DNA of 64,000 nucleotides, taken from the NCBI RefSeq assembly GCF_030012525.1, contig NZ_CP124855.1:62001-126000 (forward strand). The letters run 5' to 3'. The translations under genes and the position numbers were made by a program. This document shows, in pieces, positions 1 through 64,000 of this stretch. Numbering within the stretch: position 1 is the stretch's first letter; every line of letters begins with the position of its first letter. Below the pieces are notes generated by a model, which saw nothing but the letters and a program-made list of their open reading frames with translations, had not been told where the DNA came from and searched no databases. The stretch is from Chryseobacterium gotjawalense (GTDB taxonomy: Bacteria > Bacteroidota > Bacteroidia > Flavobacteriales > Weeksellaceae).

Positions 1-1148
1 AAAGTGACCGGATTTATAGTATTTATGTTCACCGTCATTTTATTGCCTTGTGATTGGTAAGCAATATATCGTGACCGGTATGAAATAACATCAGCCGGTT
101 GAATCGGAGATTTGGTTGTAAAAGTGACTGTTTTATTAGTATTAAAAGCATCGCCAGTCCAGATTCTACCAATTTTCATTAAATTGAATTTCTCTTCATT
201 AATGTATTGATATTCATCATAGCGGGAAATGATATTTGAATTAATCGGGACGTCGCTTGCTTGAATTCTCTTGCCAGCTCCTGTATCGAAATTGATGAAA
301 TAGTAAGCGAAGTCTTCGTAGATGTTAATAAAGTTATTGGACCTATCCGTTCGCGTTTCTATTCTCCTGTTACCGCTGCCATTACTGCTTTTGAACAGAT
401 TATAACCGTTAGGACCCTGTGCATAGAAAAGAGCGTAATCCTCCTCATTCCACACGCCGTCATCTTCACCGAAAACCTGTATTGCATTTTCCTGCAGAGC
501 ATCGAAACGGTAGTCCTGATTATGTTCAGGCAACATCAATCCACCATTTCCATAAATTCTAAAATTTTTCGGATTGATATTGGCGGGATTTATTCCATTG
601 TCCCGCAGGAATTTTGCGGTGATTTTAAAAACACCCGATTTGTCAACTTTAATTTTATAAAAATTCCCCTGTTTCAATGGATTTTCAACTGTTCCGATTT
701 TACTTGCGGTATTTAAATTTTGCACCTTCTTTTCAACATTGATCATGGTGAAAGAAGTGAGTCGGTAAATCGTTCCTTTTTCAAATTTTAAGGCAGCAAC
801 CCGAATATTGTTGCTTTTTTCCTGAGTGTATGGATTCGTGTAATCACTCACTTCCGATTGATCTTCGGTAGGAAGATTATAATCATTGATGTCGAAAAGT
901 TCCTTTGCGGATATTTTTTCCCAAACCAAATTGGTGACTTTTCTGTCAGTACCACCGTATTTTTCTACCATTCGCAGATAAACGCCGCCATCTTCATATA
1001 CAAAACTTTCATTTTTAAAAAAAGGAACAGTAACTTTGCTGCTTCCGTAATCAATAACGGTGCTTCCTTCCCAATTTATTTTGGTGGTTTGTGAAAAAGA
1101 AAAAGAACTGAATAAAAATACTAAAAAGAGTGTTAAATTGCGTTTCAT
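1..1148 (-). CDS. porU: Type IX secretion system sortase PorU, N-terminal part (runs off the window)
   Basis: An uninterrupted reading frame starts at the ATG at 1148 and leaves the window at position 1, giving about 382 codons. It opens with a signal peptide (MKRNLTLFLVFLFSSFSFSQ). The body contains blocks typical of the PorU N-terminal region, such as FRIYGNGGLMLPE, ENAIQVFGEDDG and YALFYAQGPNGYN. PorU is the cell-surface cysteine peptidase that removes C-terminal signals from T9SS cargo and attaches the cargo to the outer membrane. The catalytic domain lies outside the window, so it cannot be checked. The gene is divergent from gldJ, an arrangement known in Flavobacteriia. Confidence rests on those blocks plus the neighbour. 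Confidence 0.8.
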   Translation of the reverse strand, partial: MKRNLTLFLVFLFSSFSFSQTTKINWEGSTVIDYGSSKVTVPFFKNESFVYEDGGVYLRMVEKYGGTDRKVTNLVWEKISAKELFDINDYNLPTEDQSEVSDYTNPYTQEKSNNIRVAALKFEKGTIYRLTSFTMINVEKKVQNLNTASKIGTVENPLKQGNFYKIKVDKSGVFKITAKFLRDNGINPANINPKNFRIYGNGGLMLPEHNQDYRFDALQENAIQVFGEDDGVWNEEDYALFYAQGPNGYNLFKSSNGSGNRRIETRTDRSNNFINIYEDFAYYFINFDTGAGKRIQASDVPINSNIISRYDEYQYINEEKFNLMKIGRIWTGDAFNTNKTVTFTTKSPIQPADVISYRSRYIAYQSQGNKMTVNINTINPVT

Positions 1149-1308
1149 TTGCTGGTTAATTTGCCCATTACAAATTAAACGAAAATTATTATATAATAAT
1201 ATGATACAATAAAATTAAATTGTTGACGTTCTGCAAAAAATCAATCTTTAATTTGATTTATTAAATAATTTATTTTTTCTTTGTACCTTGATAAATTCTA
1301 AATTTACT

Positions 1309-2916
1309 ATGAATAGACTAAAGTTGTTTACAATAATGGCGTTAAGTTCAACACTTATCCTGATGAGTTGCGGCAGTGGTGGCAACAGCAAGAAAGGTGG
1401 TGGTACAAAACGTTTTACAAGTAAAACCGGTTGGAAACCCAACGATCAAAAAGGTTGGTTCTTTACCGGAAAACAACAGAAACAAAAAGGCTGGCCAGGA
1501 ATGGTTTATGTGGAAGGCGGAACATTTACCATGGGCTTGGTGAAAGATGACGTGATGCATGACTGGAATAATACGCCAAAAAGAATGCAGGTGAGTTCTT
1601 TCTTCATCGGCGAAACAGAGATTACCAATTACGAATATAGAGAATATGTGACCTGGTTGAAATATGTTTTCCCTCCTTCTGACCCGAGTTTTAAAGAAAT
1701 TTATACAGGAGCACTTCCAGATACTTTGGTTTGGAATAATAAACTGTCCAGAAACGATTTTGCAGAAACTTATTTCCGTTCGCCAGAGTATGATTACTAT
1801 CCTGTAGTAGGTGTGTCTTGGTTGCAAGCTTCCAGATATTGTGATTGGTTAACAGATCGTGCCAATGAAAAAGCGTTGATGGAGCAAGGGGTTATTTCGA
1901 AAGATTTATACACCAACGATTCGAACAATCAAGGGGCAAGCGCCTTTAATTTAGATAAATTCAAAGGAAATGATCCAGAAATGGAAGCTTATATCAACAA
2001 GCAGCGTTTGCAGCAGAAAAGTGGGATAAAAACCAAAAATGCAAGAATCGTTGCAGCGAACAGAAATTCAACTGCAGGAGTGGTAGAAAAGTTCCGCTTG
2101 CCAACTGAGGTAGAATGGGAATTTGCGGCGCTGGGAATGCAAAAAGAAAGAGAATACAATCTTTACACCAGCAAAAAACCTGAAATTGATAAATTAAAAG
2201 GAAAGAAAGGTAGAGATCGTGGAATGTATTTAGAGAACTTCAAACAGGGAAGTGGAGATTATTCCGGTGTTCCAGGTTGGAAAAACGATGGATCACCAAC
2301 TACAGCAGACGTAAAAAGATATCCTTCTAATAACTTAGGGATTTTCGGAATGTTTGGCAATGTTTCTGAATGGACTGCCGACGTTTACAGACCAATTATC
2401 GATCAGGAGGCAAGTGACTTTAATTATTACAGAGGAAATATAGCAAAAGAAATCGTAAAAAATGCAGATGGGACTTTCAAAAAAGTTGACGCTGTGAAAT
2501 ATGATACGTTAGCTGATGGCCGATTGGTTTATAGAGGATTGCCAGGTCAGTACGAAAGAGAAGTTGTCGCTGATAACAGAAACTTCCGTGACGGTGATTT
2601 TCAGTCGTCTCTGGATGCAGGGTACGGAAAGGCAGAAGACAGTTCGACTCTGGGCTATAACATGTACAATTCTAAACAAAAAAGATTTATTGTAGACGGC
2701 AGAGGTAGAGTAGTTCTTCAAAAAGACAAAACTTCCAGAACGACCGCATTATCGAATGAAGTTAGAGTAATCAAAGGTGGTTCCTGGTTAGATGGAGCTT
2801 ACTGGCTTGATCCGGGACAAAGAAGATTCCGTGATGAAGGAAAAGCTTACGGTTGGGTAGGATTCCGCGTTGCACAGGATGCGAAGTCAAACGGAAAAGG
2901 AAGAACCAAAAGATAA
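1309..2916 (+). CDS. gldJ: Gliding motility / T9SS lipoprotein GldJ
   Basis: This 535-residue protein has a lipoprotein signal peptide with lipobox LMSC near residue 20. It also has a formylglycine-generating-enzyme-like (FGE-sulfatase) fold, seen as MVYVEGGTFTMG, the central LPTEVEWEFAA, MFGNVSEWTADVY and the terminal VRVIKGGSWLDG...GFRVA. GldJ is an outer-membrane lipoprotein of the gliding/T9SS machinery related to GldK. I chose the ATG at 1309, which starts directly at the signal peptide, over an in-frame TTG at 1288. The gene is divergent from porU and followed by a strong hairpin terminator and then murF. No catalytic role is expected for the FGE-like domain; this is family knowledge. 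Confidence 0.9.
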   Translation: MNRLKLFTIMALSSTLILMSCGSGGNSKKGGGTKRFTSKTGWKPNDQKGWFFTGKQQKQKGWPGMVYVEGGTFTMGLVKDDVMHDWNNTPKRMQVSSFFIGETEITNYEYREYVTWLKYVFPPSDPSFKEIYTGALPDTLVWNNKLSRNDFAETYFRSPEYDYYPVVGVSWLQASRYCDWLTDRANEKALMEQGVISKDLYTNDSNNQGASAFNLDKFKGNDPEMEAYINKQRLQQKSGIKTKNARIVAANRNSTAGVVEKFRLPTEVEWEFAALGMQKEREYNLYTSKKPEIDKLKGKKGRDRGMYLENFKQGSGDYSGVPGWKNDGSPTTADVKRYPSNNLGIFGMFGNVSEWTADVYRPIIDQEASDFNYYRGNIAKEIVKNADGTFKKVDAVKYDTLADGRLVYRGLPGQYEREVVADNRNFRDGDFQSSLDAGYGKAEDSSTLGYNMYNSKQKRFIVDGRGRVVLQKDKTSRTTALSNEVRVIKGGSWLDGAYWLDPGQRRFRDEGKAYGWVGFRVAQDAKSNGKGRTKR

Positions 2917-2932
2917 AATTTAATAAATATTT

Positions 2933-2966
2933 AAAAATCCTTCTGTTTATGCAGAAGGATTTTTTA
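2933..2966 (+). terminator. Rho-independent terminator after gldJ
   Basis: The arms AAAAATCCTTCTG and CAGAAGGATTTTT form a perfect hairpin around a short loop, followed by a run of T. It separates gldJ from murF, which starts only 11 bp later. Confidence 0.85.
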
Positions 2967-2976
2967 TTTTTGACCT

Positions 2977-4251
2977 ATGAATGCAATTTCTTTTTATCCC
3001 GTTTTTTTAAAATGCGGGAAAGTAACTATCGATAGTAGAAATATTGAACAAAACGATGTGTTTTTTGCCTTTTCCGGTGCAACTTTTAATGCCGCAAAAT
3101 TAGCTGAAAATGCCATTGACAAAGGAGCGCTGGCAGTTATTGTGGAACAGAAGGAATTTGAAAATGAAAAGAGAAATATTTTCTATGTTCCCTCAACTCT
3201 GAAATTCCTGCAGGATCTTGCAAAACATCATAGAAACCAACTTGAAATTCCCGTTATCGGCCTCACCGGGAGTAATGGTAAAACGACCACCAAAGAAATC
3301 ATTCATGCGGTTCTTTCGCAGAAATATAACGTACAGTATACTTTTGGAAACCTTAATAATCATATTGGTGTTCCGCTGACTTTACTTTCGATAAAACCAG
3401 AAAATGAGATCGCGGTGATTGAAATGGGTGCGAACCACCAGAAAGAAATCGAACTGCTTTGTGATCTTGCACAACCTAACTATGGCTATATTACCAATTT
3501 CGGCAAAGCACATCTTGAGGGTTTCGGCGGTTTCGAAGGAGTCATTAAAGGCAAATCTGAATTATATGATTATTTGGAAAATCAGTCGCAAACTATTCTG
3601 GTTAATGAAAATGATCCGATTCAACTTGAAAAAACAGAAGGGTACCAGCCAACAATCACTTTTGGTGCAGAAACTTCTGATTATCAATTTCAACAGGTTT
3701 CAAAAGACAATTCAGTCGGATTGATTTATGGGGGAAATCAGGCGATATCGAAGCTTACGGGAAATTATAATTTCACCAATCTTTGTGCGGCGGCAAGTTT
3801 GGGTTTACATTTTGATTTGCATTTTGATCAAATTAAAAATGCCATTGAAAATTATTTGCCAACCAATATGCGGTCGCAGGTTGTAGAAAAGAACGGGAAA
3901 ACTTTTGTACTCGATACGTATAATGCCAATCCCAGCTCGATGAGCGAGTCTTTAAAAAACTTTAATAATTTTAATGGCAGCAAAACCATTATCATCGGTG
4001 ATATGTTAGAGTTGGGCGAAGAATCAGAAACAGAACATCAGGCGATTCTGGACCTGGCGAGATCTCTTAATTTTGATGAAATTATTACGGTAGGAAATGA
4101 ATTTAAGAATATAAATCATTTTTCGAAATCCTATCAGGATGCAAAAGAACTTTCAGAATATTTAAAAAGTAATACCATTGAATCCAAAAATATTTTGTTA
4201 AAAGCTTCACGTGGTGTTGCGTTAGAACAAATTTTAGAATTCATCGGTTAG
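2977..4251 (+). CDS. murF: UDP-N-acetylmuramoyl-tripeptide--D-alanyl-D-alanine ligase MurF
   Basis: This 424-residue cytoplasmic ligase adds D-Ala-D-Ala to the UDP-MurNAc-tripeptide in peptidoglycan precursor synthesis. It shows the Mur ligase N-terminal substrate-binding segment (TIDSRNIEQNDVFFAF), the ATP-binding P-loop GLTGSNGKTTTKE near residue 97, the LNNHIGVPLTLL block and the C-terminal-domain segment DTYNANPSSM. The length fits the shorter Bacteroidetes MurF. Its 3' end overlaps the convergent NUDIX gene by 4 bp. The gene follows the gldJ terminator, so its promoter must lie in or close to that 11-bp gap or it depends on read-through. Confidence 0.93.
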   Translation: MNAISFYPVFLKCGKVTIDSRNIEQNDVFFAFSGATFNAAKLAENAIDKGALAVIVEQKEFENEKRNIFYVPSTLKFLQDLAKHHRNQLEIPVIGLTGSNGKTTTKEIIHAVLSQKYNVQYTFGNLNNHIGVPLTLLSIKPENEIAVIEMGANHQKEIELLCDLAQPNYGYITNFGKAHLEGFGGFEGVIKGKSELYDYLENQSQTILVNENDPIQLEKTEGYQPTITFGAETSDYQFQQVSKDNSVGLIYGGNQAISKLTGNYNFTNLCAAASLGLHFDLHFDQIKNAIENYLPTNMRSQVVEKNGKTFVLDTYNANPSSMSESLKNFNNFNGSKTIIIGDMLELGEESETEHQAILDLARSLNFDEIITVGNEFKNINHFSKSYQDAKELSEYLKSNTIESKNILLKASRGVALEQILEFIG

Positions 4252-4859
4252 TCTTTGCGCCAAAAATCATTGAGGATTAATTTGATATTTTCAAAGGTCA
4301 TTGGAAAAACTTCTGCAATAATTTGTTTTTCGTTTTTCCAGGAAACTTCAGAAATTCCTTCTTCTATTTGTGGCACAGGATCCGAAGTCCCAAGATAACT
4401 GACACTGAACCAGTAAGTTGTTTTCAGTATTTTTTTGCCGTTTCTTTCGGTATAAATGTGAAAAGTCGTGTTTAAATAATCTTCTAAAATAAGTTCCTTA
4501 AGACCGGTTTCTTCCTCTATTTCCCGCAATGCTGCCTGTTCCAGAGATTCTCCTTTTTCTATTTTCCCTTTTGCTAAATCCCATTTACCTAAACGGCGGA
4601 TAAACAGAATTTCTTCTTTTTGATTGCTTACAACACCGCCTGCTGCTTCAATTACTTTAAAGATTTTGGTGAAATCTTCCCAAATATCTTCAAGATCATC
4701 ACCGTAAATGTTAAGTTCCGGGCAAGAAGTGTTCTCTAAAAGATCGATTGCCATTTCTAAAGTCGCAAATCCTTCATACCGTAGTTTCTTTTCTATATCT
4801 TCCGGATATTTACTAATCGATAATTTTTTTTCATTCACAAAAACTTTATACATTTGCAA
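4248..4859 (-). CDS. NUDIX hydrolase family protein
   Basis: This 203-residue protein carries the full NUDIX box GX5EX7REUXEEXGU at about residues 103-125 (GKIEKGE...REIEEETGL), the Mg2+ and pyrophosphate-binding loop of NUDIX enzymes. The first ~85 residues form a separate N-terminal segment that I do not recognise. The substrate (a nucleoside diphosphate linked to something) cannot be read from sequence. An in-frame ATG two codons downstream is an equally possible start. It converges on murF with a 4-bp overlap and is divergent from the SRPBCC-like gene 27 bp away. Confidence 0.87.
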   Translation of the reverse strand: MQMYKVFVNEKKLSISKYPEDIEKKLRYEGFATLEMAIDLLENTSCPELNIYGDDLEDIWEDFTKIFKVIEAAGGVVSNQKEEILFIRRLGKWDLAKGKIEKGESLEQAALREIEEETGLKELILEDYLNTTFHIYTERNGKKILKTTYWFSVSYLGTSDPVPQIEEGISEVSWKNEKQIIAEVFPMTFENIKLILNDFWRKD

Positions 4860-4886
4860 CGCTTTATTTAATACAAAAATATAAAA

Positions 4887-5273
4887 ATGAATTTAGAAGG
4901 ACGAAAAATTATCGTAAATAAATCGGGAGCTGAGTTGGTTTCTATGTTAAACACTCCAGAAGGGTACAGAGATCTGATGCCGGATTCTTTACAGAGTTTT
5001 GAAGTTCGTGACCAAGGTTTTAAATTCAGTTTAAAAGGAATGCCGGAAATCGCTTTGATCATTGATGAAGTTACAGAAAATCAAGTGACTTTGAAATCCG
5101 CAAGTTCGAGCCTGGATTTTGCATTAAAAGGAATGATGAATCCGGTTAATGAAAATCAAACTGAAGTTCAGTTGCTTTTTGAAGGTAAATTTAATCCGTT
5201 TATCAAAATGATGGTCGAAAAACCTTTGAAAAACTTTATCGACGTTTTGACCGATAATATCGAAAAAATTTAA
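4887..5273 (+). CDS. SRPBCC (START-like) family protein, function unknown
   Basis: This 128-residue protein has no signal peptide or membrane segment. The pattern of a short N-terminal strand, the helix-like EGYRDLMPDSLQSF, repeated beta segments and the C-terminal amphipathic helix FIKMMVEKPLKNFIDVLTDNI resembles the helix-grip fold of SRPBCC proteins. In other Flavobacteriia, small proteins of this kind often lie between a NUDIX gene and pyrE; no pyrE is seen here. The ligand is unknown. A terminator follows directly. Confidence 0.65.
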   Translation: MNLEGRKIIVNKSGAELVSMLNTPEGYRDLMPDSLQSFEVRDQGFKFSLKGMPEIALIIDEVTENQVTLKSASSSLDFALKGMMNPVNENQTEVQLLFEGKFNPFIKMMVEKPLKNFIDVLTDNIEKI

Positions 5274-5290
5274 GAAATCAAATCTATTGA

Positions 5291-5322
5291 AAAGCCCCGA
5301 ATGTTAAGTTCAGGGCTTTTTT
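5291..5322. terminator. Bidirectional terminator between convergent genes
   Basis: The hairpin arms AAAGCCCCGAA and TTCAGGGCTTT carry one mismatch and have A-rich and T-rich flanks on both sides. It lies between the SRPBCC-like gene and the minus-strand ABC ATPase gene and could serve both. Confidence 0.8.
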
Positions 5323-5324
5323 GT

Positions 5325-6020
5325 TTAATGGGTATAGCTGGCAAAAGCTTCTTCCAGACTGCTGTATTTGCCTTTAAATTCTTCGATATTACAATCCTGG
5401 ATAATGTTTCCCTGGTGAATCAAAATGACCCGCGAACACAGTGCTTCTACTTCCTGCATGATGTGAGTAGAGAGAATTACCGTTTTTTCTTTCCCAATTT
5501 CTTTAATCACATTTCTGATTTCGATAATTTGGTTCGGATCCAGACCATTGGTGGGTTCATCTAAAATCAGCAAATCAGGCGAATGTAAAATAGCTTGAGC
5601 GAGACCAACTCTTTGTTGGTATCCTTTTGAAAGTTGCGAAATCTTTTTCGATTTTTCTGGGGTGATGCCCACCAATTCAATTACTTCGTGGATTCTCTGT
5701 TTTGAAACTTGATGGATGTCCGCCACGAAATTTAAATATTCTTTCACATACATTTCGCTGTAAAGAGGATTGTTTTCCGGTAAAAATCCCATGTTTTTCT
5801 TTACTTCAATCTCATCTTCACGAATATCTTTTCCATTAAAAATAATTTGACCTTCATCAATTTTCAGCGCCCCGACAATCGATTTCATCAACGTAGATTT
5901 TCCTGCACCATTCGGCCCGAGAAGTCCAATAATCTCATTACGGTCGATTTCAATATTGATATTATTCAAAGCGGTTTGATCTCCAAATTTTTTGGTCAGG
6001 TTGATGATTTGTAAAGACAT
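5325..6020 (-). CDS. gldA: ABC transporter ATP-binding protein, GldA-like
   Basis: This 231-residue cytoplasmic ATPase has Walker A GPNGAGKST (about residue 35), the signature LSKGYQQRVGLAQA, Walker B LLILDEPTNGLDP and the H-loop STHIMQEVEALC. Segments such as FLPENNPLYSEMYVKEYL and ISQLSKGYQQRVGLAQAILHSPD match the gliding-motility ATPase GldA, which works with the permeases GldF and GldG. It is clearly shorter than GldA of Flavobacterium johnsoniae (close to 300 residues), lacking most of the C-terminal extension, and no gldFG lies nearby. A related non-gliding ABC-2 type exporter ATPase is the alternative. Confidence 0.72.
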   Translation of the reverse strand: MSLQIINLTKKFGDQTALNNINIEIDRNEIIGLLGPNGAGKSTLMKSIVGALKIDEGQIIFNGKDIREDEIEVKKNMGFLPENNPLYSEMYVKEYLNFVADIHQVSKQRIHEVIELVGITPEKSKKISQLSKGYQQRVGLAQAILHSPDLLILDEPTNGLDPNQIIEIRNVIKEIGKEKTVILSTHIMQEVEALCSRVILIHQGNIIQDCNIEEFKGKYSSLEEAFASYTH

Positions 6021-6091
6021 AAATTTTATTTAATGAAGTGCAAATTTAGGAATTGAATAGGAAGTAATCTAATTAGGAAGAATCATTTAAA

Positions 6092-6125
6092 CAAAAAAAG
6101 ACCGAGAAATATTCTCAGTCTTTTC
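6092..6125 (-). terminator. Terminator of tRNA block 1
   Basis: On the minus strand the arms GACTGAGAA and TTCTCGGTC are followed by a T run. The hairpin lies directly 3' of tRNA-Arg. A related hairpin follows the second tRNA block. Confidence 0.75.
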
Positions 6126-6127
6126 AG

Positions 6128-6201
6128 TGAGCGCGACAGGATTCGAACCTGTGACCGTCTGCTTAGAAGGCAGATGCTCTATCCAGCTGAGCTACGCACC
6201 C
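6128..6201 (-). tRNA. tRNA-Arg (anticodon TCT), copy 1
   Basis: This 74-nt cloverleaf has acceptor arms GGGTGCG and CGCGCTC, anticodon loop CTTCTAA (anticodon TCT) and T loop TTCGAAT. It is the last gene of the minus-strand order Ser-Pro-Arg and has an identical copy at 6517-6590. Confidence 0.95.
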
Positions 6202-6285
6202 AAATATTAGGATTTTTCAAACTCATCGTTGGGAAGATGAAGTTTTTTAAAAAAAGAAAACTCTCGAAAGAGCTTCCTTATAAAG

Positions 6286-6360
6286 TCGGGGCGGCAGGAT
6301 TCGAACCTGCGACCTCCTGGTCCCAAACCAGGCGCGATGACCGGACTACGCTACGCCCCG
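6286..6360 (-). tRNA. tRNA-Pro (anticodon TGG), copy 1
   Basis: This 75-nt cloverleaf has acceptor arms CGGGGCG and CGCCCCG, anticodon loop TTTGGGA within CCTGG/CCAGG (anticodon TGG) and T stem GCAGG/CCTGC. An identical copy lies at 6670-6744. Confidence 0.95.
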
Positions 6361-6380
6361 AGTGATTTTTGCGATTGCTG

Positions 6381-6467
6381 CGGAGAGTAAGGGATTCGAA
6401 CCCTTGGTACAGTTTCCCATACGCTTGTTTAGCAAACAAGTCCTTTCGGCCACTCAGGCAACTCTCC
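6381..6467 (-). tRNA. tRNA-Ser (anticodon GCT), copy 1
   Basis: This 87-nt class II tRNA has a long variable arm, acceptor arms GGAGAGT and ACTCTCC, and anticodon loop TTGCTAA within CTTGT/ACAAG (anticodon GCT). An identical copy lies at 6766-6852. Confidence 0.95.
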
Positions 6468-6479
6468 TCTCCAATTAAA

Positions 6480-6514
6480 CAAAAAAAAGATAGAGAAAAT
6501 TCTCGATCTTTTTC
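6480..6514 (-). terminator. Terminator of tRNA block 2
   Basis: On the minus strand the arms AAGATCGAGAA and TTCTCTATCTT carry one mismatch and are followed by a T run. It lies directly 3' of the second tRNA-Arg and is a diverged copy of the 6092-6125 hairpin. Confidence 0.75.
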
Positions 6515-6516
6515 AG

Positions 6517-6590
6517 TGAGCGCGACAGGATTCGAACCTGTGACCGTCTGCTTAGAAGGCAGATGCTCTATCCAGCTGAGCTACGCACCC
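6517..6590 (-). tRNA. tRNA-Arg (anticodon TCT), copy 2
   Basis: The sequence is the same as the tRNA-Arg at 6128-6201 with the same anticodon TCT. It closes the second Ser-Pro-Arg block. Confidence 0.95.
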
Positions 6591-6669
6591 ATTTATAATT
6601 TTGAGAAAATTATTAAAACATGGGATTTAAAAAAAAATCTCATTGGGTAAAGAGAATTTTTTTATAAAG

Positions 6670-6744
6670 TCGGGGCGGCAGGATTCGAACCTGCGACCTC
6701 CTGGTCCCAAACCAGGCGCGATGACCGGACTACGCTACGCCCCG
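6670..6744 (-). tRNA. tRNA-Pro (anticodon TGG), copy 2
   Basis: The sequence is the same as the tRNA-Pro at 6286-6360, anticodon TGG, in the middle of the second block. Confidence 0.95.
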
Positions 6745-6765
6745 AATAATTTTTTGTGGAAGTTG

Positions 6766-6852
6766 CGGAGAGTAAGGGATTCGAACCCTTGGTACAGTTT
6801 CCCATACGCTTGTTTAGCAAACAAGTCCTTTCGGCCACTCAGGCAACTCTCC
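6766..6852 (-). tRNA. tRNA-Ser (anticodon GCT), copy 2
   Basis: The sequence is the same as the tRNA-Ser at 6381-6467, anticodon GCT. On the minus strand it is the first gene of the whole six-tRNA array. Confidence 0.95.
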
Positions 6853-6948
6853 ATTGCAATATTTATAAGAGCTTCTGTTCTGTAATTGCGAGTGCAAATA
6901 TAAAAGAGTTTTCGTTATAAACCAAAAGAAATTCCTAAAAAATATTCG

Positions 6949-6956
6949 TATTTTTG
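6949..6956 (+). promoter_or_regulatory. Putative -7 element of the amidase gene
   Basis: TATTTTTG fits the Bacteroidetes -7 consensus TAnnTTTG perfectly and lies 28 bp before the amidase ATG. I see no convincing -33 TTTG at the right distance. Confidence 0.4.
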
Positions 6957-6984
6957 ACTCTAATTTTAAAATATTTAAAAACGA

Positions 6985-8001
6985 ATGCGTAATTCATTAT
7001 CTGTCATATCCTTAGGTCTTCTGATTATTTCTTGTGGAACCCAAAAAAATTCACAAGCCGTAGCTGCAAAACCTACATTGCCCCAAGTTTCAGCTACAAA
7101 ACCAGAAATTCCCGCTCATAAACCGAAAATTCAACATGAAGGTGGGGTCGAATTTTTTAGAGAAAACATCGGTGATGTTACTAAAAATGACAATACGGCC
7201 AGTTATGGTTCTATTGTTTCTGCGAATCCTGCTGGATATAAAGTAGTGAAAACTTTCTTTCCGGCAGTTGGACAAAATTTTCGGCAGAAATATATAATTG
7301 TGCATTATACTGCTTTGGATGAAGATAAATCGGTAAATGTTCTGACTCAGCAGTCGGTGAGCGCCCATTATTTAGTTAATGATTTAGGAGATAATGAAAT
7401 TTATCAATTGGTTGATGAGAATAAAAGGGCTTATCACGCTGGAATCAGTACCTGGCGAAACGACAAAATGCTGAATGATACTTCTATTGGGATTGAGATT
7501 GTAAATGCAGGTTATAAAACAGATCCCAATGGAATGAAAATTTTCCCTGAATATTCTGAAGCACAGGTCAAGAAAGTGGCTGCTTTGGTAAAGGATCTTG
7601 CCAACCGGTATATGATTCCGCCGACCAATGTTTTAGGACATTCTGATATTGCACCAACCAGAAAGCAAGATCCTGGGCCTAAATTTCCATGGAAGAAGTT
7701 ATACGATGACTACCAAGTTGGGATGTGGTACGACGAAGGTGTTAAAGAAAACTTCTATACGACAGCGGTTTTGGAAGATTATGCCTTGCAGATGACCGTT
7801 CCGTCATTCCTGTTTAAAATTCAAACTGCCTTGCGTAATTTCGGGTATGATATTAATCCAAATGGAGTATATGATGATGCTACGAAGAAAACCATTGAAG
7901 TTTTTCAATATCATTTCCGGCCTCAAAATTATTCCGGGATGATGGATGCAGAAACTTGGGCAATTTTACAAGCGTTAAACTTGAAGTATCCAAATAAATA
8001 A
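6985..8001 (+). CDS. N-acetylmuramoyl-L-alanine amidase lipoprotein with peptidoglycan-binding domain
   Basis: This 338-residue protein starts with a lipoprotein signal peptide (lipobox LIISC at about residue 17). The central amidase_2 (AmpD-like) domain shows the zinc-site segments YIIVHYTA, SAHYLVND, HAGISTW and VLGHSDIAPTRKQDPGPKFPW. Such enzymes cut the bond between MurNAc and L-Ala in peptidoglycan. The last ~70 residues (LFKIQTALRNFGYDINPNG...TKKTIEVFQYHF) form a PG_binding_1 domain. It should act in the periplasm anchored to a membrane and probably helps cell-wall recycling or remodelling. A terminator follows. Confidence 0.9.
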   Translation: MRNSLSVISLGLLIISCGTQKNSQAVAAKPTLPQVSATKPEIPAHKPKIQHEGGVEFFRENIGDVTKNDNTASYGSIVSANPAGYKVVKTFFPAVGQNFRQKYIIVHYTALDEDKSVNVLTQQSVSAHYLVNDLGDNEIYQLVDENKRAYHAGISTWRNDKMLNDTSIGIEIVNAGYKTDPNGMKIFPEYSEAQVKKVAALVKDLANRYMIPPTNVLGHSDIAPTRKQDPGPKFPWKKLYDDYQVGMWYDEGVKENFYTTAVLEDYALQMTVPSFLFKIQTALRNFGYDINPNGVYDDATKKTIEVFQYHFRPQNYSGMMDAETWAILQALNLKYPNK

Positions 8002-8024
8002 ATATCTTTACAATTCTTAAAATG

Positions 8025-8050
8025 GGCGATAAATTATCGCCTCTTTTTTT
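8025..8050 (+). terminator. Terminator after the amidase gene
   Basis: Perfect arms GGCGATAA and TTATCGCC with a minimal loop are followed by TCTTTTTTT. Confidence 0.8.
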
Positions 8051-8114
8051 AGACTTAACTTAAATCAATTTAATAAATTCAGTAAATAATCTTAACCTTT
8101 CAACAAATTATTTT

Positions 8115-9518
8115 ATGGAACATTTCAGAAATGAAAGCGATTTATTAGGAACTTTACAAGTGCCCCAAAATGCATATTACGGAGTGCAAACCCAGCGTGC
8201 TATTGATAACTTTAAAATTTCAGGGCAAACTCTTTCTTCTTATCCGCATTTTATTAAAGCGTTGGCGATAGTGAAAAAAGCAGCTGCAAAAACCAATTAT
8301 GAACTGGGATTGCTTGATGAGAATCTATATAAAATGATTGCCGAAACCTGTGAGGAGCTTATCGCCGGAAATCTGCATGAGCAATTCCCGATTGATATGA
8401 TTCAGGGTGGAGCAGGAACTTCGGTCAATATGAACGCCAATGAAGTTATTGCAAACAGGGTTTTAGAAAAATTAGGAAAAGAAAAAGGTGATTACCAGTA
8501 TTGTTCGCCAAACGATCATATCAACCTTTCGCAATCGACAAATGATGCTTATCCAACTTCATTAAAAATGGCTTTGCTTTCTATGAATATAGAGATGGTA
8601 GAAAAACTCAAGAAAATAGTAGAAGCATTTCGTGAAAAAGGGAAAGAGTTTGCACCCGTTATTAAAATGGGCAGAACACAGCTGCAGGATGCCGTTCCGA
8701 TGAGTATGGGTCAGGAGTTCGAAGCTTATGCGGCAACTCTGGAAGAAGATATTTCTAAATTAAATGCGAATGCCAACCTTTTTGTGGAGGTGAATATGGG
8801 AGCAACCGCCATCGGAACTGGATTAAATGCGCCGGTTGGTTATGCGAATTTATGTGCTAAAAACCTTGCTGAATTGACCGGGTTTTCTGTTATTTCTGCA
8901 CCCAACTTGGTAGAAGCAACTCCAGACACAGGCGCTTATGTCATTTATTCTTCGGCTTTAAAAAGATTAGCGGTCAAACTTTCTAAAATCTGTAATGATT
9001 TGCGTTTGCTTTCCTCAGGTCCCAGAGCGGGCTTTTTTGAAATCAATCTTCCCGCAATGCAACCTGGTTCTTCAATCATGCCGGGAAAAGTAAATCCTGT
9101 AATTCCGGAAGTGGTCAATCAGGTTTGTTTTAAAGTAATCGGAAATGATTTGACGGTGACTTTTGCGGCAGAAGCAGGCCAATTACAATTAAATGTAATG
9201 GAACCTGTTCTTTCACATTCAATTATGGAAAGCATGATTTTCTTAGGAAATGCGATGGATACTTTAAGAGAAAAATGTATCGTAGGAATTACGGCAAACA
9301 AAGAGGCCTGTTTGAATATGGTGAGAAACAGTATCGGTATTGTAACTGCTTTAAATCCTTATATCGGTTATAAAAATTCAACAGAAATTGCCAAAGAAGC
9401 TTTGGAAACAGGCAGAAGTGTTTACGATTTAGTGTTGGAGCGCGGGATTTTATCTGAAGAAAGATTAAATGAAATTCTGGATCCTGCAAACATGCTGAAG
9501 CCTCATCAACCAATGTAA
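8115..9518 (+). CDS. aspA: Aspartate ammonia-lyase
   Basis: This 467-residue enzyme of the fumarase/aspartase superfamily converts L-aspartate to fumarate and ammonia. Characteristic segments are LGTLQVPQNAYYGVQTQRA at the N terminus, GGAGTSVNMNANEVIANR, SPNDHINLSQSTNDAYPTS, TQLQDAVPMSMGQEF and the superfamily signature GSSIMPGKVNP near residue 317, which holds the catalytic Ser loop. The length matches bacterial AspA. The closely related fumarase FumC is the main alternative, but the N-terminal block fits aspartase better. It lies 45 bp before the M16 protease gene on the same strand. Confidence 0.9.
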   Translation: MEHFRNESDLLGTLQVPQNAYYGVQTQRAIDNFKISGQTLSSYPHFIKALAIVKKAAAKTNYELGLLDENLYKMIAETCEELIAGNLHEQFPIDMIQGGAGTSVNMNANEVIANRVLEKLGKEKGDYQYCSPNDHINLSQSTNDAYPTSLKMALLSMNIEMVEKLKKIVEAFREKGKEFAPVIKMGRTQLQDAVPMSMGQEFEAYAATLEEDISKLNANANLFVEVNMGATAIGTGLNAPVGYANLCAKNLAELTGFSVISAPNLVEATPDTGAYVIYSSALKRLAVKLSKICNDLRLLSSGPRAGFFEINLPAMQPGSSIMPGKVNPVIPEVVNQVCFKVIGNDLTVTFAAEAGQLQLNVMEPVLSHSIMESMIFLGNAMDTLREKCIVGITANKEACLNMVRNSIGIVTALNPYIGYKNSTEIAKEALETGRSVYDLVLERGILSEERLNEILDPANMLKPHQPM

Positions 9519-9563
9519 TTTTTTAAATAAAACTACGGATTATAACCATCGGATAATTAAACT

Positions 9564-12479
9564 ATGAAGAAAATATTAACAACAATAACAATTATTGGAG
9601 CACTCACGATGAGCAACGCACAGAAATTTGAAACTACGAAAACGACTGACAAAAGCGGTTATCAATACGAAACCGTTATCAATGATAAAACAGGCGTAAG
9701 AATTTATACTTTAAAAAATGGATTAAAAGTGTTCCTTGCGAAAAACGATGACGCACCGAAAATCCAAACCTATATTCCTGTAAGAACCGGAAGTAATAAT
9801 GATCCTGCTGACAATACAGGATTAGCGCATTATCTGGAACACATGATGTTCAAAGGAACCTCTAATCTTGCAAGTGCAGACTGGGCAAAAGAAAAACCGC
9901 TTTTAGAAGAAATTTCTAAACTGTACGACCAGCACAAAGCGGAAAAGGATCCGGAAAAAAAGAAAGCCATCTACAAAAAAATAGATGAAGTTTCGCAAGA
10001 GGCAAGTAAATTTGCAATCGCCAACGAATATGATAAAGCGATTTCTTCGCTGGGCGCGTCGGGAACCAATGCGCACACTTGGTTGGATGAAACCGTTTAT
10101 AAAAATAATATTCCAAACAACGAACTCGAAAAATGGCTGAAAGTGGAGAAAGAAAGATTCTCTGAATTAACTTTAAGATTATTCCATACCGAACTGGAAG
10201 CGGTTTATGAAGAATATAACCGTGCTCAGGATAACGACGGACGGTTGGTGAATTATGAATTAATGGACGCGCTTTTCCCAACTCATCCAAATGGTCAGCA
10301 AACGACCATCGGGAAATCAGAGCATTTGAAAAACCCATCCATGGTGGCGATTCACAAATATTTTGATGAATATTATGTGCCTAACAATTACGCCATGGTT
10401 TTGGTGGGAGATTTAGATTACGACAAAACCATTAAACTGGTAGATCAGTATTTCGGAAGTTTTGAATACAAAGAATTGCCGAAAAAACAAACGATCACTG
10501 AAAAACCGATGACCAAAATTGTAGAAAGAACGGTTAAAAGTCCTTCTGCACCAAGGTTACAACTATCGTGGAGATCTGATTCTTACGGAACTCAAAATGC
10601 GAGACTTGCGGACATCGTCGGAAATATTCTGACCAACTCCGGAGATTCCGGTTTGATTGATTTAAACATTAATCAAAAACAAAAAGCGCTGAGAGCAATG
10701 GCTTACGAGTCCGCGTTTAAAAATTATGGAAGTTTTTCATTGATTATTGTTCCGAAAAATGACCAGACTTTCGACGAAGCTAAAAAATTAATGTTGGATC
10801 AAATTGATTTGGTGAAAAAAGGAGAATTCCAGGATTGGTTGATTCCGGCCATCATTAATGATATGAAAATCCAGCGCATGAAAACGTATGAAACCGCTGA
10901 CGGATTGGCGACTTCATTGTACGGAAGTTACATCAACGACAGAACTTGGGAGCAGGAACTGAATGAGATCAATGAATACGAGAAGATTACGAAAGCCGAC
11001 GTGGTGAAATTTGCCAACGATTTCTTTAAAGATAATTATGTCATCATTAAAAAAGAAAAAGGCGTTAATGATAAATTAGTCCGCGTAGAAAATCCGGGAA
11101 TTACTCCAATTAAATTAAACCGGGATGCACAGTCTCCGTTTTTAAAAGGAATTTTAGCGGAGAAATCTTCTGAAATTAAACCTGAATTTATCGATTATGC
11201 AAAAGTGCTCAAAACGGATAAAATCGGTGATAAAAAAGTAAGTTTCGTACATAATAAATACAATGATATTGCCCAGGCTCATTTTGTTTTCCCTTTCGGA
11301 AGCGACAATGACAAAGAATTAGCTCTGGCAACTCAGGTATTGCAATATTTAGGAACCAATAAATTATCTGCGGAAGACCTTAAAAAAGAATTCTTTAAGT
11401 TGGGTATTTCTAATGATTTCAGAACTTCACAGGATCAGTTGAGAATCTCGTTAAGCGGTTTAGAAGAAAATATGCCAAAAGCAATCGAGCTGTTAAAAAA
11501 CTGGATGCAGAACGCAAAACCAGATCAGAAGGTATACGAAGAAAATGTGAAAACCATTTTGGAAGGTCGCGAAGTTGCCAAAAAGGACAAGGCAAGAATT
11601 ATGGCCGCTCTGTCTAATTACGCAAAATATGGCAAGGTATCGCGCTTTTCAGATGTGCTTTCGAAATCGCAGTTAGAGGCAATCAATTCGGTAGATATGA
11701 CGAATAAAATTCAGAATTTGTTGAAGATGCCTTATGAGATTTTCTTTTACGGACAGAATTTTAACGCTTTCAAAAAATATGCAAAACCTTTCGTAGAAAA
11801 GGAAACCTTGAAAGTTCCTGCGAAAAACGACTATCCTGAACCGGCAACCAACGGCAATGTATATTTTACCAATTACGATATGGTGCAAACCGAAATGAGT
11901 AAAGTGGCAAAAGGACCGAATGTCAATTTAGAGAACCTTGGGAAAATCAGTGTTTTCAATGAATATTTTGGACGGGGATTATCGTCAATCGTTTTCCAGG
12001 AAATCCGTGAGAGTAAGAGTTTAGCGTATTCTGCTTATGTTTCTTATGCGTCAAGCAGCGAGTTAAACCGTCCTGATTATGTGACGACTTATATCGGAAC
12101 TCAAGCCAACAAACTTCCGCAAGCAGTTACTGCCATGGATGAATTAATGGAAAATCTTCCGCAAATCCCGGCACAGTTTGAAAATGCTAAAAATGCGGCG
12201 TTGAAACAAATTGCTTCCGGAAGAATCAATAGAACGAATATTTATTTCAATCAGTTAAATCTGAAAAAATTAGGAGTTGATTACGATGTAAGAAAGGATA
12301 TTTACAAAGAAATCGAAAAATTGTCTTTGGCAGATCTTACGACTTTCTATGATTCACAGATGAAACCATTGAAATATAATACCGCAGTTATCGGTAAAAA
12401 AGAAAATCTTGATATGGTTGCAATAAATAAAATGGGCACATTGCACGAAGTTTCTTTGGAAGAAATATTCGGATATTAA
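9564..12479 (+). CDS. M16 family zinc peptidase (pitrilysin-like), two tandem halves
   Basis: This 971-residue secreted protein starts with a signal peptide (MKKILTTITIIGALTMSNA). It carries the inverted zinc motif HxxEH as H89-Y-L-E-H93, with a downstream Glu in EAVYEEYN as the likely third ligand. A second, inactive M16 half follows (GRGLSSIVFQEIRESKSLAYSAY and onward), as in single-chain pitrilysin-type enzymes. It should degrade peptides in the periplasm or outside the cell; the substrate is unknown. It may be co-transcribed with aspA (45-bp gap) and is followed by a clear terminator. Confidence 0.9.
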   Translation: MKKILTTITIIGALTMSNAQKFETTKTTDKSGYQYETVINDKTGVRIYTLKNGLKVFLAKNDDAPKIQTYIPVRTGSNNDPADNTGLAHYLEHMMFKGTSNLASADWAKEKPLLEEISKLYDQHKAEKDPEKKKAIYKKIDEVSQEASKFAIANEYDKAISSLGASGTNAHTWLDETVYKNNIPNNELEKWLKVEKERFSELTLRLFHTELEAVYEEYNRAQDNDGRLVNYELMDALFPTHPNGQQTTIGKSEHLKNPSMVAIHKYFDEYYVPNNYAMVLVGDLDYDKTIKLVDQYFGSFEYKELPKKQTITEKPMTKIVERTVKSPSAPRLQLSWRSDSYGTQNARLADIVGNILTNSGDSGLIDLNINQKQKALRAMAYESAFKNYGSFSLIIVPKNDQTFDEAKKLMLDQIDLVKKGEFQDWLIPAIINDMKIQRMKTYETADGLATSLYGSYINDRTWEQELNEINEYEKITKADVVKFANDFFKDNYVIIKKEKGVNDKLVRVENPGITPIKLNRDAQSPFLKGILAEKSSEIKPEFIDYAKVLKTDKIGDKKVSFVHNKYNDIAQAHFVFPFGSDNDKELALATQVLQYLGTNKLSAEDLKKEFFKLGISNDFRTSQDQLRISLSGLEENMPKAIELLKNWMQNAKPDQKVYEENVKTILEGREVAKKDKARIMAALSNYAKYGKVSRFSDVLSKSQLEAINSVDMTNKIQNLLKMPYEIFFYGQNFNAFKKYAKPFVEKETLKVPAKNDYPEPATNGNVYFTNYDMVQTEMSKVAKGPNVNLENLGKISVFNEYFGRGLSSIVFQEIRESKSLAYSAYVSYASSSELNRPDYVTTYIGTQANKLPQAVTAMDELMENLPQIPAQFENAKNAALKQIASGRINRTNIYFNQLNLKKLGVDYDVRKDIYKEIEKLSLADLTTFYDSQMKPLKYNTAVIGKKENLDMVAINKMGTLHEVSLEEIFGY

Positions 12480-12499
12480 TTTTGCAGATATGGTTAATA

Positions 12500-12532
12500 A
12501 AAAAAAAGTGAAATTTCGGTTTCACTTTTTTT
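12500..12532 (+). terminator. Terminator after the M16 peptidase gene
   Basis: Perfect arms AAAAAGTGAAA and TTTCACTTTTT surround loop TTTCGG, with A and T flanks. Confidence 0.85.
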
Positions 12533-12783
12533 GTGTTTAATAATAAATTCAAAAAAAATATTTACAAATGAAATTGAGAACAATTAAATATGGTGATTTT
12601 ACTCTTTTATAACAAAATAAATAGTTTCACATTTGCAATGCGATACATGCCAACGAATTTTTTCGTGACTCACAGACTGATAAAATTGGGGGAACAAAGT
12701 TGAATTAGAGCGTACATTTCATTTTGGCAATTGTTTATCAAAAAACGCTAATAAAATGATGAAGATTAAAAAAAATATTTTTT
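12533..12783 (+). other. Gene-free leader region of the DUF2892 gene
   Basis: AT-rich spacer with only very short open frames. I see no tRNA, repeat or known riboswitch here; a promoter for the following small membrane protein is expected but not identified. Confidence 0.4.
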
Positions 12784-13041
12784 ATGAGTTTGTATAAGTC
12801 TTTCAATAGATCGGGGTTCTCACAATCCATAAACAGTCCGGCAGGCCGCGTCTTTCGTTTGGCTGCAGGTGCGGGATTCCTTTTGGTAGGCTACCAACAC
12901 CGAAATCGCCCACTTGGTATCCTTTCAATGATTTGGAGTGTCTTCCCATTAAGTGCTGGGATATTCGATATTTGCTACATCAGCGCCGCATTGGGCGGTC
13001 CATTATCTAGTAAAAAGATCCGCCGAAGTTCAGGTAAATAG
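12784..13041 (+). CDS. Small inner-membrane protein, DUF2892 (YgaP transmembrane-like)
   Basis: This 85-residue protein has a paired hydrophobic region: FRLAAGAGFLLVGYQ and LGILSMIWSVFPLSAGIFDIC. The start of the first helix (GRVFRLAAGAGFLLVG) and the end CYISAALGGPL resemble the DUF2892 family, which forms the membrane hairpin of YgaP-type proteins. No rhodanese domain is attached. It stands alone between two terminators. Its function is unknown, and the family is often seen near sulfur or stress genes. Confidence 0.7.
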   Translation: MSLYKSFNRSGFSQSINSPAGRVFRLAAGAGFLLVGYQHRNRPLGILSMIWSVFPLSAGIFDICYISAALGGPLSSKKIRRSSGK

Positions 13042-13149
13042 ACTTTTTTGATGGTATTTACAAAAGAAGTAGACGAAAAGAAAACGATGATAATGTAACC
13101 TTAGAAACCTTAGAATTTTAAAACTAAACTGATAGCTGTGAAAGCAAGG

Positions 13150-13178
13150 ATTCCGGAATTTCCGGAATTTTTTTTTGG
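13150..13178 (+). terminator. Terminator-like hairpin downstream of the DUF2892 gene
   Basis: Arms ATTCCGGA and TCCGGAAT with loop ATT are followed by nine T. It lies about 110 bp after the DUF2892 stop codon. Confidence 0.7.
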
Positions 13179-13278
13179 ATTATTTTAAATTTGGTGAGAA
13201 TTGTTGAAGAATTAAATCAATCAAATAATTAAGAAGTATCTCCGATTTAAAATGCGTTGCCAAATATATTGATCCTTA

Positions 13279-13314
13279 AAAAATGTAAGAACGCACCTAA
13301 AAGGCGCGTTCCTA
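13279..13314 (-). terminator. Weak terminator after the S46 peptidase gene
   Basis: On the minus strand GAACGCGCC pairs imperfectly with GGTGCGTTC and is followed by TTACATTTTTT, just past the stop of the S46 gene. Confidence 0.45.
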
Positions 13315-13337
13315 CAAATATGATATTTAAAAAATAT

Positions 13338-15479
13338 TTATTTCACAATTTTCATTTCGTTCAACAGCCATTTTGCGTCGGCATATTTATCAACAATGAA
13401 AAGAATATATTTGGTATCCACCATAATATTTCTACTGAAACGGGGATCGAAATTGATGTCACTCATCGTTCCTTCCCACTGTCTGTCGAAATTCAGTCCG
13501 ATTAAATTTCCGTGTGCATCCAAAGCAGGACTTCCGGAGTTACCGCCGGTTGTGTGATTGGTTGCGGTAAAGTTTACGGGAACATCGCCGGTTTTGTCTT
13601 TGTAGATTCCGTAATCTTTCGTATTGTAAATGTTGACCAGTTTTTTAGGAACATCGAATTCATAATCACCGGGAACATATTTTTCCATCACCCCTTCCAG
13701 ATGCGTTTGGTAACCGTAGTAAACCGCGTCTCTGGGGTTAGAACCTTTCACCTGGCCATAAGCGACACGAAGCGTAGAGTTTGCATCCGGGAAGAATTTA
13801 CGGTCTTTATCGGTTTCCATTTGCTGCGCCATGAATTTCTTTTGAAGCACATCGATCTGATCCTGAAGTTCTGCATATTTCCCTTCAGTAGTTTTCATGT
13901 AGCTATCTTTCATTGAAGAAGCCAGCTGAATAATGGGATCGTTTTTAAGGTTTTTAATCAACTCCGCCGGATTGGCAAATACCTTGTCGATATTCGCTGA
14001 CGCCGTTGCGCTGTTGAAAGTTCCGCGTCCGGTAATCACTGAATTTTTAGACCAGTTTTCAATGGTTGCTGAATTTTTATTAACCTCTTTAAACTGAGCG
14101 AAATTTGCAGGCAAAAATTTGGCAGGTGTTTTTTCTGCATACAAAGCGAGCAGCTGTGCTGTTACTTTAGCATCCAGTTCAGCATCATAATCTTTGTAAA
14201 ATGAAGCAAGTCTGTTTTTGAAACCTGTCAGTGTCTGGTCGGTCATTTTTCCAGCTTCATAACTTTGCATAAAATTGATGTACTGATTGGCCAGTGACAA
14301 AGTTTCGGCATTTCTGGTCACTTCCGAATAATAAGAGCGGTTTAGCGAGTAAGGAGACTGCTCGTTGTACAAATTGTTCAGCTGATCAATCGTCGGTTTA
14401 ATTTGCGGATTTTTTGCAATTAAAGTCTGCTCGTATTTTTTCTTTTTTCCAACGGCGTCAGATTTTTTCAAACCTTCAACTTCGCCGATCCATTTTTTCC
14501 AGTAATTGGCTACACCAGCGTATTTTGACGCATATTTAATTCTTGTTTCCGCATCGGTACGCATTTTTTCGTTTAAGGTTTTCAACGCGACTTCTCTTAC
14601 GGCGATCATGGCAGGATCGGTTTCTGTCATTACCTTTTCTACAGCGATGGCAGGTAAATACTCGGTTGTTCTGCCGGGGAATCCAAAAACAAATGTGAAA
14701 TCATTTTCCTGTTTGTCTTTAATGGAAACCGGTAAGAAATATTTCGGTTTGTAAGGGATATTGTCTTTTGAATATTCCGCTGGTTTATTGTTTTTGTCAG
14801 CATAAATCCGGAACATCGAAAAATCGCCGGTATGTCTTGGCCAAACCCAGTTGTCGGTATCAGATCCGAATTTACCGATTGAACTTGGCGGTGCACCAAC
14901 CAAACGGATATCTTTGTAAGTTTCGATGATATAAGCGTAATATTTATTACCGTAATAAACGGGTTTAATGATTACTTTCTGCCAAGGTTCTAATTTAAAA
15001 CCGGCTTTAACCGTTTCAAGATTTTTGGCAATCAGCGCTTCCGCCGCTTTAGAATCTAAATTTTGTGTTCCCGCCAAAACAGACCCCGTCACTTCTTTAA
15101 TATCTGCGATAAAATCTACGGTCACGCCCGGATTTGGTAATTCTCCATTCATGTCTTTTGCCCAGAAGCCATCACTCAAATAATCATGTTCCACTGATGA
15201 GTGTTTCTGAATTTGACCGTAACCACAGTGGTGATTGGTCAGCAGTAAACCTTGTGGTGAAATTATTTCTGCGGTACAACCTCCGTTAAATTGTACGACC
15301 GCATCTTTAATACTCGGTTTTGAAGGATCGAAAATCTGTTTCGCAGAAATTTTCATTCCCAAATCTTTCATTTCCTTTTCGTTGAGTTCTGTAGGAATCC
15401 ACATTCCGCCGTACTGCTGGGCAAATGCCATCACTGCCGGCAAAAGTATTGCTGCCAGCAATATATTCTTTCTATTCAT
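13338..15479 (-). CDS. S46 family dipeptidyl-peptidase, DPP11-like (acidic P1 specificity predicted)
   Basis: This 713-residue exported serine peptidase starts with a signal peptide (MNRKNILLAAILLPAVMAFA). The ATG at 15479 is preferred over an upstream in-frame ATG at 15593, because only the former begins with the signal peptide. Catalytic blocks of family S46 are visible: the His site LLTNHHCGYGQI and the Ser site TTGGNSGSPALD near the C terminus. S46 enzymes release dipeptides from oligopeptides in the periplasm of asaccharolytic Bacteroidetes. The block GLNFDRQWEGTMSD carries Arg where DPP7 has Gly; in Porphyromonas DPP11 this Arg gives Asp/Glu preference. The DPP11 assignment is inference from that residue. 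Confidence 0.88.
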   Translation of the reverse strand: MNRKNILLAAILLPAVMAFAQQYGGMWIPTELNEKEMKDLGMKISAKQIFDPSKPSIKDAVVQFNGGCTAEIISPQGLLLTNHHCGYGQIQKHSSVEHDYLSDGFWAKDMNGELPNPGVTVDFIADIKEVTGSVLAGTQNLDSKAAEALIAKNLETVKAGFKLEPWQKVIIKPVYYGNKYYAYIIETYKDIRLVGAPPSSIGKFGSDTDNWVWPRHTGDFSMFRIYADKNNKPAEYSKDNIPYKPKYFLPVSIKDKQENDFTFVFGFPGRTTEYLPAIAVEKVMTETDPAMIAVREVALKTLNEKMRTDAETRIKYASKYAGVANYWKKWIGEVEGLKKSDAVGKKKKYEQTLIAKNPQIKPTIDQLNNLYNEQSPYSLNRSYYSEVTRNAETLSLANQYINFMQSYEAGKMTDQTLTGFKNRLASFYKDYDAELDAKVTAQLLALYAEKTPAKFLPANFAQFKEVNKNSATIENWSKNSVITGRGTFNSATASANIDKVFANPAELIKNLKNDPIIQLASSMKDSYMKTTEGKYAELQDQIDVLQKKFMAQQMETDKDRKFFPDANSTLRVAYGQVKGSNPRDAVYYGYQTHLEGVMEKYVPGDYEFDVPKKLVNIYNTKDYGIYKDKTGDVPVNFTATNHTTGGNSGSPALDAHGNLIGLNFDRQWEGTMSDINFDPRFSRNIMVDTKYILFIVDKYADAKWLLNEMKIVK

Positions 15480-15820
15480 TTTTAAAATTTGGCCTAAAAA
15501 TAAGAAAATTTTTATTGATGAAGCAGTATTATGGGGCTTAAAATGAGTTGACCAATCTTTTCCATTATTTGGGGTGTTGAAATAACCGATCAATCACAGA
15601 CTGAAATACCCGGGAATAAAAAGTTAATGATGTTTTCCGTCGTGATTATTGATCGTTTTTCAAATAAACAGAATGATGTTTCACGGTATTTTCAAATGTT
15701 AAAGGGCGGCATTTATTCAAAAGCCGATTTTGCAGAAATGATCTTTGTTCGGTTTTATTCTTAACTTAATGATTATAAGTGTTAAGCATTCATCAAATAT
15801 TCTTTTTTTTAAAGGAGATG
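15480..15820. other. Gene-free region between divergent S46 peptidase and glgB genes
   Basis: A spacer with no convincing open frame; the only ATG upstream of the S46 gene lacks a signal peptide. It should hold the S46 promoter. I see no repeat or RNA gene. Confidence 0.4.
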
Positions 15821-15853
15821 TTCGGTATTTTATCTTTATTTTAAATATATTTG
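15821..15853 (+). promoter_or_regulatory. Putative promoter of glgBA
   Basis: TATATTTG at 15846-15853 is a perfect TAnnTTTG -7 element. TTCG at 15821-15824 is a one-mismatch -33 element 21 bp upstream. It is 59 bp before the glgB ATG. Confidence 0.45.
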
Positions 15854-15912
15854 ATGGAGAAATGCGATTCCGTATTTTATTCTGAAAAAACAAACCTGAA
15901 AACCCCGAAATC

Positions 15913-17859
15913 ATGCAAAATATAATTCCTCATTCTTTGTTTAGCGACCATGATATTTATCTTTTTAAAGAAGGAAACCATTATAAGTTGTATGAAAAAT
16001 TTGGCGCTCATTCTATTGAAATTGATGGGGTCGAAGGCGTTTATTTCGCCATTTGGGCACCATTTGCTAAAGAGGTTTCTGTTATTGGTGATTTTAACGG
16101 ATGGCATTCTGAAGCCCACAAATTACTGCCAAGATGGGACGAATCCGGAATTTGGGAAGGATTTATCGCAGGCTTAAAATGGGGAGATGTTTACAAATAC
16201 GGAATCCGAACCAATAAAGGAGTTTTACTCGAAAAAGGAGATCCTTTTGCTTTAAGTTGGGAACAGAACCTACAGGCTGGTTCACTCGTTTCAACCACCT
16301 GGTTTGAATGGACGGATAAAAATTGGATGAAGGACCGTTCAAACAAGAATTCCATCAATGCGCCAATGTCGGTTTACGAAATGCATCTGGGATCCTGGAT
16401 GCGCGGCACAGATGATCCACACCGTTTCTTCAGTTATAGAGAAATTGCAGAACGGCTTGTTCCTTATATGAAGGAAATGGAGTTTACGCACGTAGAATTC
16501 ATGCCCATTATGGAATATCCGTATGATCCAAGCTGGGGCTATCAGGTGACAGGATTTTTTGCTGCCACCTCCCGTTTTGGTTCGCCGCAGGATTTAATGT
16601 TTCTAATTAATGAATTGCACCAGAACGAAATCGGCGTTATTTTAGACTGGGTTCCTTCTCATTTTCCGGGTGACGCCAATGGACTGCATTTCTTCGACGG
16701 TACTTTTTTATATGAACATGAAGATCCCCGAAAAGGTTTTCATCCTGACTGGAAATCCTATATTTTCAATTATGGAAGACCGGAAGTGAAATCGTTTTTA
16801 ATCAGTAATGCTATATTTTGGCTCGACCGTTATCATGCCGACGGACTTCGGGTAGATGCCGTAACCTCAATGCTGCACCTGGATTATTCCAGAAATGAAG
16901 GCGAATGGGAACCGAATATTGATGGTGGAAATGTGAATCTGGAAGCCAGGAAATTCTTACAGGATTTCAATAAAGCAGTCTATAAAGAATTTCCGGATGT
17001 GATAACGATAGCCGAAGAAAGTTCAGACTTTCCCATGCTCACAAAACCAGTACACGACGGCGGTATCGGTTTTGGTATGAAGTGGATGATGGGCTGGATG
17101 CACGATACTTTGAAATATTTTAAAGTAGATCCAATTGATAGAAAATACCACCATAATAAATTGACGTTTGGCTCTGTTTACGTTTATAATGAAAATTATA
17201 TGATGCCGCTTTCTCATGACGAAGTCGTCCACGGGAAAGCCAGTTTAATTTATAAGATGCCGGGCGATGAATGGCAGAAATTCGCCAATCTTCGTGCTTT
17301 ATATCTTTATATGTTTACCCATCCCGGCGCAAAACTGCTGTTTATGGGTAATGAATTCGCGCAAACCCGCGAGTGGAATTTTACCCAAAGTCTCGATTGG
17401 CATTTGCTCCAATTTCCTTTTCACAAAGGAATGCAGGAATTTGTAAAAAGATTGAATCATTTATACAGAAATGAAACCGCCCTGTACGAAAATAATTTTT
17501 CACCCCAGGGAATGGAGTGGGTGGACGCGAATGATGCCGATAATTCCATTTACATTTATTTAAGGAAAGGAAAAAAAGAGGACGATGTTTTAATGGTGGT
17601 TCTAAATTTAACACCAAGAGTTCTTGATTATAAAATCGGTATTGATGAGGGGACGAGTTGGGAAGTGATTCTGAATTCGGATGACACGCAATTTGCGGGA
17701 AGTGGTGTGAAGGCAGAAGTGGAGGATGAAGAAGACGATGAATGGATGTACAGGCCCAATGCAATTGTCTTAAAATTACCACCGCTTGCCGGCGTTATTT
17801 TAAAACAGAAAAAATTACAGACAGCTGTGGTTGAAAAGGAGAAGAGTGTAAAAAACTGA
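15913..17859 (+). CDS. glgB: 1,4-alpha-glucan branching enzyme
   Basis: This 648-residue cytoplasmic enzyme introduces alpha-1,6 branches into glycogen. An N-terminal CBM48 module (about residues 30-120, GVYFAIWAPFAKEVSVIGDFNGW) precedes the GH13 barrel. The four GH13 regions are seen as VILDWVPSHF, the nucleophile Asp in DGLRVDAVTSML, the acid/base Glu in ITIAEESSD and the third acid in MPLSHDEVVHG. The C-terminal beta domain ends near residue 625. The gene is followed after 37 bp by glgA, so the pair is probably one operon for glycogen synthesis; no glgC is in the window. Confidence 0.93.
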   Translation: MQNIIPHSLFSDHDIYLFKEGNHYKLYEKFGAHSIEIDGVEGVYFAIWAPFAKEVSVIGDFNGWHSEAHKLLPRWDESGIWEGFIAGLKWGDVYKYGIRTNKGVLLEKGDPFALSWEQNLQAGSLVSTTWFEWTDKNWMKDRSNKNSINAPMSVYEMHLGSWMRGTDDPHRFFSYREIAERLVPYMKEMEFTHVEFMPIMEYPYDPSWGYQVTGFFAATSRFGSPQDLMFLINELHQNEIGVILDWVPSHFPGDANGLHFFDGTFLYEHEDPRKGFHPDWKSYIFNYGRPEVKSFLISNAIFWLDRYHADGLRVDAVTSMLHLDYSRNEGEWEPNIDGGNVNLEARKFLQDFNKAVYKEFPDVITIAEESSDFPMLTKPVHDGGIGFGMKWMMGWMHDTLKYFKVDPIDRKYHHNKLTFGSVYVYNENYMMPLSHDEVVHGKASLIYKMPGDEWQKFANLRALYLYMFTHPGAKLLFMGNEFAQTREWNFTQSLDWHLLQFPFHKGMQEFVKRLNHLYRNETALYENNFSPQGMEWVDANDADNSIYIYLRKGKKEDDVLMVVLNLTPRVLDYKIGIDEGTSWEVILNSDDTQFAGSGVKAEVEDEEDDEWMYRPNAIVLKLPPLAGVILKQKKLQTAVVEKEKSVKN

Positions 17860-17896
17860 GAAATAGTAGATGCCAAATAGAATACATGAACGTAAA

Positions 17897-19303
17897 ATGA
17901 GAATATTTAACCTTTCTATCGAATGTTATCCTGTCGCCAAAGTTGGCGGACTTGCCGATGTGGTAGGAGCATTGCCTAAATATCTCAATAAAATCGATGG
18001 GGTGGAAGCCAGCGTAATTATGCCCTGGTACAATAAACCGTTCGTTCACGACCACAGTTTCGAGCTGGTTTTTGACGGTTGGATTCATCAGCACCGGCAA
18101 AGTTTTCAAGTTCAGGTCATGAAAGAACGTTCCAAAGTTTTAGGTTTTGATTTGTATTTGGTGAAAATTCCGGGACTTTTGGACCGGGATAATCCTTACG
18201 GATACTGGGATGAAAGTCAGCAGTTTCTGGCTTTTCAACATGGAGTACTGCATTGGCTGACCGCCATGGAGATTCGCCCCGACGTTTTGCACTGCCATGA
18301 TTATCATACCGGTCTGGTTCCTTTTATGGTAGAAAATTGTCCTGAGTTTAGTTTTCTAAAGGGCGTAAAAACAATCGGTACCATTCATAACGGCGAATAT
18401 CAAGGGCAGATGAGTTGGGAAATGATTAATTATTTTCCCTGGTTTGATGGCGCGAAATGGGGTTTGCTGGATTGGGACGGCTACATCAATCCATTGGCTG
18501 CGATGATAAAATGTTGCCATTCTTTCAATGCTGTTTCTGGCGGTTATATGGATGAACTGTTTGAAAATTTCCGCGGTCTGGAAACTTTAGTCAGACAGGA
18601 ATATGCAAAAGCAAACGGTATTATCAACGGCATAGATACCGAAATATGGGATCCTAAAGTCGATCCGTTCCTCGCTTTTAATTATGGAAAAAAAGATGCT
18701 GACTCCGGTAAGTGGAAAAATAAAAAAGAGATTTGCGAAGAATATGGTCTGAATCCCAATTTGCCGCTGTTCAGTTTCATCGGTAGATTTGCGGGCGAAA
18801 AAGGAGCCGATTTTTTACCGGAAATCGTCTGGAAAAGTATCCGGGAAACCTACGGCGCTTTGAATATCATTATTTTAGGTTCAGGTGATAAAAATATCGA
18901 AAATCAATTGTCGGAATTGTCTCATTCTTTTTCAAATTTCGCTCTGGATCTTGGGTACAAAGAATATTTATCCCATAAAATTTATGCTTCTTCCGATTTT
19001 TTATTAATGCCTTCCAGAGTGGAACCCTGCGGACTCAACCAAATGTACGCCATGCGGTACGGAACCGTTCCGATCGTCAGATATACCGGTGGTTTACGGG
19101 ATACAGTAGAAGATATCTCAACAGGCGGAAGCGGACTCAATTTCGGTGAAGCAAGTGCAAATGCCGCTGTTCATGCAATCCATCGCGCTTTGCATATTTT
19201 TCATAAAGAGGGTTTGATGAAACAGTTGGTGCAATCGAATATGAATTTTGATTTCTCCTGGGAAAAATCTGCCGAGAAATACCTGGAGCTTTATGAAAAG
19301 TAA
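17897..19303 (+). CDS. glgA: Glycogen synthase (ADP-glucose type, GT5)
   Basis: This 468-residue GT5 enzyme elongates alpha-1,4-glucan from ADP-glucose. The N-terminal KVGGLADVVGALPKYL holds the KxGGL ADP-glucose motif. The C-terminal half shows SFIGRFAGEKGADF and the nucleotide-sugar site MPSRVEPCGLNQMYAMRYG with the Glu of the GT-B signature. I chose the ATG at 17897, which begins MRIFNLSIECYPVAKVGG; the in-frame ATG at 17870 adds nine residues not typical of the family. It lies 37 bp downstream of glgB. Confidence 0.92.
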   Translation: MRIFNLSIECYPVAKVGGLADVVGALPKYLNKIDGVEASVIMPWYNKPFVHDHSFELVFDGWIHQHRQSFQVQVMKERSKVLGFDLYLVKIPGLLDRDNPYGYWDESQQFLAFQHGVLHWLTAMEIRPDVLHCHDYHTGLVPFMVENCPEFSFLKGVKTIGTIHNGEYQGQMSWEMINYFPWFDGAKWGLLDWDGYINPLAAMIKCCHSFNAVSGGYMDELFENFRGLETLVRQEYAKANGIINGIDTEIWDPKVDPFLAFNYGKKDADSGKWKNKKEICEEYGLNPNLPLFSFIGRFAGEKGADFLPEIVWKSIRETYGALNIIILGSGDKNIENQLSELSHSFSNFALDLGYKEYLSHKIYASSDFLLMPSRVEPCGLNQMYAMRYGTVPIVRYTGGLRDTVEDISTGGSGLNFGEASANAAVHAIHRALHIFHKEGLMKQLVQSNMNFDFSWEKSAEKYLELYEK

Positions 19304-19444
19304 CTGAATTTTTCAGCTTCGATCATAGTTCGCCATTAATCATCAACTAAAGCTGATATTCTTAAATTTATTCCGAAAATCAATGTGCTTTTTTCAAAAA
19401 TCAAGGAGTTTTTTCCACTGATGACTTTTTAATTTTCGACATAA

Positions 19445-19476
19445 TTGGCTCACAAATTTATAAAACCGTAAGTTTG
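19445..19476 (+). promoter_or_regulatory. Putative promoter of the EamA transporter gene
   Basis: TTGG at 19445-19448, a 20-bp spacer and TAAGTTTG at 19469-19476 fit the Bacteroidetes -33/-7 pattern well. The ATG follows 16 bp later. Confidence 0.55.
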
Positions 19477-19492
19477 CAGGCTGAAAAAAATT

Positions 19493-20485
19493 ATGGAAAA
19501 GAAAAATATGTTAAAAGGGGTTTTGTATGTTGCGCTGGGAGCAAGTATTTTCGGCATGTTGGCCACGTTTGTTAAATTGTCTTATCAAGACGGATATACG
19601 ACCTCCGAAGTTACCACGGCACAATTCGTTCTGGGATTGACAGGTTTATTTATTTTAAATCTGATACAGAAAAAAACTTCAAAAAAACCACTTGCCCAGC
19701 CAACGCCCAAAGAGATTAAAATGTTGATGCTGGCAGGAACATCTTTAGGCTGTACCAGTCTATTTTACTATATCTGCGTTCAGTATATCAATGTATCTAT
19801 CGCAATCGTATTGTTGATGCAGTCGGTCTGGTTCAGCGTTGTTATAGAAAGTGTAATATCGAAAAAATTTCCTAATGCCAAAAAGGTGGTCGCAACTGTA
19901 ATCGTTCTGATCGGAACATTCTTCGCAACCAATATGATTAATCTGGACGTTAAATTGGATTTGCACGGTGTTTTTTGGGGACTGATGGCGGCAGCGTCAT
20001 TCAGCATGACGATGTTCACTTCCAATAAAATAGCAACCCATATTCCGGTGTTGAGGAAAAGTATGATTATGCTTTCCGGAGGCGCTGTCATTGTATTTCT
20101 GTTTCTCTTTTTTGCACAGGTCGGTCCTCTGCATTTTGAGGTGTTGAAAACATTTTATTTGAATTTTACAGATAATACAGACCATATCAGGGCTTTTGAT
20201 TTTTCGATATTCTATACTTACGGTTTCATTCTGGCTTTGTTCGGAACGATTATTCCGCCGACTTTGTTTAATCTCGGGTTTCCAAAAACAGGTTTAGGAT
20301 TGGGAAGTATTGTTTCGTCTCTGGAGCTGCCGGTTTCCGTTACGATGGCATTTGTATTATTGGGTGAAAAAGTTATTTTAATCCAATGGATGGGGATTCT
20401 TTTAATACTTTTTGCGATCGTGTTGATGAATTTGCCTTCCAAAAAAAAGGAATTACAGCCCAATTATCTGAAAGTAGATCATTAA
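19493..20485 (+). CDS. EamA/DMT family transporter
   Basis: This 330-residue protein contains about ten hydrophobic segments in two repeated halves, the layout of drug/metabolite transporter (EamA) proteins. Examples are GVLYVALGASIFGMLATFVKL at the start, GVFWGLMAAASFSMTMFTSNKIA at the start of the second half and LGLGSIVSSLELPVSVTMAF before the last helices. It should be an inner-membrane exporter or importer of a small metabolite; the substrate cannot be told. It is a single gene with its own putative promoter. Confidence 0.85.
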   Translation: MEKKNMLKGVLYVALGASIFGMLATFVKLSYQDGYTTSEVTTAQFVLGLTGLFILNLIQKKTSKKPLAQPTPKEIKMLMLAGTSLGCTSLFYYICVQYINVSIAIVLLMQSVWFSVVIESVISKKFPNAKKVVATVIVLIGTFFATNMINLDVKLDLHGVFWGLMAAASFSMTMFTSNKIATHIPVLRKSMIMLSGGAVIVFLFLFFAQVGPLHFEVLKTFYLNFTDNTDHIRAFDFSIFYTYGFILALFGTIIPPTLFNLGFPKTGLGLGSIVSSLELPVSVTMAFVLLGEKVILIQWMGILLILFAIVLMNLPSKKKELQPNYLKVDH

Positions 20486-20707
20486 TGTAAGGAATATCCG
20501 AAATCCGGAAGAACTTTAAAATCTGGGGACTTTCCATTAAGATTTTGCATGCTGATTAAAAAAGGATATGCATTTTAATTGATTAATGATTTCAATTAAA
20601 AACTGAAAAATGATTTCAACTGTAAATTATATTTTTTTGAAAAAGAGTCTCATTTCCTTTGTTAGTGGTACTGTTATTGCAAAGTAAATGTTTATTTAAA
20701 ATAAACT

Positions 20708-21685
20708 ATGCTTAGACTTTCTCAAAAAAAACTTTTCAATCTGATTCTTTTGACCTCGGTTATTTCATTTGCTTTACAATGTGAAAAGGGACAGGAAACT
20801 GCTTCCCGGGAAATCGAACTGAAAAAACTGGATTCCGCTGCAAAAGCAAAAAAGGATTCTTTAATTCAGGATTCTATTCAAAAGAATACCGTTGCTTATC
20901 GTGCCTTTATTTTTCCTGCAAAGAAAAAAGATTCAGCGATGGCGGCTTTTAATAAAGAGTTTTCAAAAGAAGATCAATATGTGATTTTAGCTTTAAACCG
21001 TCTTGATTTAAAAAATAAATGGCGTGCTGATACGCTTGCTGTTCCCGATAAAATAGATTCTACTTTGATGGCTTATTCGCCATTTCCGCATCAATTGGAA
21101 ATTCTGAAAGACGTTCATAAAATAGTTTTCTTTTCTTACCCGATTCAGGCTTTTGCCGTTTATGAAAACGGAAATCTTCTAAAATGGGGACCTACAAGTA
21201 TGGGTTCAAAAGCCGCCCAGACCAAACGGGGATTGACATTTGCGAACTGGAAAAAAGAACTGTCAATTTCTACTGTTTCCAGCGAATGGAAATTACCGTA
21301 TAACTTTAATATTCACAATACTTTAGGAATTGGCTGGCATCAATACGATCTGCCCGGCTATCCGGCCTCGCATTCCTGTTTGAGATTGTTGAGGAACGAT
21401 GCGAAGTTTTTGTACAATTGGGCAGATCAGTGGATTTTGAACAAAGGCGGAGCAACGGTAAGAGCAAACGGAACTCCCGTCATTGTTTTTGGGGATTACA
21501 AATGGGGCAAGAAAAAACCATGGAAAAATTTAATTCAGGATCCCAAAGCTGATGATATTTCGGTAGAAGATTTGACTGAAATTATAAAACCCAATCTCTC
21601 GAAAATTTTGGAGGAGCAAAAGAGAACCGATGAGGTTCGTGGCGGAATAACCGCTGCAAAAGCCGGAGAAAAAGTCGCTGCTTAA
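20708..21685 (+). CDS. L,D-transpeptidase (YkuD) family lipoprotein
   Basis: This 325-residue protein has a lipoprotein-type signal (FALQC, Cys at about residue 25), then a charged helical stretch and a YkuD catalytic domain. The catalytic block reads GIGWHQYDLPGYPASHSCLRL, with the His, the conserved SH and the nucleophile Cys; the usual Gly of the SHGC motif is Ser here. YkuD enzymes form 3-3 cross-links in peptidoglycan or attach proteins to it. The C-terminal ~60 residues are charged and unassigned. It ends with a 4-bp overlap on the convergent neighbour. Confidence 0.85.
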   Translation: MLRLSQKKLFNLILLTSVISFALQCEKGQETASREIELKKLDSAAKAKKDSLIQDSIQKNTVAYRAFIFPAKKKDSAMAAFNKEFSKEDQYVILALNRLDLKNKWRADTLAVPDKIDSTLMAYSPFPHQLEILKDVHKIVFFSYPIQAFAVYENGNLLKWGPTSMGSKAAQTKRGLTFANWKKELSISTVSSEWKLPYNFNIHNTLGIGWHQYDLPGYPASHSCLRLLRNDAKFLYNWADQWILNKGGATVRANGTPVIVFGDYKWGKKKPWKNLIQDPKADDISVEDLTEIIKPNLSKILEEQKRTDEVRGGITAAKAGEKVAA

Positions 21686-22209
21686 TTTTTTTCAAAACTT
21701 CGGATCGATTCTTCTGCGAATTCCCGAAGTTTTTGCATTTGCTTTTTACCCTGCCATTTTCCGATTCGCGCTGCCGCAAAAGTTAAACCCAGGAAAACCA
21801 CCATCGCTATTGAAAAACTGAAGGCCCACGGGAAATCATGACTTTTAATCTGTTTTTCTACCAGCCAGATGGTGATGGAAACCATCCACATGATTCCGAA
21901 AATAAAGTTGAGAAACATAAAAAAAGTCCACACGGCAGAAGTCGGCCCGAAAACACCGCGGATCACCGTTTTGTTTTCATCAGGATCGGTTTCTGTGCGA
22001 AGGGACAGACAAGGATTCCAGTAGTTATTTTGTTCAGTTCGAACGGTGATTATAGAAATTTCTTTATTTACGTTTCCTTGAAATTCGTCAGCATGTTCCT
22101 GCAGAAAGCGTTTCAAATAAGCCGTGTATTCTTCCCTGGAGATTTCGGTGATTATTTTAAATCTCGGTCTGGAGCGGATATGGTCGAGGACAGTTTCTTC
22201 AATTTTCAT
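21682..22209 (-). CDS. Hypothetical membrane protein with two TM segments
   Basis: I do not recognise this 175-residue protein. The first ~90 residues are soluble and mixed alpha/beta (KIITEISREEYTAYLKRFLQEH). Two membrane segments follow (TSAVWTFFMFLNFIFGIMWMV and AFSFSIAMVVFLGLTFAAA), then a basic C-terminal tail. It starts with an ATGA overlap inside the stop of the upstream aspartyl-protease gene, so the two are probably translationally coupled and may work together. Confidence 0.75.
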   Translation of the reverse strand: MKIEETVLDHIRSRPRFKIITEISREEYTAYLKRFLQEHADEFQGNVNKEISIITVRTEQNNYWNPCLSLRTETDPDENKTVIRGVFGPTSAVWTFFMFLNFIFGIMWMVSITIWLVEKQIKSHDFPWAFSFSIAMVVFLGLTFAAARIGKWQGKKQMQKLREFAEESIRSFEKN

Positions 22210-23534
22210 TTTTGATAAGGGATTGGGTCTTCTAAAGTAATGGTAAAGTTGAGAACCTGATTGCCTCTTTCTATTTTCAGATCGATTTTTTTACCGTTTC
22301 CTTCTTTAAAATAATTATTAATTTTCTCCATAGTCATATTGTTCACGGGCTTTTTGTCGATGCTGATGAGTTGATCATTTTTACGGATTCCTGCCACGAA
22401 ACAGGGTGAATCTTTACGGCATCCGGCTACAGAAAATTTTGGTTTCAGAACAAAATTATACTGAAATTTCTGTGTTTGATCTATAACTTCTATGCCGTCG
22501 GCAGCTTTTACATTTTTTTTTGTTTCAACTTCTACAAGATCTTTTTCCCAGGTCATGCCGTCCTGCTGAATATCCAGACCACTGCTGTTGAATAAAAAAG
22601 GATCATTGTAATTTTTATTTCTTTTAAGCAAAATCCTTTGACCCGGATAATCGAAAATCACCGTAAAACGTCTTAAGATATCATTGCCAACCGAGCCTTT
22701 CCGACCGGGAACTAATTTTAAATTTTGAATCGAATATTCATCAGGCATCGCGGTAAGCGGTTCTGCAAAATTGAATTTCCCCAAATATAAATTGTGGATA
22801 CGGCTTCTTTTCCCGAAAATATCACCATTGAAACCACGCCCCAGATAATCATCAATGTTGGGACGGTTGTATTCGAAGTTTTCGATGAGTTTGGGGAAAA
22901 GCCAGATTGCATCGCTGTTTCCTAAATCGATCAGCATTTTTGACTGGACTTTCTTGTCGGTCATTTCAACATCGGCCATAATATATGGTTTATTATTTTC
23001 GATGGTGATCGGGAATTCGGTAAATCTTTTCTGGCGTTTAATCAAGCTGTTTTCATCGTTGAAAACGGTAATTTTTTTTGAAGTAAAATTAATTTCAACC
23101 GGATGGTCTTTAAAAAACTGATAACCGATGATTCCATTGACCGGGATGCCTACATGCGATGAGAAATTAATGCCTTCATCTAAAATAATAAAAACGGTAT
23201 GTTTAGCATCTTTGTAATCTTTCCCGATACTGACCGTGTTGTTTTCCGATTTCAAACCTTCAATATCCATACTTTCCCCTAAACCGGAAAATTTTATTTT
23301 TTCAACATCCTTAAAGTTGACTTCTTTTTTATCTAAACTAAAGAGGATCGTTTCATTTACTCCGGAATCCAGCAGAAAGGTTAAATCTACCCCATTAATA
23401 TTGATTGGAATGAAAATTAAATTATTAATCAGTTTAAAAGGGATCACCGTTTTTTTTTGGTGAAGAATTTTGAATCCCTTTTGTGCAAAAGAAAATGTAA
23501 AAATGAAAATTAGTATTATTTTTAGAAATTTCAT
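22206..23534 (-). CDS. Retropepsin-like aspartyl protease with PDZ domain
   Basis: This 442-residue exported protein starts with a signal peptide (MKFLKIILIFIFTFSFAQ). A retropepsin-like half shows the catalytic triad motif FLLDSGVNETI near residue 55 and a second block MLIDLGNSDAIWLFP near residue 210, as in two-lobed aspartyl proteases. The last ~90 residues form a PDZ domain (DSPCFVAGIRKNDQLISIDK). Proteins of this architecture are common in Bacteroidetes, and their substrates are unknown. The second lobe has DLG rather than DTG/DSG, so full activity is uncertain. It is coupled by ATGA to the next gene. Confidence 0.85.
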   Translation of the reverse strand: MKFLKIILIFIFTFSFAQKGFKILHQKKTVIPFKLINNLIFIPININGVDLTFLLDSGVNETILFSLDKKEVNFKDVEKIKFSGLGESMDIEGLKSENNTVSIGKDYKDAKHTVFIILDEGINFSSHVGIPVNGIIGYQFFKDHPVEINFTSKKITVFNDENSLIKRQKRFTEFPITIENNKPYIMADVEMTDKKVQSKMLIDLGNSDAIWLFPKLIENFEYNRPNIDDYLGRGFNGDIFGKRSRIHNLYLGKFNFAEPLTAMPDEYSIQNLKLVPGRKGSVGNDILRRFTVIFDYPGQRILLKRNKNYNDPFLFNSSGLDIQQDGMTWEKDLVEVETKKNVKAADGIEVIDQTQKFQYNFVLKPKFSVAGCRKDSPCFVAGIRKNDQLISIDKKPVNNMTMEKINNYFKEGNGKKIDLKIERGNQVLNFTITLEDPIPYQK

Positions 23535-23611
23535 CTAATGAAGATACAAATTTATTATGAAAATGATAATTCTTTTGAAGGTAAAAGTTTTTAATAAGAA
23601 TTAAAATGCAC

Positions 23612-23619
23612 TAAATTTG
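23612..23619 (+). promoter_or_regulatory. Putative -7 element immediately before ppc
   Basis: TAAATTTG fits TAnnTTTG perfectly and ends only 4 bp before the ppc ATG. A T-rich -33-like stretch (TTTT at 23587-23590) is 21 bp upstream. If used, the mRNA would be nearly leaderless. Confidence 0.4.
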
Positions 23620-23623
23620 TTAG

Positions 23624-26167
23624 ATGCTACACGAAGAAAAAAAGGAGAAATTCCATCAGTTGGTCGAGAATAAATTCCAAATTTATAACTCCCTCTTTAT
23701 GAGTTTGCCGTACGATAAAATGTCTAATATCGGTATGCTGCTGCCTTTTCTTTATGAGGAAAGTAAAGCGGGATATGAAGCCGGAAAAAGTCCGGAAGAA
23801 ATAGTGGAAGAGTTTTTCAGCAAACACACCGAACTGAAAACTGAAGAACAGAAAACCGAACTGCTTTTTAAAATCATTCAATATATTGAAAGACAGGTCG
23901 TCTTGTATGACAGTATTGAGGATGCAGCATTTCCGGAACTTCACTCTGACCGGGATGCAGGAACGGTTCTTCAGCTTCATGAGCGGGCGTTGCAGGAGCA
24001 TCAGTTGGAAGCGACGCGGAAAAAGCTCAAAGATTTTGCGATAAAAGTAGTATTCACAGCACATCCGACCCAGTTTTATCCCAATGCTGTTCAGCGGATT
24101 TTACATGATTTGCGGACTGCAATTACGAATGATTCGGTGACTGCTATTGATATGCTTCTGCAGCAATTAGGGAAAACACCTTTTCTTAATCAACAAAAAC
24201 CAAGTCCTTTAGATGAAGCTTTGAGTATTATTTTTTATCTGCGTTATGTGTATTATGACACGATCGGCGAATTGTATAAAAAATTAAAAAACACCTTCAG
24301 CACCAGTAATTTTACACCTGATCAGGATGTGATTCAGATGGGATTCTGGCCCGGCGGCGATCGCGATGGAAATCCTTTCGTTACCGCAGAAATCACGAAA
24401 CAGGTTGCCCGGGAACTTCGGCTTTCTATTTTGAAATCCTATTACGCGCATCTGAAAAAAGTGAGAAGGAGATTGAGTTTCCGAGGAGTTTCCGAAGTTT
24501 TAGATGGATTAAGTGATGATTTGTATGATGCTATTTTTAAAGAAGAAGCAGCGATTTCTGCCGGAGATATTTTATCGAAAATTGAAGAAGCTGAAAAAAT
24601 TCTGATCGAACAGCATAACGGACTTTTCTATAATCTGTTGGAAGATTTCAAAGACCGCGTGAATATTTTCGGGACGCATTTTGCAACACTGGATATCCGG
24701 CAGGACAGCCGCGTTCATCAACAGGTAATCGACGAAATTATTGAAAAAAAATCCGGATTAAATCTTGACGAAATTTCTGTTGAAGAAAAACTCGACTGGA
24801 TTTTGAATACAAACGTTAGTTTGGATCCCAATGATTTCGAAGGTATCACCAAAGACACTTTGCAAAATGTGTATCACATTAAAGACATTCAGAAAAAAAA
24901 CGGACAGAGAGGAATGAATCGGTACATCATTTCTAATTCTGATCATATCAAGGATGTGCTGAATGTTTTTGCCTTATTCCGGTTTTGCGGTTACCGGGAA
25001 GAGGAAATCAATATGGATATAGTGCCGCTTTTTGAGACCATGGAAGGTTTGGATGCCGGTGAACAGGTGATGAAACAGTTATATGAACTTCCGGTGTATA
25101 AAAAACATCTGGAAAGACGTGGAAATGCACAAACCATCATGCTTGGTTTTTCTGATGGAACCAAAGACGGCGGTTATCTGAAAGCCAACTGGGAGATTTA
25201 TGAAACCAAAGAACAGCTCACCAAAATTTCTGACCGGTACGGGATTAAAGTAATTTTCTTCGACGGCAGAGGCGGCCCGCCCGCGAGAGGTGGTGGAAAA
25301 ACCCACGACTTTTACGCCTCTCAGGGGAAAACAATTGCCAATCATCAGATTGAGTTAACCGTTCAGGGACAGACAATCACCAGTGTTTTCGGAAATAAAG
25401 ATCAGGCGAAATATAATTTTGAACAGTTGTTAACCGCCGGTATAGAAAACGATGTCTTTAAAAATGCCAAAAAAGATTTATCGGAAAAAGAGAGAACGCT
25501 TCTCGAAGAACTGGCAGAAATCAGTTATAAAAAATATTCGGATTTAAAAGCGCATCCGCGGTTTGTTTCTTATCTGCAGGAAATGAGTACGCTGGAATAT
25601 TATGGCAGAACGAATATTGGAAGCCGCCCTACGAAAAGAGGAGCGGGTGGTGAACTGAAATTTGAAGATCTTCGGGCGATTCCTTTTGTGGGTTCCTGGA
25701 GTCAGCTGAAACAAAATGTTCCCGGATTTTTCGGGTTTGGATTTGCGCTGCAGGAATTAAAAAATAAAGGCCGGTTTGATGAAGTCAAGAGTTTGTATAA
25801 AGGTTCTGATTTCTTTAAAACATTGGTTTTGAATTCGATGATGAGCATGAATAAATCTTATTTCCCCTTAACCTCTTACATGAGGAAAAACGAAAAGTTC
25901 GGGGAATTCTGGACCATTCTTTTTGATGAATATAACCTGTCAAAATCTTTGATGCTCGAACTGACCGGTTTTCAGGAATTAATGGAAGAAGAGCCGCTTT
26001 CTCAAATGTCGGTAAAAATCCGGGAAAAAATTGTACTTCCGCTTTTGAGCATTCAGCAATATGCTTTAATTAAAATTCAGAAAGAAGAAGGCAACCGGGA
26101 TGCTTATGAAAAACTCGTGATGCGGTCGCTTTTTGGGAATATCAATGCCAGCAGGAATTCGGCGTAA
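23624..26167 (+). CDS. ppc: Phosphoenolpyruvate carboxylase
   Basis: This 847-residue cytoplasmic enzyme carboxylates PEP to oxaloacetate to refill the TCA cycle. Diagnostic segments are VVFTAHPTQFYPNAVQRILHD (the catalytic-His signature), FWPGGDRDGNPFVTAE, FDGRGGPPARGGGKTHDF (the Gly-rich active-site loop) and TNIGSRPTKRG near the C-terminal allosteric region. It is somewhat shorter than E. coli Ppc (883 residues) but complete at both ends. The C terminus ends in GNINASRNSA; the classical ...RNTG ending is altered to RNSA. Confidence 0.93.
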   Translation: MLHEEKKEKFHQLVENKFQIYNSLFMSLPYDKMSNIGMLLPFLYEESKAGYEAGKSPEEIVEEFFSKHTELKTEEQKTELLFKIIQYIERQVVLYDSIEDAAFPELHSDRDAGTVLQLHERALQEHQLEATRKKLKDFAIKVVFTAHPTQFYPNAVQRILHDLRTAITNDSVTAIDMLLQQLGKTPFLNQQKPSPLDEALSIIFYLRYVYYDTIGELYKKLKNTFSTSNFTPDQDVIQMGFWPGGDRDGNPFVTAEITKQVARELRLSILKSYYAHLKKVRRRLSFRGVSEVLDGLSDDLYDAIFKEEAAISAGDILSKIEEAEKILIEQHNGLFYNLLEDFKDRVNIFGTHFATLDIRQDSRVHQQVIDEIIEKKSGLNLDEISVEEKLDWILNTNVSLDPNDFEGITKDTLQNVYHIKDIQKKNGQRGMNRYIISNSDHIKDVLNVFALFRFCGYREEEINMDIVPLFETMEGLDAGEQVMKQLYELPVYKKHLERRGNAQTIMLGFSDGTKDGGYLKANWEIYETKEQLTKISDRYGIKVIFFDGRGGPPARGGGKTHDFYASQGKTIANHQIELTVQGQTITSVFGNKDQAKYNFEQLLTAGIENDVFKNAKKDLSEKERTLLEELAEISYKKYSDLKAHPRFVSYLQEMSTLEYYGRTNIGSRPTKRGAGGELKFEDLRAIPFVGSWSQLKQNVPGFFGFGFALQELKNKGRFDEVKSLYKGSDFFKTLVLNSMMSMNKSYFPLTSYMRKNEKFGEFWTILFDEYNLSKSLMLELTGFQELMEEEPLSQMSVKIREKIVLPLLSIQQYALIKIQKEEGNRDAYEKLVMRSLFGNINASRNSA

Positions 26168-26454
26168 GGAAAAGACGGTCGGTTAGCAGCCAAATGATAA
26201 GAAGTAATATATTCTTAAATCTCAAAAAAATAGATTCATTAAATTTTAATGCTTTATTAAGAACGTGTAAAATTAATTTAAAAGAAGTGAGAACAGGTAC
26301 AGAAAATAAAATATTCCAGCAGCGGATCGATATTCAAATTCAAGATCTGGGAAATATTTAATTTTTTTTCGTAACAGAGATTTTTATTATCTTTATATTA
26401 TTGTAACCTTTTATTACAAAAAAATATAAGTACAAAAACATAAAACAAAAAACG
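26168..26454. other. Spacer between ppc and a small membrane-protein gene
   Basis: AT-rich DNA with no open frame of interest and no repeat that I can see. TATCTTTA near 26389-26396 could be a -7 element for the following small gene. Confidence 0.35.
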
Positions 26455-26619
26455 ATGGCTTATCTGATTCTTCCAGTCCTGCTGACCGTAGTATTTATCG
26501 TATATGTGCTTTATCTCATTTTTATTAAAAAAGATAAAGAACAATTGAAGTCCGTATATTTTCCGGGTGTACTGTTTATTGTTATTTGGGCTGCTATTTA
26601 TTATTTTTTGTTGAAATGA
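26455..26619 (+). CDS. Small 54-residue membrane protein
   Basis: The short frame from ATG 26455 to TGA 26619 encodes 54 residues. It has two hydrophobic segments (AYLILPVLLTVVFIVYVLYL and VYFPGVLFIVIWAAIYYFLL) separated by a charged turn (KKDKEQLKS). This helix-hairpin layout and the clean gene limits, with a terminator 12 bp later, argue for a real gene. I do not recognise a family. It faces the minus-strand subtilase gene. Confidence 0.65.
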   Translation: MAYLILPVLLTVVFIVYVLYLIFIKKDKEQLKSVYFPGVLFIVIWAAIYYFLLK

Positions 26620-26631
26620 ATCCTTGTACAT

Positions 26632-26660
26632 AAAAAAACCTTTTAACAGAAGGTCTTTTT
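26632..26660. terminator. Bidirectional terminator
   Basis: Arms ACCTT and AAGGT with A and T runs on the two sides form a hairpin between the small membrane-protein gene and the convergent subtilase gene. Confidence 0.65.
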
Positions 26661-26665
26661 ATGTA

Positions 26666-28273
26666 TTATTTCTTAATAATTTTCTTGATATATTCGTTTG
26701 TTTCTGTCTGTACTTTCAGGAAGTACACTCCGCTGGCTAAATGCTCGACAGTATTCGTTTTCTCATTTTTCAATGTCTGAATTTTTCTGCCTAAAGTATC
26801 ATAAAGCTCTACTGAAATAATTTTTTCCTCAGTTTTAATGGTAAAAGATTTAGCAACTGGATTTGGATAAATTTCCAGGTTTGATTTTCTTCCGTTTTCT
26901 ACCACTGCTAAAGCTGCATTATTCCATGTTTTTCCAAAGTCCAAAATTCCATATCCTTTCTGAGCATCGCTGCCCGGATAAAGAGATGAATTTTGACGGA
27001 GAAGATTGCTTATTTCATCGACCTTTTTATTTGGCAACGCTTCTATCAGGCAGGCAACACCGCCCGCAGCTAATGGGGTGGCAAATGAAGTTCCGTTGCT
27101 TGTGGTGACAGAATTATTATAGCCCATGTACGTGGAAGTTCCTCTTGCGCTGGCGTCCGGTTTTATTTGTCCTAAAGCATTCGGGCCAAAAGAAGAAAAA
27201 GAAGAACTTCCTCCCGTAGAAGTCACGGCTCCAATCGTAAATACTTTTTCATTATCTGCTGGAGTGATGATGTATTTCCAAGGTTTCTGGGCTTCGTTTC
27301 CGGCAGCGGCCAGAACAAAAATTCCTTTCTCGGTGGCGATTTGTGCTGTTCTTGCGATGAATGAAGTGGTTCCGTTCATATCCGAATACAATAAATTATA
27401 ACGGGGATCATCGAAATCGTAGTAGCCCAGTGATGTGGTAATTAAATCCACTCCTTTCCGGTCCGCTTCTTCTGCTGCTTCAGTCCAGTAAAGCTGTTCT
27501 TCGGGAATTTCATTGTTAGCATCTTCAGTTGCATATAAATAGAAATCGGCATCCGGTGCAGTGCCTACAAAACTGTTTTCAACGTAGCCCGCAATCACTC
27601 CCAGACAGTAGGAACCGTGATTATTGAGTGAAGTATTATAAATGTCACTGCTTTTATTGATGAAGTTGTAGCCACCTTTAATCTGGCCGTTATCTCTCAT
27701 TCTGGCATAAACGGAACCCGTATTTACGGTCGGGAATCCGGTGTCAATCACTGCAATCGTAACTCCAGTTCCCGTAAAACCTGCGATATGCAGCGGACGG
27801 AGATTCACCTGATTGATCTGTGATAAGCCTAATCCATAGTTAAAAGTGGTTTTTCCTAAAGAATTATTAAACTCATCGAATTTATTAACTTTTTTTGTTT
27901 GTGCTTTTCCGCCGTTCGGATGTTTGATAAATTGCTCTACCGAAAGCACATACGGTTCGGTTTGCAGGTCCGCAATCTGTGCGGCGGTTGCATTCACGGC
28001 CACACCGTTCATCCATTTGGAATAGTCTTTTACCGTAAAACCCAGATTTGCAATATTCTGAATATAGGTGGGCTCAATCGGAGCATCCTGGTCATTCAGC
28101 GCGATTCCGTATTTCGTTCTTCTGTCGAGCGATTTCTGAGTTAATTCGGTAAGCGGATTTGCATAAAAGGCCGCTTTATTCGGTTTGTCTTTAAAGAATA
28201 CAAAAACAAGCTGCGTCTGCGCGTGCGTAAAAACAAAGAATAAAAGAATAAAAAAGGATATCAGTTTTCTCAT
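26666..28273 (-). CDS. S8 subtilisin-like serine protease with T9SS type A sorting domain
   Basis: This 535-residue secreted protease starts with a signal peptide (MRKLISFFILLFFVFTHA). A propeptide-like region (about 20-125) precedes the subtilase domain. The catalytic triad is seen as the Asp in AVIDTGFP, the His in NNHGSYCLGVIAG and the Ser in NGTSFATPLAAGG. The last ~75 residues (LEIYPNPVAKSFTI...LASGVYFLKVQT...KKIIKK) are a textbook type A C-terminal signal for type IX secretion, removed by PorU. The protein is therefore predicted to be exported across the outer membrane by the T9SS whose porU gene starts this window. Confidence 0.92.
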   Translation of the reverse strand: MRKLISFFILLFFVFTHAQTQLVFVFFKDKPNKAAFYANPLTELTQKSLDRRTKYGIALNDQDAPIEPTYIQNIANLGFTVKDYSKWMNGVAVNATAAQIADLQTEPYVLSVEQFIKHPNGGKAQTKKVNKFDEFNNSLGKTTFNYGLGLSQINQVNLRPLHIAGFTGTGVTIAVIDTGFPTVNTGSVYARMRDNGQIKGGYNFINKSSDIYNTSLNNHGSYCLGVIAGYVENSFVGTAPDADFYLYATEDANNEIPEEQLYWTEAAEEADRKGVDLITTSLGYYDFDDPRYNLLYSDMNGTTSFIARTAQIATEKGIFVLAAAGNEAQKPWKYIITPADNEKVFTIGAVTSTGGSSSFSSFGPNALGQIKPDASARGTSTYMGYNNSVTTSNGTSFATPLAAGGVACLIEALPNKKVDEISNLLRQNSSLYPGSDAQKGYGILDFGKTWNNAALAVVENGRKSNLEIYPNPVAKSFTIKTEEKIISVELYDTLGRKIQTLKNEKTNTVEHLASGVYFLKVQTETNEYIKKIIKK

Positions 28274-28359
28274 TTTGTTTCATTGTTAAATTGAAACAAA
28301 AATAGAAAAATGCTGAATATTTTCAGTGTTTTCTTTGAATATATTTTAATAGTCTTATT

Positions 28360-28605
28360 TAATATCGGTTTGTTTCCGTTTTTATTAATGTTGCATTTTC
28401 CGCCTCTTGATCCTGTGAGAACCTGATGTCCGTTATAAGTTCCTTTCATTTCCAGGGTTATACGGAGCAGAAGGTGCATCTTTTTTTGGTGTATTTTCTT
28501 TTTGTTTTGGTTGTTGGCGTGGTTGTGTCCAGAGTTTGTACAAAAAATCGGCGGTTCCGAATGCATTTATTAAAGCAATATAAGGAACAATTTTGTTGTT
28601 TTCAT
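28360..28605 (-). pseudogene. Broken small secreted protein with PBCV-basic-adaptor-like motif
   Basis: From ATG 28605 the frame reads MKTTKLFLILL, the start of a signal peptide, and then stops at TAATAA. A shifted frame continues with a Pro/Gln/Lys-rich stretch (LYKLWTQPRQQPKQKENTPK...APYNPGNE) and stops. The first frame then gives YNGHQVLTGSRGGKCNINKNG, which matches the short TGPRGG-type repeat of the PBCV-specific basic adaptor domain. The simplest reading is a small secreted protein gene with two frameshifts. Sequencing error would be the other explanation. It lies just upstream of the subtilase gene on the same strand. Confidence 0.5.
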
Positions 28606-28743
28606 GATCATTTTATTTACGTTAAAGATTAAAAATTTATCTCAAATTATTGAATAAGTATTTATTAATCAGAACATTAACCGTTTTTGTAGTAAATTAA
28701 AAAACATTAAAGAGATTTAGTTTTTTAAAAAACTTAATTTTAG

Positions 28744-28751
28744 TAAATTTG
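28744..28751 (+). promoter_or_regulatory. Putative -7 element of the DegT aminotransferase gene
   Basis: TAAATTTG is a perfect TAnnTTTG element 14 bp before the ATG. A TTTT at 28721-28724 is the best, weak, -33 candidate. Confidence 0.45.
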
Positions 28752-28765
28752 AGCAAATATTTTTT

Positions 28766-29890
28766 ATGAAAAAGATTCAGATGGTTGACCTGCAAAGTCA
28801 ATATTATAAGATAAAATCAGATGTAGATAATGCAATTCTCAATGTTTTAAATACCGCAGCATTTATTAATGGACCTGAAGTGAAATCTTTCCAGTCCGAA
28901 TTAGAAACTTATCTTGATGTAAAACACGTGATTCCGTGCGCGAACGGAACTGATGCTTTGCAGATCGCTTTGATGGCGCTTAATTTACAGGAAGGCGATG
29001 AGGTGATTACTGCGGATTTCACTTTTGCGGCGACCGTGGAAGTAATTCATCTGCTGAAGTTAAAAGCGGTTTTAGTCGATGTAGATTACGATACTTTCAC
29101 CATGGATTCTGAAAAATTGAAAGCAGCAATTACATCCAAAACGAAAGCGGTTATTCCGGTTCATTTGTTTGGACAGTGTTCCAATATGGAAGAGATTTTA
29201 AAGATTGCCAAAGAACACCATCTTGCTGTAATTGAGGATAACGCACAGGCCATCGGTTCTGAGTTTACCTTTTCAGATGGAACGGTGAAGAAATCAGGAA
29301 CCATGGGAATTATGGGGACAACTTCTTTCTTTCCTTCCAAAAACTTAGGTTGTTATGGCGACGGCGGCGCGATTTTCACCAATGATGATGAACTCGCACA
29401 CAAACTCCGAGGAATCGTGAATCATGGAATGTACGAAAGATATTACCATGATGAAGTGGGTGTGAATTCCCGTTTGGACAGTATTCAGGCGACGGTTTTA
29501 AGAAAAAAACTCACTTTACTGGATAATTATAACGAGGCCCGCAGAAAGGCTGCTGATTATTATGACGAAGCTTTTGCCGGAAACGAAAATATTTTAACAC
29601 CGAAAAGAGCAGAAAATTCTACCCACGTTTTTCACCAGTATACGTTAAGAATTCTGAACGGAAAAAGAAATGAACTGCAGCAATTTTTAGCAGAAAGAGA
29701 AGTTCCGGCAATGATTTACTATCCGGTAGCTTTAAGAAAACAAAAAGCCTATTTTCAGGAAAGTAATGATGCGGATTTTGTGAATACCGATCAACTGCTC
29801 GAGCAAGTGATTTCTTTGCCAATGCATACCGAACTGGAAGAAGAGCAGTTGAAATATATTACAGATGCGGTGCTGGAATTTATGAAATAA
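28766..29890 (+). CDS. DegT/DnrJ/EryC1/StrS family PLP-dependent aminotransferase
   Basis: This 374-residue enzyme transfers an amino group to a keto-sugar nucleotide, usually for LPS or capsule sugars. It shows the fold-type I landmarks CANGTDALQIALMAL (phosphate-binding region), VIEDNAQAIGS (Asp contacting the PLP ring) and TTSFFPSKNLGCYGDGGA, where the Lys of SKNL forms the Schiff base. The C-terminal half (GVNSRLDSIQATVLRKKL) is typical. The exact sugar cannot be told. It is followed 59 bp later by galE on the same strand, which supports surface-sugar synthesis. Confidence 0.9.
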   Translation: MKKIQMVDLQSQYYKIKSDVDNAILNVLNTAAFINGPEVKSFQSELETYLDVKHVIPCANGTDALQIALMALNLQEGDEVITADFTFAATVEVIHLLKLKAVLVDVDYDTFTMDSEKLKAAITSKTKAVIPVHLFGQCSNMEEILKIAKEHHLAVIEDNAQAIGSEFTFSDGTVKKSGTMGIMGTTSFFPSKNLGCYGDGGAIFTNDDELAHKLRGIVNHGMYERYYHDEVGVNSRLDSIQATVLRKKLTLLDNYNEARRKAADYYDEAFAGNENILTPKRAENSTHVFHQYTLRILNGKRNELQQFLAEREVPAMIYYPVALRKQKAYFQESNDADFVNTDQLLEQVISLPMHTELEEEQLKYITDAVLEFMK

Positions 29891-29949
29891 ATCCGGCTCA
29901 AATATTCATCGATAATCTTACACCCATCATCAAACATCCATCATCCAGC

Positions 29950-30969
29950 ATGACCATACTCGTAACAGGCGGACTAGGCTACATCGGCTCACACACCGTT
30001 GTAGAACTTTTACAAAATAATTTTCAAGTCATTATTGTCGATGATTTATCGAATTCAGAAAAGTTTATTCTCGATAATATTGAGAAGGTTGCCGGAAAAA
30101 GACCCGTTTTCTTTCCGTTCGACCTTAAAAGAAAAGAATTGCTTTCTCAGGTTTTTGATGCTTACGAAATTGATGGCTGTATTAATTTTGCTGCGTTTAA
30201 AGCAGTAGGAGAGAGCCAGGAAAAACCGCTGGATTATTATGAAAACAATCTGTTTTCTTTAATAAATATCCTTCAGGAATTTAAAAAAAGAAATATTTCC
30301 AACTTTATTTTCAGTTCTTCCTGTACAGTTTACGGACAGGCCGACGAACAGCCGATTGACGAGAATACGCCGCTCAAAATGCCGGAATCATCTTATGGAA
30401 AGACCAAACAAATGGGCGAGGAAATTCTGAAAGATTTCGCAACGGCTTACCAAAAAAAGGTTTCTCTGCTTCGGTATTTTAATCCGATCGGTTCTCATCC
30501 CTCTGCATTGTTAGGAGAATTGCCGATTGGTATTCCCAATAATTTAGTTCCTTATGTCACACAAACTGCGTCGGGAATTCGTGAGAAATTATCAATCTGG
30601 GGAAATGATTATGATACAGAAGACGGAACGGCGGTTCGGGATTATATTTATGTGGTCGATCTCGCAAAAGCGCACGTGAAAGCTTTGCAGAAATTAATGG
30701 CAGAAAATGAAGAAACCGTAATCGATATTTACAATTTAGGTACAGGAAAAGGATCTTCAGTTTTAGAAGTCGTGGAAGCTTTTGAAACAGCGAACGATGT
30801 GAAAGTTCCTTATCAGATTTGTGAAAGAAGAGCGGGTGATATTACGATTGCTTATGCCAACGCTGATAAAGCTGAAAGAGAACTCGGCTGGAAGGCTGAT
30901 ACTTCTTTAGAAGAAGCTTTAAGAACCACTTGGGAATGGCAGAATTATCTTGTGAGTAGGGAATTATAA
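29950..30969 (+). CDS. galE: UDP-glucose 4-epimerase GalE
   Basis: This 339-residue extended short-chain dehydrogenase interconverts UDP-glucose and UDP-galactose. It shows the NAD+-binding motif TGGLGYIGSH at the N terminus, the catalytic SSSCTVYG with Ser, YGKTKQMGE with the Tyr/Lys pair, LRYFNPIGSHPSALLGE, and the C-terminal RRAGDITIAYANADKAERELGW. The length matches GalE. It forms a likely operon with the upstream aminotransferase and ends before a strong bidirectional terminator. Confidence 0.93.
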   Translation: MTILVTGGLGYIGSHTVVELLQNNFQVIIVDDLSNSEKFILDNIEKVAGKRPVFFPFDLKRKELLSQVFDAYEIDGCINFAAFKAVGESQEKPLDYYENNLFSLINILQEFKKRNISNFIFSSSCTVYGQADEQPIDENTPLKMPESSYGKTKQMGEEILKDFATAYQKKVSLLRYFNPIGSHPSALLGELPIGIPNNLVPYVTQTASGIREKLSIWGNDYDTEDGTAVRDYIYVVDLAKAHVKALQKLMAENEETVIDIYNLGTGKGSSVLEVVEAFETANDVKVPYQICERRAGDITIAYANADKAERELGWKADTSLEEALRTTWEWQNYLVSREL

Positions 30970-31032
30970 AAAGCTCACTGATTTACCGGATTTTTCTGTT
31001 GTAAAATTTCATCCATCAGAAAAGTTCAGATC

Positions 31033-31073
31033 AAAAAAAATCCTGAAAAATTAATTTCAGGATTTTCTTTTTT
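31033..31073. terminator. Bidirectional terminator between galE and a receptor gene
   Basis: Perfect arms AAAATCCTGAAA and TTTCAGGATTTT lie around loop AATTAA, with A-run and T-run flanks. Confidence 0.85.
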
Positions 31074-31116
31074 TATGCTTTTTACACCGTACATTTTTAC
31101 GTTGTACCGTTAAAAT

Positions 31117-33642
31117 TTACATTGGTGGACCTTGGTCATCAGCACCCTGGCTGTTGGCATTGATGTCTTTTTTCTTTTTAGGTGCGTCAATTTTTTCACC
31201 TTGTTTGAACCGGTAAGTCAAAGAGATATTGAAGGTTCTCGGACTCCAGCGCATATAAGAATCTCTTTCGTATCCAGGACCCAAACTGGTGGTGTTTCTA
31301 CCTCGGGTTCCTAAGATATCCTGAATGTTAAACGCGATTGTTCCATTGTTTTTCCAGATGGTTTTGTTGGCACCGAAATTTAAAACATACATGTCTTTAC
31401 TTGTGCTGGAAGCGGTTTTTTCTCCACCCCGGTAGAAACCTTGCAGCTGCATATTCAGTGTTTTATCGATTTTGAAACTGTTGGTTAATCTGAGTCTTGT
31501 AGAGAAACCTGAGCCCTCAAAAGAAAGAGGAGTCTGCATTCTCGATGGGTCGAAATAGGAACCTTCTGATTTGTATCCGTAAAGATCAGCACTTGCCATA
31601 ATTTTATACCAAGGGAAAAGATCGGCAGTTAAATTTAAATCTAAACCATAGTTCGCCTGATTGCCTACATTGTAAGGGCTTGTCACCAAAACATCAGAAC
31701 CAATAGATTGACTTAGCAAAACAAATTTCACATCATCCGTTGTTTTTCTGTAATACAAAGTTGGATTGATGGTGAATTTTTTCTTCTGAACCGCATAACC
31801 CAATTCAAAAGAGTCTACGTATGACGGATTTAAGTCTTCATTACCACGGAATAAATTCTGGCGGTTTGCCAAAGATGTTGGGTAAGGAATCAAAAACCAG
31901 GAACGCGGTCTGTTGATTCTTCTGGAGTAATTTAAAAGCAACTGATCATTGCGGTCTCCTCCTAAATCGTAACTCAAAAATACGCTCGGGAAAAAGCCGG
32001 TATAATCTTTCTTTTTGTTAGACGTATTTCCGCTTAAACTTTGATATTCAATATTGATGTTTGAATTTTCCGCTCTTAAACCTAACTGGTAACCTAACTT
32101 ATCAAATTTACTTTTGAACTGAGCATAACCAGCATTGATTGTTTCATCATAAACCGTGTTGCCACTATATGCATCTACAATTCCGAATTTTAAATTGAGA
32201 TCGGTTTCGCTATTAAGGAAATCATAATCATTCGTATTCCGGTCAATTCTATAACCTGCCTCTAATTTTGATTTTTCACCAAGTGGCAATTCGTAATCCA
32301 CTTTACCGATTACTGATTTATTAACCGTATTGTTATTTCCTAAAGTTCCGTATCCAAAAACCGACTGATTATATTCTTTGGAATCTTCGGTGGATTTATT
32401 ATTGCTTCTTTGTAAACTTAAGGAAAGAGCAATATTATGTCCGTTGCCATTAAACTTATGATCCAAGCCAACATCTCCCTGCAAAGAAAGGTTCGAACTG
32501 TTTCCCAGAGCCTTGGTTTGCGAATAGCTGTTTAAAACTCTTGCCGCATCATAATTGATGTTATCAACTTTATTATCGCTGTTGCTAGAGAAATTACGAA
32601 TCATTCCCGACAGATTGAATGACGTTTTTTCTGTTAAATCAACATTAAAACCTGCAGTCGCATTGTAATTATTGCTTTCGCTTTTGTTACGGGAATTCTG
32701 TTCAAAATATCTTGTCGTTGCCAGGGTAAGAGGGTCAAAGAACCGGGTGTCGCTATCGCTTTTACCTTCTCCTTTCCGGTAACCGCCGCCACCATTAAGG
32801 AACCAGGTCCAGTCGCCTTTTTTCCAGCTGAGGTTGGTATTTAAACTGGTCGTTGGTAAATAACCTAAACTTCCGACCACACTTCCGTTGAAGCCCATCC
32901 CTTTGGATTTCTTTAAAATGATATTTAAAATACCTGCAGTTCCGCTCGCTTCAAATTTTGAAGAAGGGTTGGTAATGACTTCAATTCTTTCGATTTGATC
33001 TGCCGGAATAGATTGCAGTGCATTCGCGCCGCTGTCGATTCCAAGTAAAGCAGATGGTTTTCCATTGATAAGGAATTTTACGTTAGAGTTTCCGCGCATA
33101 GAAACGGTACCGTCGGTATCTACGCTTACGGAAGGAACGTTGGTTAAAACATCCTGTAAGTTTCCTCCTTTACTGATGATGTCTGTAGACGGGTCATATA
33201 CTTTTTTGTCGAGTTCTACCCGGTAAGGTTTCGTAGAAGCTGCGGTAATAGTTACTCCTTCAATATCCTGGGTTTTCCCATTGGTTGAAGAGCTTTCAGA
33301 TATAACGGTGAAATTTCCAAGATTACCGGCAGCAGAAATTTGCTTATTCAACATGCTTTTTTTAAAGTCAATTGCTTCGATGCTGATGTCGTAGTTTCCG
33401 GGAGACAGCTGAAGTTGATAAGCTCCTTTTTCATCGGTTAACGCTGCGTCACTGAAAAGTTTGTTGGCTTTGTTGCTGAAGGTTACCGAAGCGTAAGGAA
33501 CGGCGTTGTTTTGTTGGTCAACAATTTTTCCGCTTACATTTACTTTCTGCTGTGCAAACGCCAAACTCGCTGCACCCAACACGAACGACAGTCCTAATGT
33601 TCGTTTTTTGATAATTGATGAAATCTCAATTTTGTTCGTCAT
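31117..33642 (-). CDS. TonB-dependent outer-membrane receptor with CarboxypepD_reg-like N-terminal domain
   Basis: This 841-residue protein starts with a signal peptide (about 30 residues, ending SLAFAQ). A carboxypeptidase-regulatory-like beta domain follows (VNVSGKIVDQQNNAVPYASVTF). The plug domain shows GGNLQDVLTNVPSVSVDTDG and the MRGNSNVKFLINGKPS block. The rest alternates beta strands of an outer-membrane barrel of the OMP_b-brl_3 type and ends in a charged, Gln/Gly-rich tail. The ligand is unknown. No SusD partner lies next to it. Confidence 0.88.
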   Translation of the reverse strand: MTNKIEISSIIKKRTLGLSFVLGAASLAFAQQKVNVSGKIVDQQNNAVPYASVTFSNKANKLFSDAALTDEKGAYQLQLSPGNYDISIEAIDFKKSMLNKQISAAGNLGNFTVISESSSTNGKTQDIEGVTITAASTKPYRVELDKKVYDPSTDIISKGGNLQDVLTNVPSVSVDTDGTVSMRGNSNVKFLINGKPSALLGIDSGANALQSIPADQIERIEVITNPSSKFEASGTAGILNIILKKSKGMGFNGSVVGSLGYLPTTSLNTNLSWKKGDWTWFLNGGGGYRKGEGKSDSDTRFFDPLTLATTRYFEQNSRNKSESNNYNATAGFNVDLTEKTSFNLSGMIRNFSSNSDNKVDNINYDAARVLNSYSQTKALGNSSNLSLQGDVGLDHKFNGNGHNIALSLSLQRSNNKSTEDSKEYNQSVFGYGTLGNNNTVNKSVIGKVDYELPLGEKSKLEAGYRIDRNTNDYDFLNSETDLNLKFGIVDAYSGNTVYDETINAGYAQFKSKFDKLGYQLGLRAENSNINIEYQSLSGNTSNKKKDYTGFFPSVFLSYDLGGDRNDQLLLNYSRRINRPRSWFLIPYPTSLANRQNLFRGNEDLNPSYVDSFELGYAVQKKKFTINPTLYYRKTTDDVKFVLLSQSIGSDVLVTSPYNVGNQANYGLDLNLTADLFPWYKIMASADLYGYKSEGSYFDPSRMQTPLSFEGSGFSTRLRLTNSFKIDKTLNMQLQGFYRGGEKTASSTSKDMYVLNFGANKTIWKNNGTIAFNIQDILGTRGRNTTSLGPGYERDSYMRWSPRTFNISLTYRFKQGEKIDAPKKKKDINANSQGADDQGPPM

Positions 33643-33717
33643 ATTTTTAGTTTAAACTATACTGATTACTTTTTTTAACTAAAGTTAAATTAAATGTTTG
33701 TTTTATTTTTTAATTTT

Positions 33718-33750
33718 AAGAAATCCCAGACTTTTCATTTGGGATTTTGG
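33718..33750 (-). terminator. Hairpin after mltG
   Basis: AAATCCCA and TGGGATTT pair on the minus strand between the mltG stop and the receptor gene. The T-run is poor, so this may be a weak terminator. Confidence 0.5.
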
Positions 33751-33762
33751 TAAAGCCTTACT

Positions 33763-34800
33763 TTATTGAATGTTTTTAGAATTCAGCCAGTCTTGGTATT
33801 TTTTCGCATTCACGGCGTGCTCGGCTGCGCTTGCTGTAAATTTATGAAAGCCGAACCGGTCTGGATCTGCACACATATAAATAAAATCATTGTGCCCGGC
33901 ATTTAAAACCGCATCCACGGAATTTTTATCGACCATACAAATCGGTCCAGGAGGGATTCCTGCCGAGAAATAAGTGTTATAAGGAGAGGGTTCCCGCAAA
34001 TGTTTGTAGAAAACTCTTTTTAGTGTTTCGCCCTGAAAATTATTGGCTTTACTTACGGCGTAAATTACGGTAGGATCGCTCTGTAATTTCATGCCTTTGT
34101 GGTATCTGTTCAGGTACAAACCGGCCACGGTTTTCATTTCGTCCGGTTTGCCGCCGGTTTCTTTATACACTAAAGAAGCCAATGCGTAAATTTGATTACG
34201 GCTTAATCCTGATTTCTGTTCTTTCGCTTTTCTTTCGGCAGTCCAAAAACGGTTGTAATCTTTTTCAAATTTTTTAAAAAATTCTTCGGGTGTTACCGTC
34301 CAGAAAAAGTTATAGGAGTCGATGAAGAAATATTTTTTTAAATCTTCGGCATTGTTAAATCCTTTTTGGACCGCAATTTTATTTAAATCATCTGCAAACC
34401 GTAAAGAATCGAGTTCTGTCTTTTTTGCGACTTTCCCGATCATTTGATAGACCGTATAAAAATCTCCGATCCGGAAGGTATTTTCGGTTTGGTTGCCGGC
34501 TTTAATCATATTGACCAAATCAGTGTTATTGGCGCCGGATTTTATCCGGTACCGCCCGGCCTGGAAAAAACGGTTCATGCCTTTGGTTTTGGCAACTTCT
34601 TCAAACTGTTCTTTGTTTTTCAAATAAGGGGCAATGGAATCTAAAATAGAGTTGAAATTGGCCGAATGAGGAATCAAAACATAACCTTCTTTGCTTACAT
34701 TATTTCCGTAAAATTTCTTATAATACTGAATACCGAAATAGCCAGCAATTAAGAAAATGATGAATATGATGACGGAAATTATTCCCTTGCTTTTTTTCAT
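33763..34800 (-). CDS. mltG: Endolytic murein transglycosylase MltG
   Basis: This 345-residue protein starts with one N-terminal membrane helix (GIISVIIFIIFLIAGYFGIQYY), followed by a periplasmic YceG/MltG domain. The catalytic Glu sits in YALASLVYKETGG, and the typical VAGLYLNRYHKGMKLQSDPT and PSPYNTY...GIPPGPI blocks follow. MltG cuts nascent glycan strands and is thought to set their length. The gene is 19 bp downstream of dapF on the same strand, so both may be one transcript with pnuC. Confidence 0.92.
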   Translation of the reverse strand: MKKSKGIISVIIFIIFLIAGYFGIQYYKKFYGNNVSKEGYVLIPHSANFNSILDSIAPYLKNKEQFEEVAKTKGMNRFFQAGRYRIKSGANNTDLVNMIKAGNQTENTFRIGDFYTVYQMIGKVAKKTELDSLRFADDLNKIAVQKGFNNAEDLKKYFFIDSYNFFWTVTPEEFFKKFEKDYNRFWTAERKAKEQKSGLSRNQIYALASLVYKETGGKPDEMKTVAGLYLNRYHKGMKLQSDPTVIYAVSKANNFQGETLKRVFYKHLREPSPYNTYFSAGIPPGPICMVDKNSVDAVLNAGHNDFIYMCADPDRFGFHKFTASAAEHAVNAKKYQDWLNSKNIQ

Positions 34801-34819
34801 AAATCTGAAATGATCTATT

Positions 34820-35596
34820 TTATAAATTTATTTTTCCTTTGAAAACCTGTTTTGCGGGTCCTTCTAACCAAATGTTTTTGAAAGATGATCCAGCCTGCTC
34901 TGCATAAACTTTCAGGTTTCCACCCAATACTTTCACTTTTACGGAAGGTTTGTTTTTACCCTGCAGAAAAACAAGTGCCGCCGCTGTTGCTCCTGTTCCG
35001 CAGCTGAAGGTCTCGTCTTCGACACCTCTTTCATAGGTTCTTATGAAGATTTCGTCCTCAGAAATTTCTTCCACGAAGTTCACATTGATTCCTTCCTGAC
35101 AATAAGACGCAGAATTTCTGATTTTGTTACCATTTTCGAAAACTTTATAATTCTTTAACTTTTCAACAAACGTTACAAAATGCGGAGAACCCGTATTCAA
35201 CTCGAAATTTCCGTCGATATTTTTTATGGCATCCACGTCGATCATTTTAAGTTTAATGATGCCGCTGTTGATTTCGGCTTCATGTAAACCGTCAATGGCG
35301 CTGAAGGTGGTGAAATCCTCAAAAACATCCAGAAAATGAGCAAAAGCAACAAGACATCTTCCGCCATTTCCGCACATCGTGCTTTCGTTTCCGTCGGAAT
35401 TATAATAGACCATTTTGAAATCGGCTTTTTCATCATTTTCCAACAAAATCAGTCCGTCGCCACCGATGCCAAATCGGCGGTCGCAGAGCTTTTCGATGAT
35501 TTCTTTCTCTTTAGGAAACTGTAAATCGCGATTGTCGATCATTACGAAATCGTTGCCTGTTCCCTGATATTTATAAAATTCAATGGTATTTTGCAT
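34820..35596 (-). CDS. dapF: Diaminopimelate epimerase
   Basis: This 258-residue cytoplasmic enzyme converts LL- to meso-diaminopimelate for lysine and peptidoglycan synthesis. It carries both catalytic Cys blocks, STMCGNGGRC near residue 72 and ETFSCGTGATA near residue 198, plus the N-terminal KYQGTGNDFVMID. The length fits DapF. It lies between pnuC and mltG, all on the minus strand. Confidence 0.94.
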   Translation of the reverse strand: MQNTIEFYKYQGTGNDFVMIDNRDLQFPKEKEIIEKLCDRRFGIGGDGLILLENDEKADFKMVYYNSDGNESTMCGNGGRCLVAFAHFLDVFEDFTTFSAIDGLHEAEINSGIIKLKMIDVDAIKNIDGNFELNTGSPHFVTFVEKLKNYKVFENGNKIRNSASYCQEGINVNFVEEISEDEIFIRTYERGVEDETFSCGTGATAAALVFLQGKNKPSVKVKVLGGNLKVYAEQAGSSFKNIWLEGPAKQVFKGKINL

Positions 35597-35685
35597 AAAA
35601 TTAAAAGTTTTTTTTAGCCTCCTGTTTTTGGGACATCAAAGATACTCAAAACTTTATCATTGAACCGGGAACGTCATCGTTAAAA

Positions 35686-36357
35686 TCAGTTGCTGTGATT
35701 GGACTGGTGGTGCTTTTTCCATTCGGTGTATCCGATAACGGCCATGGCAGTAAATACCAAATATTGAATGGAAGTGATTCCCAAACCTTTGTAAATCATC
35801 ATCGGAATGCAAATAAGATCACCGACAATCCAGAAGATCCAGTTTTCAATTTTGCGTTTTGCCATTAACCACATTCCGACCAGGAAAATCGCGGTTGTGA
35901 AAATATCCAGCCAGTTTGCCCAGTCGAGATGATATAATCCCAACTGTACATTTTCCATTGAAAAATGATTGTCAATGTACGGTTTGTAAAAATATACGGT
36001 GGTGACCAAAATCAAACTGACGAAAAATAAAATTCCGGAAAAAATCCATTCTTTTTTGTGCGCCCATGAAACGGAAACGTGCACGTGGTCTTCGGAACTT
36101 TTCGCCCATAAAATCCAGCCGTAAACACTCATTACGGTATAGTAGAAATTAATCATCGTATCGCCGAGCAGTCCGAAATTGAAAAGAATGTAAACGTAAA
36201 GTGCGGTAGAAATTATCCCCGTAGGGTACACCCAAATGTTTTTTTTAATGGAAAAATACACACTCAAAACCCCGAAAATGGTGGCGATCGCTTCGAGCAC
36301 AATTTGAAAGGTGTCGTATGATTCATAAGGCTGCAGGAAGAGATCGTGGAAATTCAT
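35686..36357 (-). CDS. pnuC: Nicotinamide mononucleotide/riboside transporter PnuC
   Basis: This 223-residue protein has about seven hydrophobic segments. The family blocks include VLSVYFSIKKNIWVYPTGIIST, INFYYTVMSVYGWILW and GMWLMAKRKIENWIFWIVGDLICIPMM. PnuC is a facilitated diffusion channel for nicotinamide riboside feeding NAD synthesis. I saw no riboswitch-like structure in its leader. It lies 89 bp upstream of dapF. Confidence 0.9.
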   Translation of the reverse strand: MNFHDLFLQPYESYDTFQIVLEAIATIFGVLSVYFSIKKNIWVYPTGIISTALYVYILFNFGLLGDTMINFYYTVMSVYGWILWAKSSEDHVHVSVSWAHKKEWIFSGILFFVSLILVTTVYFYKPYIDNHFSMENVQLGLYHLDWANWLDIFTTAIFLVGMWLMAKRKIENWIFWIVGDLICIPMMIYKGLGITSIQYLVFTAMAVIGYTEWKKHHQSNHSN

Positions 36358-36567
36358 GAGTTCAAAGATAATAATTTCGCTGAAAGCGGTTTTGCTTTTA
36401 TGGTGAATTTATCAGGTACTGCATTTATTAACGATGATATTTTGAGCCCGTCTATCAAAAAAAACAATAATTTTATGCTGCTGAATCTTTTTTTAATTTA
36501 AAATAGGGCAAAACCCTCACTTCATCGGAAACCGACCTTCTAAAAAACAAATATGAGGGATTAAAAG

Positions 36568-36786
36568 TTGTCTGATGTGCCTATAAATAAAAAAAGGATT
36601 TCAATAAAAAAGACGGTTAATCAAAAATTCATTGAAGATCTTTATTTCAAAAACATCACTGTTAACAGCAAATACGGAGTGATAAGAAAAAACGCGTCCA
36701 ATTTGGTGTTTGAAAATGTGAAAATCAATGGCATCAGTGATTATAAAGTAGCCGGTGGATTAATGAAGGCCGTGGTGAAAAAATAG
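36568..36786 (+). pseudogene. Fragment resembling a parallel beta-helix (GH28-like) C terminus
   Basis: The frame has only a TTG start and encodes 72 residues. The segment FIEDLYFKNITVNSKYGV...NASNLVFENVKING has the repeated N-I-T-V / F-E-N-V-K-I rhythm of right-handed parallel beta-helix enzymes such as GH28 polygalacturonases. These end in this kind of rung. With no signal peptide or catalytic domain upstream, it looks like the leftover 3' end of a deleted gene. A small real protein is less likely. Confidence 0.4.
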
Positions 36787-36815
36787 GAGGTTATTTTTCC
36801 CGCCCCGGAACTGCC

Positions 36816-36852
36816 TCCGAAGTTGGGTCCGGTCATTATCCGCCAACTTCAG
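36816..36852 (+). repeat. Inverted repeat downstream of the beta-helix fragment
   Basis: GAAGTTGG and CCAACTTC face each other across a 16-bp loop. There is no T-run, so a terminator is uncertain. Confidence 0.4.
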
Positions 36853-36894
36853 TAGAGAAAAGAACAATCCATAAAATATTGCTGAAAAAAATTC

Positions 36895-36902
36895 TATCTT
36901 TG
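36895..36902 (+). promoter_or_regulatory. Putative -7 element of the serine hydrolase gene
   Basis: TATCTTTG is a perfect TAnnTTTG element about 105 bp before the ATG at 37008. No good -33 element was found. Confidence 0.35.
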
Positions 36903-37007
36903 AACCAACAGTAGATAGAGTGCCATTTAAGATTAAAAATGGCTTGTAACCAACCCTGCTGAACATCAAGTAAAAGCATTTAATATTTAATCCCAAAACC
37001 ATTACTA

Positions 37008-38558
37008 ATGAAGACCAGATTATCATTTCTCCTCATTCTTATTTCCTTTTTTGCATTTGCTCAAACCGAAGAAAAAAAACTCGATGAACTCATTCAGAAT
37101 ACGTTAAAAACTTTCGATGTTCCTGGAATTTCCGTAGGGATTATTAAAGATGGGAAAGTGATTTATTCAAAAGGTTTTGGTGTAAGATCTTTAACAACGA
37201 ATCAACGAATGACCGATGAAACTCTGGTCGGAATCGCTTCCAACTCCAAAGGTTTTACCGCAACCGCTCTGGCAATGTTGGCAGATGAAGGTAAATTAAA
37301 CTTTGACGATAAAGTTTCTAAATATATTCCCGAATTTCAAATGAATGATGCGTATGTTTCACAGGAAGTTACCATCAAAGATTTGATTACCCACCGGGCC
37401 GGTCTTGGTCTGGGACAGGGGGATCTGATGTTTTTCCCGGAAGGCGGCAGTTTGACTGTAAATGATATCATCCACAATGTAAGATATCTCAAACCAGATC
37501 ATTCATTCCGTACCACTTTGGAGTATAATAATGTAATGTTCATCGTGGCAGGAGAGGTTATTCACAGAGTTTCCGGACTTTCCTGGGCGGAATTTATTGA
37601 GCAGAGAATTTTAAAACCTGTCGGCATGTCTTCCAGCTACGGAAGTTACAACCGCGCAAAGGCAGCCCGTGTTCCGAATATTATCGATGCCCACGCACCG
37701 GTAGATGGCAAAGTTGTTGCCGTCCCTCACGACTGGAATGAAACCGGAAATGCTGCCGGCGGAATTATCAGCAATATTAAAGACATGTCGGTCTGGGCCG
37801 AGTTCCTGATGAATGGTTTTACGACCAAAGAAGGGAAAAAACTGGTCTCTGATAAACAGATTCAGCAGCTTTGGAATTTACAGATTTCTACGCCGGTTGC
37901 TTTGAAAAATCCTTACGATTCTAATTTCGCGGGGTACGGATTAGGATGGTTCATCACCGATGTGAAGGGCCATAAGCAGGTTTACCACACCGGCGGATTA
38001 ATTGGAACGGTAACTCAGTTTACCTTAATTCCGGATATGAAACTCGGAATTATCGTATTGACCAACCAGCAAAGTGGCGCAGCTTTCAGCACGATTACCA
38101 ACACCATAAAAGATTCTTATTTGGGAATGCCTGAAAAAGACTGGCTCAAAACTTATGGCGACAGAATGGCCAAAGTAAATGCAGATTACGATAAAGGAAA
38201 GAAAGAAATATTCGCGAAATCTGAGGCGTTTAGAAAAGATAAAAACGCACAGATTAAAGCGGATCAAATCGTTGGAACCTACATTGATCCATGGTTTGGT
38301 GAGGTGACAATAGCTAATGAAGGCAAGACTTTCCGTATTTACTGTAAGAATTCTCCGAGACTGAAAGGGGAACTGTTGCCTTATTCTTCCAATGTAATGA
38401 TTGCAAAATGGGATGACAGAAGTTACGATGCCGATGCTTTCGTTAATTTTAATTTAAATGAAAATGGAAAAGCGCAGGGTATGAAGCTAAAGCCGATTTC
38501 AGATGTGACCGATTTTAGTTTCGATTTTGAAGATCTTGATCTGCAGAAAGTGAAATAA
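37008..38558 (+). CDS. Class C beta-lactamase-related serine hydrolase
   Basis: This 516-residue exported protein starts with a signal peptide (MKTRLSFLLILISFFAFAQ). The beta-lactamase/transpeptidase-like domain shows the catalytic SxxK as ASNSKGFTA (near residue 75), the YxN motif as EYNNVMF and the KTG-like box as YHTGGLIGT. A separate C-terminal domain of ~110 residues (VGTYIDPWFGEVTIANEGKTFRIY) matches the DUF3471-type domain often fused to this family. Such proteins are D-aminopeptidases or esterases of unknown substrate rather than proven beta-lactamases. Confidence 0.88.
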   Translation: MKTRLSFLLILISFFAFAQTEEKKLDELIQNTLKTFDVPGISVGIIKDGKVIYSKGFGVRSLTTNQRMTDETLVGIASNSKGFTATALAMLADEGKLNFDDKVSKYIPEFQMNDAYVSQEVTIKDLITHRAGLGLGQGDLMFFPEGGSLTVNDIIHNVRYLKPDHSFRTTLEYNNVMFIVAGEVIHRVSGLSWAEFIEQRILKPVGMSSSYGSYNRAKAARVPNIIDAHAPVDGKVVAVPHDWNETGNAAGGIISNIKDMSVWAEFLMNGFTTKEGKKLVSDKQIQQLWNLQISTPVALKNPYDSNFAGYGLGWFITDVKGHKQVYHTGGLIGTVTQFTLIPDMKLGIIVLTNQQSGAAFSTITNTIKDSYLGMPEKDWLKTYGDRMAKVNADYDKGKKEIFAKSEAFRKDKNAQIKADQIVGTYIDPWFGEVTIANEGKTFRIYCKNSPRLKGELLPYSSNVMIAKWDDRSYDADAFVNFNLNENGKAQGMKLKPISDVTDFSFDFEDLDLQKVK

Positions 38559-38985
38559 GTCTTTATTTTTATCAATCCTCACCGATAAATGATAAAAACA
38601 AAGTTCAATTTTCATTAATCCAAGGTAGGGCAGAAGTGAGGATGTAAAAACAAAAACTACCTGCCCCACCTTCCGGATAATAAGCCTTAGGACGTTCTTT
38701 TCCATTCTTCCACTGATTGGTGGTTTTCGTAAAATACCGTCATCATCAGCCGACCGGTCACCTTCTGCACTATGGCTATGGGTGGGCAGATGGCCGCACG
38801 AAAAGATTCGTTCGGGAGAAAGGGGATTCAGTTAAATCTACAGAAATATTACCGTTTTGGAAAAAGTAAAACTGCTCCTACACAACTTTAAAAAAGATTA
38901 TTTTTTAGGATTTTGAGAACTAATGTCGCAGACTACTTTGTGCAACGGTTTAACCGCGGAGCCTGGCGGTTTATTGAAGATGGAG
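38559..38985. other. Gene-free region with a possible gene remnant
   Basis: No complete gene is visible. On the minus strand 38687-38827 is open for 46 codons without a start codon and ends ...MMTVFYENHQSVEEWKRTS, which reads like a protein C terminus. I could not assign it. It may be debris of a deleted gene. Confidence 0.35.
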
Positions 38986-39465
38986 TTAAAAAGGCCTGTC
39001 TTTTTTAGTTTTAAGGTCATCCAGGAACAGAATTATAATTAAAACTCCTGACATCATGCAGCCTATCAACGTCATAATGACATCATGAATATCGAAAGGA
39101 TATAAAATTGTCCGTACCGTTTCCCAAACAGTGAAACCAATAAAAGTGAACAGAACCGAAAAAATAATACTGTTGTAAAGACTGTATTTTCCATAGTACA
39201 TCTTTAGAATTCTATGAAAAGCAAATAGTATTGCAACAAATGCGGCAGCCCCAAATAAACTGGGTAATGTACCTAAGAGAAATTCATTGGCAGATGATAA
39301 TTCAATATTTTTGGGACGCAGGAAGTACTGAATATAAACTACCCATGAGATAAGAATTAATTCCCATACTGTAAGTATGACATACCGTTTTTTATCCTGT
39401 TTGTCTGATTTGTTAATTTCTTCACTAAAGTTGATATTTTTTACCTCTTCAATTAAATTTTTCAT
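38986..39465 (-). CDS. Hypothetical membrane protein, four TM segments
   Basis: I do not recognise this 159-residue protein. After a charged cytoplasmic N terminus it has four hydrophobic segments: VILTVWELILISWVVYIQYF, LFGAAAFVAILFAFHRIL, SIIFSVLFTFIGFTVWETV and VIMTLIGCMMSGVLIIILFL. It ends in a short basic tail. The pattern is distantly reminiscent of VanZ-like proteins, but I would not name it so. I chose ATG 39465; a TTG at 39507 would add 14 residues. Confidence 0.6.
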   Translation of the reverse strand: MKNLIEEVKNINFSEEINKSDKQDKKRYVILTVWELILISWVVYIQYFLRPKNIELSSANEFLLGTLPSLFGAAAFVAILFAFHRILKMYYGKYSLYNSIIFSVLFTFIGFTVWETVRTILYPFDIHDVIMTLIGCMMSGVLIIILFLDDLKTKKDRPF

Positions 39466-40209
39466 TGATGTATTGCAATGGATCGTGTAGCTATTTCTTC
39501 TTTTCAAGTGGCCTTGGTAGTACGGAAAAGTACCAGCAAATTCACGAGCCGCCGCTCCCCAGTCAAAGATTCAGCGAATGTAAGTCCGGTAAAATTTAAC
39601 TGAAACCTACCGAAGCGGCCTATGGAAACAAAATTCAGTTCAGACCAAACGGAGCCCCATGTTTTTTCAATGGAGCTAAGATAATTAAAAATGTGGAAAT
39701 GGAATATCGGAAATTCTCCAACTTCTTTAAAGAAAATATAAATGAGTGCTGCATTTGCTTAAAAAGAAATTTTCTTTTTCGCGACGCTAAAGGGTGGAGG
39801 ATTTCTTAAAAATTCATCAAAATTACACCCTTAAGGATTGGGGAAAATTAATTTTGATGAATTTTAAGCAGACTTCAAATATTGGAGGCAAAGGAATAGC
39901 ATCATTCAACGTTGCACTCAACGCCGGATTTTGTCAATTCTATGCAGGTGTTTTAGTTGAAACACAATTTCATCGTCTCTGTTATAAACTCGTTTCTTTT
40001 GTCAGAAATTTGAAGATGTATCACTTATTATTTTCAATATCAATCTGATGATTTCTATTTTTCTTTGTCCAGTTCAGGAGACCGCTTTTTTGCTTTCCAA
40101 CCGCTGTCGGAAGGGATTGGGCTTTTAAAAAACCACAAGCTAAATCAGTGTACCTTCCTGATTCATAGAATCCGAAACCCGCAGTTGATGTGAAAATACT
40201 TCATTTAAA
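39466..40209. other. Gene-free degenerate region
   Basis: No gene is convincing here. On the plus strand 39607-39807 contains an open stretch without a start codon (reading YGNKIQFRPNGAPCFFNG) that may be debris. Positions 39808-39875 resemble the right end of an IS5-like element also seen at 40741-40803 and 52355-52388. A frame at 39794-40048 runs through this end and is probably not a gene. Confidence 0.35.
39808..39875 (+). repeat. Degenerate IS5-like right-end fragment
   Basis: The segment contains AAAATTACACCCTTAAGGAT and then AATTAATTTTGATGAATTTT followed by AAGCAGACTTC. It matches most bases of 40745-40803 and ends like the IS5-type remnant at 52388 (AAACAGACTCC). Confidence 0.45.
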
Positions 40210-40533
40210 TTAGCGGTGTCTTACCCCTTTCTGATGGTACTGTACATTTTTTACCGTCTCTTTATAATGATTGGGGGTTGAAGCGTTAGGATGGGATGAA
40301 TGAGAAGCATCTGTTACAAAATGGTCCTCCGGTTTTGCATTTCTGATTTCTCTGCCGTTCTGATAGGTCTTATGATCAGCACTGCGGTAGATTTGTCCCT
40401 CGTCATAAAGCGTTCCATCGGGAGCAGTATATTGCCGTTGTACGGTTGCTTTTCTTTTTCTTAAAAAAGCCATTGCAAGTGTTCCTATTGCTGTAGCTGC
40501 CAGTCCTATGGCGATTTTTACAGGGGTCTTCAT
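40210..40533 (-). CDS. Small membrane-anchored hypothetical protein
   Basis: I do not recognise this 107-residue protein. An N-terminal hydrophobic helix (VKIAIGLAATAIGTLAMAFL) is followed by a basic stop-transfer (RKRK) and a polar region (YTAPDGTLYDEGQIYRSADH). The tail is rich in His, Asn and Ser. It should be anchored by its N terminus, the polar part being cytoplasmic or periplasmic. It precedes a stretch of IS debris. Confidence 0.55.
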   Translation of the reverse strand: MKTPVKIAIGLAATAIGTLAMAFLRKRKATVQRQYTAPDGTLYDEGQIYRSADHKTYQNGREIRNAKPEDHFVTDASHSSHPNASTPNHYKETVKNVQYHQKGVRHR

Positions 40534-40908
40534 ATTTTTATTATTTGAGAATCAATAGACAAAATTCTTGCCATTATTCCCAGATGCCTCGCGGGAACAC
40601 GACTGCGTCACCGCATTAACCCAGATGAAGATGATAAAATTTTTAAAATGCCAGATCAAATGCTCCCTACCAAAAAATTTGATGATACCTTTAGGAGGCT
40701 GTTTGAATAAGTTTTAACAATTATAAAAGGCAAAAGAGCGATGAAAATTACACGCTTTAGGGATGGAGGAAATTAATTTTGATGAATGGTAAACAGGCTC
40801 TGGAATTTGTTTTATTAATTATGGATATCCGTTTATAATAATGTAAAAATATCAATAGTCCTTGTGATGAGGTTCTAGATTTTTTCCTGCCCTTTATTAC
40901 CCCGTATT
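40534..40908. other. Gene-free region with IS-end debris
   Basis: No gene is seen. The stretch holds the 40693-40803 element described separately; the rest is AT-rich with no recognisable content. Confidence 0.4.
40693..40803. mobile_element. Short element with imperfect inverted ends (MITE-like, IS5-type ends)
   Basis: The left end AGGAGGCTGTTTGAATAAG and the right end, whose reverse complement begins CCAGAGCCTGTTTACCATTC, share the core G(G/C)CTGTTT. AGGAGGCTGTTT differs by one base from the terminal AGGAGTCTGTTT (reverse complement) of the IS5-type remnant at 52377-52388. The ~110 bp between the ends encode nothing. A small non-autonomous derivative or an internally deleted IS are both possible. 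Confidence 0.45.
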
Positions 40909-40933
40909 AAAAAAGCGGCTCAGGAGCCGCTTC
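40909..40933 (-). terminator. Terminator downstream of katE
   Basis: On the minus strand GCGGCT and AGCCGC pair around a small loop, followed by TTTTTT. It lies about 140 bp after the catalase stop codon. Confidence 0.7.
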
Positions 40934-41070
40934 ATAGAATGGTAAAGAAATATAACAGTGCGCTGCGTACCCACAGATTTTCACACAAACCTCTCGGACA
41001 GAACCTTTAAAAGTTTGAGAGCTTCCTGCTTTAAATTTTAAAAATGAAAAAATAAACGCGCTGCGCGGTA

Positions 41071-43209
41071 TTATGCAGGAACTCCGTTGTCTTTTTCCCT
41101 GTCCCAAAAACGGTGCAGTCTGATGTTTTCTACGAAATCATTTAAAACGCCGGAAGTAGTGATCCCTTTATTTTTCAACGCTGATTTTGGCAATGCTTTT
41201 TCCAGCAATAACCGGCCATTTCCGTCCGTTGAAATGGGTTTGCAGTGTTTAAAGGCTTCCGCAATAAAATGAACAGCATCTGCATTTGCGGAAAGGATTT
41301 CCACACTGTCGCCTCCCGGCACATATACTGCATCAAACACCACAGATGCGGCGGTTAACAGACTGTCATCAATTGGATACTTTTCGCCCGACTGCGTAGT
41401 TACGAATCCATGTCCCGGTGCAATTACGGCAACCATGGCTCCCCGGTCACCCAGTTCTTTTTTTACCTCGGTAAAGGCTTTATCATTAACCCCATCTGCA
41501 GTTAAAATGGCGATTCTTCTGGCCCGAATATCTGTCGGGAGCTTTTTCGCCATGCTGAGCGATGGGGCCTTATCAATCGGTAATTTTTCTTTGAAAGAGT
41601 GGTAATGCTCAGGATCTCCGTCTGCCGGTATGCTGCCGGTGATCGGCTGCGGCAGTTTCTGGGGAATCAAACCTAGATGGTCTCCAACCGTTTTTGAAAG
41701 TTCCCCATCAATTTCTAAGAGCATATTCACCATTCTCTGGCGGATCGGAACTGTTTTTACCTTTCCCAGTTCGAAGGCAAAGGCGTTTTGAATGTGGCGT
41801 TTTTCATCGGCCGACATGCTGTTGTAAAAAAGCGCAGGCTGACTGAAATGATCAAAAAAACTTTTACTTCTCCGTCTTATTTTATTGGAATCTATGCGTT
41901 CTTCAAAAGAGGAAAATCCTCCTTCGGCAATCATGGCCTGAAAAGGGCAGCCTCCTCCGAGGGAATTAGGATTGTACGCTACTTTCCCTTTATTAATCTG
42001 CATTCTGTGCATTCCATCCCGCTGATTATTGGTCACCTCCGGAATGGATTTGTTAATGGGAATTTCATGAAAATTCGGTCCTCCCAATCTTGAAATCTGC
42101 GTATCGGTGTAAGAGAATAATCGCCCCTGCAGCAACGGATCATTGGTAAAATCAATTCCCGGAACCAGGTGACCGGGATGAAAAGCGACCTGTTCGGTCT
42201 CTGCAAAGAAATTATCCGGATTCCTGTTTAAGGTCATTTTTCCGATAATTTCCACCGGCACCATTTCTTCGGGAATTAATTTGGTGGGGTCCAGAAGATC
42301 GAACGGATACCGATGCTCGTCTTCCTGCGCTACAATCTGCACGCCCAGTTCCCACTCCGGGTAATGGCCTTCATCAATCGCCTCCCACAAATCTCTCCGG
42401 TGAAAGTCGGTGTCTTTCCCGGCAATTCTTTGCGCCTCGTCCCAGGCTAATCCCAGAACGCCCTGTTTCGGTTTCCAGTGGAATTTTACGAAATGAGATT
42501 TCCCTTCCGCGTTGATAAAACGGAAGGTATGGATTCCAAACCCTTCCATCGTGCGTAAACTTCTCGGAATCGCACGGTCGCTCATCAGCCACATCACATT
42601 GTGCATTGCTTCCGGCATCAGCGATATAAAGTCCCAGAAGGTATCATGGGCGGAAGCTGCCTGCGGAATTTCGTTATGCGGTTCTGGTTTTACCGCATGC
42701 ACGAGGTCCGGAAATTTAGTGGCATCCTGAATAAAAAATACAGGCATATTATTTCCTACCAGATCATAGTTTCCCTCCTGGGTATAGAATTTTACGGCAA
42801 ATCCGCGGACGTCTCTTGGTACATCAGTAGATCCTCTGAATCCTGCCACTGTAGAAAACCTTACAAAAACGGGTGTTTTTATTGAAGTGTCATTTAAGAA
42901 TTTTGCTTTCGTATATTTTCCCATCGGTTGATACAGTTCGAACACACCGTGTGCTCCAGAACCTCTTGCATGAACAATCCTTTCCGGAATACGCTCATGA
43001 TCGAAGTGGGTTATTTTTTCGCGGAGGATAAAATCCTCCAGAAGCGTTGCGCCTCTTTCGCCTGTTTTCAGGGAGTTTTGATCATCATTAATTTTCAGTC
43101 CCTGATCAGTGGTCAGGAATTCACCCTGGTTATCGGTGGTGAATTTACCAAGCTGTTCCTGTTTAGGATTTGCCCCATTTTCAAATGGTTCACTTTCATT
43201 TATTTTCAT
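41071..43209 (-). CDS. katE: Monofunctional large-subunit catalase (KatE/HPII type)
   Basis: This 712-residue heme catalase decomposes hydrogen peroxide. The catalytic His is in ERIVHARGSGAHGVF, the Asn in the NNMPVFFIQDATKFPD block, and the heme-ligand Tyr in GRLFSYTDTQISRLGG. The last ~150 residues (RRIAILTADGVNDKAFTEVKK...AVYVPGGDSVE) form the DJ-1/PfpI-like flavodoxin-fold domain found only in large-subunit (clade 2) catalases. It lies 27 bp downstream of the DUF892 gene on the same strand, so both probably form an oxidative-stress operon. Confidence 0.93.
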   Translation of the reverse strand: MKINESEPFENGANPKQEQLGKFTTDNQGEFLTTDQGLKINDDQNSLKTGERGATLLEDFILREKITHFDHERIPERIVHARGSGAHGVFELYQPMGKYTKAKFLNDTSIKTPVFVRFSTVAGFRGSTDVPRDVRGFAVKFYTQEGNYDLVGNNMPVFFIQDATKFPDLVHAVKPEPHNEIPQAASAHDTFWDFISLMPEAMHNVMWLMSDRAIPRSLRTMEGFGIHTFRFINAEGKSHFVKFHWKPKQGVLGLAWDEAQRIAGKDTDFHRRDLWEAIDEGHYPEWELGVQIVAQEDEHRYPFDLLDPTKLIPEEMVPVEIIGKMTLNRNPDNFFAETEQVAFHPGHLVPGIDFTNDPLLQGRLFSYTDTQISRLGGPNFHEIPINKSIPEVTNNQRDGMHRMQINKGKVAYNPNSLGGGCPFQAMIAEGGFSSFEERIDSNKIRRRSKSFFDHFSQPALFYNSMSADEKRHIQNAFAFELGKVKTVPIRQRMVNMLLEIDGELSKTVGDHLGLIPQKLPQPITGSIPADGDPEHYHSFKEKLPIDKAPSLSMAKKLPTDIRARRIAILTADGVNDKAFTEVKKELGDRGAMVAVIAPGHGFVTTQSGEKYPIDDSLLTAASVVFDAVYVPGGDSVEILSANADAVHFIAEAFKHCKPISTDGNGRLLLEKALPKSALKNKGITTSGVLNDFVENIRLHRFWDREKDNGVPA

Positions 43210-43236
43210 AATGTAGTTCTAATGTTGAAGGGTTAA

Positions 43237-43803
43237 TTAAACGGCATTTAAATCTTTGGACTGAAGCTTTCCGTCCACAGCCTGTGAATTTAAGTTGGTG
43301 TCTGCGATGGAACTCAATAAGGAATCAGATTTTTTTTCTTCGCCTAAAGTCTTGAGCAAGAGATCAAGTGCGGCTCTTTCATTCAGCGTTTTAGCAAATG
43401 CGGCAAGGGTTCCGTATGTGGCGATCTCATAATGCTCTACTTTTTGCGCACTTGCAATAATTCCTGCATCCCGGACAGGACCCGGTGCGGTCTCTTCCAT
43501 AATTTCTTCCCCTTCTTTAATAATTCCCTCCATGGCTAAACATTTTTTACCTTCCGGTTTCACTCCCATGGACTCAAAAACTTTTTCCAGTCTTTCCACC
43601 TGCATTTTGGTTTGGGCCAGATGGTCTTTAAACGCTGTCTTTAATTTCTGATCTGTGGCCTGCTCCAACATTTTAGGTATTGTTTTTACCAGTGCATTTT
43701 CGGCCCAGTAAATGTCTTTCAAACCATCAATAAAAAAATCTTTAAGATTGGTGATGGGTTTACTTGCGTTTTGTGCTTCGTTCGCACTTTTCTTTTTTGC
43801 CAT
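43237..43803 (-). CDS. DUF892 (YciE/YciF) ferritin-like protein
   Basis: This 188-residue protein shows the DUF892 pattern: LKDFFIDGLKDIYWAENALVK, KTAFKDHLAQTKMQVERLEK and AQKVEHYEIATYGTLAAFAK. The Glu and His residues occur where ferritin-like diiron proteins bind metal. YciE/YciF-type proteins are stress induced, and their function is not settled. I chose ATG 43803 (MAKKKSANEAQ), because the upstream ATG adds a poorly conserved stretch. It leads into katE with a 27-bp gap, which supports a shared role in oxidative or osmotic stress. Confidence 0.87.
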   Translation of the reverse strand: MAKKKSANEAQNASKPITNLKDFFIDGLKDIYWAENALVKTIPKMLEQATDQKLKTAFKDHLAQTKMQVERLEKVFESMGVKPEGKKCLAMEGIIKEGEEIMEETAPGPVRDAGIIASAQKVEHYEIATYGTLAAFAKTLNERAALDLLLKTLGEEKKSDSLLSSIADTNLNSQAVDGKLQSKDLNAV

Positions 43804-43957
43804 AGGTTTAAAATTTAGAGTTGTTACCATTTCCTGTATGCAAATAAAATTCCATTTATGTTAATGTATATGTAAAAAGAAGAATATTTATTTAATGATT
43901 ATGTAAGATAAAGGCTTTTTTAGGATTGATTTGCAGGAATACAGGGGGTCATGGGTC

Positions 43958-44018
43958 AATTGAGGTGAATTGAGGTGAATTGAGGTGAATGGTGAATTGA
44001 GGTGAATGGTGAATTGGA
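43958..44018. repeat. Tandem 10-bp repeat TGAGGTGAAT
   Basis: TGAGGTGAAT occurs three times head-to-tail at 43961-43990. It then alternates with GGTGAAT to about 44018, and looser copies follow to 44054. Confidence 0.8.
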
Positions 44019-44266
44019 AGAATGGAGATTGGTGAATGATGAATGTTGAATGGGTTCTTGCGCGATTGAGTATTTGGCATCGGGGTGCTCCTTTTTTTAA
44101 CGCAATGGGTTGAGGTTCAATGGTGGTAAAGCAGGACAACAGGGTTTTGTACAATCTAGAAGTTGGCTTTGTACTGTTGGTCACGGTTAATATCCACGAT
44201 ATTGGAAAATGAAGGCTTTACCCATTAATATGCGGTGAGCGAACCTGCGGTCTTTAGGCAGTGGGG

Positions 44267-44316
44267 CATACTATAACCATACTATATCCATACTGTATTC
44301 ATTCTATATCTATTGG
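44267..44316. repeat. Tandem ~11-bp repeat CATACTATAnC
   Basis: About four imperfect units (CATACTATAAC, CATACTATATC, CATACTGTATTC, ATTCTATATC) follow one another. Confidence 0.65.
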
Positions 44317-44383
44317 ATTCGGTATCTTGGGGTAGTATTGATAACTGCTAATAAGATGGCGTAACTCAAAGGGGTTCTTAAAA

Positions 44384-44692
44384 TTACCGGAAGGCCGCGC
44401 GGGCTTTGTGATATAAAGTGATGGGAAAGATGATCGCGTGGACTCTTAAGTCGACCCTCCAAGTAAACAGTTTTTCAATAGAAAGCTGCGTCATTGCGGC
44501 CGTCTTCTTGGTACGGATCACTTTCAGGGTTCCTTTGGTCACAGAGGATGAGTCACGGATCGGTGAGGCTTCATCCAGAATTAAATCTTCTGACTCATGC
44601 TCTTTTGCGGTACTGTAATGATTAAGTTTTGAACTGAGTCCCGGTGAAGTCTGGAATTCTATGATGTGTTCCAGCTGCTCTATGGGGTACAT
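44384..44692 (-). CDS. Hypothetical protein, weakly supported
   Basis: The 102-codon frame opens with ATG 44692 and reads MYPIEQLEHIIEFQTSPGLS, then polar and charged residues, and ends with a more basic part (TWRVDLRVHAIIFPITLYHK). It is not the shadow of another gene, and its base composition looks coding. I recognise no domain. It sits alone upstream of the copper oxidase terminator. Confidence 0.4.
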   Translation of the reverse strand: MYPIEQLEHIIEFQTSPGLSSKLNHYSTAKEHESEDLILDEASPIRDSSSVTKGTLKVIRTKKTAAMTQLSIEKLFTWRVDLRVHAIIFPITLYHKARAAFR

Positions 44693-44768
44693 TTCATTAT
44701 TACCAAAGGAGAAGGCGAACGGCTTCAGTTAAAAATAGATGGTCACCTGTTTTTCGCTCTCCTTTAAA

Positions 44769-44815
44769 CATAAAAAAAGAGTGCAGCCCCAATGACAGGC
44801 TGCACTCTTTTATTG
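44769..44815 (-). terminator. Terminator after the copper oxidase fusion gene
   Basis: Arms AAAGAGTGCAGCC and GGCTGCACTCTTT form a long perfect hairpin with A/T flanks just past the stop codon. Confidence 0.85.
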
Positions 44816-44835
44816 TTTTTTGTAAAGAAGATATC

Positions 44836-47616
44836 CTAGTAATTCAAAGTGAGTCCTGCACCCCAGCTCATGTCGCTGTCATAGTGTGTGGAGATCCCAA
44901 AATTCTTTGTAACGATATATTTAAGACCTGCGCTATATTCTTTGTCAGTATTGATCATGAATGCCCCGCGCAAACGTGGTGAAAGCGGAATGTCTTCACG
45001 CTTCAGCTGAAATCTTACAATACCGTCTGTAAATATTTCTGCCTGCAGATCTACCAGCATCGGAAGTCTGTACGTGATACCGGCGCTGAAAGTTTTTCGT
45101 TCGTCTTTTGTGTTGGCTTGTCCAAAAAGGTTTTTTTCAATATTGTTCCTGTCAATCTTTCTGTAATGGTAATTGAATCCGATAAATGGTTTCAGCCACT
45201 GCATCCGGTCCACATATCTTCCGAGCTGGGTTTCCACTTCGTAGCCGTGCCGGGGACTGTAACCTAAGCGCCATTCTGTTCCCAATTCCCAGCGGGTATT
45301 TGAGATTCTGGCCCTACCATCATTACCATTAGTAGCAAAATCGTTTTCAGCCATCAGGTGCCACATGTTACTTTCGCGCTGAAGCTTTTTATAGGCCGAC
45401 GCTTTATCGGGCAGCAAAGGATTCTGATCATCGCCCACAGCGAAAACACGGTTCATCCCTGCCATCATGTGATAGAGGATGTGACAGTGGAAGAACCAGT
45501 CACCATCCGTTTTTGCTGTAAATTCTATGACATCGGTTTCCATGGGCATCATATCCAGCACATTTTTGAGAGGTGCCTGCGCGCCATTTTTGTTGAGTAC
45601 CCGAAAATCAAATCCGTGCAGGTGCATGGGGTGACGCATCATAGAATTATTAAAAAGGGTAATGCGGAGGATCTCGCCTTTTTTGACCACTATTTTGTCG
45701 GATTCTGCCAGGACTTTATTGTCCATGCTCCAAACGTAGCGGTTCATATTTCCGGTGAGGGTGAACTTGAGATCGCGCACGGGCCTGTCTTTTGGGAGCG
45801 AGGTGTCATAGGGGGATTTCATCATGCCGTAATTCAAAGTGGTAATTCCAGAAGTTGGCATCTGGTGCTTTGAGTGATCCACTTGCGCCTCACTGGTGTT
45901 CATGTTATCCATTTTTATTGCGTCATTGTTTTCTGCGGTAATTTCTGGATACATCACCTGATTCATATCCATGGTCTGGTAACTCATCTCCATACCCATA
46001 TCCTTCATGTCACCGTTCATCTTCATCATGTCATTCATCATTTTCATCCCTTCAAAATATTTAAGTTTGGGTAATGGTGCATGCGCTTTTTTAATTCCTC
46101 CACCAATGTAGACCGAAGCCGATTTTGTGCGGTCTTCGGGCGTAACGAGGAATTCATAGGAGGTGTTTTTTTCAGGAATTTCCACTACGACATCCACCGT
46201 TTCGGAAACCGCGAGGATAAGGCGGTCAACTTCGACCGGCTCAATATCCAGTCCATCACTTGCTACCACTTTAAATTTTCCTCCTGCATAGTTGAGCCAA
46301 AAGTAGGAGGAAGCACCACCATTAGCAATTTGAAGCCGCACTTTGTCACCGGCTTTATATGCGGCCAGCTGGCTTTCTATTTTACCGTTAATCAGGAATG
46401 CATCATAGTACACATCGCTCACGTCCATCGCCATCATCCGCTTCCATTCATTGGTAAGCTTTGTTTTAAAATGACCCTCTTTGATGGCTTCTGCATAACT
46501 CTGAGTGCTGCCTTTCCTGAGGGCAAACCAGTCGTTGGTGTGGTGGAGCATCCGCTGAACATTGTTGGGATTCAGGTTTGTCCACTCGCTCAGTATAAGG
46601 TGTTCAGTGGGCAAATCATCTATTCCGGTGCGGAAAGTAGGGTCTTCCGGACGTTTCTTCAGAATGATCATGCCATACATTCCAATCTGCTCCTGCAGGC
46701 CCGTGTGGGAGTGATACCAGTGGGTGCCGTTTTGGATGATGGGAAACGAATACGTATAAGCGGAATGGGGTGGAATGGGTTTTTGGGTAAGCCACGGCAC
46801 ACCATCTTCGCGGTTGGGAAGATGCAGACCGTGCCAGTGCAGAGAAGTTTCTTCATCCATTAAATTATGAACGATCACTTCTGCGGTGTCGCCTTCGTAA
46901 AACACCAGTTTTGGCATGGGAATCTGCCCGTTTACGGCAATGGCGCGTTTCTGTCTGCCCGCAAAATTCACCAGCGTATCTTTTACATAAAGGTGGTAGG
47001 TTACTTTGCGGCCGCCTTTCAGCTGTTTTTCAGGCATTGGCATCACCATTTTGTGCTCACCATCTATCTGGGTGTTTTCATGCGCAGAATGATCTTCTTT
47101 ATTTCCTTTTTGGAGAACCAGATTCATACCGCATCTGGGACAGTTTCCTGGTTTATCAGAAACCACTTCGGGGTGCATCGGGCAGATGTACCTTTTTTGC
47201 ACAGCTTCATGCTGCTGTGGATTTGAAGTGGGATGGTCCTGTATTTTTACGGTGACCGGAGCCGATTCTTTTGGTACCGTTTTAACCTTTGGGAGAACTT
47301 TTTTTTTAAATTCCGTTTTAGCCTTTGCTTTTGCAGGGGTAGGCGTCTGGTTTTGAACAGAAGTTTTTTTCACCGCTGCATCTTTTTTTGGAGCAGGTGC
47401 CACTTGTGGCTTCTTCACCACCGATACCGGTTTTGCTGCCGTTTTTTTCTCAGTAATGGTTTTTTTTACCAGCGTCATGCCGCAAATGGGGCAGTTACCG
47501 GGTGCTGATTTCACGACCTGCGGGTGCATCGGGCAAGTGTAAACAGTTTTGGTACTCTGGGAATACGTGGTTATGGACAGTGTCATCAACAGAAAGAGCG
47601 ACAGTAGGGATTTCAT
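44836..47616 (-). CDS. Copper-resistance multicopper oxidase fused to metal-binding and CopB outer-membrane domains
   Basis: This 926-residue exported protein (signal MKSLLSLFLLMTLSITTYS) has four parts. Two heavy-metal-binding motifs, YTCPMHPQVV...CPICGM near residue 26 and YICPMHPEVV...CPRCGM near 143, flank a Lys/Pro/Ala-rich linker. A three-cupredoxin CopA-type oxidase follows with copper ligands HWHGLHLP, HWYHSHTG, HPMHLHGF and FFHCHILYHM. A Met/His-rich loop (MNDMMKMNGDMKDMGMEM) lies between its cupredoxins. The last ~190 residues (NMWHLMAENDF...GAGLTLNY) match the CopB barrel domain. CopA oxidises and sequesters copper in the periplasm and CopB sits in the outer membrane; here they are one chain. 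The next upstream gene is a broken copper ATPase. Confidence 0.88.
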   Translation of the reverse strand: MKSLLSLFLLMTLSITTYSQSTKTVYTCPMHPQVVKSAPGNCPICGMTLVKKTITEKKTAAKPVSVVKKPQVAPAPKKDAAVKKTSVQNQTPTPAKAKAKTEFKKKVLPKVKTVPKESAPVTVKIQDHPTSNPQQHEAVQKRYICPMHPEVVSDKPGNCPRCGMNLVLQKGNKEDHSAHENTQIDGEHKMVMPMPEKQLKGGRKVTYHLYVKDTLVNFAGRQKRAIAVNGQIPMPKLVFYEGDTAEVIVHNLMDEETSLHWHGLHLPNREDGVPWLTQKPIPPHSAYTYSFPIIQNGTHWYHSHTGLQEQIGMYGMIILKKRPEDPTFRTGIDDLPTEHLILSEWTNLNPNNVQRMLHHTNDWFALRKGSTQSYAEAIKEGHFKTKLTNEWKRMMAMDVSDVYYDAFLINGKIESQLAAYKAGDKVRLQIANGGASSYFWLNYAGGKFKVVASDGLDIEPVEVDRLILAVSETVDVVVEIPEKNTSYEFLVTPEDRTKSASVYIGGGIKKAHAPLPKLKYFEGMKMMNDMMKMNGDMKDMGMEMSYQTMDMNQVMYPEITAENNDAIKMDNMNTSEAQVDHSKHQMPTSGITTLNYGMMKSPYDTSLPKDRPVRDLKFTLTGNMNRYVWSMDNKVLAESDKIVVKKGEILRITLFNNSMMRHPMHLHGFDFRVLNKNGAQAPLKNVLDMMPMETDVIEFTAKTDGDWFFHCHILYHMMAGMNRVFAVGDDQNPLLPDKASAYKKLQRESNMWHLMAENDFATNGNDGRARISNTRWELGTEWRLGYSPRHGYEVETQLGRYVDRMQWLKPFIGFNYHYRKIDRNNIEKNLFGQANTKDERKTFSAGITYRLPMLVDLQAEIFTDGIVRFQLKREDIPLSPRLRGAFMINTDKEYSAGLKYIVTKNFGISTHYDSDMSWGAGLTLNY

Positions 47617-47623
47617 TTTGTAG

Positions 47624-47995
47624 TTATTTAATTTTTAATAAACTTGTGTTCAGTGGTGCTACAATGGTACCGGCACTCATCAGCACGGCGCCCATCGCTG
47701 GACTCAGCAAAAATGAGGGATATAGAATACCGGCCGCTAACCGAATTGTCAGGACGCTGTAACCCACTGCCCATGCGAGGTTTTGGGTAATTTTTGCGGT
47801 AGTTTTTCTTTTCCAAGTCAATCATTTTTGCAACGGCACCCGGGTCACTGTTCACCGGAATAATGTCTGTAGTTTTCAGCGGCAACATCTGTTCCGAAAC
47901 CTACCGCAATACCCACCTCAGTCTGCGCTAAATCCTGTGCATCGTTTACTCCGTCTCCTGTCATCGCAACGATTTCTCCTTTGTTCCGGAATTCT
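47624..47995 (-). pseudogene. Remnant of a copper-transporting P-type ATPase (C-terminal part)
   Basis: Three reading frames must be joined. One gives [20 protein letters not shown] (the hinge motif GDGVNDA) and [15 protein letters not shown]. The next gives [19 protein letters not shown]. The last gives AKITQNLAWAVGYSVLTIRL and LSPAMGAVLMSAGTIV up to the stop at 47624. Together these match the end of a CopA/CopB-type Cu+ ATPase, ending in the last two membrane helices. The phosphorylation (DKTGT) and N-terminal parts are missing. Frameshifts fall near 47880 and 47805. It probably formed an operon with the copper oxidase gene 8 bp downstream. Confidence 0.75.
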
Positions 47996-48198
47996 TTTTA
48001 AAAATTCCCAAAAATCCATGGATCGTCATCATGGAATCCCCGCCGTTTTTTCAATTACAAATTCTGGGTGTTGTGTATATATACTTTGTTTAAAATCAAC
48101 AGCGTCCACAACGTTGTGAATAAAGGTGAAAAAAGAGGGTCAGGTTTAGTATCTAGAGGGATCTTTGAGTTGCCCAACAGAACCTCTCCCTCTCATGG
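47996..48198. other. Gene-free debris between ATPase remnant and IS4 remnant
   Basis: No intact gene. The part nearest the ATPase remnant may be a decayed continuation of it, but I could not follow the homology beyond 47995. Confidence 0.35.
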
Positions 48199-48345
48199 CA
48201 AATAACCTTGTTTTCGCAAATCATTGAAAGATTAGACCGTTCTAAATTCAATAAAATTGTAAAATACAGAGAAACCGGTCAACACAATAAAGGTTTTAAC
48301 AGTTGGAATCACGGTGGATCAATTTGGTTGCTGAGTTAAAGTCAC
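48199..48345 (+). mobile_element. IS4-family transposase remnant 1 (DUF4372-type N terminus)
   Basis: The frame reads FNKIVKYRETGQHNKGFNSW before stopping. This is the N-terminal block of IS4-family transposases of the DUF4372 type (F-N-K-hydrophobic-V...KGFNSWNH). A 37-bp core, AGAGAAACC...GTTGGAATCA, recurs almost unchanged at 51470-51507. The rest of the transposase is missing or scrambled. Confidence 0.6.
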
Positions 48346-48772
48346 AGATTACAAATCTTCAAAACCGGGATATTTATCGTTGAGCTATTTGCCTCTATTT
48401 GATGCAAAAATAAAACTGATCGACTGCTTCAAGTAGTTTTAAATGATACTATTTATCACAGGGGTGTTTGAAAACTGTATTGATTTAATACCATCAATTA
48501 CTATCTTTGATACTATCAAATGATAATATCACGAATGAATTCGAGTTTACGAGATTGCACCCGACCGTATTATAAAAATAGTAAATAACGGATGAAACCA
48601 CCTTATACCATCACTGAAAATATTTTAGCGTTAATTGCCTCTATTTCAGAAAAGATGGGAGATTAACGGAATATCAATTCAGATAGTGTCTTATTGCTAC
48701 AATTATTTTAGCCCATCTTTTTCATCAAAATTATTTTAAGAGATTTTCGATAAAGAATATTGAAAATATCCG
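48346..48772. other. Gene-free region downstream of the IS4 remnant
   Basis: AT-rich DNA without an open frame of note. A GGGGTGTTTGAAAACTG stretch at about 48461 could be a transposon end, but I could not find its partner. Confidence 0.3.
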
Positions 48773-48812
48773 TAAAAAAGCCACTTTCTATGAAAAATTG
48801 AAAGTGGCTGTG
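48773..48812 (-). terminator. Terminator after the response regulator gene
   Basis: On the minus strand perfect arms AGCCACTTTC and GAAAGTGGCT are followed by TTTTTT. Confidence 0.8.
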
Positions 48813-48834
48813 ATTTGATGTACCCCATTCTGTT

Positions 48835-49500
48835 TTAAATTACCCCTAAATCTTTACAGAATGCAATCAGCTGTTCATTATTATTAATTTTCAATTCCTC
48901 TTTTAGAATACTCAGTCTTTTTTCAACACTGCTAAGGCTGTTAGGTTTGATATCATTAGTCACGAGATAGGTAGGGATGTTTTTCTGTATCACCCCTTTG
49001 GAAAGAAGTGAGACCAAAGTAATGTCATAGGAAGTAAATTCATAGCTGTTTAGTTTTTTTACTTCATGTTTTATGTCCAGGGCAAGATAATTTTTACCGG
49101 CAAATACTGCATCGATTGCCTTTTTGAGTTCTTTAGCATCGTTTCTGGCTTTTCGCACATAACCGTTAATGCCATTCTCTTTGAATAAACCATCAATAAT
49201 CCCTGATTTCTGTTCTGCAGAAAAGACAATTATTTTAATGGAGGGAAGAACCGCACGAATTGCGCTGACCATTTCTTTACCGTCTTTTAATTTCTGTTCC
49301 CTATGATCGGTGTCAAAATGGAGATCTGTAATCACAAGATCGTAGGGTGAATGGTCCCTGATGCTTTTCCCGACCTTGGCCATGGCATCATCACAATAGT
49401 GTACGTAGTCTACTGTAGGGATATTCAGATCATGAAGTGTTCTCTGTAAGGAAAGGTTTTGGATTTCGTGATCTTCGGCGATTAAAACTTTTTTAAACAT
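48835..49500 (-). CDS. Two-component response regulator (receiver + LuxR-type HTH)
   Basis: This 221-residue protein has a receiver domain with the acidic pair in VLIAEDHE, the phospho-acceptor Asp in LVITDLHFD near residue 60 and the Lys in GYVRKARND. The C-terminal region (about 150-215, LVSLLSKGVIQKNIPTYLVT...VEKRLSILKEEL) has the four-helix layout of a LuxR/GerE DNA-binding domain, though diverged. It lies 11 bp downstream of the histidine kinase gene, so the pair is one transcript and its targets are unknown. Confidence 0.85.
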   Translation of the reverse strand: MFKKVLIAEDHEIQNLSLQRTLHDLNIPTVDYVHYCDDAMAKVGKSIRDHSPYDLVITDLHFDTDHREQKLKDGKEMVSAIRAVLPSIKIIVFSAEQKSGIIDGLFKENGINGYVRKARNDAKELKKAIDAVFAGKNYLALDIKHEVKKLNSYEFTSYDITLVSLLSKGVIQKNIPTYLVTNDIKPNSLSSVEKRLSILKEELKINNNEQLIAFCKDLGVI

Positions 49501-49511
49501 AGCATTTTTAT

Positions 49512-51182
49512 TTATAAGCCAGAAAAGGAGAAATCTATTTTTAATCCTTTTTCTGTTTCAGTGTCAAAAATAATCACTCCCTGCAGATTTACAATACGGG
49601 ATTCCACATTCCGCATTCCATTTTTAAAAATAGTTTCTTTTTTTATTCCTATTCCTGTATCTCTGTAGGCTACCGTAATCCTGTCTTCCATTCTTTCAAA
49701 TCGTAACGTTACCCGATCTGCATGACTGTGTTTTTTCATGTTAACAAGCAGTTCTCTCAATATTTGATAGACTTCCCCTTTTTTGATGTGACTGACCCCT
49801 TCCCAAATCGATGGGTCATTTCCTGCAATAACTGTCTGTACGTTGTGGGTATTAAAATACCCTATTAATTTTCTGATTTTTTCACTGAAAATTTCCGGGC
49901 TGTCGTGTACCTCAATACCTTCATACGATATATTCCGGGATCTATCGTAGACGTATTCCAAATCATCAAGGGTTTCATCTCTGCTGATCTCCAGATTGTT
50001 TTCTAATTTGGTCATCAGCTGATAGATCCCGTTGGCCACCACGTCATGCACTTTTTTCGAGTATTTTAACTCCGTTTTTTTTACTTCCAGGTCTTTTTCC
50101 TGCTGCAGTCTTTTCCTTCTTTTCTTAGAAGACATTATCACAGTTATCATTGTAATTATCAGTCCTGCCGCGATCATCGCCAGATACATCAGTTTCTTTT
50201 GAGATTCCAGTTTTTCAACTTTCAGAATACTGTTTTCGGCTTTGCTTTTTTCTACCCCATACCGGATCAGAGCAAATTGATTTTTGGCTTTGCTGCTTTT
50301 TAATTGAATTTCGGCACTGAGGGTATTGTACGTCTGAAAATTGTCAAGGTAATTATTTTTATCCAAAATAATGATTCTCTTAATGGCCTCCAGAACATCC
50401 GGAGTACTATTGGCTTCTACCGCCGCCTGTTTCATTTGTTTTGCAAACTGTAAGGAGACTGCAGGATCTTTATCGGCATAGTAATCACACAGATTGATAT
50501 AGCTTGAATTTAAACCATGTCTGTTACCGTCTTTCAGTCTGATTTTTAAGGCTTTATGGTAATAGGGTACAGGATTAAAAGTGTTGTCACTAAAATGTTT
50601 TGCATAAGCCCAATTGTTTAAAGCTCTTGCATAATTGATGCTGTCTTTAACCTGAAGTGCAACTTCCAAATTCCGAAGGGCATTTTTAAAGTCCCCTCTC
50701 ATTATTAATACATCCCCAATATTATTATAATACACATATTTATTTTCGGGATGGGTGACAAATTTTAAAGCCAGTTTATAAAAATTCTCAGCATGATCAA
50801 AGTTTCTAAGTTTAGTTGATGCAATGGCAAGATTATTATAATTTGCCGCTAAAAAGCCTTTAGAAATACTGTCATTTTTATTAACCAACAGCGTGTCGGC
50901 TTCCAGCGAGGTTTCAATACTTCCAAAATAATCTCCGTTATCACACTGTATTATTGCCATATTGATAGAAGCCTGTGCGGCTTTTACAGAATCATTATTC
51001 AGTAAATATTCATCTTTTGCTATGCTGTAATAATAAAATGCAGAATCGGAAAGCTTCTCCCCTCTAAATAAATTAGCTTTGTCGTGATTCTTACTGTTGA
51101 CTGCAGGATTTTTATTTACAGGATCCTGTTTTTTACAGGAATAGAAAGTAAAAAAGATTAGAATTAATATCATTCTGAACAT
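49512..51182 (-). CDS. TPR-containing sensor histidine kinase
   Basis: This 556-residue protein starts with a lipoprotein-like or membrane signal (MFRMILILIFFTFYSC). The N-terminal half holds TPR-like repeats (for example NYNNLAIASTKLRNFDHAEN and YYNNIGDVLIMRGDFKNALR). One membrane helix (LMYLAMIAAGLIITMITVIM) leads to a coiled coil, a dimerisation/His region (YSKKVHDVVANGIYQLMTKL) and a HATPase domain with the RELLVNMKKHS N-box and DTGIGIKKE G1 box. This is the HisKA_3 type paired with LuxR regulators. ATG 51182 is preferred over a TTG at 51200. It is coupled to the response regulator gene. Confidence 0.87.
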   Translation of the reverse strand: MFRMILILIFFTFYSCKKQDPVNKNPAVNSKNHDKANLFRGEKLSDSAFYYYSIAKDEYLLNNDSVKAAQASINMAIIQCDNGDYFGSIETSLEADTLLVNKNDSISKGFLAANYNNLAIASTKLRNFDHAENFYKLALKFVTHPENKYVYYNNIGDVLIMRGDFKNALRNLEVALQVKDSINYARALNNWAYAKHFSDNTFNPVPYYHKALKIRLKDGNRHGLNSSYINLCDYYADKDPAVSLQFAKQMKQAAVEANSTPDVLEAIKRIIILDKNNYLDNFQTYNTLSAEIQLKSSKAKNQFALIRYGVEKSKAENSILKVEKLESQKKLMYLAMIAAGLIITMITVIMSSKKRRKRLQQEKDLEVKKTELKYSKKVHDVVANGIYQLMTKLENNLEISRDETLDDLEYVYDRSRNISYEGIEVHDSPEIFSEKIRKLIGYFNTHNVQTVIAGNDPSIWEGVSHIKKGEVYQILRELLVNMKKHSHADRVTLRFERMEDRITVAYRDTGIGIKKETIFKNGMRNVESRIVNLQGVIIFDTETEKGLKIDFSFSGL

Positions 51183-51206
51183 ATTCAATTTTTCATGCAA
51201 AATAAT

Positions 51207-51236
51207 GAAAAAAGGCAGATATCCGGTATCTGCCTC
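51207..51236 (-). terminator. Terminator/attenuator between the small peptide gene and the kinase gene
   Basis: Perfect arms GGCAGATA and TATCTGCC around loop TCCGG are followed on the minus strand by TTTTTT. It lies only 25 bp before the kinase ATG, so read-through may set kinase expression. Confidence 0.7.
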
Positions 51237-51257
51237 TTCATAAATGTGTTATTATGG

Positions 51258-51452
51258 TTATGGAGTAGGTGGAGTCTGTCCTGTATTCCCGCCAATTGGT
51301 CCATGAGGCCCACCAGTACCATCGCCACCGTCGGTTTCTGTTCCCGGGTCAAGGCCTTCTGTATGAGTGCTGGTTTGGATTCCTACATTGTTTGAATTTT
51401 TGTAATAAGTAGTGTTTCCATTATGGTTTCCCCATGCTATTCCCAATAGCAT
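51258..51452 (-). CDS. Small Gly/Pro/Thr-rich peptide upstream of the two-component system
   Basis: From ATG 51452 the frame encodes 64 residues: a short hydrophobic start (MLLGIAWG), a polar Asn/Thr-rich middle (NNVGIQTSTHTEG) and a Gly/Pro-rich end (GGDGTGGPHGPIGGNTGQTP). Upstream the frame continues to a TTG at 51479, but that part lies in IS4 remnant DNA, so the original N terminus may have been lost. If a longer signal peptide once existed, the product would be exported. It shares strand and direction with the kinase gene, with a terminator between. I know no family for it. Confidence 0.5.
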   Translation of the reverse strand: MLLGIAWGNHNGNTTYYKNSNNVGIQTSTHTEGLDPGTETDGGDGTGGPHGPIGGNTGQTPPTP

Positions 51453-51670
51453 TAAAATTATAAAACGCAGAGAAACCAATCAACACAATAAAGGTTTTAA
51501 TAGTTGGAATCATTTAGTTGCGGTGCTTTTCTGCCAATTTGCAAAAAGACAGTCAGTACGCGATAGTAGTAATGGTCTTAGATCCTCTGCTGGAAATCTC
51601 AATCATTGAGGTGTAAACAAAGTGCCTTCCAAATCCTCAATCAGTTATCAAAATAAAGACGCACGCACAT
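51447..51670 (+). mobile_element. IS4-family transposase remnant 2 (DUF4372-type N terminus)
   Basis: The plus frame reads IKIIKRRETNQHNKGFNSWN, HLVAVLFCQFAKRQSVRDS, NGLRSSAGNLNH, then a stop, and GVNKVPSKSSISYQNKDAR. This is the first ~90 residues of a DUF4372-type IS4 transposase, broken by stop codons. The 5' start and the catalytic DDE part are absent. It shares a near-identical 37-bp core with remnant 1 and is in the same orientation. Confidence 0.7.
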
Positions 51671-52066
51671 TTTAAAGCGTTTAACAAATGATTTTTCAAT
51701 GCTAAATGTTTGGGACCTCCTCTAACTTGTTATCAGGGGTGTATTCTGAAAATTTTAAATTTATCCAGAAAAATTTAACAGAATTGTGCAACTTTTAAGA
51801 ATCTAGATCATTTAGGATAGGATTGATAAAATACCTATTTTAATGAAATTAATGAAATTTTAAGCTGATTTTATTGCTGATTACGGAAAACCGTAATTGT
51901 GTTTAAGTAAATTGTTATACTTTTAGAAAAAAATAGCAAATGACTTTTAAAATTAAATAGGGAAAAAAGTTTATGGGCATACTTTAAATACAAAAACAAC
52001 TTATAAAAACTGATTGTTAGTCGATTATATTGATTATTCTCATAACCTTTTGGTTATTAAGGTACA
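51671..52066. other. Gene-free AT-rich region between IS remnants
   Basis: No open frame is convincing. CAGGGGTGTATTCTGAAAAT at about 51733 could be the left end of the following IS5-type remnant, but the match to its right end is weak. Confidence 0.35.
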
Positions 52067-52388
52067 ATGAAAAATTACTCCACAAACGTTTCTGGCAATC
52101 AATAGCAATCTATAAAAAAGACTTTAGAATTTGATCATAGAGAAAGAAAATATGATCTGCGGGAAATATGGAATGTCATTTTGTATAACCTGTAATGAGA
52201 AGTGATGAGAAGAAAACTGGTTTTCAGCCCACCTGCAAAAGATGGATTATTGAGCGTACAATTTCATGGTTTGATAATGACAGAAGATTGTGTAGAAATT
52301 ATGAACTAATAATGGAAACCTTTGAAAATATAGCCAAATTATCCGCCACATAATTTTTATTGAATAAAATTTAAACAGACTCCTAGTA
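52067..52388 (+). mobile_element. IS5-family insertion sequence remnant
   Basis: ATG 52067 opens a transposase N terminus (MKNYSTNVSGNQ, a stop, then HRERKYDLREIWNVILYN), which matches the DUF4096 block of IS5-family transposases. After a deletion, a different part continues from about 52214: KRWIIERTISWFDNDRRLC and NYELIMETFENIAKLSAT to the stop at 52353. The R-W-I-I-E-R-T and N-Y-E blocks are the IS5 C terminus. The right end closes with TTTAAACAGACTCCTA at 52373-52388. The central catalytic part is lost, so it cannot move itself. Confidence 0.75.
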
Positions 52389-52395
52389 TAAAAAA

Positions 52396-54300
52396 ATGCA
52401 AAAAATAAATAACAATCCATTTCGTGTAATTGGGATAGTTGCCAATTCATCCGCGAAAGAAATTCAAAGCCGCAGAGGTAAAATTCAGGCGTATGCTAGA
52501 GTTGGAAAAGAAATTTCTTCCGAATATGATTTTGAATTTCTAGAACCTGTTGCACGTAGCGAAGAAGTTATAAATACGGCTTTTTCTGAAATAGAACAAC
52601 ATAAAAATATAATAGACCATTCGCTTTTTTGGTTTACTAATCTTAATCCAATTGATGAAACTGCCATCCAGCATTTAATAAATGGTAATAAGGAAAAAGC
52701 AATTGAAATTTGGGAGAAAATTACGGAAGGAAAGGAGATTAGTTCTAGAAATTTTTCCGCTTTTAATAATATTGGGACTCTTTATTTTTTAGAGGGATCT
52801 GAAGATAAATTAAAGCAGGGAATCGAGCATAAAATAAAACTGATAGAATCAGATCACTTCCAAGATTTTGTTCATTCAGTCGCAGATGAAATGTATACAA
52901 TTGATTCAGAGAAGCAGGTTCAGTTTTTAATTGATGATTTACTAAAACAAATTAACGGTAAATATTCGACTTCCGACAAAATTGCATTGTTTGATGGTAA
53001 TCCTTCTGTGAAAAATTATCTTTCAGGTAAATTCACTGAAGAACCTTTGCATAGAATTGAAACACAAATTGAGCAGTCCAAGAAAAAAAGAGCTTCTAAC
53101 AAAATCAACGCCTACCGCTTCGGATCTGATTTGTTTGAAAATACTGGAAATGATTTATCCCAATTAAAATCAATTTTAGGTATAAGTGATCTTAAATATA
53201 AGATGATTTCGGACAAACTTGCAAAAGAATTACTGCAGTGCTCAATTGATTATTTTAATGAAAGTACAGAACAAGAAATAGACACCGATTATTTACAAGA
53301 AGCTATGTCATTAGCTACCATGGCCCAAAACATAGCTGTCAATAAATTAACAAAAGACAGAATTAAAGACAATATGGATACGCTTGAAGACATGAAAGAT
53401 CGTGAACTTTCTCATGCAATTCAAGTCTTACAATCCGTTAAAGATTCATTTGAAGAAAATGAAAGAGAAATTAGACAGCAAGTAAAACAAATGCAGGATA
53501 ATGACATTCTTATAAAAATGGGTCATAAAACTATAAATTGGGTTGCAGTAGAGGCTAATATTAAAAACTCTATTAATTGGGAAACTGTAAATGATTTATT
53601 AACTGAGATTTTACCCGATAATAAATTAAAGAAAATCAAGCATTGTGATAATACCGAATCTAAAAATGAATTGTGGGAATTATTAAATTGGATTAAAGAA
53701 AACACTTTAAAGAGTTCTACAATATCAATGATAATTGATAAGTATAAAAGAATTCCTCCGAAATTATATTTTGAGATTTTGTCGGCAGATGTGACAAATA
53801 CTGATTCTAAATCCAATATAATTAATAGCCCATTTTATATAGAAAATATTAGGTATATAGGATTAAAGTTAAAATTAAAACCTTTAATAAATAAAAAAGT
53901 TACCTTATATAAAAAATATATAAATCCCGAAGGAAAGTACAGCAATAGTTCTAAGTCCTCTCCACAAGGCTACACAAGTTGTAATGAAATAACAATAACT
54001 TCAGAAACCAATACTATAGACCTTGGGGGTTGGGGAAATGCAACAGAATGCACTGCTCAAGTTGGAGAACATAAAATAGAAATATATGTAGATCATTACA
54101 ATGTATACACAAAAACTTATCAGGTTGATTGGTCTCCAGGAAAGAAAACTGCACTAAAAAGAAATTTATCAATGTTGGAAGACGAATTATTGGAAGTCAA
54201 AAAATTTAAATTATTTAGAATGCCAGAAGCTAAAGAAAAAGAAGTCAATGATGTGCAAACTAAAATTAATAAAGCACGAAAAATATTAATGAATAAATGA
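52396..54300 (+). CDS. J-domain-like protein of an Hsp70 gene cluster
   Basis: This 634-residue protein has no signal peptide or membrane segment. Residues 7-80 (NPFRVIGIVANSSAKEIQSR...RSEEVINTAFSEIEQHKN) follow the J-domain layout: a YxxLGI-like entry, the AS..EI.. helix and the later IN.AF helix. The HPD tripeptide needed to stimulate Hsp70 is absent. Residues ~85-380 are helical with TPR-like and coiled-coil character (QVLQSVKDSFEENEREIRQQ). About 455-575 is beta-rich (GYTSCNEITITSETNTIDLG, GWGNATECTAQVGEHKIEIY). The tail (residue 585 on) is a short charged coil. It overlaps the next gene by 4 bp (ATGA), so they are coupled. The J-like call is my inference from pattern and context. Confidence 0.6.
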   Translation: MQKINNNPFRVIGIVANSSAKEIQSRRGKIQAYARVGKEISSEYDFEFLEPVARSEEVINTAFSEIEQHKNIIDHSLFWFTNLNPIDETAIQHLINGNKEKAIEIWEKITEGKEISSRNFSAFNNIGTLYFLEGSEDKLKQGIEHKIKLIESDHFQDFVHSVADEMYTIDSEKQVQFLIDDLLKQINGKYSTSDKIALFDGNPSVKNYLSGKFTEEPLHRIETQIEQSKKKRASNKINAYRFGSDLFENTGNDLSQLKSILGISDLKYKMISDKLAKELLQCSIDYFNESTEQEIDTDYLQEAMSLATMAQNIAVNKLTKDRIKDNMDTLEDMKDRELSHAIQVLQSVKDSFEENEREIRQQVKQMQDNDILIKMGHKTINWVAVEANIKNSINWETVNDLLTEILPDNKLKKIKHCDNTESKNELWELLNWIKENTLKSSTISMIIDKYKRIPPKLYFEILSADVTNTDSKSNIINSPFYIENIRYIGLKLKLKPLINKKVTLYKKYINPEGKYSNSSKSSPQGYTSCNEITITSETNTIDLGGWGNATECTAQVGEHKIEIYVDHYNVYTKTYQVDWSPGKKTALKRNLSMLEDELLEVKKFKLFRMPEAKEKEVNDVQTKINKARKILMNK

Positions 54301-55205
54301 AAAAAACTCTACTCATACCCATTCTCTTTTCTGCAACAATAATTTTTGCACAAAATCAAAAAAAAGAATTACAAACGCAACAGCAGGACATTACTGTTTT
54401 AAAGCAAAGTATTAATAATCAACAATCTGTAATTGCCAAGCAAAAGAGAGAACTAACAAATCTTTCTTTAAAAGTAGGAAATCAAAAAAATCAGATTGAC
54501 AGTTTAAAAACGGTTACGGAAACTAATGCCAATAATATTAATAAAATAGCAGAAGATTTAGGATCGAAAATTCAGCAAAGTGAAAGCACAAGCAAAGATG
54601 GAATTGCCAAACTGGATAAGAATGTAAATCAAAGCCGTTTATATTGGATTATAGCAACATTACTGACATTACTTTTAGGAGGTATTCTATACTGGCTTCT
54701 TGGAAAACGAATCCAAAGCAGTAAAATTGATGTGGAGACACAGATTAAAAATACTAAAATATCTTTAGAAGAAGAAGGTGTCAAATTAGACAATAAGTTG
54801 GTAGAAGTCTTGGAAACACAATTAAAACTGAAGCAGGAAACAAAAGAAACTCTAAGCACAATCCAGCACCCAACAGAAATCGATCATTCATTAGCTTTGA
54901 AAGTTGCAGATGAAATTGTAAGAATGCAAAAAAATATTTCAAAAATGGATGAAGATATCAAAGGATTAAAATCACTGGTAAAAGGTATTGAAAGAATACA
55001 AGCAAATTTTGCTTCAAACGGTTATGAAATGGTCAATCTTATATATAAAGATTATGATGAAAGAATGAATATTGACGTAATCAATTTCGTGACAGATGAA
55101 AATTTGGTAGATGGAAAAAAAGTTATTACGGCGGTTATTAAACCACAAGTGAATTTCAACGGTGTTCTCATTCAACGAGCACAAGTTGATGTTTCACAAA
55201 ACTAA
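54297..55205 (+). CDS. Membrane-anchored coiled-coil protein with GrpE-like cytoplasmic domain
   Basis: This 302-residue protein has an N-terminal signal-like segment (MKKTLLIPILFSATIIFAQ), a periplasmic coiled coil (residues 20-110), one membrane helix (LYWIIATLLTLLLGGILYWL, about 115-135) and a cytoplasmic coiled coil (140-190). The last ~105 residues resemble GrpE. A helical part (LALKVADEIVRM...LVKGIERIQANFASNGYEMV) is followed by a beta part (DERMNIDVINFVTDENLVDG, KKVITAVIKPQVNFNGVLIQ, RAQVDVS). This recalls the GrpE ending ...GY.L.GRVLRPA.V.V. GrpE is the nucleotide-exchange factor of DnaK. Position directly before an Hsp70 gene supports this. GrpE similarity is inference by eye. Confidence 0.6.
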   Translation: MKKTLLIPILFSATIIFAQNQKKELQTQQQDITVLKQSINNQQSVIAKQKRELTNLSLKVGNQKNQIDSLKTVTETNANNINKIAEDLGSKIQQSESTSKDGIAKLDKNVNQSRLYWIIATLLTLLLGGILYWLLGKRIQSSKIDVETQIKNTKISLEEEGVKLDNKLVEVLETQLKLKQETKETLSTIQHPTEIDHSLALKVADEIVRMQKNISKMDEDIKGLKSLVKGIERIQANFASNGYEMVNLIYKDYDERMNIDVINFVTDENLVDGKKVITAVIKPQVNFNGVLIQRAQVDVSQN

Positions 55206-55224
55206 AATATTAAAAAACATTATA

Positions 55225-57741
55225 ATGGCAAGAACTAAAATAGATTACGGTATAGACTTAGGAACAACAAATTCAGGGATCTCTAGAATGGAGAATGGAG
55301 AAGCAAAAATCATAAAAATAAATGGTCAAGATGATACTATGCCATCTTGTATTGCATATAACAAAAAAGGAGTTTTAGCAGGAAAAAAAGCATTTGCTGT
55401 TTACCGTAGTGACCAAGAAGCAAGCCTATCTAAAGATATTGAACCAAACGCCTTTATCGAGTTCAAAAGAACAATGGGAACCGATAAAAAATATTTCAGT
55501 TCAAATATTGCAAAAGATTTGAGTTCTGAAGAATTATCCGCAGAAGTTTTAAAAACGCTTAAATCCTTTGTAACAGACGAAAATGTAAATGCGGTTGTTA
55601 TAACTGTTCCAGCAGCATTCAAAAATAATCAAATTGATGCCACGAGAAGAGCAGCAAAACTAGCAGGGTTTGAACATACAGAAGTTTTACAAGAACCAGT
55701 CGCGGCTGCTATGGCTTATGGACTGGACTCAAAAAAGAAAGATGGGTTTTGGCTGGTTTTTGATTTTGGAGGCGGAACATTTGATGCTGCTCTACTAAAA
55801 GTTGAAGATGGTATTATGAAAGTTGCAGATACAGAAGGAGATAATTATTTGGGTGGAAAAAATTTAGATTTAGCAGTTGTAGACGAAATAATTATTCCAC
55901 ATATCCAAAAGAATTATACAATTGATAATATTTTGAGTGATGATAACAAAAAGGCAAATTATCGTGACGCATTAAAACCTTTTGCAGAGGAATTGAAAAA
56001 TGAATTATCATTCAATACTGAATTCAATTTATATAAAGAAGAAGGTTCTGGTACAGATGATGATGGAGAAGAAATCGAAATTGACTTAACAGTATCACAA
56101 TCCGAATTAGAAAAAGTGTTATCTCCTGTTTTCCAAAAAGCTTTAGAGATTTCCAAAAGACTATTAGAAAGAAATAATTTACAAGGTTCGTCTTTGGACT
56201 CATTAATTTTAGTTGGTGGCCCAACATTTTCTCCCGTATTGCGAAAAATGTTGGAAGACCAAATTTGCAAACCCGACACCACTGTAGATCCAATGACTGT
56301 GGTTTCTAAAGGTGCTGCTTTATATGCTTCAACCGTTACCGTTTCGGAAGAAGTTGCAGAACAGACAAGAGATCGATCAAAAATTCAGATTGAAATTGGA
56401 CATGAATCTACCACGGTAGAAATGGAAGAATTTGTGACGCTGAAAATTTTAGTTGAAAAAACAGAAGGCATAATTCCCGAAAAAGTTTTTGCTGAAATTA
56501 CCAGAAGCGACAAAGCTTGGGCAAGCGGTCAAATTGAAATTAATGAAATCGGCGAAGTGATTGAAGCGAATCTGCTAGAAGGTAAAACCAATGGTTTCGA
56601 AGTCACATTATATGATAATAATGGTAATATTATTGAAAGCGAACCTAAAACATTTACTATAATTCAAGGACTAGGAGGAATTGGTTCAATGCAAACACTT
56701 CCATACAACTTCGGTATTGAACTAAAACAAAGAACAACAGGAAAAATAGTATTTTCTCAAGTTCAAGGATTAGAGAAAAATAAATCATTACCAGTAACTG
56801 GGACAAAAAATAATCTAAAGACTCAAAAGCAGATTCGTCCTGGTATGGAATCTGACTTTATAAAAATTCCCCTTTATCAAGGAGAACATAAATCAGAAGG
56901 TACTAGAGCAATCTATAATGAACATGTTTATGATATTATTATTAGTGGGAATGATTTGCCAGCATTATTACCTGAAAACAGTGATGTAGATTTAACGGTT
57001 AATATTGATAAATCGCAAGAAGTTACAATTCAAGCATTTTTTCCATATCTTGATCATACAGAAGAAATAAAAGTTCCGACAGATAAGGTTCAATCAACTG
57101 CAACTACTTGGCTTGCCAATGAACTACGCAAAGCAAAAGGTACAATCGAAGAATTGAAAGAGGATAATGTTACTACTGACAAGGTTCAAAAACTTGAAAA
57201 TGAAATTCTTGAATTAGAAAAGAAATTTGAAAACAATAAGAATGATGTTGATGGTAAACAAGAAGTTTTAACAAATCTTAGAAAAACACTCAAAAAAATT
57301 GATGAATTAAGTGAAACTACAGAGTGGCCGAAATTAGAAGAAGAACTGAAAGAAGAATTTTACCGTTTAGAGAAAGCCAATGCCGATTTTGGAAATGATC
57401 AAACTACCGAAATTGTAAATCAGGTACGAACTCAATTGGATGAAGTACTCAAATCCCAAGATCCTAAATTAGGAGCTGCTTTGTTAGATGAGATAAATAG
57501 CATTTTTATTAAGATTACTTTAATTTATCAGCTTATTAATATAATCAGAGGACACAACCAGCAGTTTGATTCTTATAGTTGGAAGAACACCCATCGCGCA
57601 AGACAGTTAATTAATGAAGGATTACAGGTAATCGGGAATAATCCGACAACAGATGAATTACATCCTATTGTTATGGAATTATTTGATTTGCTTCCAGATG
57701 AACAAAAACCTAGTGGAGACGATACGGTTTTGGTGGGTTAA
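55225..57741 (+). CDS. Hsp70-family chaperone 1, with intact ATPase motifs
   Basis: This 838-residue protein starts with the Hsp70 nucleotide-binding domain: phosphate-1 loop GIDLGTTNS (D11), the catalytic Lys in FKRTMG (K81), VPAAFKNNQIDATRRAAKLA, LQEPVAAAMAYGLD, phosphate-2 FDFGGGTFDAA and adenosine motif LILVGGPTFSPVLRKML. Unusually, a beta-rich segment of ~110 residues (about 395-500) separates it from a substrate-binding-like region (LPYNFGIELKQRTTGKIVFS). A long helical lid (about 640-760) and a helical C terminus end the chain. It is much longer than DnaK (about 640 residues). I chose ATG 55225 because it begins MARTKIDYGIDLGTT; the upstream start overlaps the previous gene. It is 19 bp after the GrpE-like gene. 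Confidence 0.88.
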   Translation: MARTKIDYGIDLGTTNSGISRMENGEAKIIKINGQDDTMPSCIAYNKKGVLAGKKAFAVYRSDQEASLSKDIEPNAFIEFKRTMGTDKKYFSSNIAKDLSSEELSAEVLKTLKSFVTDENVNAVVITVPAAFKNNQIDATRRAAKLAGFEHTEVLQEPVAAAMAYGLDSKKKDGFWLVFDFGGGTFDAALLKVEDGIMKVADTEGDNYLGGKNLDLAVVDEIIIPHIQKNYTIDNILSDDNKKANYRDALKPFAEELKNELSFNTEFNLYKEEGSGTDDDGEEIEIDLTVSQSELEKVLSPVFQKALEISKRLLERNNLQGSSLDSLILVGGPTFSPVLRKMLEDQICKPDTTVDPMTVVSKGAALYASTVTVSEEVAEQTRDRSKIQIEIGHESTTVEMEEFVTLKILVEKTEGIIPEKVFAEITRSDKAWASGQIEINEIGEVIEANLLEGKTNGFEVTLYDNNGNIIESEPKTFTIIQGLGGIGSMQTLPYNFGIELKQRTTGKIVFSQVQGLEKNKSLPVTGTKNNLKTQKQIRPGMESDFIKIPLYQGEHKSEGTRAIYNEHVYDIIISGNDLPALLPENSDVDLTVNIDKSQEVTIQAFFPYLDHTEEIKVPTDKVQSTATTWLANELRKAKGTIEELKEDNVTTDKVQKLENEILELEKKFENNKNDVDGKQEVLTNLRKTLKKIDELSETTEWPKLEEELKEEFYRLEKANADFGNDQTTEIVNQVRTQLDEVLKSQDPKLGAALLDEINSIFIKITLIYQLINIIRGHNQQFDSYSWKNTHRARQLINEGLQVIGNNPTTDELHPIVMELFDLLPDEQKPSGDDTVLVG

Positions 57742-57748
57742 CCTTTAA

Positions 57749-58435
57749 ATGATGAATATGAAAAAAATAGTATTATCTATGTTCTTTGCTTTATCGCTAC
57801 TCATTTCCTGTGAATCTGAAACCGATAAAAAAAATCGGTTAGTGATCGAGGAAAAAGACCGTATAGAACTGGTGAAAAAAAATGCCGAAGAAACCAAAAA
57901 TGAAAATTTACGTTTAGAGCAAGTGCGTATCGAGCAGGAAAAAGTGGCAGAAGCAAGTCGTCTTGAAAAAGAAGCACAACTGGAAAAAGAAGGACTTGAA
58001 CAGGAATTGCATGATAAGTATATTAATAATTCCTTACAAACCGGCGCGACGCCTTATTCAAAGTATTTCGGTGGGAATTCATCTTGTAGTTCTTACGGCT
58101 GTTCTCAAATAAAAGTTCAGACCAGTAATTCTGATGTTATAGTTACCATAAAGAAAAATGATAAAGTAGTTCGTCATGCATTTATTCGTGCAGGTGGCAA
58201 TTATACTTTTTCATTTCCTAACGGTGTTTATCAGGCTTTCTTTTATTACGGGAAAGGCTGGAATCCAGAAAAAGCCATGAAAAATGGAGAAATAAAAGGC
58301 GGTTTTATTGCTGAAGAAAACTTTGGTAAAGACGATCCTCAATCGCTTAGTAATAATGTACTTGAGTATCAGTTGATTTTACAACGGGATGGAAACTTCA
58401 GCACTAGACCAAGTAATTCGGATGAGGCTTTATAA
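57749..58435 (+). CDS. Coiled-coil lipoprotein with C-terminal beta domain
   Basis: This 228-residue protein has a lipoprotein signal (lipobox LLISC, Cys 21 from the first ATG; ATG 57758 is an equal start). Residues ~25-90 form a highly charged coiled coil (LRLEQVRIEQEKVAEASRL). The C-terminal part has a small Cys/Ser loop (GGNSSCSSYGCSQIKV) and a beta domain (SDVIVTIKKNDKVVRHAFIR...YQAFFYYGKGWNPEK). I do not recognise a family. It should sit in the envelope and lies between the two Hsp70 genes, 8 bp after the first. With the membrane GrpE-like protein it gives the cluster an envelope arm. Confidence 0.75.
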   Translation: MMNMKKIVLSMFFALSLLISCESETDKKNRLVIEEKDRIELVKKNAEETKNENLRLEQVRIEQEKVAEASRLEKEAQLEKEGLEQELHDKYINNSLQTGATPYSKYFGGNSSCSSYGCSQIKVQTSNSDVIVTIKKNDKVVRHAFIRAGGNYTFSFPNGVYQAFFYYGKGWNPEKAMKNGEIKGGFIAEENFGKDDPQSLSNNVLEYQLILQRDGNFSTRPSNSDEAL

Positions 58436-58481
58436 CTGAATAGTTCGTGAAATTGGTTAACTTTTAATTTAAGTAATAACA

Positions 58482-60965
58482 GTGCATATAGATATAGGCA
58501 TACATTTAGGTTCAAGTTCTGCATCTATTGCCCAAGTGGTAGATGGAGAAGTCATGATTATTAAATCTGATACACTTAAAGACTCTATTCCAATGTGTGT
58601 TTACATCAATAAGAAGAAAGCACTACAAGTTGGTGATAGCGCATATAATGCTTTAAAAAGAGATCAGCTCTCGTCAATGAAAAGTGATGAAAGCTCTTCA
58701 AATTCTTTTATTGGATTTAGAAGAACGATTGGTACAGATAAGTTGTACTTTAGTTCTAACGCAGATAAATCTTTTAAATCTGAAGAGTTAGTCGCAGAAA
58801 TTTTCAAGTATTTAATTTCTTTTGTAAAAGATAAATGGGTTAGAAGTGCGGTGATTACGGTACCATCCAATTTTAAGAATAACCAACAAGAAGCAATAAG
58901 GGAAGCTGCAAAGTTGGCGGGTTTGCAACAGATTGAATTACTGCAGGAACCAGTTGCCGCTGCTATGGCTTATGGTCTCGATTCTAAAAAGAAAGATGGT
59001 TATTGGTTAGTATTCGATTTTGGAGGAGGAACATTTGATGCTGCTCTACTTAAAGTCGAAGACGGAATTATGAAAGTGGCTGATACCGAGGGTGATAGTT
59101 ATTTAGGTGGTAAAAATCTGGATTTAGCAATCGTGGATGAAATCATCTTACCGTATTTGCAGGAAAATTATTCTATCGATTCGATTCTAAATGATGTAAA
59201 AAAAATAAACGCATTCAAAGAAATGTGGAAACCTTTGGCAGAAGATGCTAAAAACCAATTGTCCTATAAAGATGAATATCCTATACTTACGAATTTATAT
59301 GATGAATATGGTGAAGATGATGAAGGTGAAGAGTTTGAGTTGGATATTACAGTCACTCAAAATGATATGAAGCGGGCTCTTGGACCGGTTTTTCAAAAAT
59401 CTATTGATGTTTCTAAAAAATTATTGGAGCGTAATAATCTTAAAGGTTCATCTTTAGATTCACTAATTCTAGTTGGTGGGCCTACTTTTTCTCCTGTATT
59501 GCGAAAAATGTTGGAAGATCAAATTTGTAAACCTGACACCACTGTTGATCCGATGACTGTAGTTTCTAAAGGTGCGGCTTTATATGCTTCAACTGTTACC
59601 GTTTCGGAAGAAGTTGCAGAACAGACAAGAGATCGATCTAAAATCCAACTTGAAATTGGACATGAAGCTTCCACCGTAGAAATGGAAGAATTCGTGACAC
59701 TAAAAATTCTGACTGGTAAAACAGAAGGAACTATTCCCGAAAAAGTGTTTGCTGAAATTACAAGATGTGACAATACATGGTCGAGTGGTAAGGTTGAAAT
59801 TAATGACATTGATGAAGTAATAGAGACTCAACTTCTGGTAGGTAAGTCTAATTCTTTTCAAGTTACATTATATAACGACAAAGGAAATATGTTGGAAAGT
59901 GAACCAAACGAATTTACTATAATACAAGGTCCTAGAATTGGAAGTGCAACTCTTGCTTATAATATTGGTATTGAAATTAAAAAACAAGATTCTGGTAAAA
60001 TTATTTTTTCTACAATTCAAGGTTTAGAAAAAAATCAATCATTGCCTGCTGTAGGTAACAAAAATGGTATAAAAACAGACAAGCCAATTCGTCCCGGAAT
60101 ATCATCTGATTTTATCAGGATTCCAATTTACGAAGGCGAACACAATGCGGAAGGAACCAGAGCAATATACAATGAGCATATTACTGATATAAGAATTTCT
60201 GGGGTAGATTTACCTTCATTATTACCTGAGAATAGTGATGTAGATTTAACAGTAACTATTGATAGATCCGAAAAAATTACAGTTAACGCATACTTTCCTT
60301 ATTTAGATTATTCTTATGAAGTGAGTGTAGAAAGAACTGTTTCATCGATCGAAACTCCTTGGCTTTCCAATGAAATACGCAAAGCAAAAGGAGCAATCGA
60401 GGAATTGAAAGATGATAATGTTTCCGCTGACAAGGTTGAGAAAGTTGAAAATGAAATTCTTGAATTAGAAAAGAAATTTGAAAACAATAAAAGCGATATT
60501 GATGGTAAACAAGAAGTGTTGACAAATCTTAGAAAAACATTCAAAAAAATTGATGAATTAAGTGAAACCACAGAATGGCAGAAATTAGAAAAAGAACTGA
60601 AAGAAGAATTCCACCGTTTAGAGAAAGCTAACAGCGATTTGGGAAATGAAAACATTTTTAAAGTTGTCAATAAGATAAGAACTCAATTAGAGGAAGTGCT
60701 CAAATTGAAAGATCCTAAATTAGGTACTGCTTTATTATCCCAAATCTTGAATCTTAAACTTTACAAGAACGAAGATAATTATGTATTTATACCTGAAGTT
60801 GCAGAGATAATATCAGCAAGTCAAATAGAAAATTTACTATTTGATTTAGCATTAGAGAAGAAAATTTCTTCAGAAAAATTCCAGATTTTATATAATGTTT
60901 TGCAAGAAGAAAATAGCTCTTCAAAATTAATCGAAATAAATTCCGAGTTAAAATCGTATGAATAG
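58482..60965 (+). CDS. Hsp70-family protein 2, with degenerate ATPase residues
   Basis: This 827-residue paralogue of the upstream Hsp70 starts with GTG, the only start that fits the alignment. The phosphate-1 loop reads GIHLGSSSA instead of GIDLGTTNS, so the metal/nucleotide Asp is His (H8). The catalytic Lys block reads GFRRTIG, so Lys is Arg (R80). The phosphate-2 loop FDFGGGTFDAA, the Glu in QEPVAAAMAYGLD and the adenosine motif are kept. It probably binds nucleotide with poor hydrolysis. The beta insert, substrate-binding region and helical lid resemble paralogue 1, but the last ~100 residues differ (KLYKNEDNYVFIPEVAEIIS). Its stop overlaps the kinase-AAA gene by 8 bp. Confidence 0.88.
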   Translation: MHIDIGIHLGSSSASIAQVVDGEVMIIKSDTLKDSIPMCVYINKKKALQVGDSAYNALKRDQLSSMKSDESSSNSFIGFRRTIGTDKLYFSSNADKSFKSEELVAEIFKYLISFVKDKWVRSAVITVPSNFKNNQQEAIREAAKLAGLQQIELLQEPVAAAMAYGLDSKKKDGYWLVFDFGGGTFDAALLKVEDGIMKVADTEGDSYLGGKNLDLAIVDEIILPYLQENYSIDSILNDVKKINAFKEMWKPLAEDAKNQLSYKDEYPILTNLYDEYGEDDEGEEFELDITVTQNDMKRALGPVFQKSIDVSKKLLERNNLKGSSLDSLILVGGPTFSPVLRKMLEDQICKPDTTVDPMTVVSKGAALYASTVTVSEEVAEQTRDRSKIQLEIGHEASTVEMEEFVTLKILTGKTEGTIPEKVFAEITRCDNTWSSGKVEINDIDEVIETQLLVGKSNSFQVTLYNDKGNMLESEPNEFTIIQGPRIGSATLAYNIGIEIKKQDSGKIIFSTIQGLEKNQSLPAVGNKNGIKTDKPIRPGISSDFIRIPIYEGEHNAEGTRAIYNEHITDIRISGVDLPSLLPENSDVDLTVTIDRSEKITVNAYFPYLDYSYEVSVERTVSSIETPWLSNEIRKAKGAIEELKDDNVSADKVEKVENEILELEKKFENNKSDIDGKQEVLTNLRKTFKKIDELSETTEWQKLEKELKEEFHRLEKANSDLGNENIFKVVNKIRTQLEEVLKLKDPKLGTALLSQILNLKLYKNEDNYVFIPEVAEIISASQIENLLFDLALEKKISSEKFQILYNVLQEENSSSKLIEINSELKSYE

Positions 60966-62727
60966 TAAAATATCTACATTAACAAAAGGTCAAATAATTG
61001 ACGATAAATATTCAGTAAGTTTTTTTCTGAAGAAAGGAACTTATGCGGAAACATACCGTGTTCAAAATGAAGCGAAAGAAATTAAATTTCTGAAATTGTT
61101 TGATTTTGCAAAATTACACCGTACACAATTTACAGAGAGTGGAGATCTACTTGAAATTGAAATCTTAAAAAAAATCAGTCATCCCAATATTGCTAAATAC
61201 AATGCAAGTGGTTATACAATGATTGACAATCAGAAATTTGCTTATGTAGTTTTAGATTTTATTAGCGGCGAGACTTTGGCTGATAAAATGAAAAGAGAAG
61301 AGAAATTAACTTCTTATGAAGCAAAAAACATTGTTTTGAGCGTTTTAAACGGCTTGAATTACTTGCACACTCTACCAAATTCTGTTATTCATAACGATAT
61401 TACAATCCAAAACATCATGCTGGATCTTTCGGGGAAAGTTGAGATTCCGAAAATTATTGATTTCGGTTATTCCAGATTCTTAACGCAGTCGAATAAAGAT
61501 TTTTTGAAAGAGGGATTGAATTTGTTTTACACGGCAAATGAAACCTTAAATAAGGTTTTCTCGGTTCAAAGTGATATTTTTTCAGTTGGAGCGTTGTATT
61601 ACCATTTGGTGACGGGATTACCACCATATTTTATAGAAATTTCAAAATATAAATCTGATAAAATACAGCTCGAAGAATCTATTTTGGAACAAAGACAAAA
61701 GCCACTAAAGTTTCCAGAACATATTGACGGACATACCAAATTAATTATTTCGAAAGCTTTACAACCAAAATCAGAAAACAGGTTTAAGTCGGTCAATGAA
61801 TTTTTGAAGATTCTAAATGGAGACTTGGAGGTTGAACTTTCTGTACCTGAAGAAAAGGCGCAGAAATCTTATGAGAAAGAAAAGAAAAAAGGCAAAGGTT
61901 TTTCAGCGATAGCAGGAATGTCTGCATTAAAGGCACAGTTGCAATTAGATGTAATAGATGCTCTACATAATTCGGAAGAATATGCAAAATACGGCGTAAC
62001 TATACCTAACGGGATGCTTTTATATGGTCCTCCAGGTTGTGGGAAAACCTTTTTTGCTAAACATTTTGCAGAAGAAGTGGGTTTCAATTATGTACATGTA
62101 AATCCCGGCACATTAAAAAGCCGTTATGTTAATGCCACGGAAGAGAATATCTCAAAATTATTTCAGGAAGCAGAAAAGAATGCTCCTACAATTATTTTCA
62201 TAGAAGAAATTAGTGGTTTATTCCCAAGCCGAGATAGTGATGCGCACGAAATGTCAAAAAATGCCGTAGAAGCAATGCTGGCTGAAATGGACAGAACAGG
62301 TGAAAAAGGAATTTTTGTATTATGTGCAACCAATTATCCAGATAAAATTGATGCTGCACTATTGAGGGCAGGAAGATTAGATAAAAAAGTTTATTTATCA
62401 CCGCCTGATTTTGAAGCAAGAATGGCTATGTTCGAAATGTATTTAAAATCGCGTCCTATTGATTTGGGGCTTGATTATGAATTACTGGCAAAATTAACTG
62501 AAAATTACGTTTCTTCTGATATCAAAGATTTAATTGTGGATGAAGCATCACGATTTGCATTAAAAGCCAAGTCAAAAATAACGATGAAAATTTTAGAAGA
62601 AGTTATTAGTAGAACAAGACCTTCCGTCTCCTTACTCGAATTAGAGAAATATGAAATAATTAGAAAAAAAATTGAAGGAGAAGACAGCATAATTTCAGAC
62701 AGACCTACAATAGGATTTAAAAAATAA
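60958..62727 (+). CDS. Ser/Thr protein kinase fused to an AAA+ ATPase
   Basis: This 589-residue cytoplasmic protein has an N-terminal Hanks-type kinase domain (about 12-285). It shows a reduced Gly loop (KKGTYAETY), Lys 43 in EIKFLKL, a catalytic loop VIHNDITIQN (Asp 147, Asn 152) and DFG at 168-170. A Lys-rich linker leads to an AAA+ domain (about 315-560) like FtsH/CDC48 modules. It has Walker A GPPGCGKT (357-364), Walker B IIFIEEIS with the usual Asp replaced by Glu, sensor-1 Asn in CATNYPD, and Arg fingers in LLRAGRLDKKVY. Kinase activity looks possible but is not certain. It is coupled to Hsp70-2 by an 8-bp overlap and is 3 bp before the TerB-like gene. Confidence 0.87.
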   Translation: MNSKISTLTKGQIIDDKYSVSFFLKKGTYAETYRVQNEAKEIKFLKLFDFAKLHRTQFTESGDLLEIEILKKISHPNIAKYNASGYTMIDNQKFAYVVLDFISGETLADKMKREEKLTSYEAKNIVLSVLNGLNYLHTLPNSVIHNDITIQNIMLDLSGKVEIPKIIDFGYSRFLTQSNKDFLKEGLNLFYTANETLNKVFSVQSDIFSVGALYYHLVTGLPPYFIEISKYKSDKIQLEESILEQRQKPLKFPEHIDGHTKLIISKALQPKSENRFKSVNEFLKILNGDLEVELSVPEEKAQKSYEKEKKKGKGFSAIAGMSALKAQLQLDVIDALHNSEEYAKYGVTIPNGMLLYGPPGCGKTFFAKHFAEEVGFNYVHVNPGTLKSRYVNATEENISKLFQEAEKNAPTIIFIEEISGLFPSRDSDAHEMSKNAVEAMLAEMDRTGEKGIFVLCATNYPDKIDAALLRAGRLDKKVYLSPPDFEARMAMFEMYLKSRPIDLGLDYELLAKLTENYVSSDIKDLIVDEASRFALKAKSKITMKILEEVISRTRPSVSLLELEKYEIIRKKIEGEDSIISDRPTIGFKK

Positions 62728-62730
62728 AAA

Positions 62731-63234
62731 ATGGATAAGGTAACTTTTGATGAGATTTTGCTAAAAACAGCTTTCTGCTGTATGGCATCAGACGGAAATA
62801 TTGACAAGAGAGAAATTGAAATGATACAGTTTCTTTGTGAAAATTCAGAACAGTTCGGAAATTTTAATTTTCAACAGGCTATTAATAATTTGGTTCAGAA
62901 AATAAATTCAGATGGGCATCATTTTATTAAAGAATATTTAAATATTCTCGAAAATGCTGAATTAAATGAAAAAGAAGAAATTCTTTTGTTGGATTTTGCA
63001 ATTAAAACGATTCAGGCTGATGATGAAATCGAATATTCTGAAATTAAATTCTTTAAGACCATCCGGCATCGCTTAACAATCTCAGATGAAACTATTCTTG
63101 CTTTTCATCCTGGTATTGAAGATTACCTAGAAGAAGATATTATTACTCCTTCTTTAGACAAATTAACAGATCATTTTTTTGAGACATTGAATTTAAATAA
63201 CTTCGAGGAAATTGTAATATCAACCGAAAATTAG
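62731..63234 (+). CDS. TerB-like (tellurite-resistance TerB family) protein
   Basis: This 167-residue all-helical cytoplasmic protein fits the TerB fold. Its N-terminal repeat unit contains AFCCMASDGNIDKREIEMIQ, the D-G-x-[IV]-xx-x-E pattern of TerB. A second copy (LLLDFAIKTIQADDEIEYSE) holds the D-x-E counterpart, as expected for the two-part TerB fold. TerB domains bind metal and occur in tellurite, colicin and phage-resistance gene sets; their exact function is not settled. It starts 3 bp after the kinase-AAA gene, so it belongs to the same transcript. Confidence 0.7.
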   Translation: MDKVTFDEILLKTAFCCMASDGNIDKREIEMIQFLCENSEQFGNFNFQQAINNLVQKINSDGHHFIKEYLNILENAELNEKEEILLLDFAIKTIQADDEIEYSEIKFFKTIRHRLTISDETILAFHPGIEDYLEEDIITPSLDKLTDHFFETLNLNNFEEIVISTEN

Positions 63235-63374
63235 CAAAAAAAAGGATTTGTTCCTTCTCGATTAATTTACAGGAGTGACAAAGTTTTAGCGAAAATTTTT
63301 AAGGCTAGGTAAGTTTTTATATATTTTGCACTTGTAGAAATAGCCAACCATTGGCATAAATTTTAAATTAAATA
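63235..63374 (+). other. Spacer before the last gene of the cluster
   Basis: A 140-bp AT-rich spacer with no hairpin terminator that I can see, so the next gene may still belong to the operon. Confidence 0.35.
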
Positions 63375-63397
63375 ATGAGAGGAGATAGAGGCTTTGG

Positions 63398-63967
63398 ATG
63401 TACCTGGATTATTCTAATAGGTATTGCAATTTTATTGGATTAGACTATCTAAGTCATCGCAAAAGTGGAAAAGAATATCAAGAACGTATAGATTCTATTA
63501 AGGATTGGAAAAAACCAAATTTAAATTATTTTAAGGCTTTCGATTGTTCTCCATCATTAGACGAAACACGTAACACAAAAATATTAAAATTCTTTGTTTT
63601 CTACACCGATAAAGATGCAAATTGTGATATAGAAGAAATTCAAAAACCCACGATCACTTTTAAAAATCTTAATATTTTAGATTATGAATTTAATTTAATT
63701 AAGGATTCAAATGTTCTAATTTGGATCAAAAAAATAGAAGGTGAATCAGAAGGCACTTATACTGATGGTAGTTATGCTATTAGATTAAATGCTGAAATTA
63801 ATTTTATAAATAAAAATTCTAATGTAATCTACAAACAAGTTATTTTAAAATGTGTTGGAGAACCAACCGAAAAATTTAAAAAAAGTAAGTATTCAAAAAG
63901 TCAAGATTTATATTTTGGATCATTGCCATTAGACGAAATTTCAAATTTGATTGAAAAGAAATGGTAA
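63398..63967 (+). CDS. Hypothetical protein, possibly missing an N-terminal membrane anchor by frameshift
   Basis: I do not recognise this 189-residue protein. It is polar and alternates beta- and turn-rich stretches (KPTITFKNLNILDYEFNLIK, GSYAIRLNAEINFINKNSNV), with no clear motif. An ATG at 63375, in another frame, reads MRGDRGFGCTWIILIGIAIL and stops at 63441 just where this frame continues with LDYLSHRKSGKEYQERIDS. This suggests that the true protein begins at 63375 with a membrane helix and that one base was lost or gained near 63430. It follows TerB on the same strand by 163 bp. Confidence 0.55.
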   Translation: MYLDYSNRYCNFIGLDYLSHRKSGKEYQERIDSIKDWKKPNLNYFKAFDCSPSLDETRNTKILKFFVFYTDKDANCDIEEIQKPTITFKNLNILDYEFNLIKDSNVLIWIKKIEGESEGTYTDGSYAIRLNAEINFINKNSNVIYKQVILKCVGEPTEKFKKSKYSKSQDLYFGSLPLDEISNLIEKKW

Positions 63968-64000
63968 ACCAATAAAATGAATTTTCCACTGTAAAATACA

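Follow-up and report, generated by a model that had tools for sequence, protein, structure and literature searches.

A conserved, transferable Hsp70/AAA+ operon of Bacteroidota with a predicted membrane-spanning GrpE-like protein: a putative immune or envelope-stress device

Immune systems are known to use chaperones as accessories. Among the described systems nearest to the operon reported here are the GAP1-N2 systems, GTPase-centric predicted conflict systems with an HSP70/GrpE/DnaJ theme (Kaur et al., 2020; PMC7159879). They have in common with our operon an operonic Hsp70, GrpE and DnaJ/TPR partner, membrane links and a predicted conflict role, and sometimes a second Hsp70, without a peptide-binding domain. 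However, they are built around TRAFAC GTPases and GAP1 with FNIII proteins, and their Hsp70 theme occurs mainly in actinobacteria and firmicutes, whereas the present operon belongs to Bacteroidota and its eight candidate proteins have no GTPase or GAP1 Pfam match, a kinase-AAA+ and a TerB-like protein being found instead. CoCoNuT type III-A also has Hsp70-like ATPase domains that are degenerate (CnuD), within an operon predicted to act in defence and often together with kinase modules; CoCoNuTs are built around McrB GTPase/McrC and HEPN RNases (PMC11090510), and no match to these was obtained in the core here. A chaperone co-factor also takes part in phage sensing by bNACHT25, but this is a single NLR-related protein that uses host DnaJ rather than an encoded chaperone operon (PMC12169576).

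Like the canonical DnaK-DnaJ-GrpE machine, the operon encodes an Hsp70 with intact ATPase motifs, a protein with a predicted GrpE-like fold and a co-chaperone-like scaffold. Unlike it, neither an HPD J-domain nor a canonical substrate-binding domain is recognised and the GrpE-like protein carries a transmembrane (TM) segment. The host dnaK sits elsewhere in the genome. A TerB-like protein is shared with Ter-linked modules, and the PADLOC models for PD-T4-6, MADS and IetA score the kinase and AAA domains as generic domains only; kinase/AAA models match this one protein of the core, and the other seven proteins have no PADLOC model below 1e-3. A literature search, judged by titles, abstract openings and matched passages, found no description of the operon, and the only paper listed for DUF6804, CFI-box-CTERM and pHALHY02 was that on the Haliscomenobacter genome (PMC3156403).

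The operon lies in a window of 64,000 nucleotides, the whole stretch of Chryseobacterium gotjawalense DNA that was analysed (Table 1). The first-pass annotation had described eight same-strand genes with gaps mostly below 50 bp. All eight ORFs are present on the + strand at the coordinates given there, and six of the seven junctions are below 50 bp (in order -4, +19, +7, +46, -8, +3 and +163 bp, the +19 value assuming the ATG at 55225 as the start of Hsp70-1). Four of the eight proteins have no Pfam match over the cut-off applied, namely all but the two Hsp70s, the kinase-AAA and the TerB-like protein.

Table 1. Features of the window and defence-related neighbours of related loci.
Feature	Coordinates	Strand	Basis
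Variable island, left edge	51455..51456	.	blastn against two sister genomes
Remnant of multicopy insertion sequence (IS)	52120..52365	+	Matches in own and sister genomes
J-like/TPR-like scaffold, exchangeable C-terminal tail	52396..54300	+	ORF and AlphaFold model
Membrane GrpE-like protein	54297..55205	+	ORF, topology prediction, predicted fold
Hsp70-1, ATPase-domain motifs intact	55225..57741	+	Pfam, motif counts
Predicted lipoprotein	57749..58435	+	Lipobox-like start
Hsp70-2, probable pseudo-Hsp70	58482..60965	+	Motif counts, tree
Kinase-like domain fused to classical AAA+ module (FtsH/Vps4-like)	60958..62727	+	Pfam, motif counts
TerB-like protein, accessory	62731..63234	+	Pfam near cut-off, recurrence in other loci
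Eighth ORF, not conserved, probably no component	63398..63967	+	Homology search of other loci
L039: DISARM/BrxH-like helicase, Type IIG RM, TmtA
L041: HEC-06/Orf5
L049: DpdF
L053: Type I RM, DndD-like
L064: Type I methyltransferase, ThsB
L067: PDC-S60

The core consists, in order, of the J-like scaffold, the GrpE-like membrane protein, an Hsp70 and the kinase-AAA+ protein. This order is kept in 21 of 26 other Bacteroidota loci, the other five being truncated by contig ends, and it is therefore beyond chance. The genes travel together also when the GrpE-like gene is used as seed instead of the kinase-AAA gene: nine matches were obtained in 8 of 320 family genomes, the own genome included, and the three new loci free of contig-end cuts are complete operons. 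In two loci (L068 and L073) the J-like gene is placed downstream of TerB, not upstream. The eighth gene, originally counted as a member of the system, finds no counterpart in 17 of the other loci at E ≤ 1e-4 or, among ORFs of at least 70 aa, in the remaining 9 distinct ones at E ≤ 1e-3, and was rejected as a component. As it occurs in none of the 26 other loci, the conserved cluster is seven + strand genes at 52396-63234. The operon is real and these seven genes belong together; the scaffold, the GrpE-like TM protein, an Hsp70 with intact motifs and the kinase-like AAA+ protein form the core of a conserved, transferable operon. This core is often accompanied by TerB and by a DUF6804 membrane protein; in the own locus no DUF6804 gene was found.

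The scaffold had been called a J-like protein. The ORF stands, but the J assignment does not hold firmly: the HPD motif is missing from the aligned N-termini, PF00226 gives no match at E ≤ 1, and hhalign against the J-domain finds a local alignment of 26 residues (P = 9e-4, probability 23%) and a global probability of 1.5%. The label is therefore a weak one. A search of the J-like profile against the PDB returned six matches, none credible (best E 0.012). The AlphaFold model (pLDDT 78.7, low around 460-488 and 547-554) has a helical N-terminus with pLDDT of about 67-77. Helical repeats dominate the Foldseek and VIA lists for the model, which has no PDB match at E ≤ 1e-3. For the J-like model VIA gives helical repeats and β-sandwiches, and the lack of a J-domain among the 50 entries listed excludes nothing. 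The C-terminal tail, predicted in this genome to be a β-sandwich plus helices, is exchanged between close relatives, 17 of 29 close pairs being without tail similarity; the kinds of tail include a TM segment, a CFI box and a β domain.

The next protein has a signal-peptide-like start followed by a coiled coil predicted outside the cytoplasm, one predicted TM segment (118-136) and, on the predicted cytoplasmic side, a coiled coil and a GrpE-type β domain. Its earlier description as a membrane GrpE-like protein is supported by the predicted fold, which combines a long helix with the GrpE β domain and for which the top 11 Foldseek matches are all GrpE. It is not supported by Pfam, which reports no PF01025 (GrpE), by the hhalign profile comparison with GrpE, which is negative (P = 0.16), or by a second look with VIA, in which BAG-type and unrelated helical bundles rank above GrpE. 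In a PDB profile search with the alignment of the GrpE-like protein, the 60 of 687 matches listed hit the N-terminal coiled-coil half and are uninformative.

Both Hsp70s were recognised correctly at first pass, the ATPase domain (PF00012) being matched at 9.1e-67 and 3.1e-55 (226 and 188 bits against a curated cut-off of 20.6). Against the PDB the best stretch ends at or before residue 384 among the 60 of 125 matches listed, and no canonical substrate-binding domain is recognised by sequence in Hsp70-1. In this protein the phosphate-1 loop (DLGTT) and the K70-like lysine are both intact. All 26 first or single copies likewise keep the loop, and 25 keep the lysine, the 26th (L072) being unreadable at that site. 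Hsp70-2 has a degenerate phosphate-1 loop (GIHLGSSS) and a Lys-to-Arg change at the K70-like site, and ATP-site residues are lost in all three second copies (own, L043 and L070). The two Hsp70s are therefore not equivalent, and Hsp70-2 is probably a pseudo-Hsp70. A single origin of such copies was rejected, since the tree requires at least two changes, with the caveat that its branches are long. Identity between Hsp70-1 and Hsp70-2 is patchy in the ATPase region (38-96% per 50 residues), and gene conversion may therefore blur the tree. The proposal that the Hsp70-2 tail is a fused DUF6804 gene was also rejected, the alignment being without similarity.

The gene between the two Hsp70s encodes the lipoprotein named in the earlier description, with a lipobox-like start seen by eye. 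Its C-terminal domain recurs as the tail of the J-like protein in related loci, and in L073 a lipoprotein-type domain is fused to a DnaJ domain in a gene adjoining the operon.

The kinase-AAA+ fusion was similarly upheld, as Pfam matches both Pkinase (PF00069; 3.3e-36, 125.5 bits against a cut-off of 31.7) and AAA (1.4e-36). Among 27 such proteins the AAA+ module retains the Walker A lysine and the Walker B catalytic glutamate in every case. The kinase domain keeps the VAIK lysine in 26 and the DFG aspartate in 24, the catalytic aspartate in 14 (glutamate in 10) and the HRDxK lysine in none. In the window the catalytic Asp, the Asn, DFG and the VAIK lysine are kept and the HRDxK lysine is lost, so the motif set of an active Ser/Thr kinase (HRDxKxxN, DFG, VAIK lysine) is incomplete. 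With this atypical catalytic loop, the kinase-like domain may be a weak kinase or a pseudokinase. The TerB assignment was seen by Pfam (PF05099; 21.8 bits, E 2.4e-4) just below its curated cut-off of 24.4. A TerB-like gene is present in 15 of the 26 other loci, in L050 as a fragment only, and the plasmid homologue carries the TerB family annotation.

Taken with the virus-defence neighbours of several relatives, the mobility of the operon suggests a new bacterial immune or envelope-stress device, which is putative. We infer, at a confidence that is evenly balanced, that it is a conflict system of a mobile, envelope-anchored Hsp70/AAA+ type and most likely directed against phages, the function and the direction of the signal both being part of this proposal. 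In such an antiphage system the coiled coil of the GrpE-like protein would sense envelope perturbation, for example phage adsorption or DNA entry, sometimes with help from the lipoprotein and from the DUF6804 membrane protein. The perturbation would alter nucleotide exchange on the membrane-held Hsp70, which would next load or release the kinase-AAA+ motor, and this could remodel or unfold a target. The exchangeable scaffold tail may determine the site or mode of action, possibly as a membrane-directed effector, and the kinase-like domain and the second Hsp70 may contribute less by catalysis than by regulating nucleotide state or by scaffolding. A transferable operon that supplies its own Hsp70 together with an exchange factor predicted to span the membrane, an AAA+ motor and interchangeable membrane tails would amount to new wiring from envelope events to protein remodelling, and it offers a direct test of whether Hsp70 nucleotide exchange can be a sensing step. 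More tentative, and on balance improbable, is a receptor-type Hsp70 immune machine in which the TM GrpE-like protein is a surface sensor that gates nucleotide exchange on a dedicated Hsp70, and this Hsp70, the pseudo-Hsp70 and kinase-like AAA+ protein drive the exchangeable membrane-directed tails of the scaffold. If this were true, the signal would cross the membrane through nucleotide exchange itself; to our knowledge, no described chaperone or defence system signals in this way.

The neighbourhood of the operon bears on the antiphage reading. PADLOC matches are found in at least 6 of 26 flanks (Table 1), and the operon of a Haliscomenobacter plasmid lies between a SIR2 group and BREX. The proximity to defence genes for which the first pass proposed a check is seen at several loci, but enrichment over controls is not significant per locus (defence genes at E ≤ 1e-40 in at least 5 of 26 loci against 0 of 8 control windows, p = 0.24). 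Counted per protein at the same threshold the figures are at least 9 of 150 against 0 of 117 (p = 0.005), proteins of the same locus not being independent and the nine being only those of known place. No match at the limits used was found for 33 of 48 singly scanned flank proteins of other loci, and no nuclease, TIR, NADase or pore effector is recognised by Pfam in the core. A possible but doubtful alternative is that the operon is a mobile stress-tolerance cassette whose Hsp70/AAA+ machine would carry out disaggregation and quality control at the inner membrane, the selecting force being heat, envelope or metal stress and not phages. The core parts all resemble proteostasis parts, the membrane GrpE-like protein, the lipoprotein and DUF6804 point to the envelope, and the own flanks are without strong defence genes (one weak PADLOC match, 3e-7, among 10 proteins). 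Ter genes are moreover tied to xenobiotic resistance in PMC7824862. Against these points, BREX, RM, Dnd-like, Thoeris or Dpd genes are neighbours in some loci, AbiEi/AbiEii occupy the corresponding island site of the sister genome G017, and tail swapping and repeated loss of the ATP site resemble conflict-driven evolution. Mobile heat-resistance loci have small Hsp and ClpG as hallmark genes, and these are not among the core Pfam matches.

The operon is sparse, being present in 5 of 394 and 6 of 394 other sampled genomes (about 1-2% of those sampled), and it occurs in at least six named Bacteroidota families. It is a well-delimited candidate for phage-defence screens. It is not core housekeeping, as 0 of 35 other genomes of the same genus have the cluster; with this and the joint travel of the genes, neither of the two outcomes that the first pass had named as refuting its proposal was observed. 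Transfer has occurred across families and, with a MAG caveat, across orders. Plasmid matches are to pHALHY02 only, for the kinase-AAA protein (1e-50), the GrpE-like protein (1e-6) and the J-like N-terminus (1e-6). With a divergent kinase-AAA query 224 plasmid records match at 1e-30, of which one, pHALHY02, spans 80% of the query; 14 other records among those listed hit the AAA half or slightly more. A phage origin was rejected: the kinase-AAA protein has no match at 1e-40 in a collection of 50,697 phage records, and none was confirmed in viral contigs by a search reaching close relatives only. The sparse distribution, together with the plasmid copy between defence genes, argues against a machine for assembly or maintenance of an envelope structure (secretion, gliding or a surface complex), in which Hsp70/AAA+ would be chaperones devoted to assembly. 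Although the envelope parts and a J-like scaffold with variable membrane tails would suit such a machine, clustering of flanks of up to 10 kb in 17 named loci and the own locus gave no additional gene family common to many loci, and we consider it unlikely.

Chance accretion of mobile neighbours at this site, to which the IS remnant at the left, the IS-like genes downstream and the non-conserved eighth gene might point, is barely credible and for the core already refuted by the order and tight spacing kept in other loci with either seed gene. The operon lies in a variable island. DNA common to the sister genomes G017 (99.3%) and G030 (87%) ends at 51455 by blastn, and similarity to G017 returns after about 34.5 kb in the coordinates of the own genome, which is past the end of the window. 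IS debris at the border, as originally described, is confirmed by the remnant, which is multicopy DNA with 8 matches in the own genome (itself included), 11 in G003, 5 in G017 and 1 in G008; one reading frame resembles a transposase C-terminus by eye. The IS-like genes downstream of the cluster were also recognised by eye, and one of them is multicopy. The GC content of the system is 0.319, against 0.377-0.40 in four compared stretches.

The closed genome (3.27 Mb) that holds the window contains eight open reading frames on one strand, present as the first-pass annotation claimed (ORF calling; see table). When the eight proteins are scanned against Pfam, matches over the cut-off comprise two Hsp70s and a Pkinase and an AAA domain in one protein. 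The TerB match falls below the curated cut-off and the remaining proteins have no match above it. The Pfam Hsp70 matches span the ATPase domain, and among the matches listed in a PDB sequence search with Hsp70 the alignments end at or before residue 384. Folds and topology of the system proteins are predicted.

Positions of the operon and of features at or near related loci
Feature	Sequence	Position	Strand
Eight-gene stretch	window	52396-63967	+
J-like scaffold	window	52396-54300	+
GrpE-like membrane protein	window	54297-55205	+
Hsp70-1	window	55225-57741	+
Lipoprotein	window	57749-58435	+
Hsp70-2	window	58482-60965	+
Kinase-AAA	window	60958-62727	+
TerB-like	window	62731-63234	+
Eighth ORF	window	63398-63967	+
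Hsp70-1/Hsp70-2 patchwork	window	55225-60965	+
Insertion-sequence remnant	window	52120-52365	
End of DNA common with sisters	window	51455	
Sensor-kinase/response-regulator-like pair	window	49515-51200	
Same pair	L046	470-2873	
Same pair	L053	891-3218	
GC-rich patch	window	44001-48000	
tRNA cluster	window	6127-6852	-
AAA_14/DUF4143 passenger gene	L037	8793-9989	
KilA-N passenger gene	L070	2343-3224	
DnaJ-lipoprotein-type fusion	L073	5705-7663	
Same island site in sister G017	L149	7305-20000	
Same G017 site, continued	L150	1-9750	

Related loci (L numbers) were collected with the kinase-AAA protein as seed: a one-genome-per-species scan gave 17 loci and two further samples of 395 genomes each gave 10 more genomes. 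L069, which is the same contig as L039, was dropped, leaving 26 loci. The supposition that the genes travel together holds for a core of J-like, GrpE-like, Hsp70 and kinase-AAA genes, found in the same order in 21 of the 26 (with the J-like gene of L037 broken into three frames); the eighth gene, first counted in the set, was found at none. At the other five (L043, L045, L068, L070 and L073) the contig ends at or near the core, and in L068 and L073 a J-like gene is seen downstream of TerB instead. TerB is present in 15/26 loci (a fragment in L050), a DUF6804 membrane protein in 16/26, and the lipoprotein-type domain as a protein of its own in 6/26. A GrpE-like alignment as seed gave nine matches in eight of 320 family genomes, the window's own included. 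Four of the eight (G728, G932, G940 and G942) were already in the set, and the new places include three complete operons (L164, L166 and L168); the operon result is therefore independent of the seed gene. Genome G765 holds two versions of the system, L168 and L165, the latter cut by the contig end.

The Hsp70 comparison covers 29 proteins, 26 first or single copies and three second copies. All 26 first or single copies have DLGTTNS as the phosphate-1 loop and 25 have Lys at the K70-like position (unreadable in L072). Both features are lost in all three second copies, which read GIHLGSSS/Arg (Hsp70-2), GIYIGTSS/Thr (L070) and GIYFNNDF/Thr (L043, where the contig end leaves just a C-terminal piece of the first copy). 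Every second copy lies downstream of the first and upstream of the kinase-AAA gene, and the three do not make one clade in the Hsp70 tree. Identity between Hsp70-1 and Hsp70-2 is 88-96% in some patches and 38-46% in adjoining ones, as gene conversion would leave it. In L070 a KilA-N passenger gene separates the second copy from the kinase-AAA gene.

The N-terminus of the J-like scaffold conserves NP(Y/F), one Gly and an LFWF-like motif; HPD is absent from it, and a PF00226 search does not find the scaffold. Alignment with 22 J domains (hhalign) covers a 26-residue stretch only (P 9e-4, probability 23%; global 1.5%), which by our own reading would correspond to J-domain helices I-II. The predicted model consists chiefly of helices, followed by a β-sandwich and a helical hairpin. 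The tail is exchangeable: 29 non-independent pairs, drawn from 24 proteins, share 60% identity or more up to residue 340, and of these pairs 17 show no similarity that can be detected in the tail and a further two a short match only. The clearest swap is between L041 and L051, with N-parts 91% identical and flanking operon DNA 90-95% identical. Tails seen include a single TM segment, a CFI-box type, the lipoprotein-type domain and, in the window, a β-sandwich type. Beside the L073 operon, downstream of Hsp70-kinase-AAA-TerB, a DnaJ domain (PF00226, 1.4e-9, over cut-off) and the lipoprotein-type domain occur in one separate protein, a fusion that ties the lipoprotein to Hsp70 work.

Kinase-AAA motifs were counted in 27 proteins, from the window, a plasmid and 25 of the 26 loci (L045, cut, omitted). 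Judged by these motifs the AAA+ motor is strictly constrained and the phosphotransfer residues are not: Walker A Lys and Walker B Glu are each present in 27/27 whereas the HRDxK lysine is present in 0/27 and the catalytic Asp in 14/27 (Glu in 10, other residues in 3). The DFG Asp is kept in 24/27 and the VAIK Lys in 26/27. By eye the window protein looks mosaic, its kinase part resembling L041/L051 and its AAA part L043/L044. An AAA_14/DUF4143 passenger gene lies just upstream of the kinase-AAA gene in L037.

As supposed at first pass, the kinase-AAA gene is not a fixed core gene: 60 relatives (35 congeneric) contain no full-length relative, their best matches reaching at most 139 bits over the AAA part. 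The protein occurs in 5/394 other genomes of the phylum and 6/394 of the order, G199 being counted in both. The operon has been transferred: three blocks of its DNA in Flavobacterium micromati (L051) match a Chitinophaga MAG (L041) at 90-95% identity, and a Myroides isolate (L040) shares 10.5 kb of it at 93% identity with a Chryseobacterium MAG (L038), although binning errors are possible since two of these four are MAGs. The Hsp70 tree agrees with both likenesses.

The excerpts of Kaur et al. 2020 (PMC7159879) drawn on here describe GTPase-centred predicted conflict systems, a subset of which have Hsp70, GrpE, and either DnaJ or TPR proteins, sometimes with a second Hsp70 lacking the peptide-binding domain. 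Set against these excerpts the logic of the present operon is close, but its core genes differ and it has no GTPase or GAP1 match. CoCoNuTs, as excerpted (PMC11090510), use degenerate Hsp70-like domains but are centred on McrBC, unlike this operon, and bNACHT25 relies on host DnaJ (PMC12169576). No prior description is apparent among the papers listed by searches of the open literature, which take in few subscription articles and few preprints that are not in PubMed Central. Because of the close logic, the different core and this search result, the operon is here called an Hsp70-containing predicted conflict operon with core genes different from those in PMC7159879. Its sensing, signal direction, target and antiphage role are putative.

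The flanks of the 26 loci hold 159 ORFs with a length of 160 aa or more, of which 150 were scanned against PADLOC in pools of 64 and 86, matching 73 and 117 families at E<=1e-15. Pool scans do not name the matching proteins, so 48 were scanned singly, and 15 match at the limits used. These include a DISARM/BrxH-like helicase (4.3e-84), Type IIG RM (E=0) and TmtA (2.3e-142) at L039; HEC-06/Orf5 (1.1e-82) at L041; DpdF (1.6e-107) at L049; a Type I methyltransferase (2.7e-145), specificity subunit (7.3e-34), DndD (1.8e-134) and PDC-S14 (3.3e-16) at L053; a Type I methyltransferase (8.4e-143) and ThsB (3.8e-112) at L064; and PDC-S60 (1.5e-30) at L067, HEC and PDC models being candidates. Generic matches at L042 (one GlgB-like protein) and L052 (two subtilase proteins) were discounted. 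Strong pool-level matches, not assigned to a locus, include PDC-S22, PDC-S01 and SspB. On a Haliscomenobacter hydrossis plasmid the core and TerB are flanked by a SIR2/WD40 group on one side and by BREX genes on the other. The control scan took eight of ten arbitrarily chosen 20-kb windows, located at 1.00-1.02 Mb in relatives, and covered 117 of their 118 proteins; it gave 15 families (best 1.3e-30). At E<=1e-40 the count per protein is at least 9/150 flank versus 0/117 control (p=0.005), with the proteins of a locus not independent of each other. The link to defence genes is clear in examples but statistically not secure per locus, because there p=0.24 (at least 5/26 loci versus 0/8 windows). 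A mobile stress cassette, in place of a conflict system, is the less likely reading and keeps real weight.

In the window's genome the predicted conflict operon lies in an island. DNA common with the sister genomes G017 (99.3%) and G030 (87%) ends upstream of it, and G017 resumes 34.5 kb further on, with 21.4 kb of other DNA between; this G017 insert includes AbiEi/AbiEii (E 1.7e-72 and 1.4e-97). A phage-tail-sheath-like protein (by eye) runs from L149 into L150 at the same site. The GC content of the system is 0.319 versus 0.377-0.40 in four other stretches used for comparison from this genome, and the insertion-sequence debris reported at the border is indeed there as a remnant. IS3- and IS110-like elements (by eye) lie nearby, with a TonB receptor and a peptidase further out, and 10 flank proteins give one weak PADLOC match (PDC-S31, 3e-7). 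A pair resembling a sensor kinase and response regulator (named by eye) adjoins the system at three loci, with the same two clusters at each; this may be chance, because in the window it sits outside the island edge. Further upstream, a patch with GC of 0.43-0.47 per kb, versus 0.27-0.37 after it, includes a 926-aa protein that by eye looks heavy-metal related, and a tRNA cluster has the series Arg-Pro-Ser twice over.
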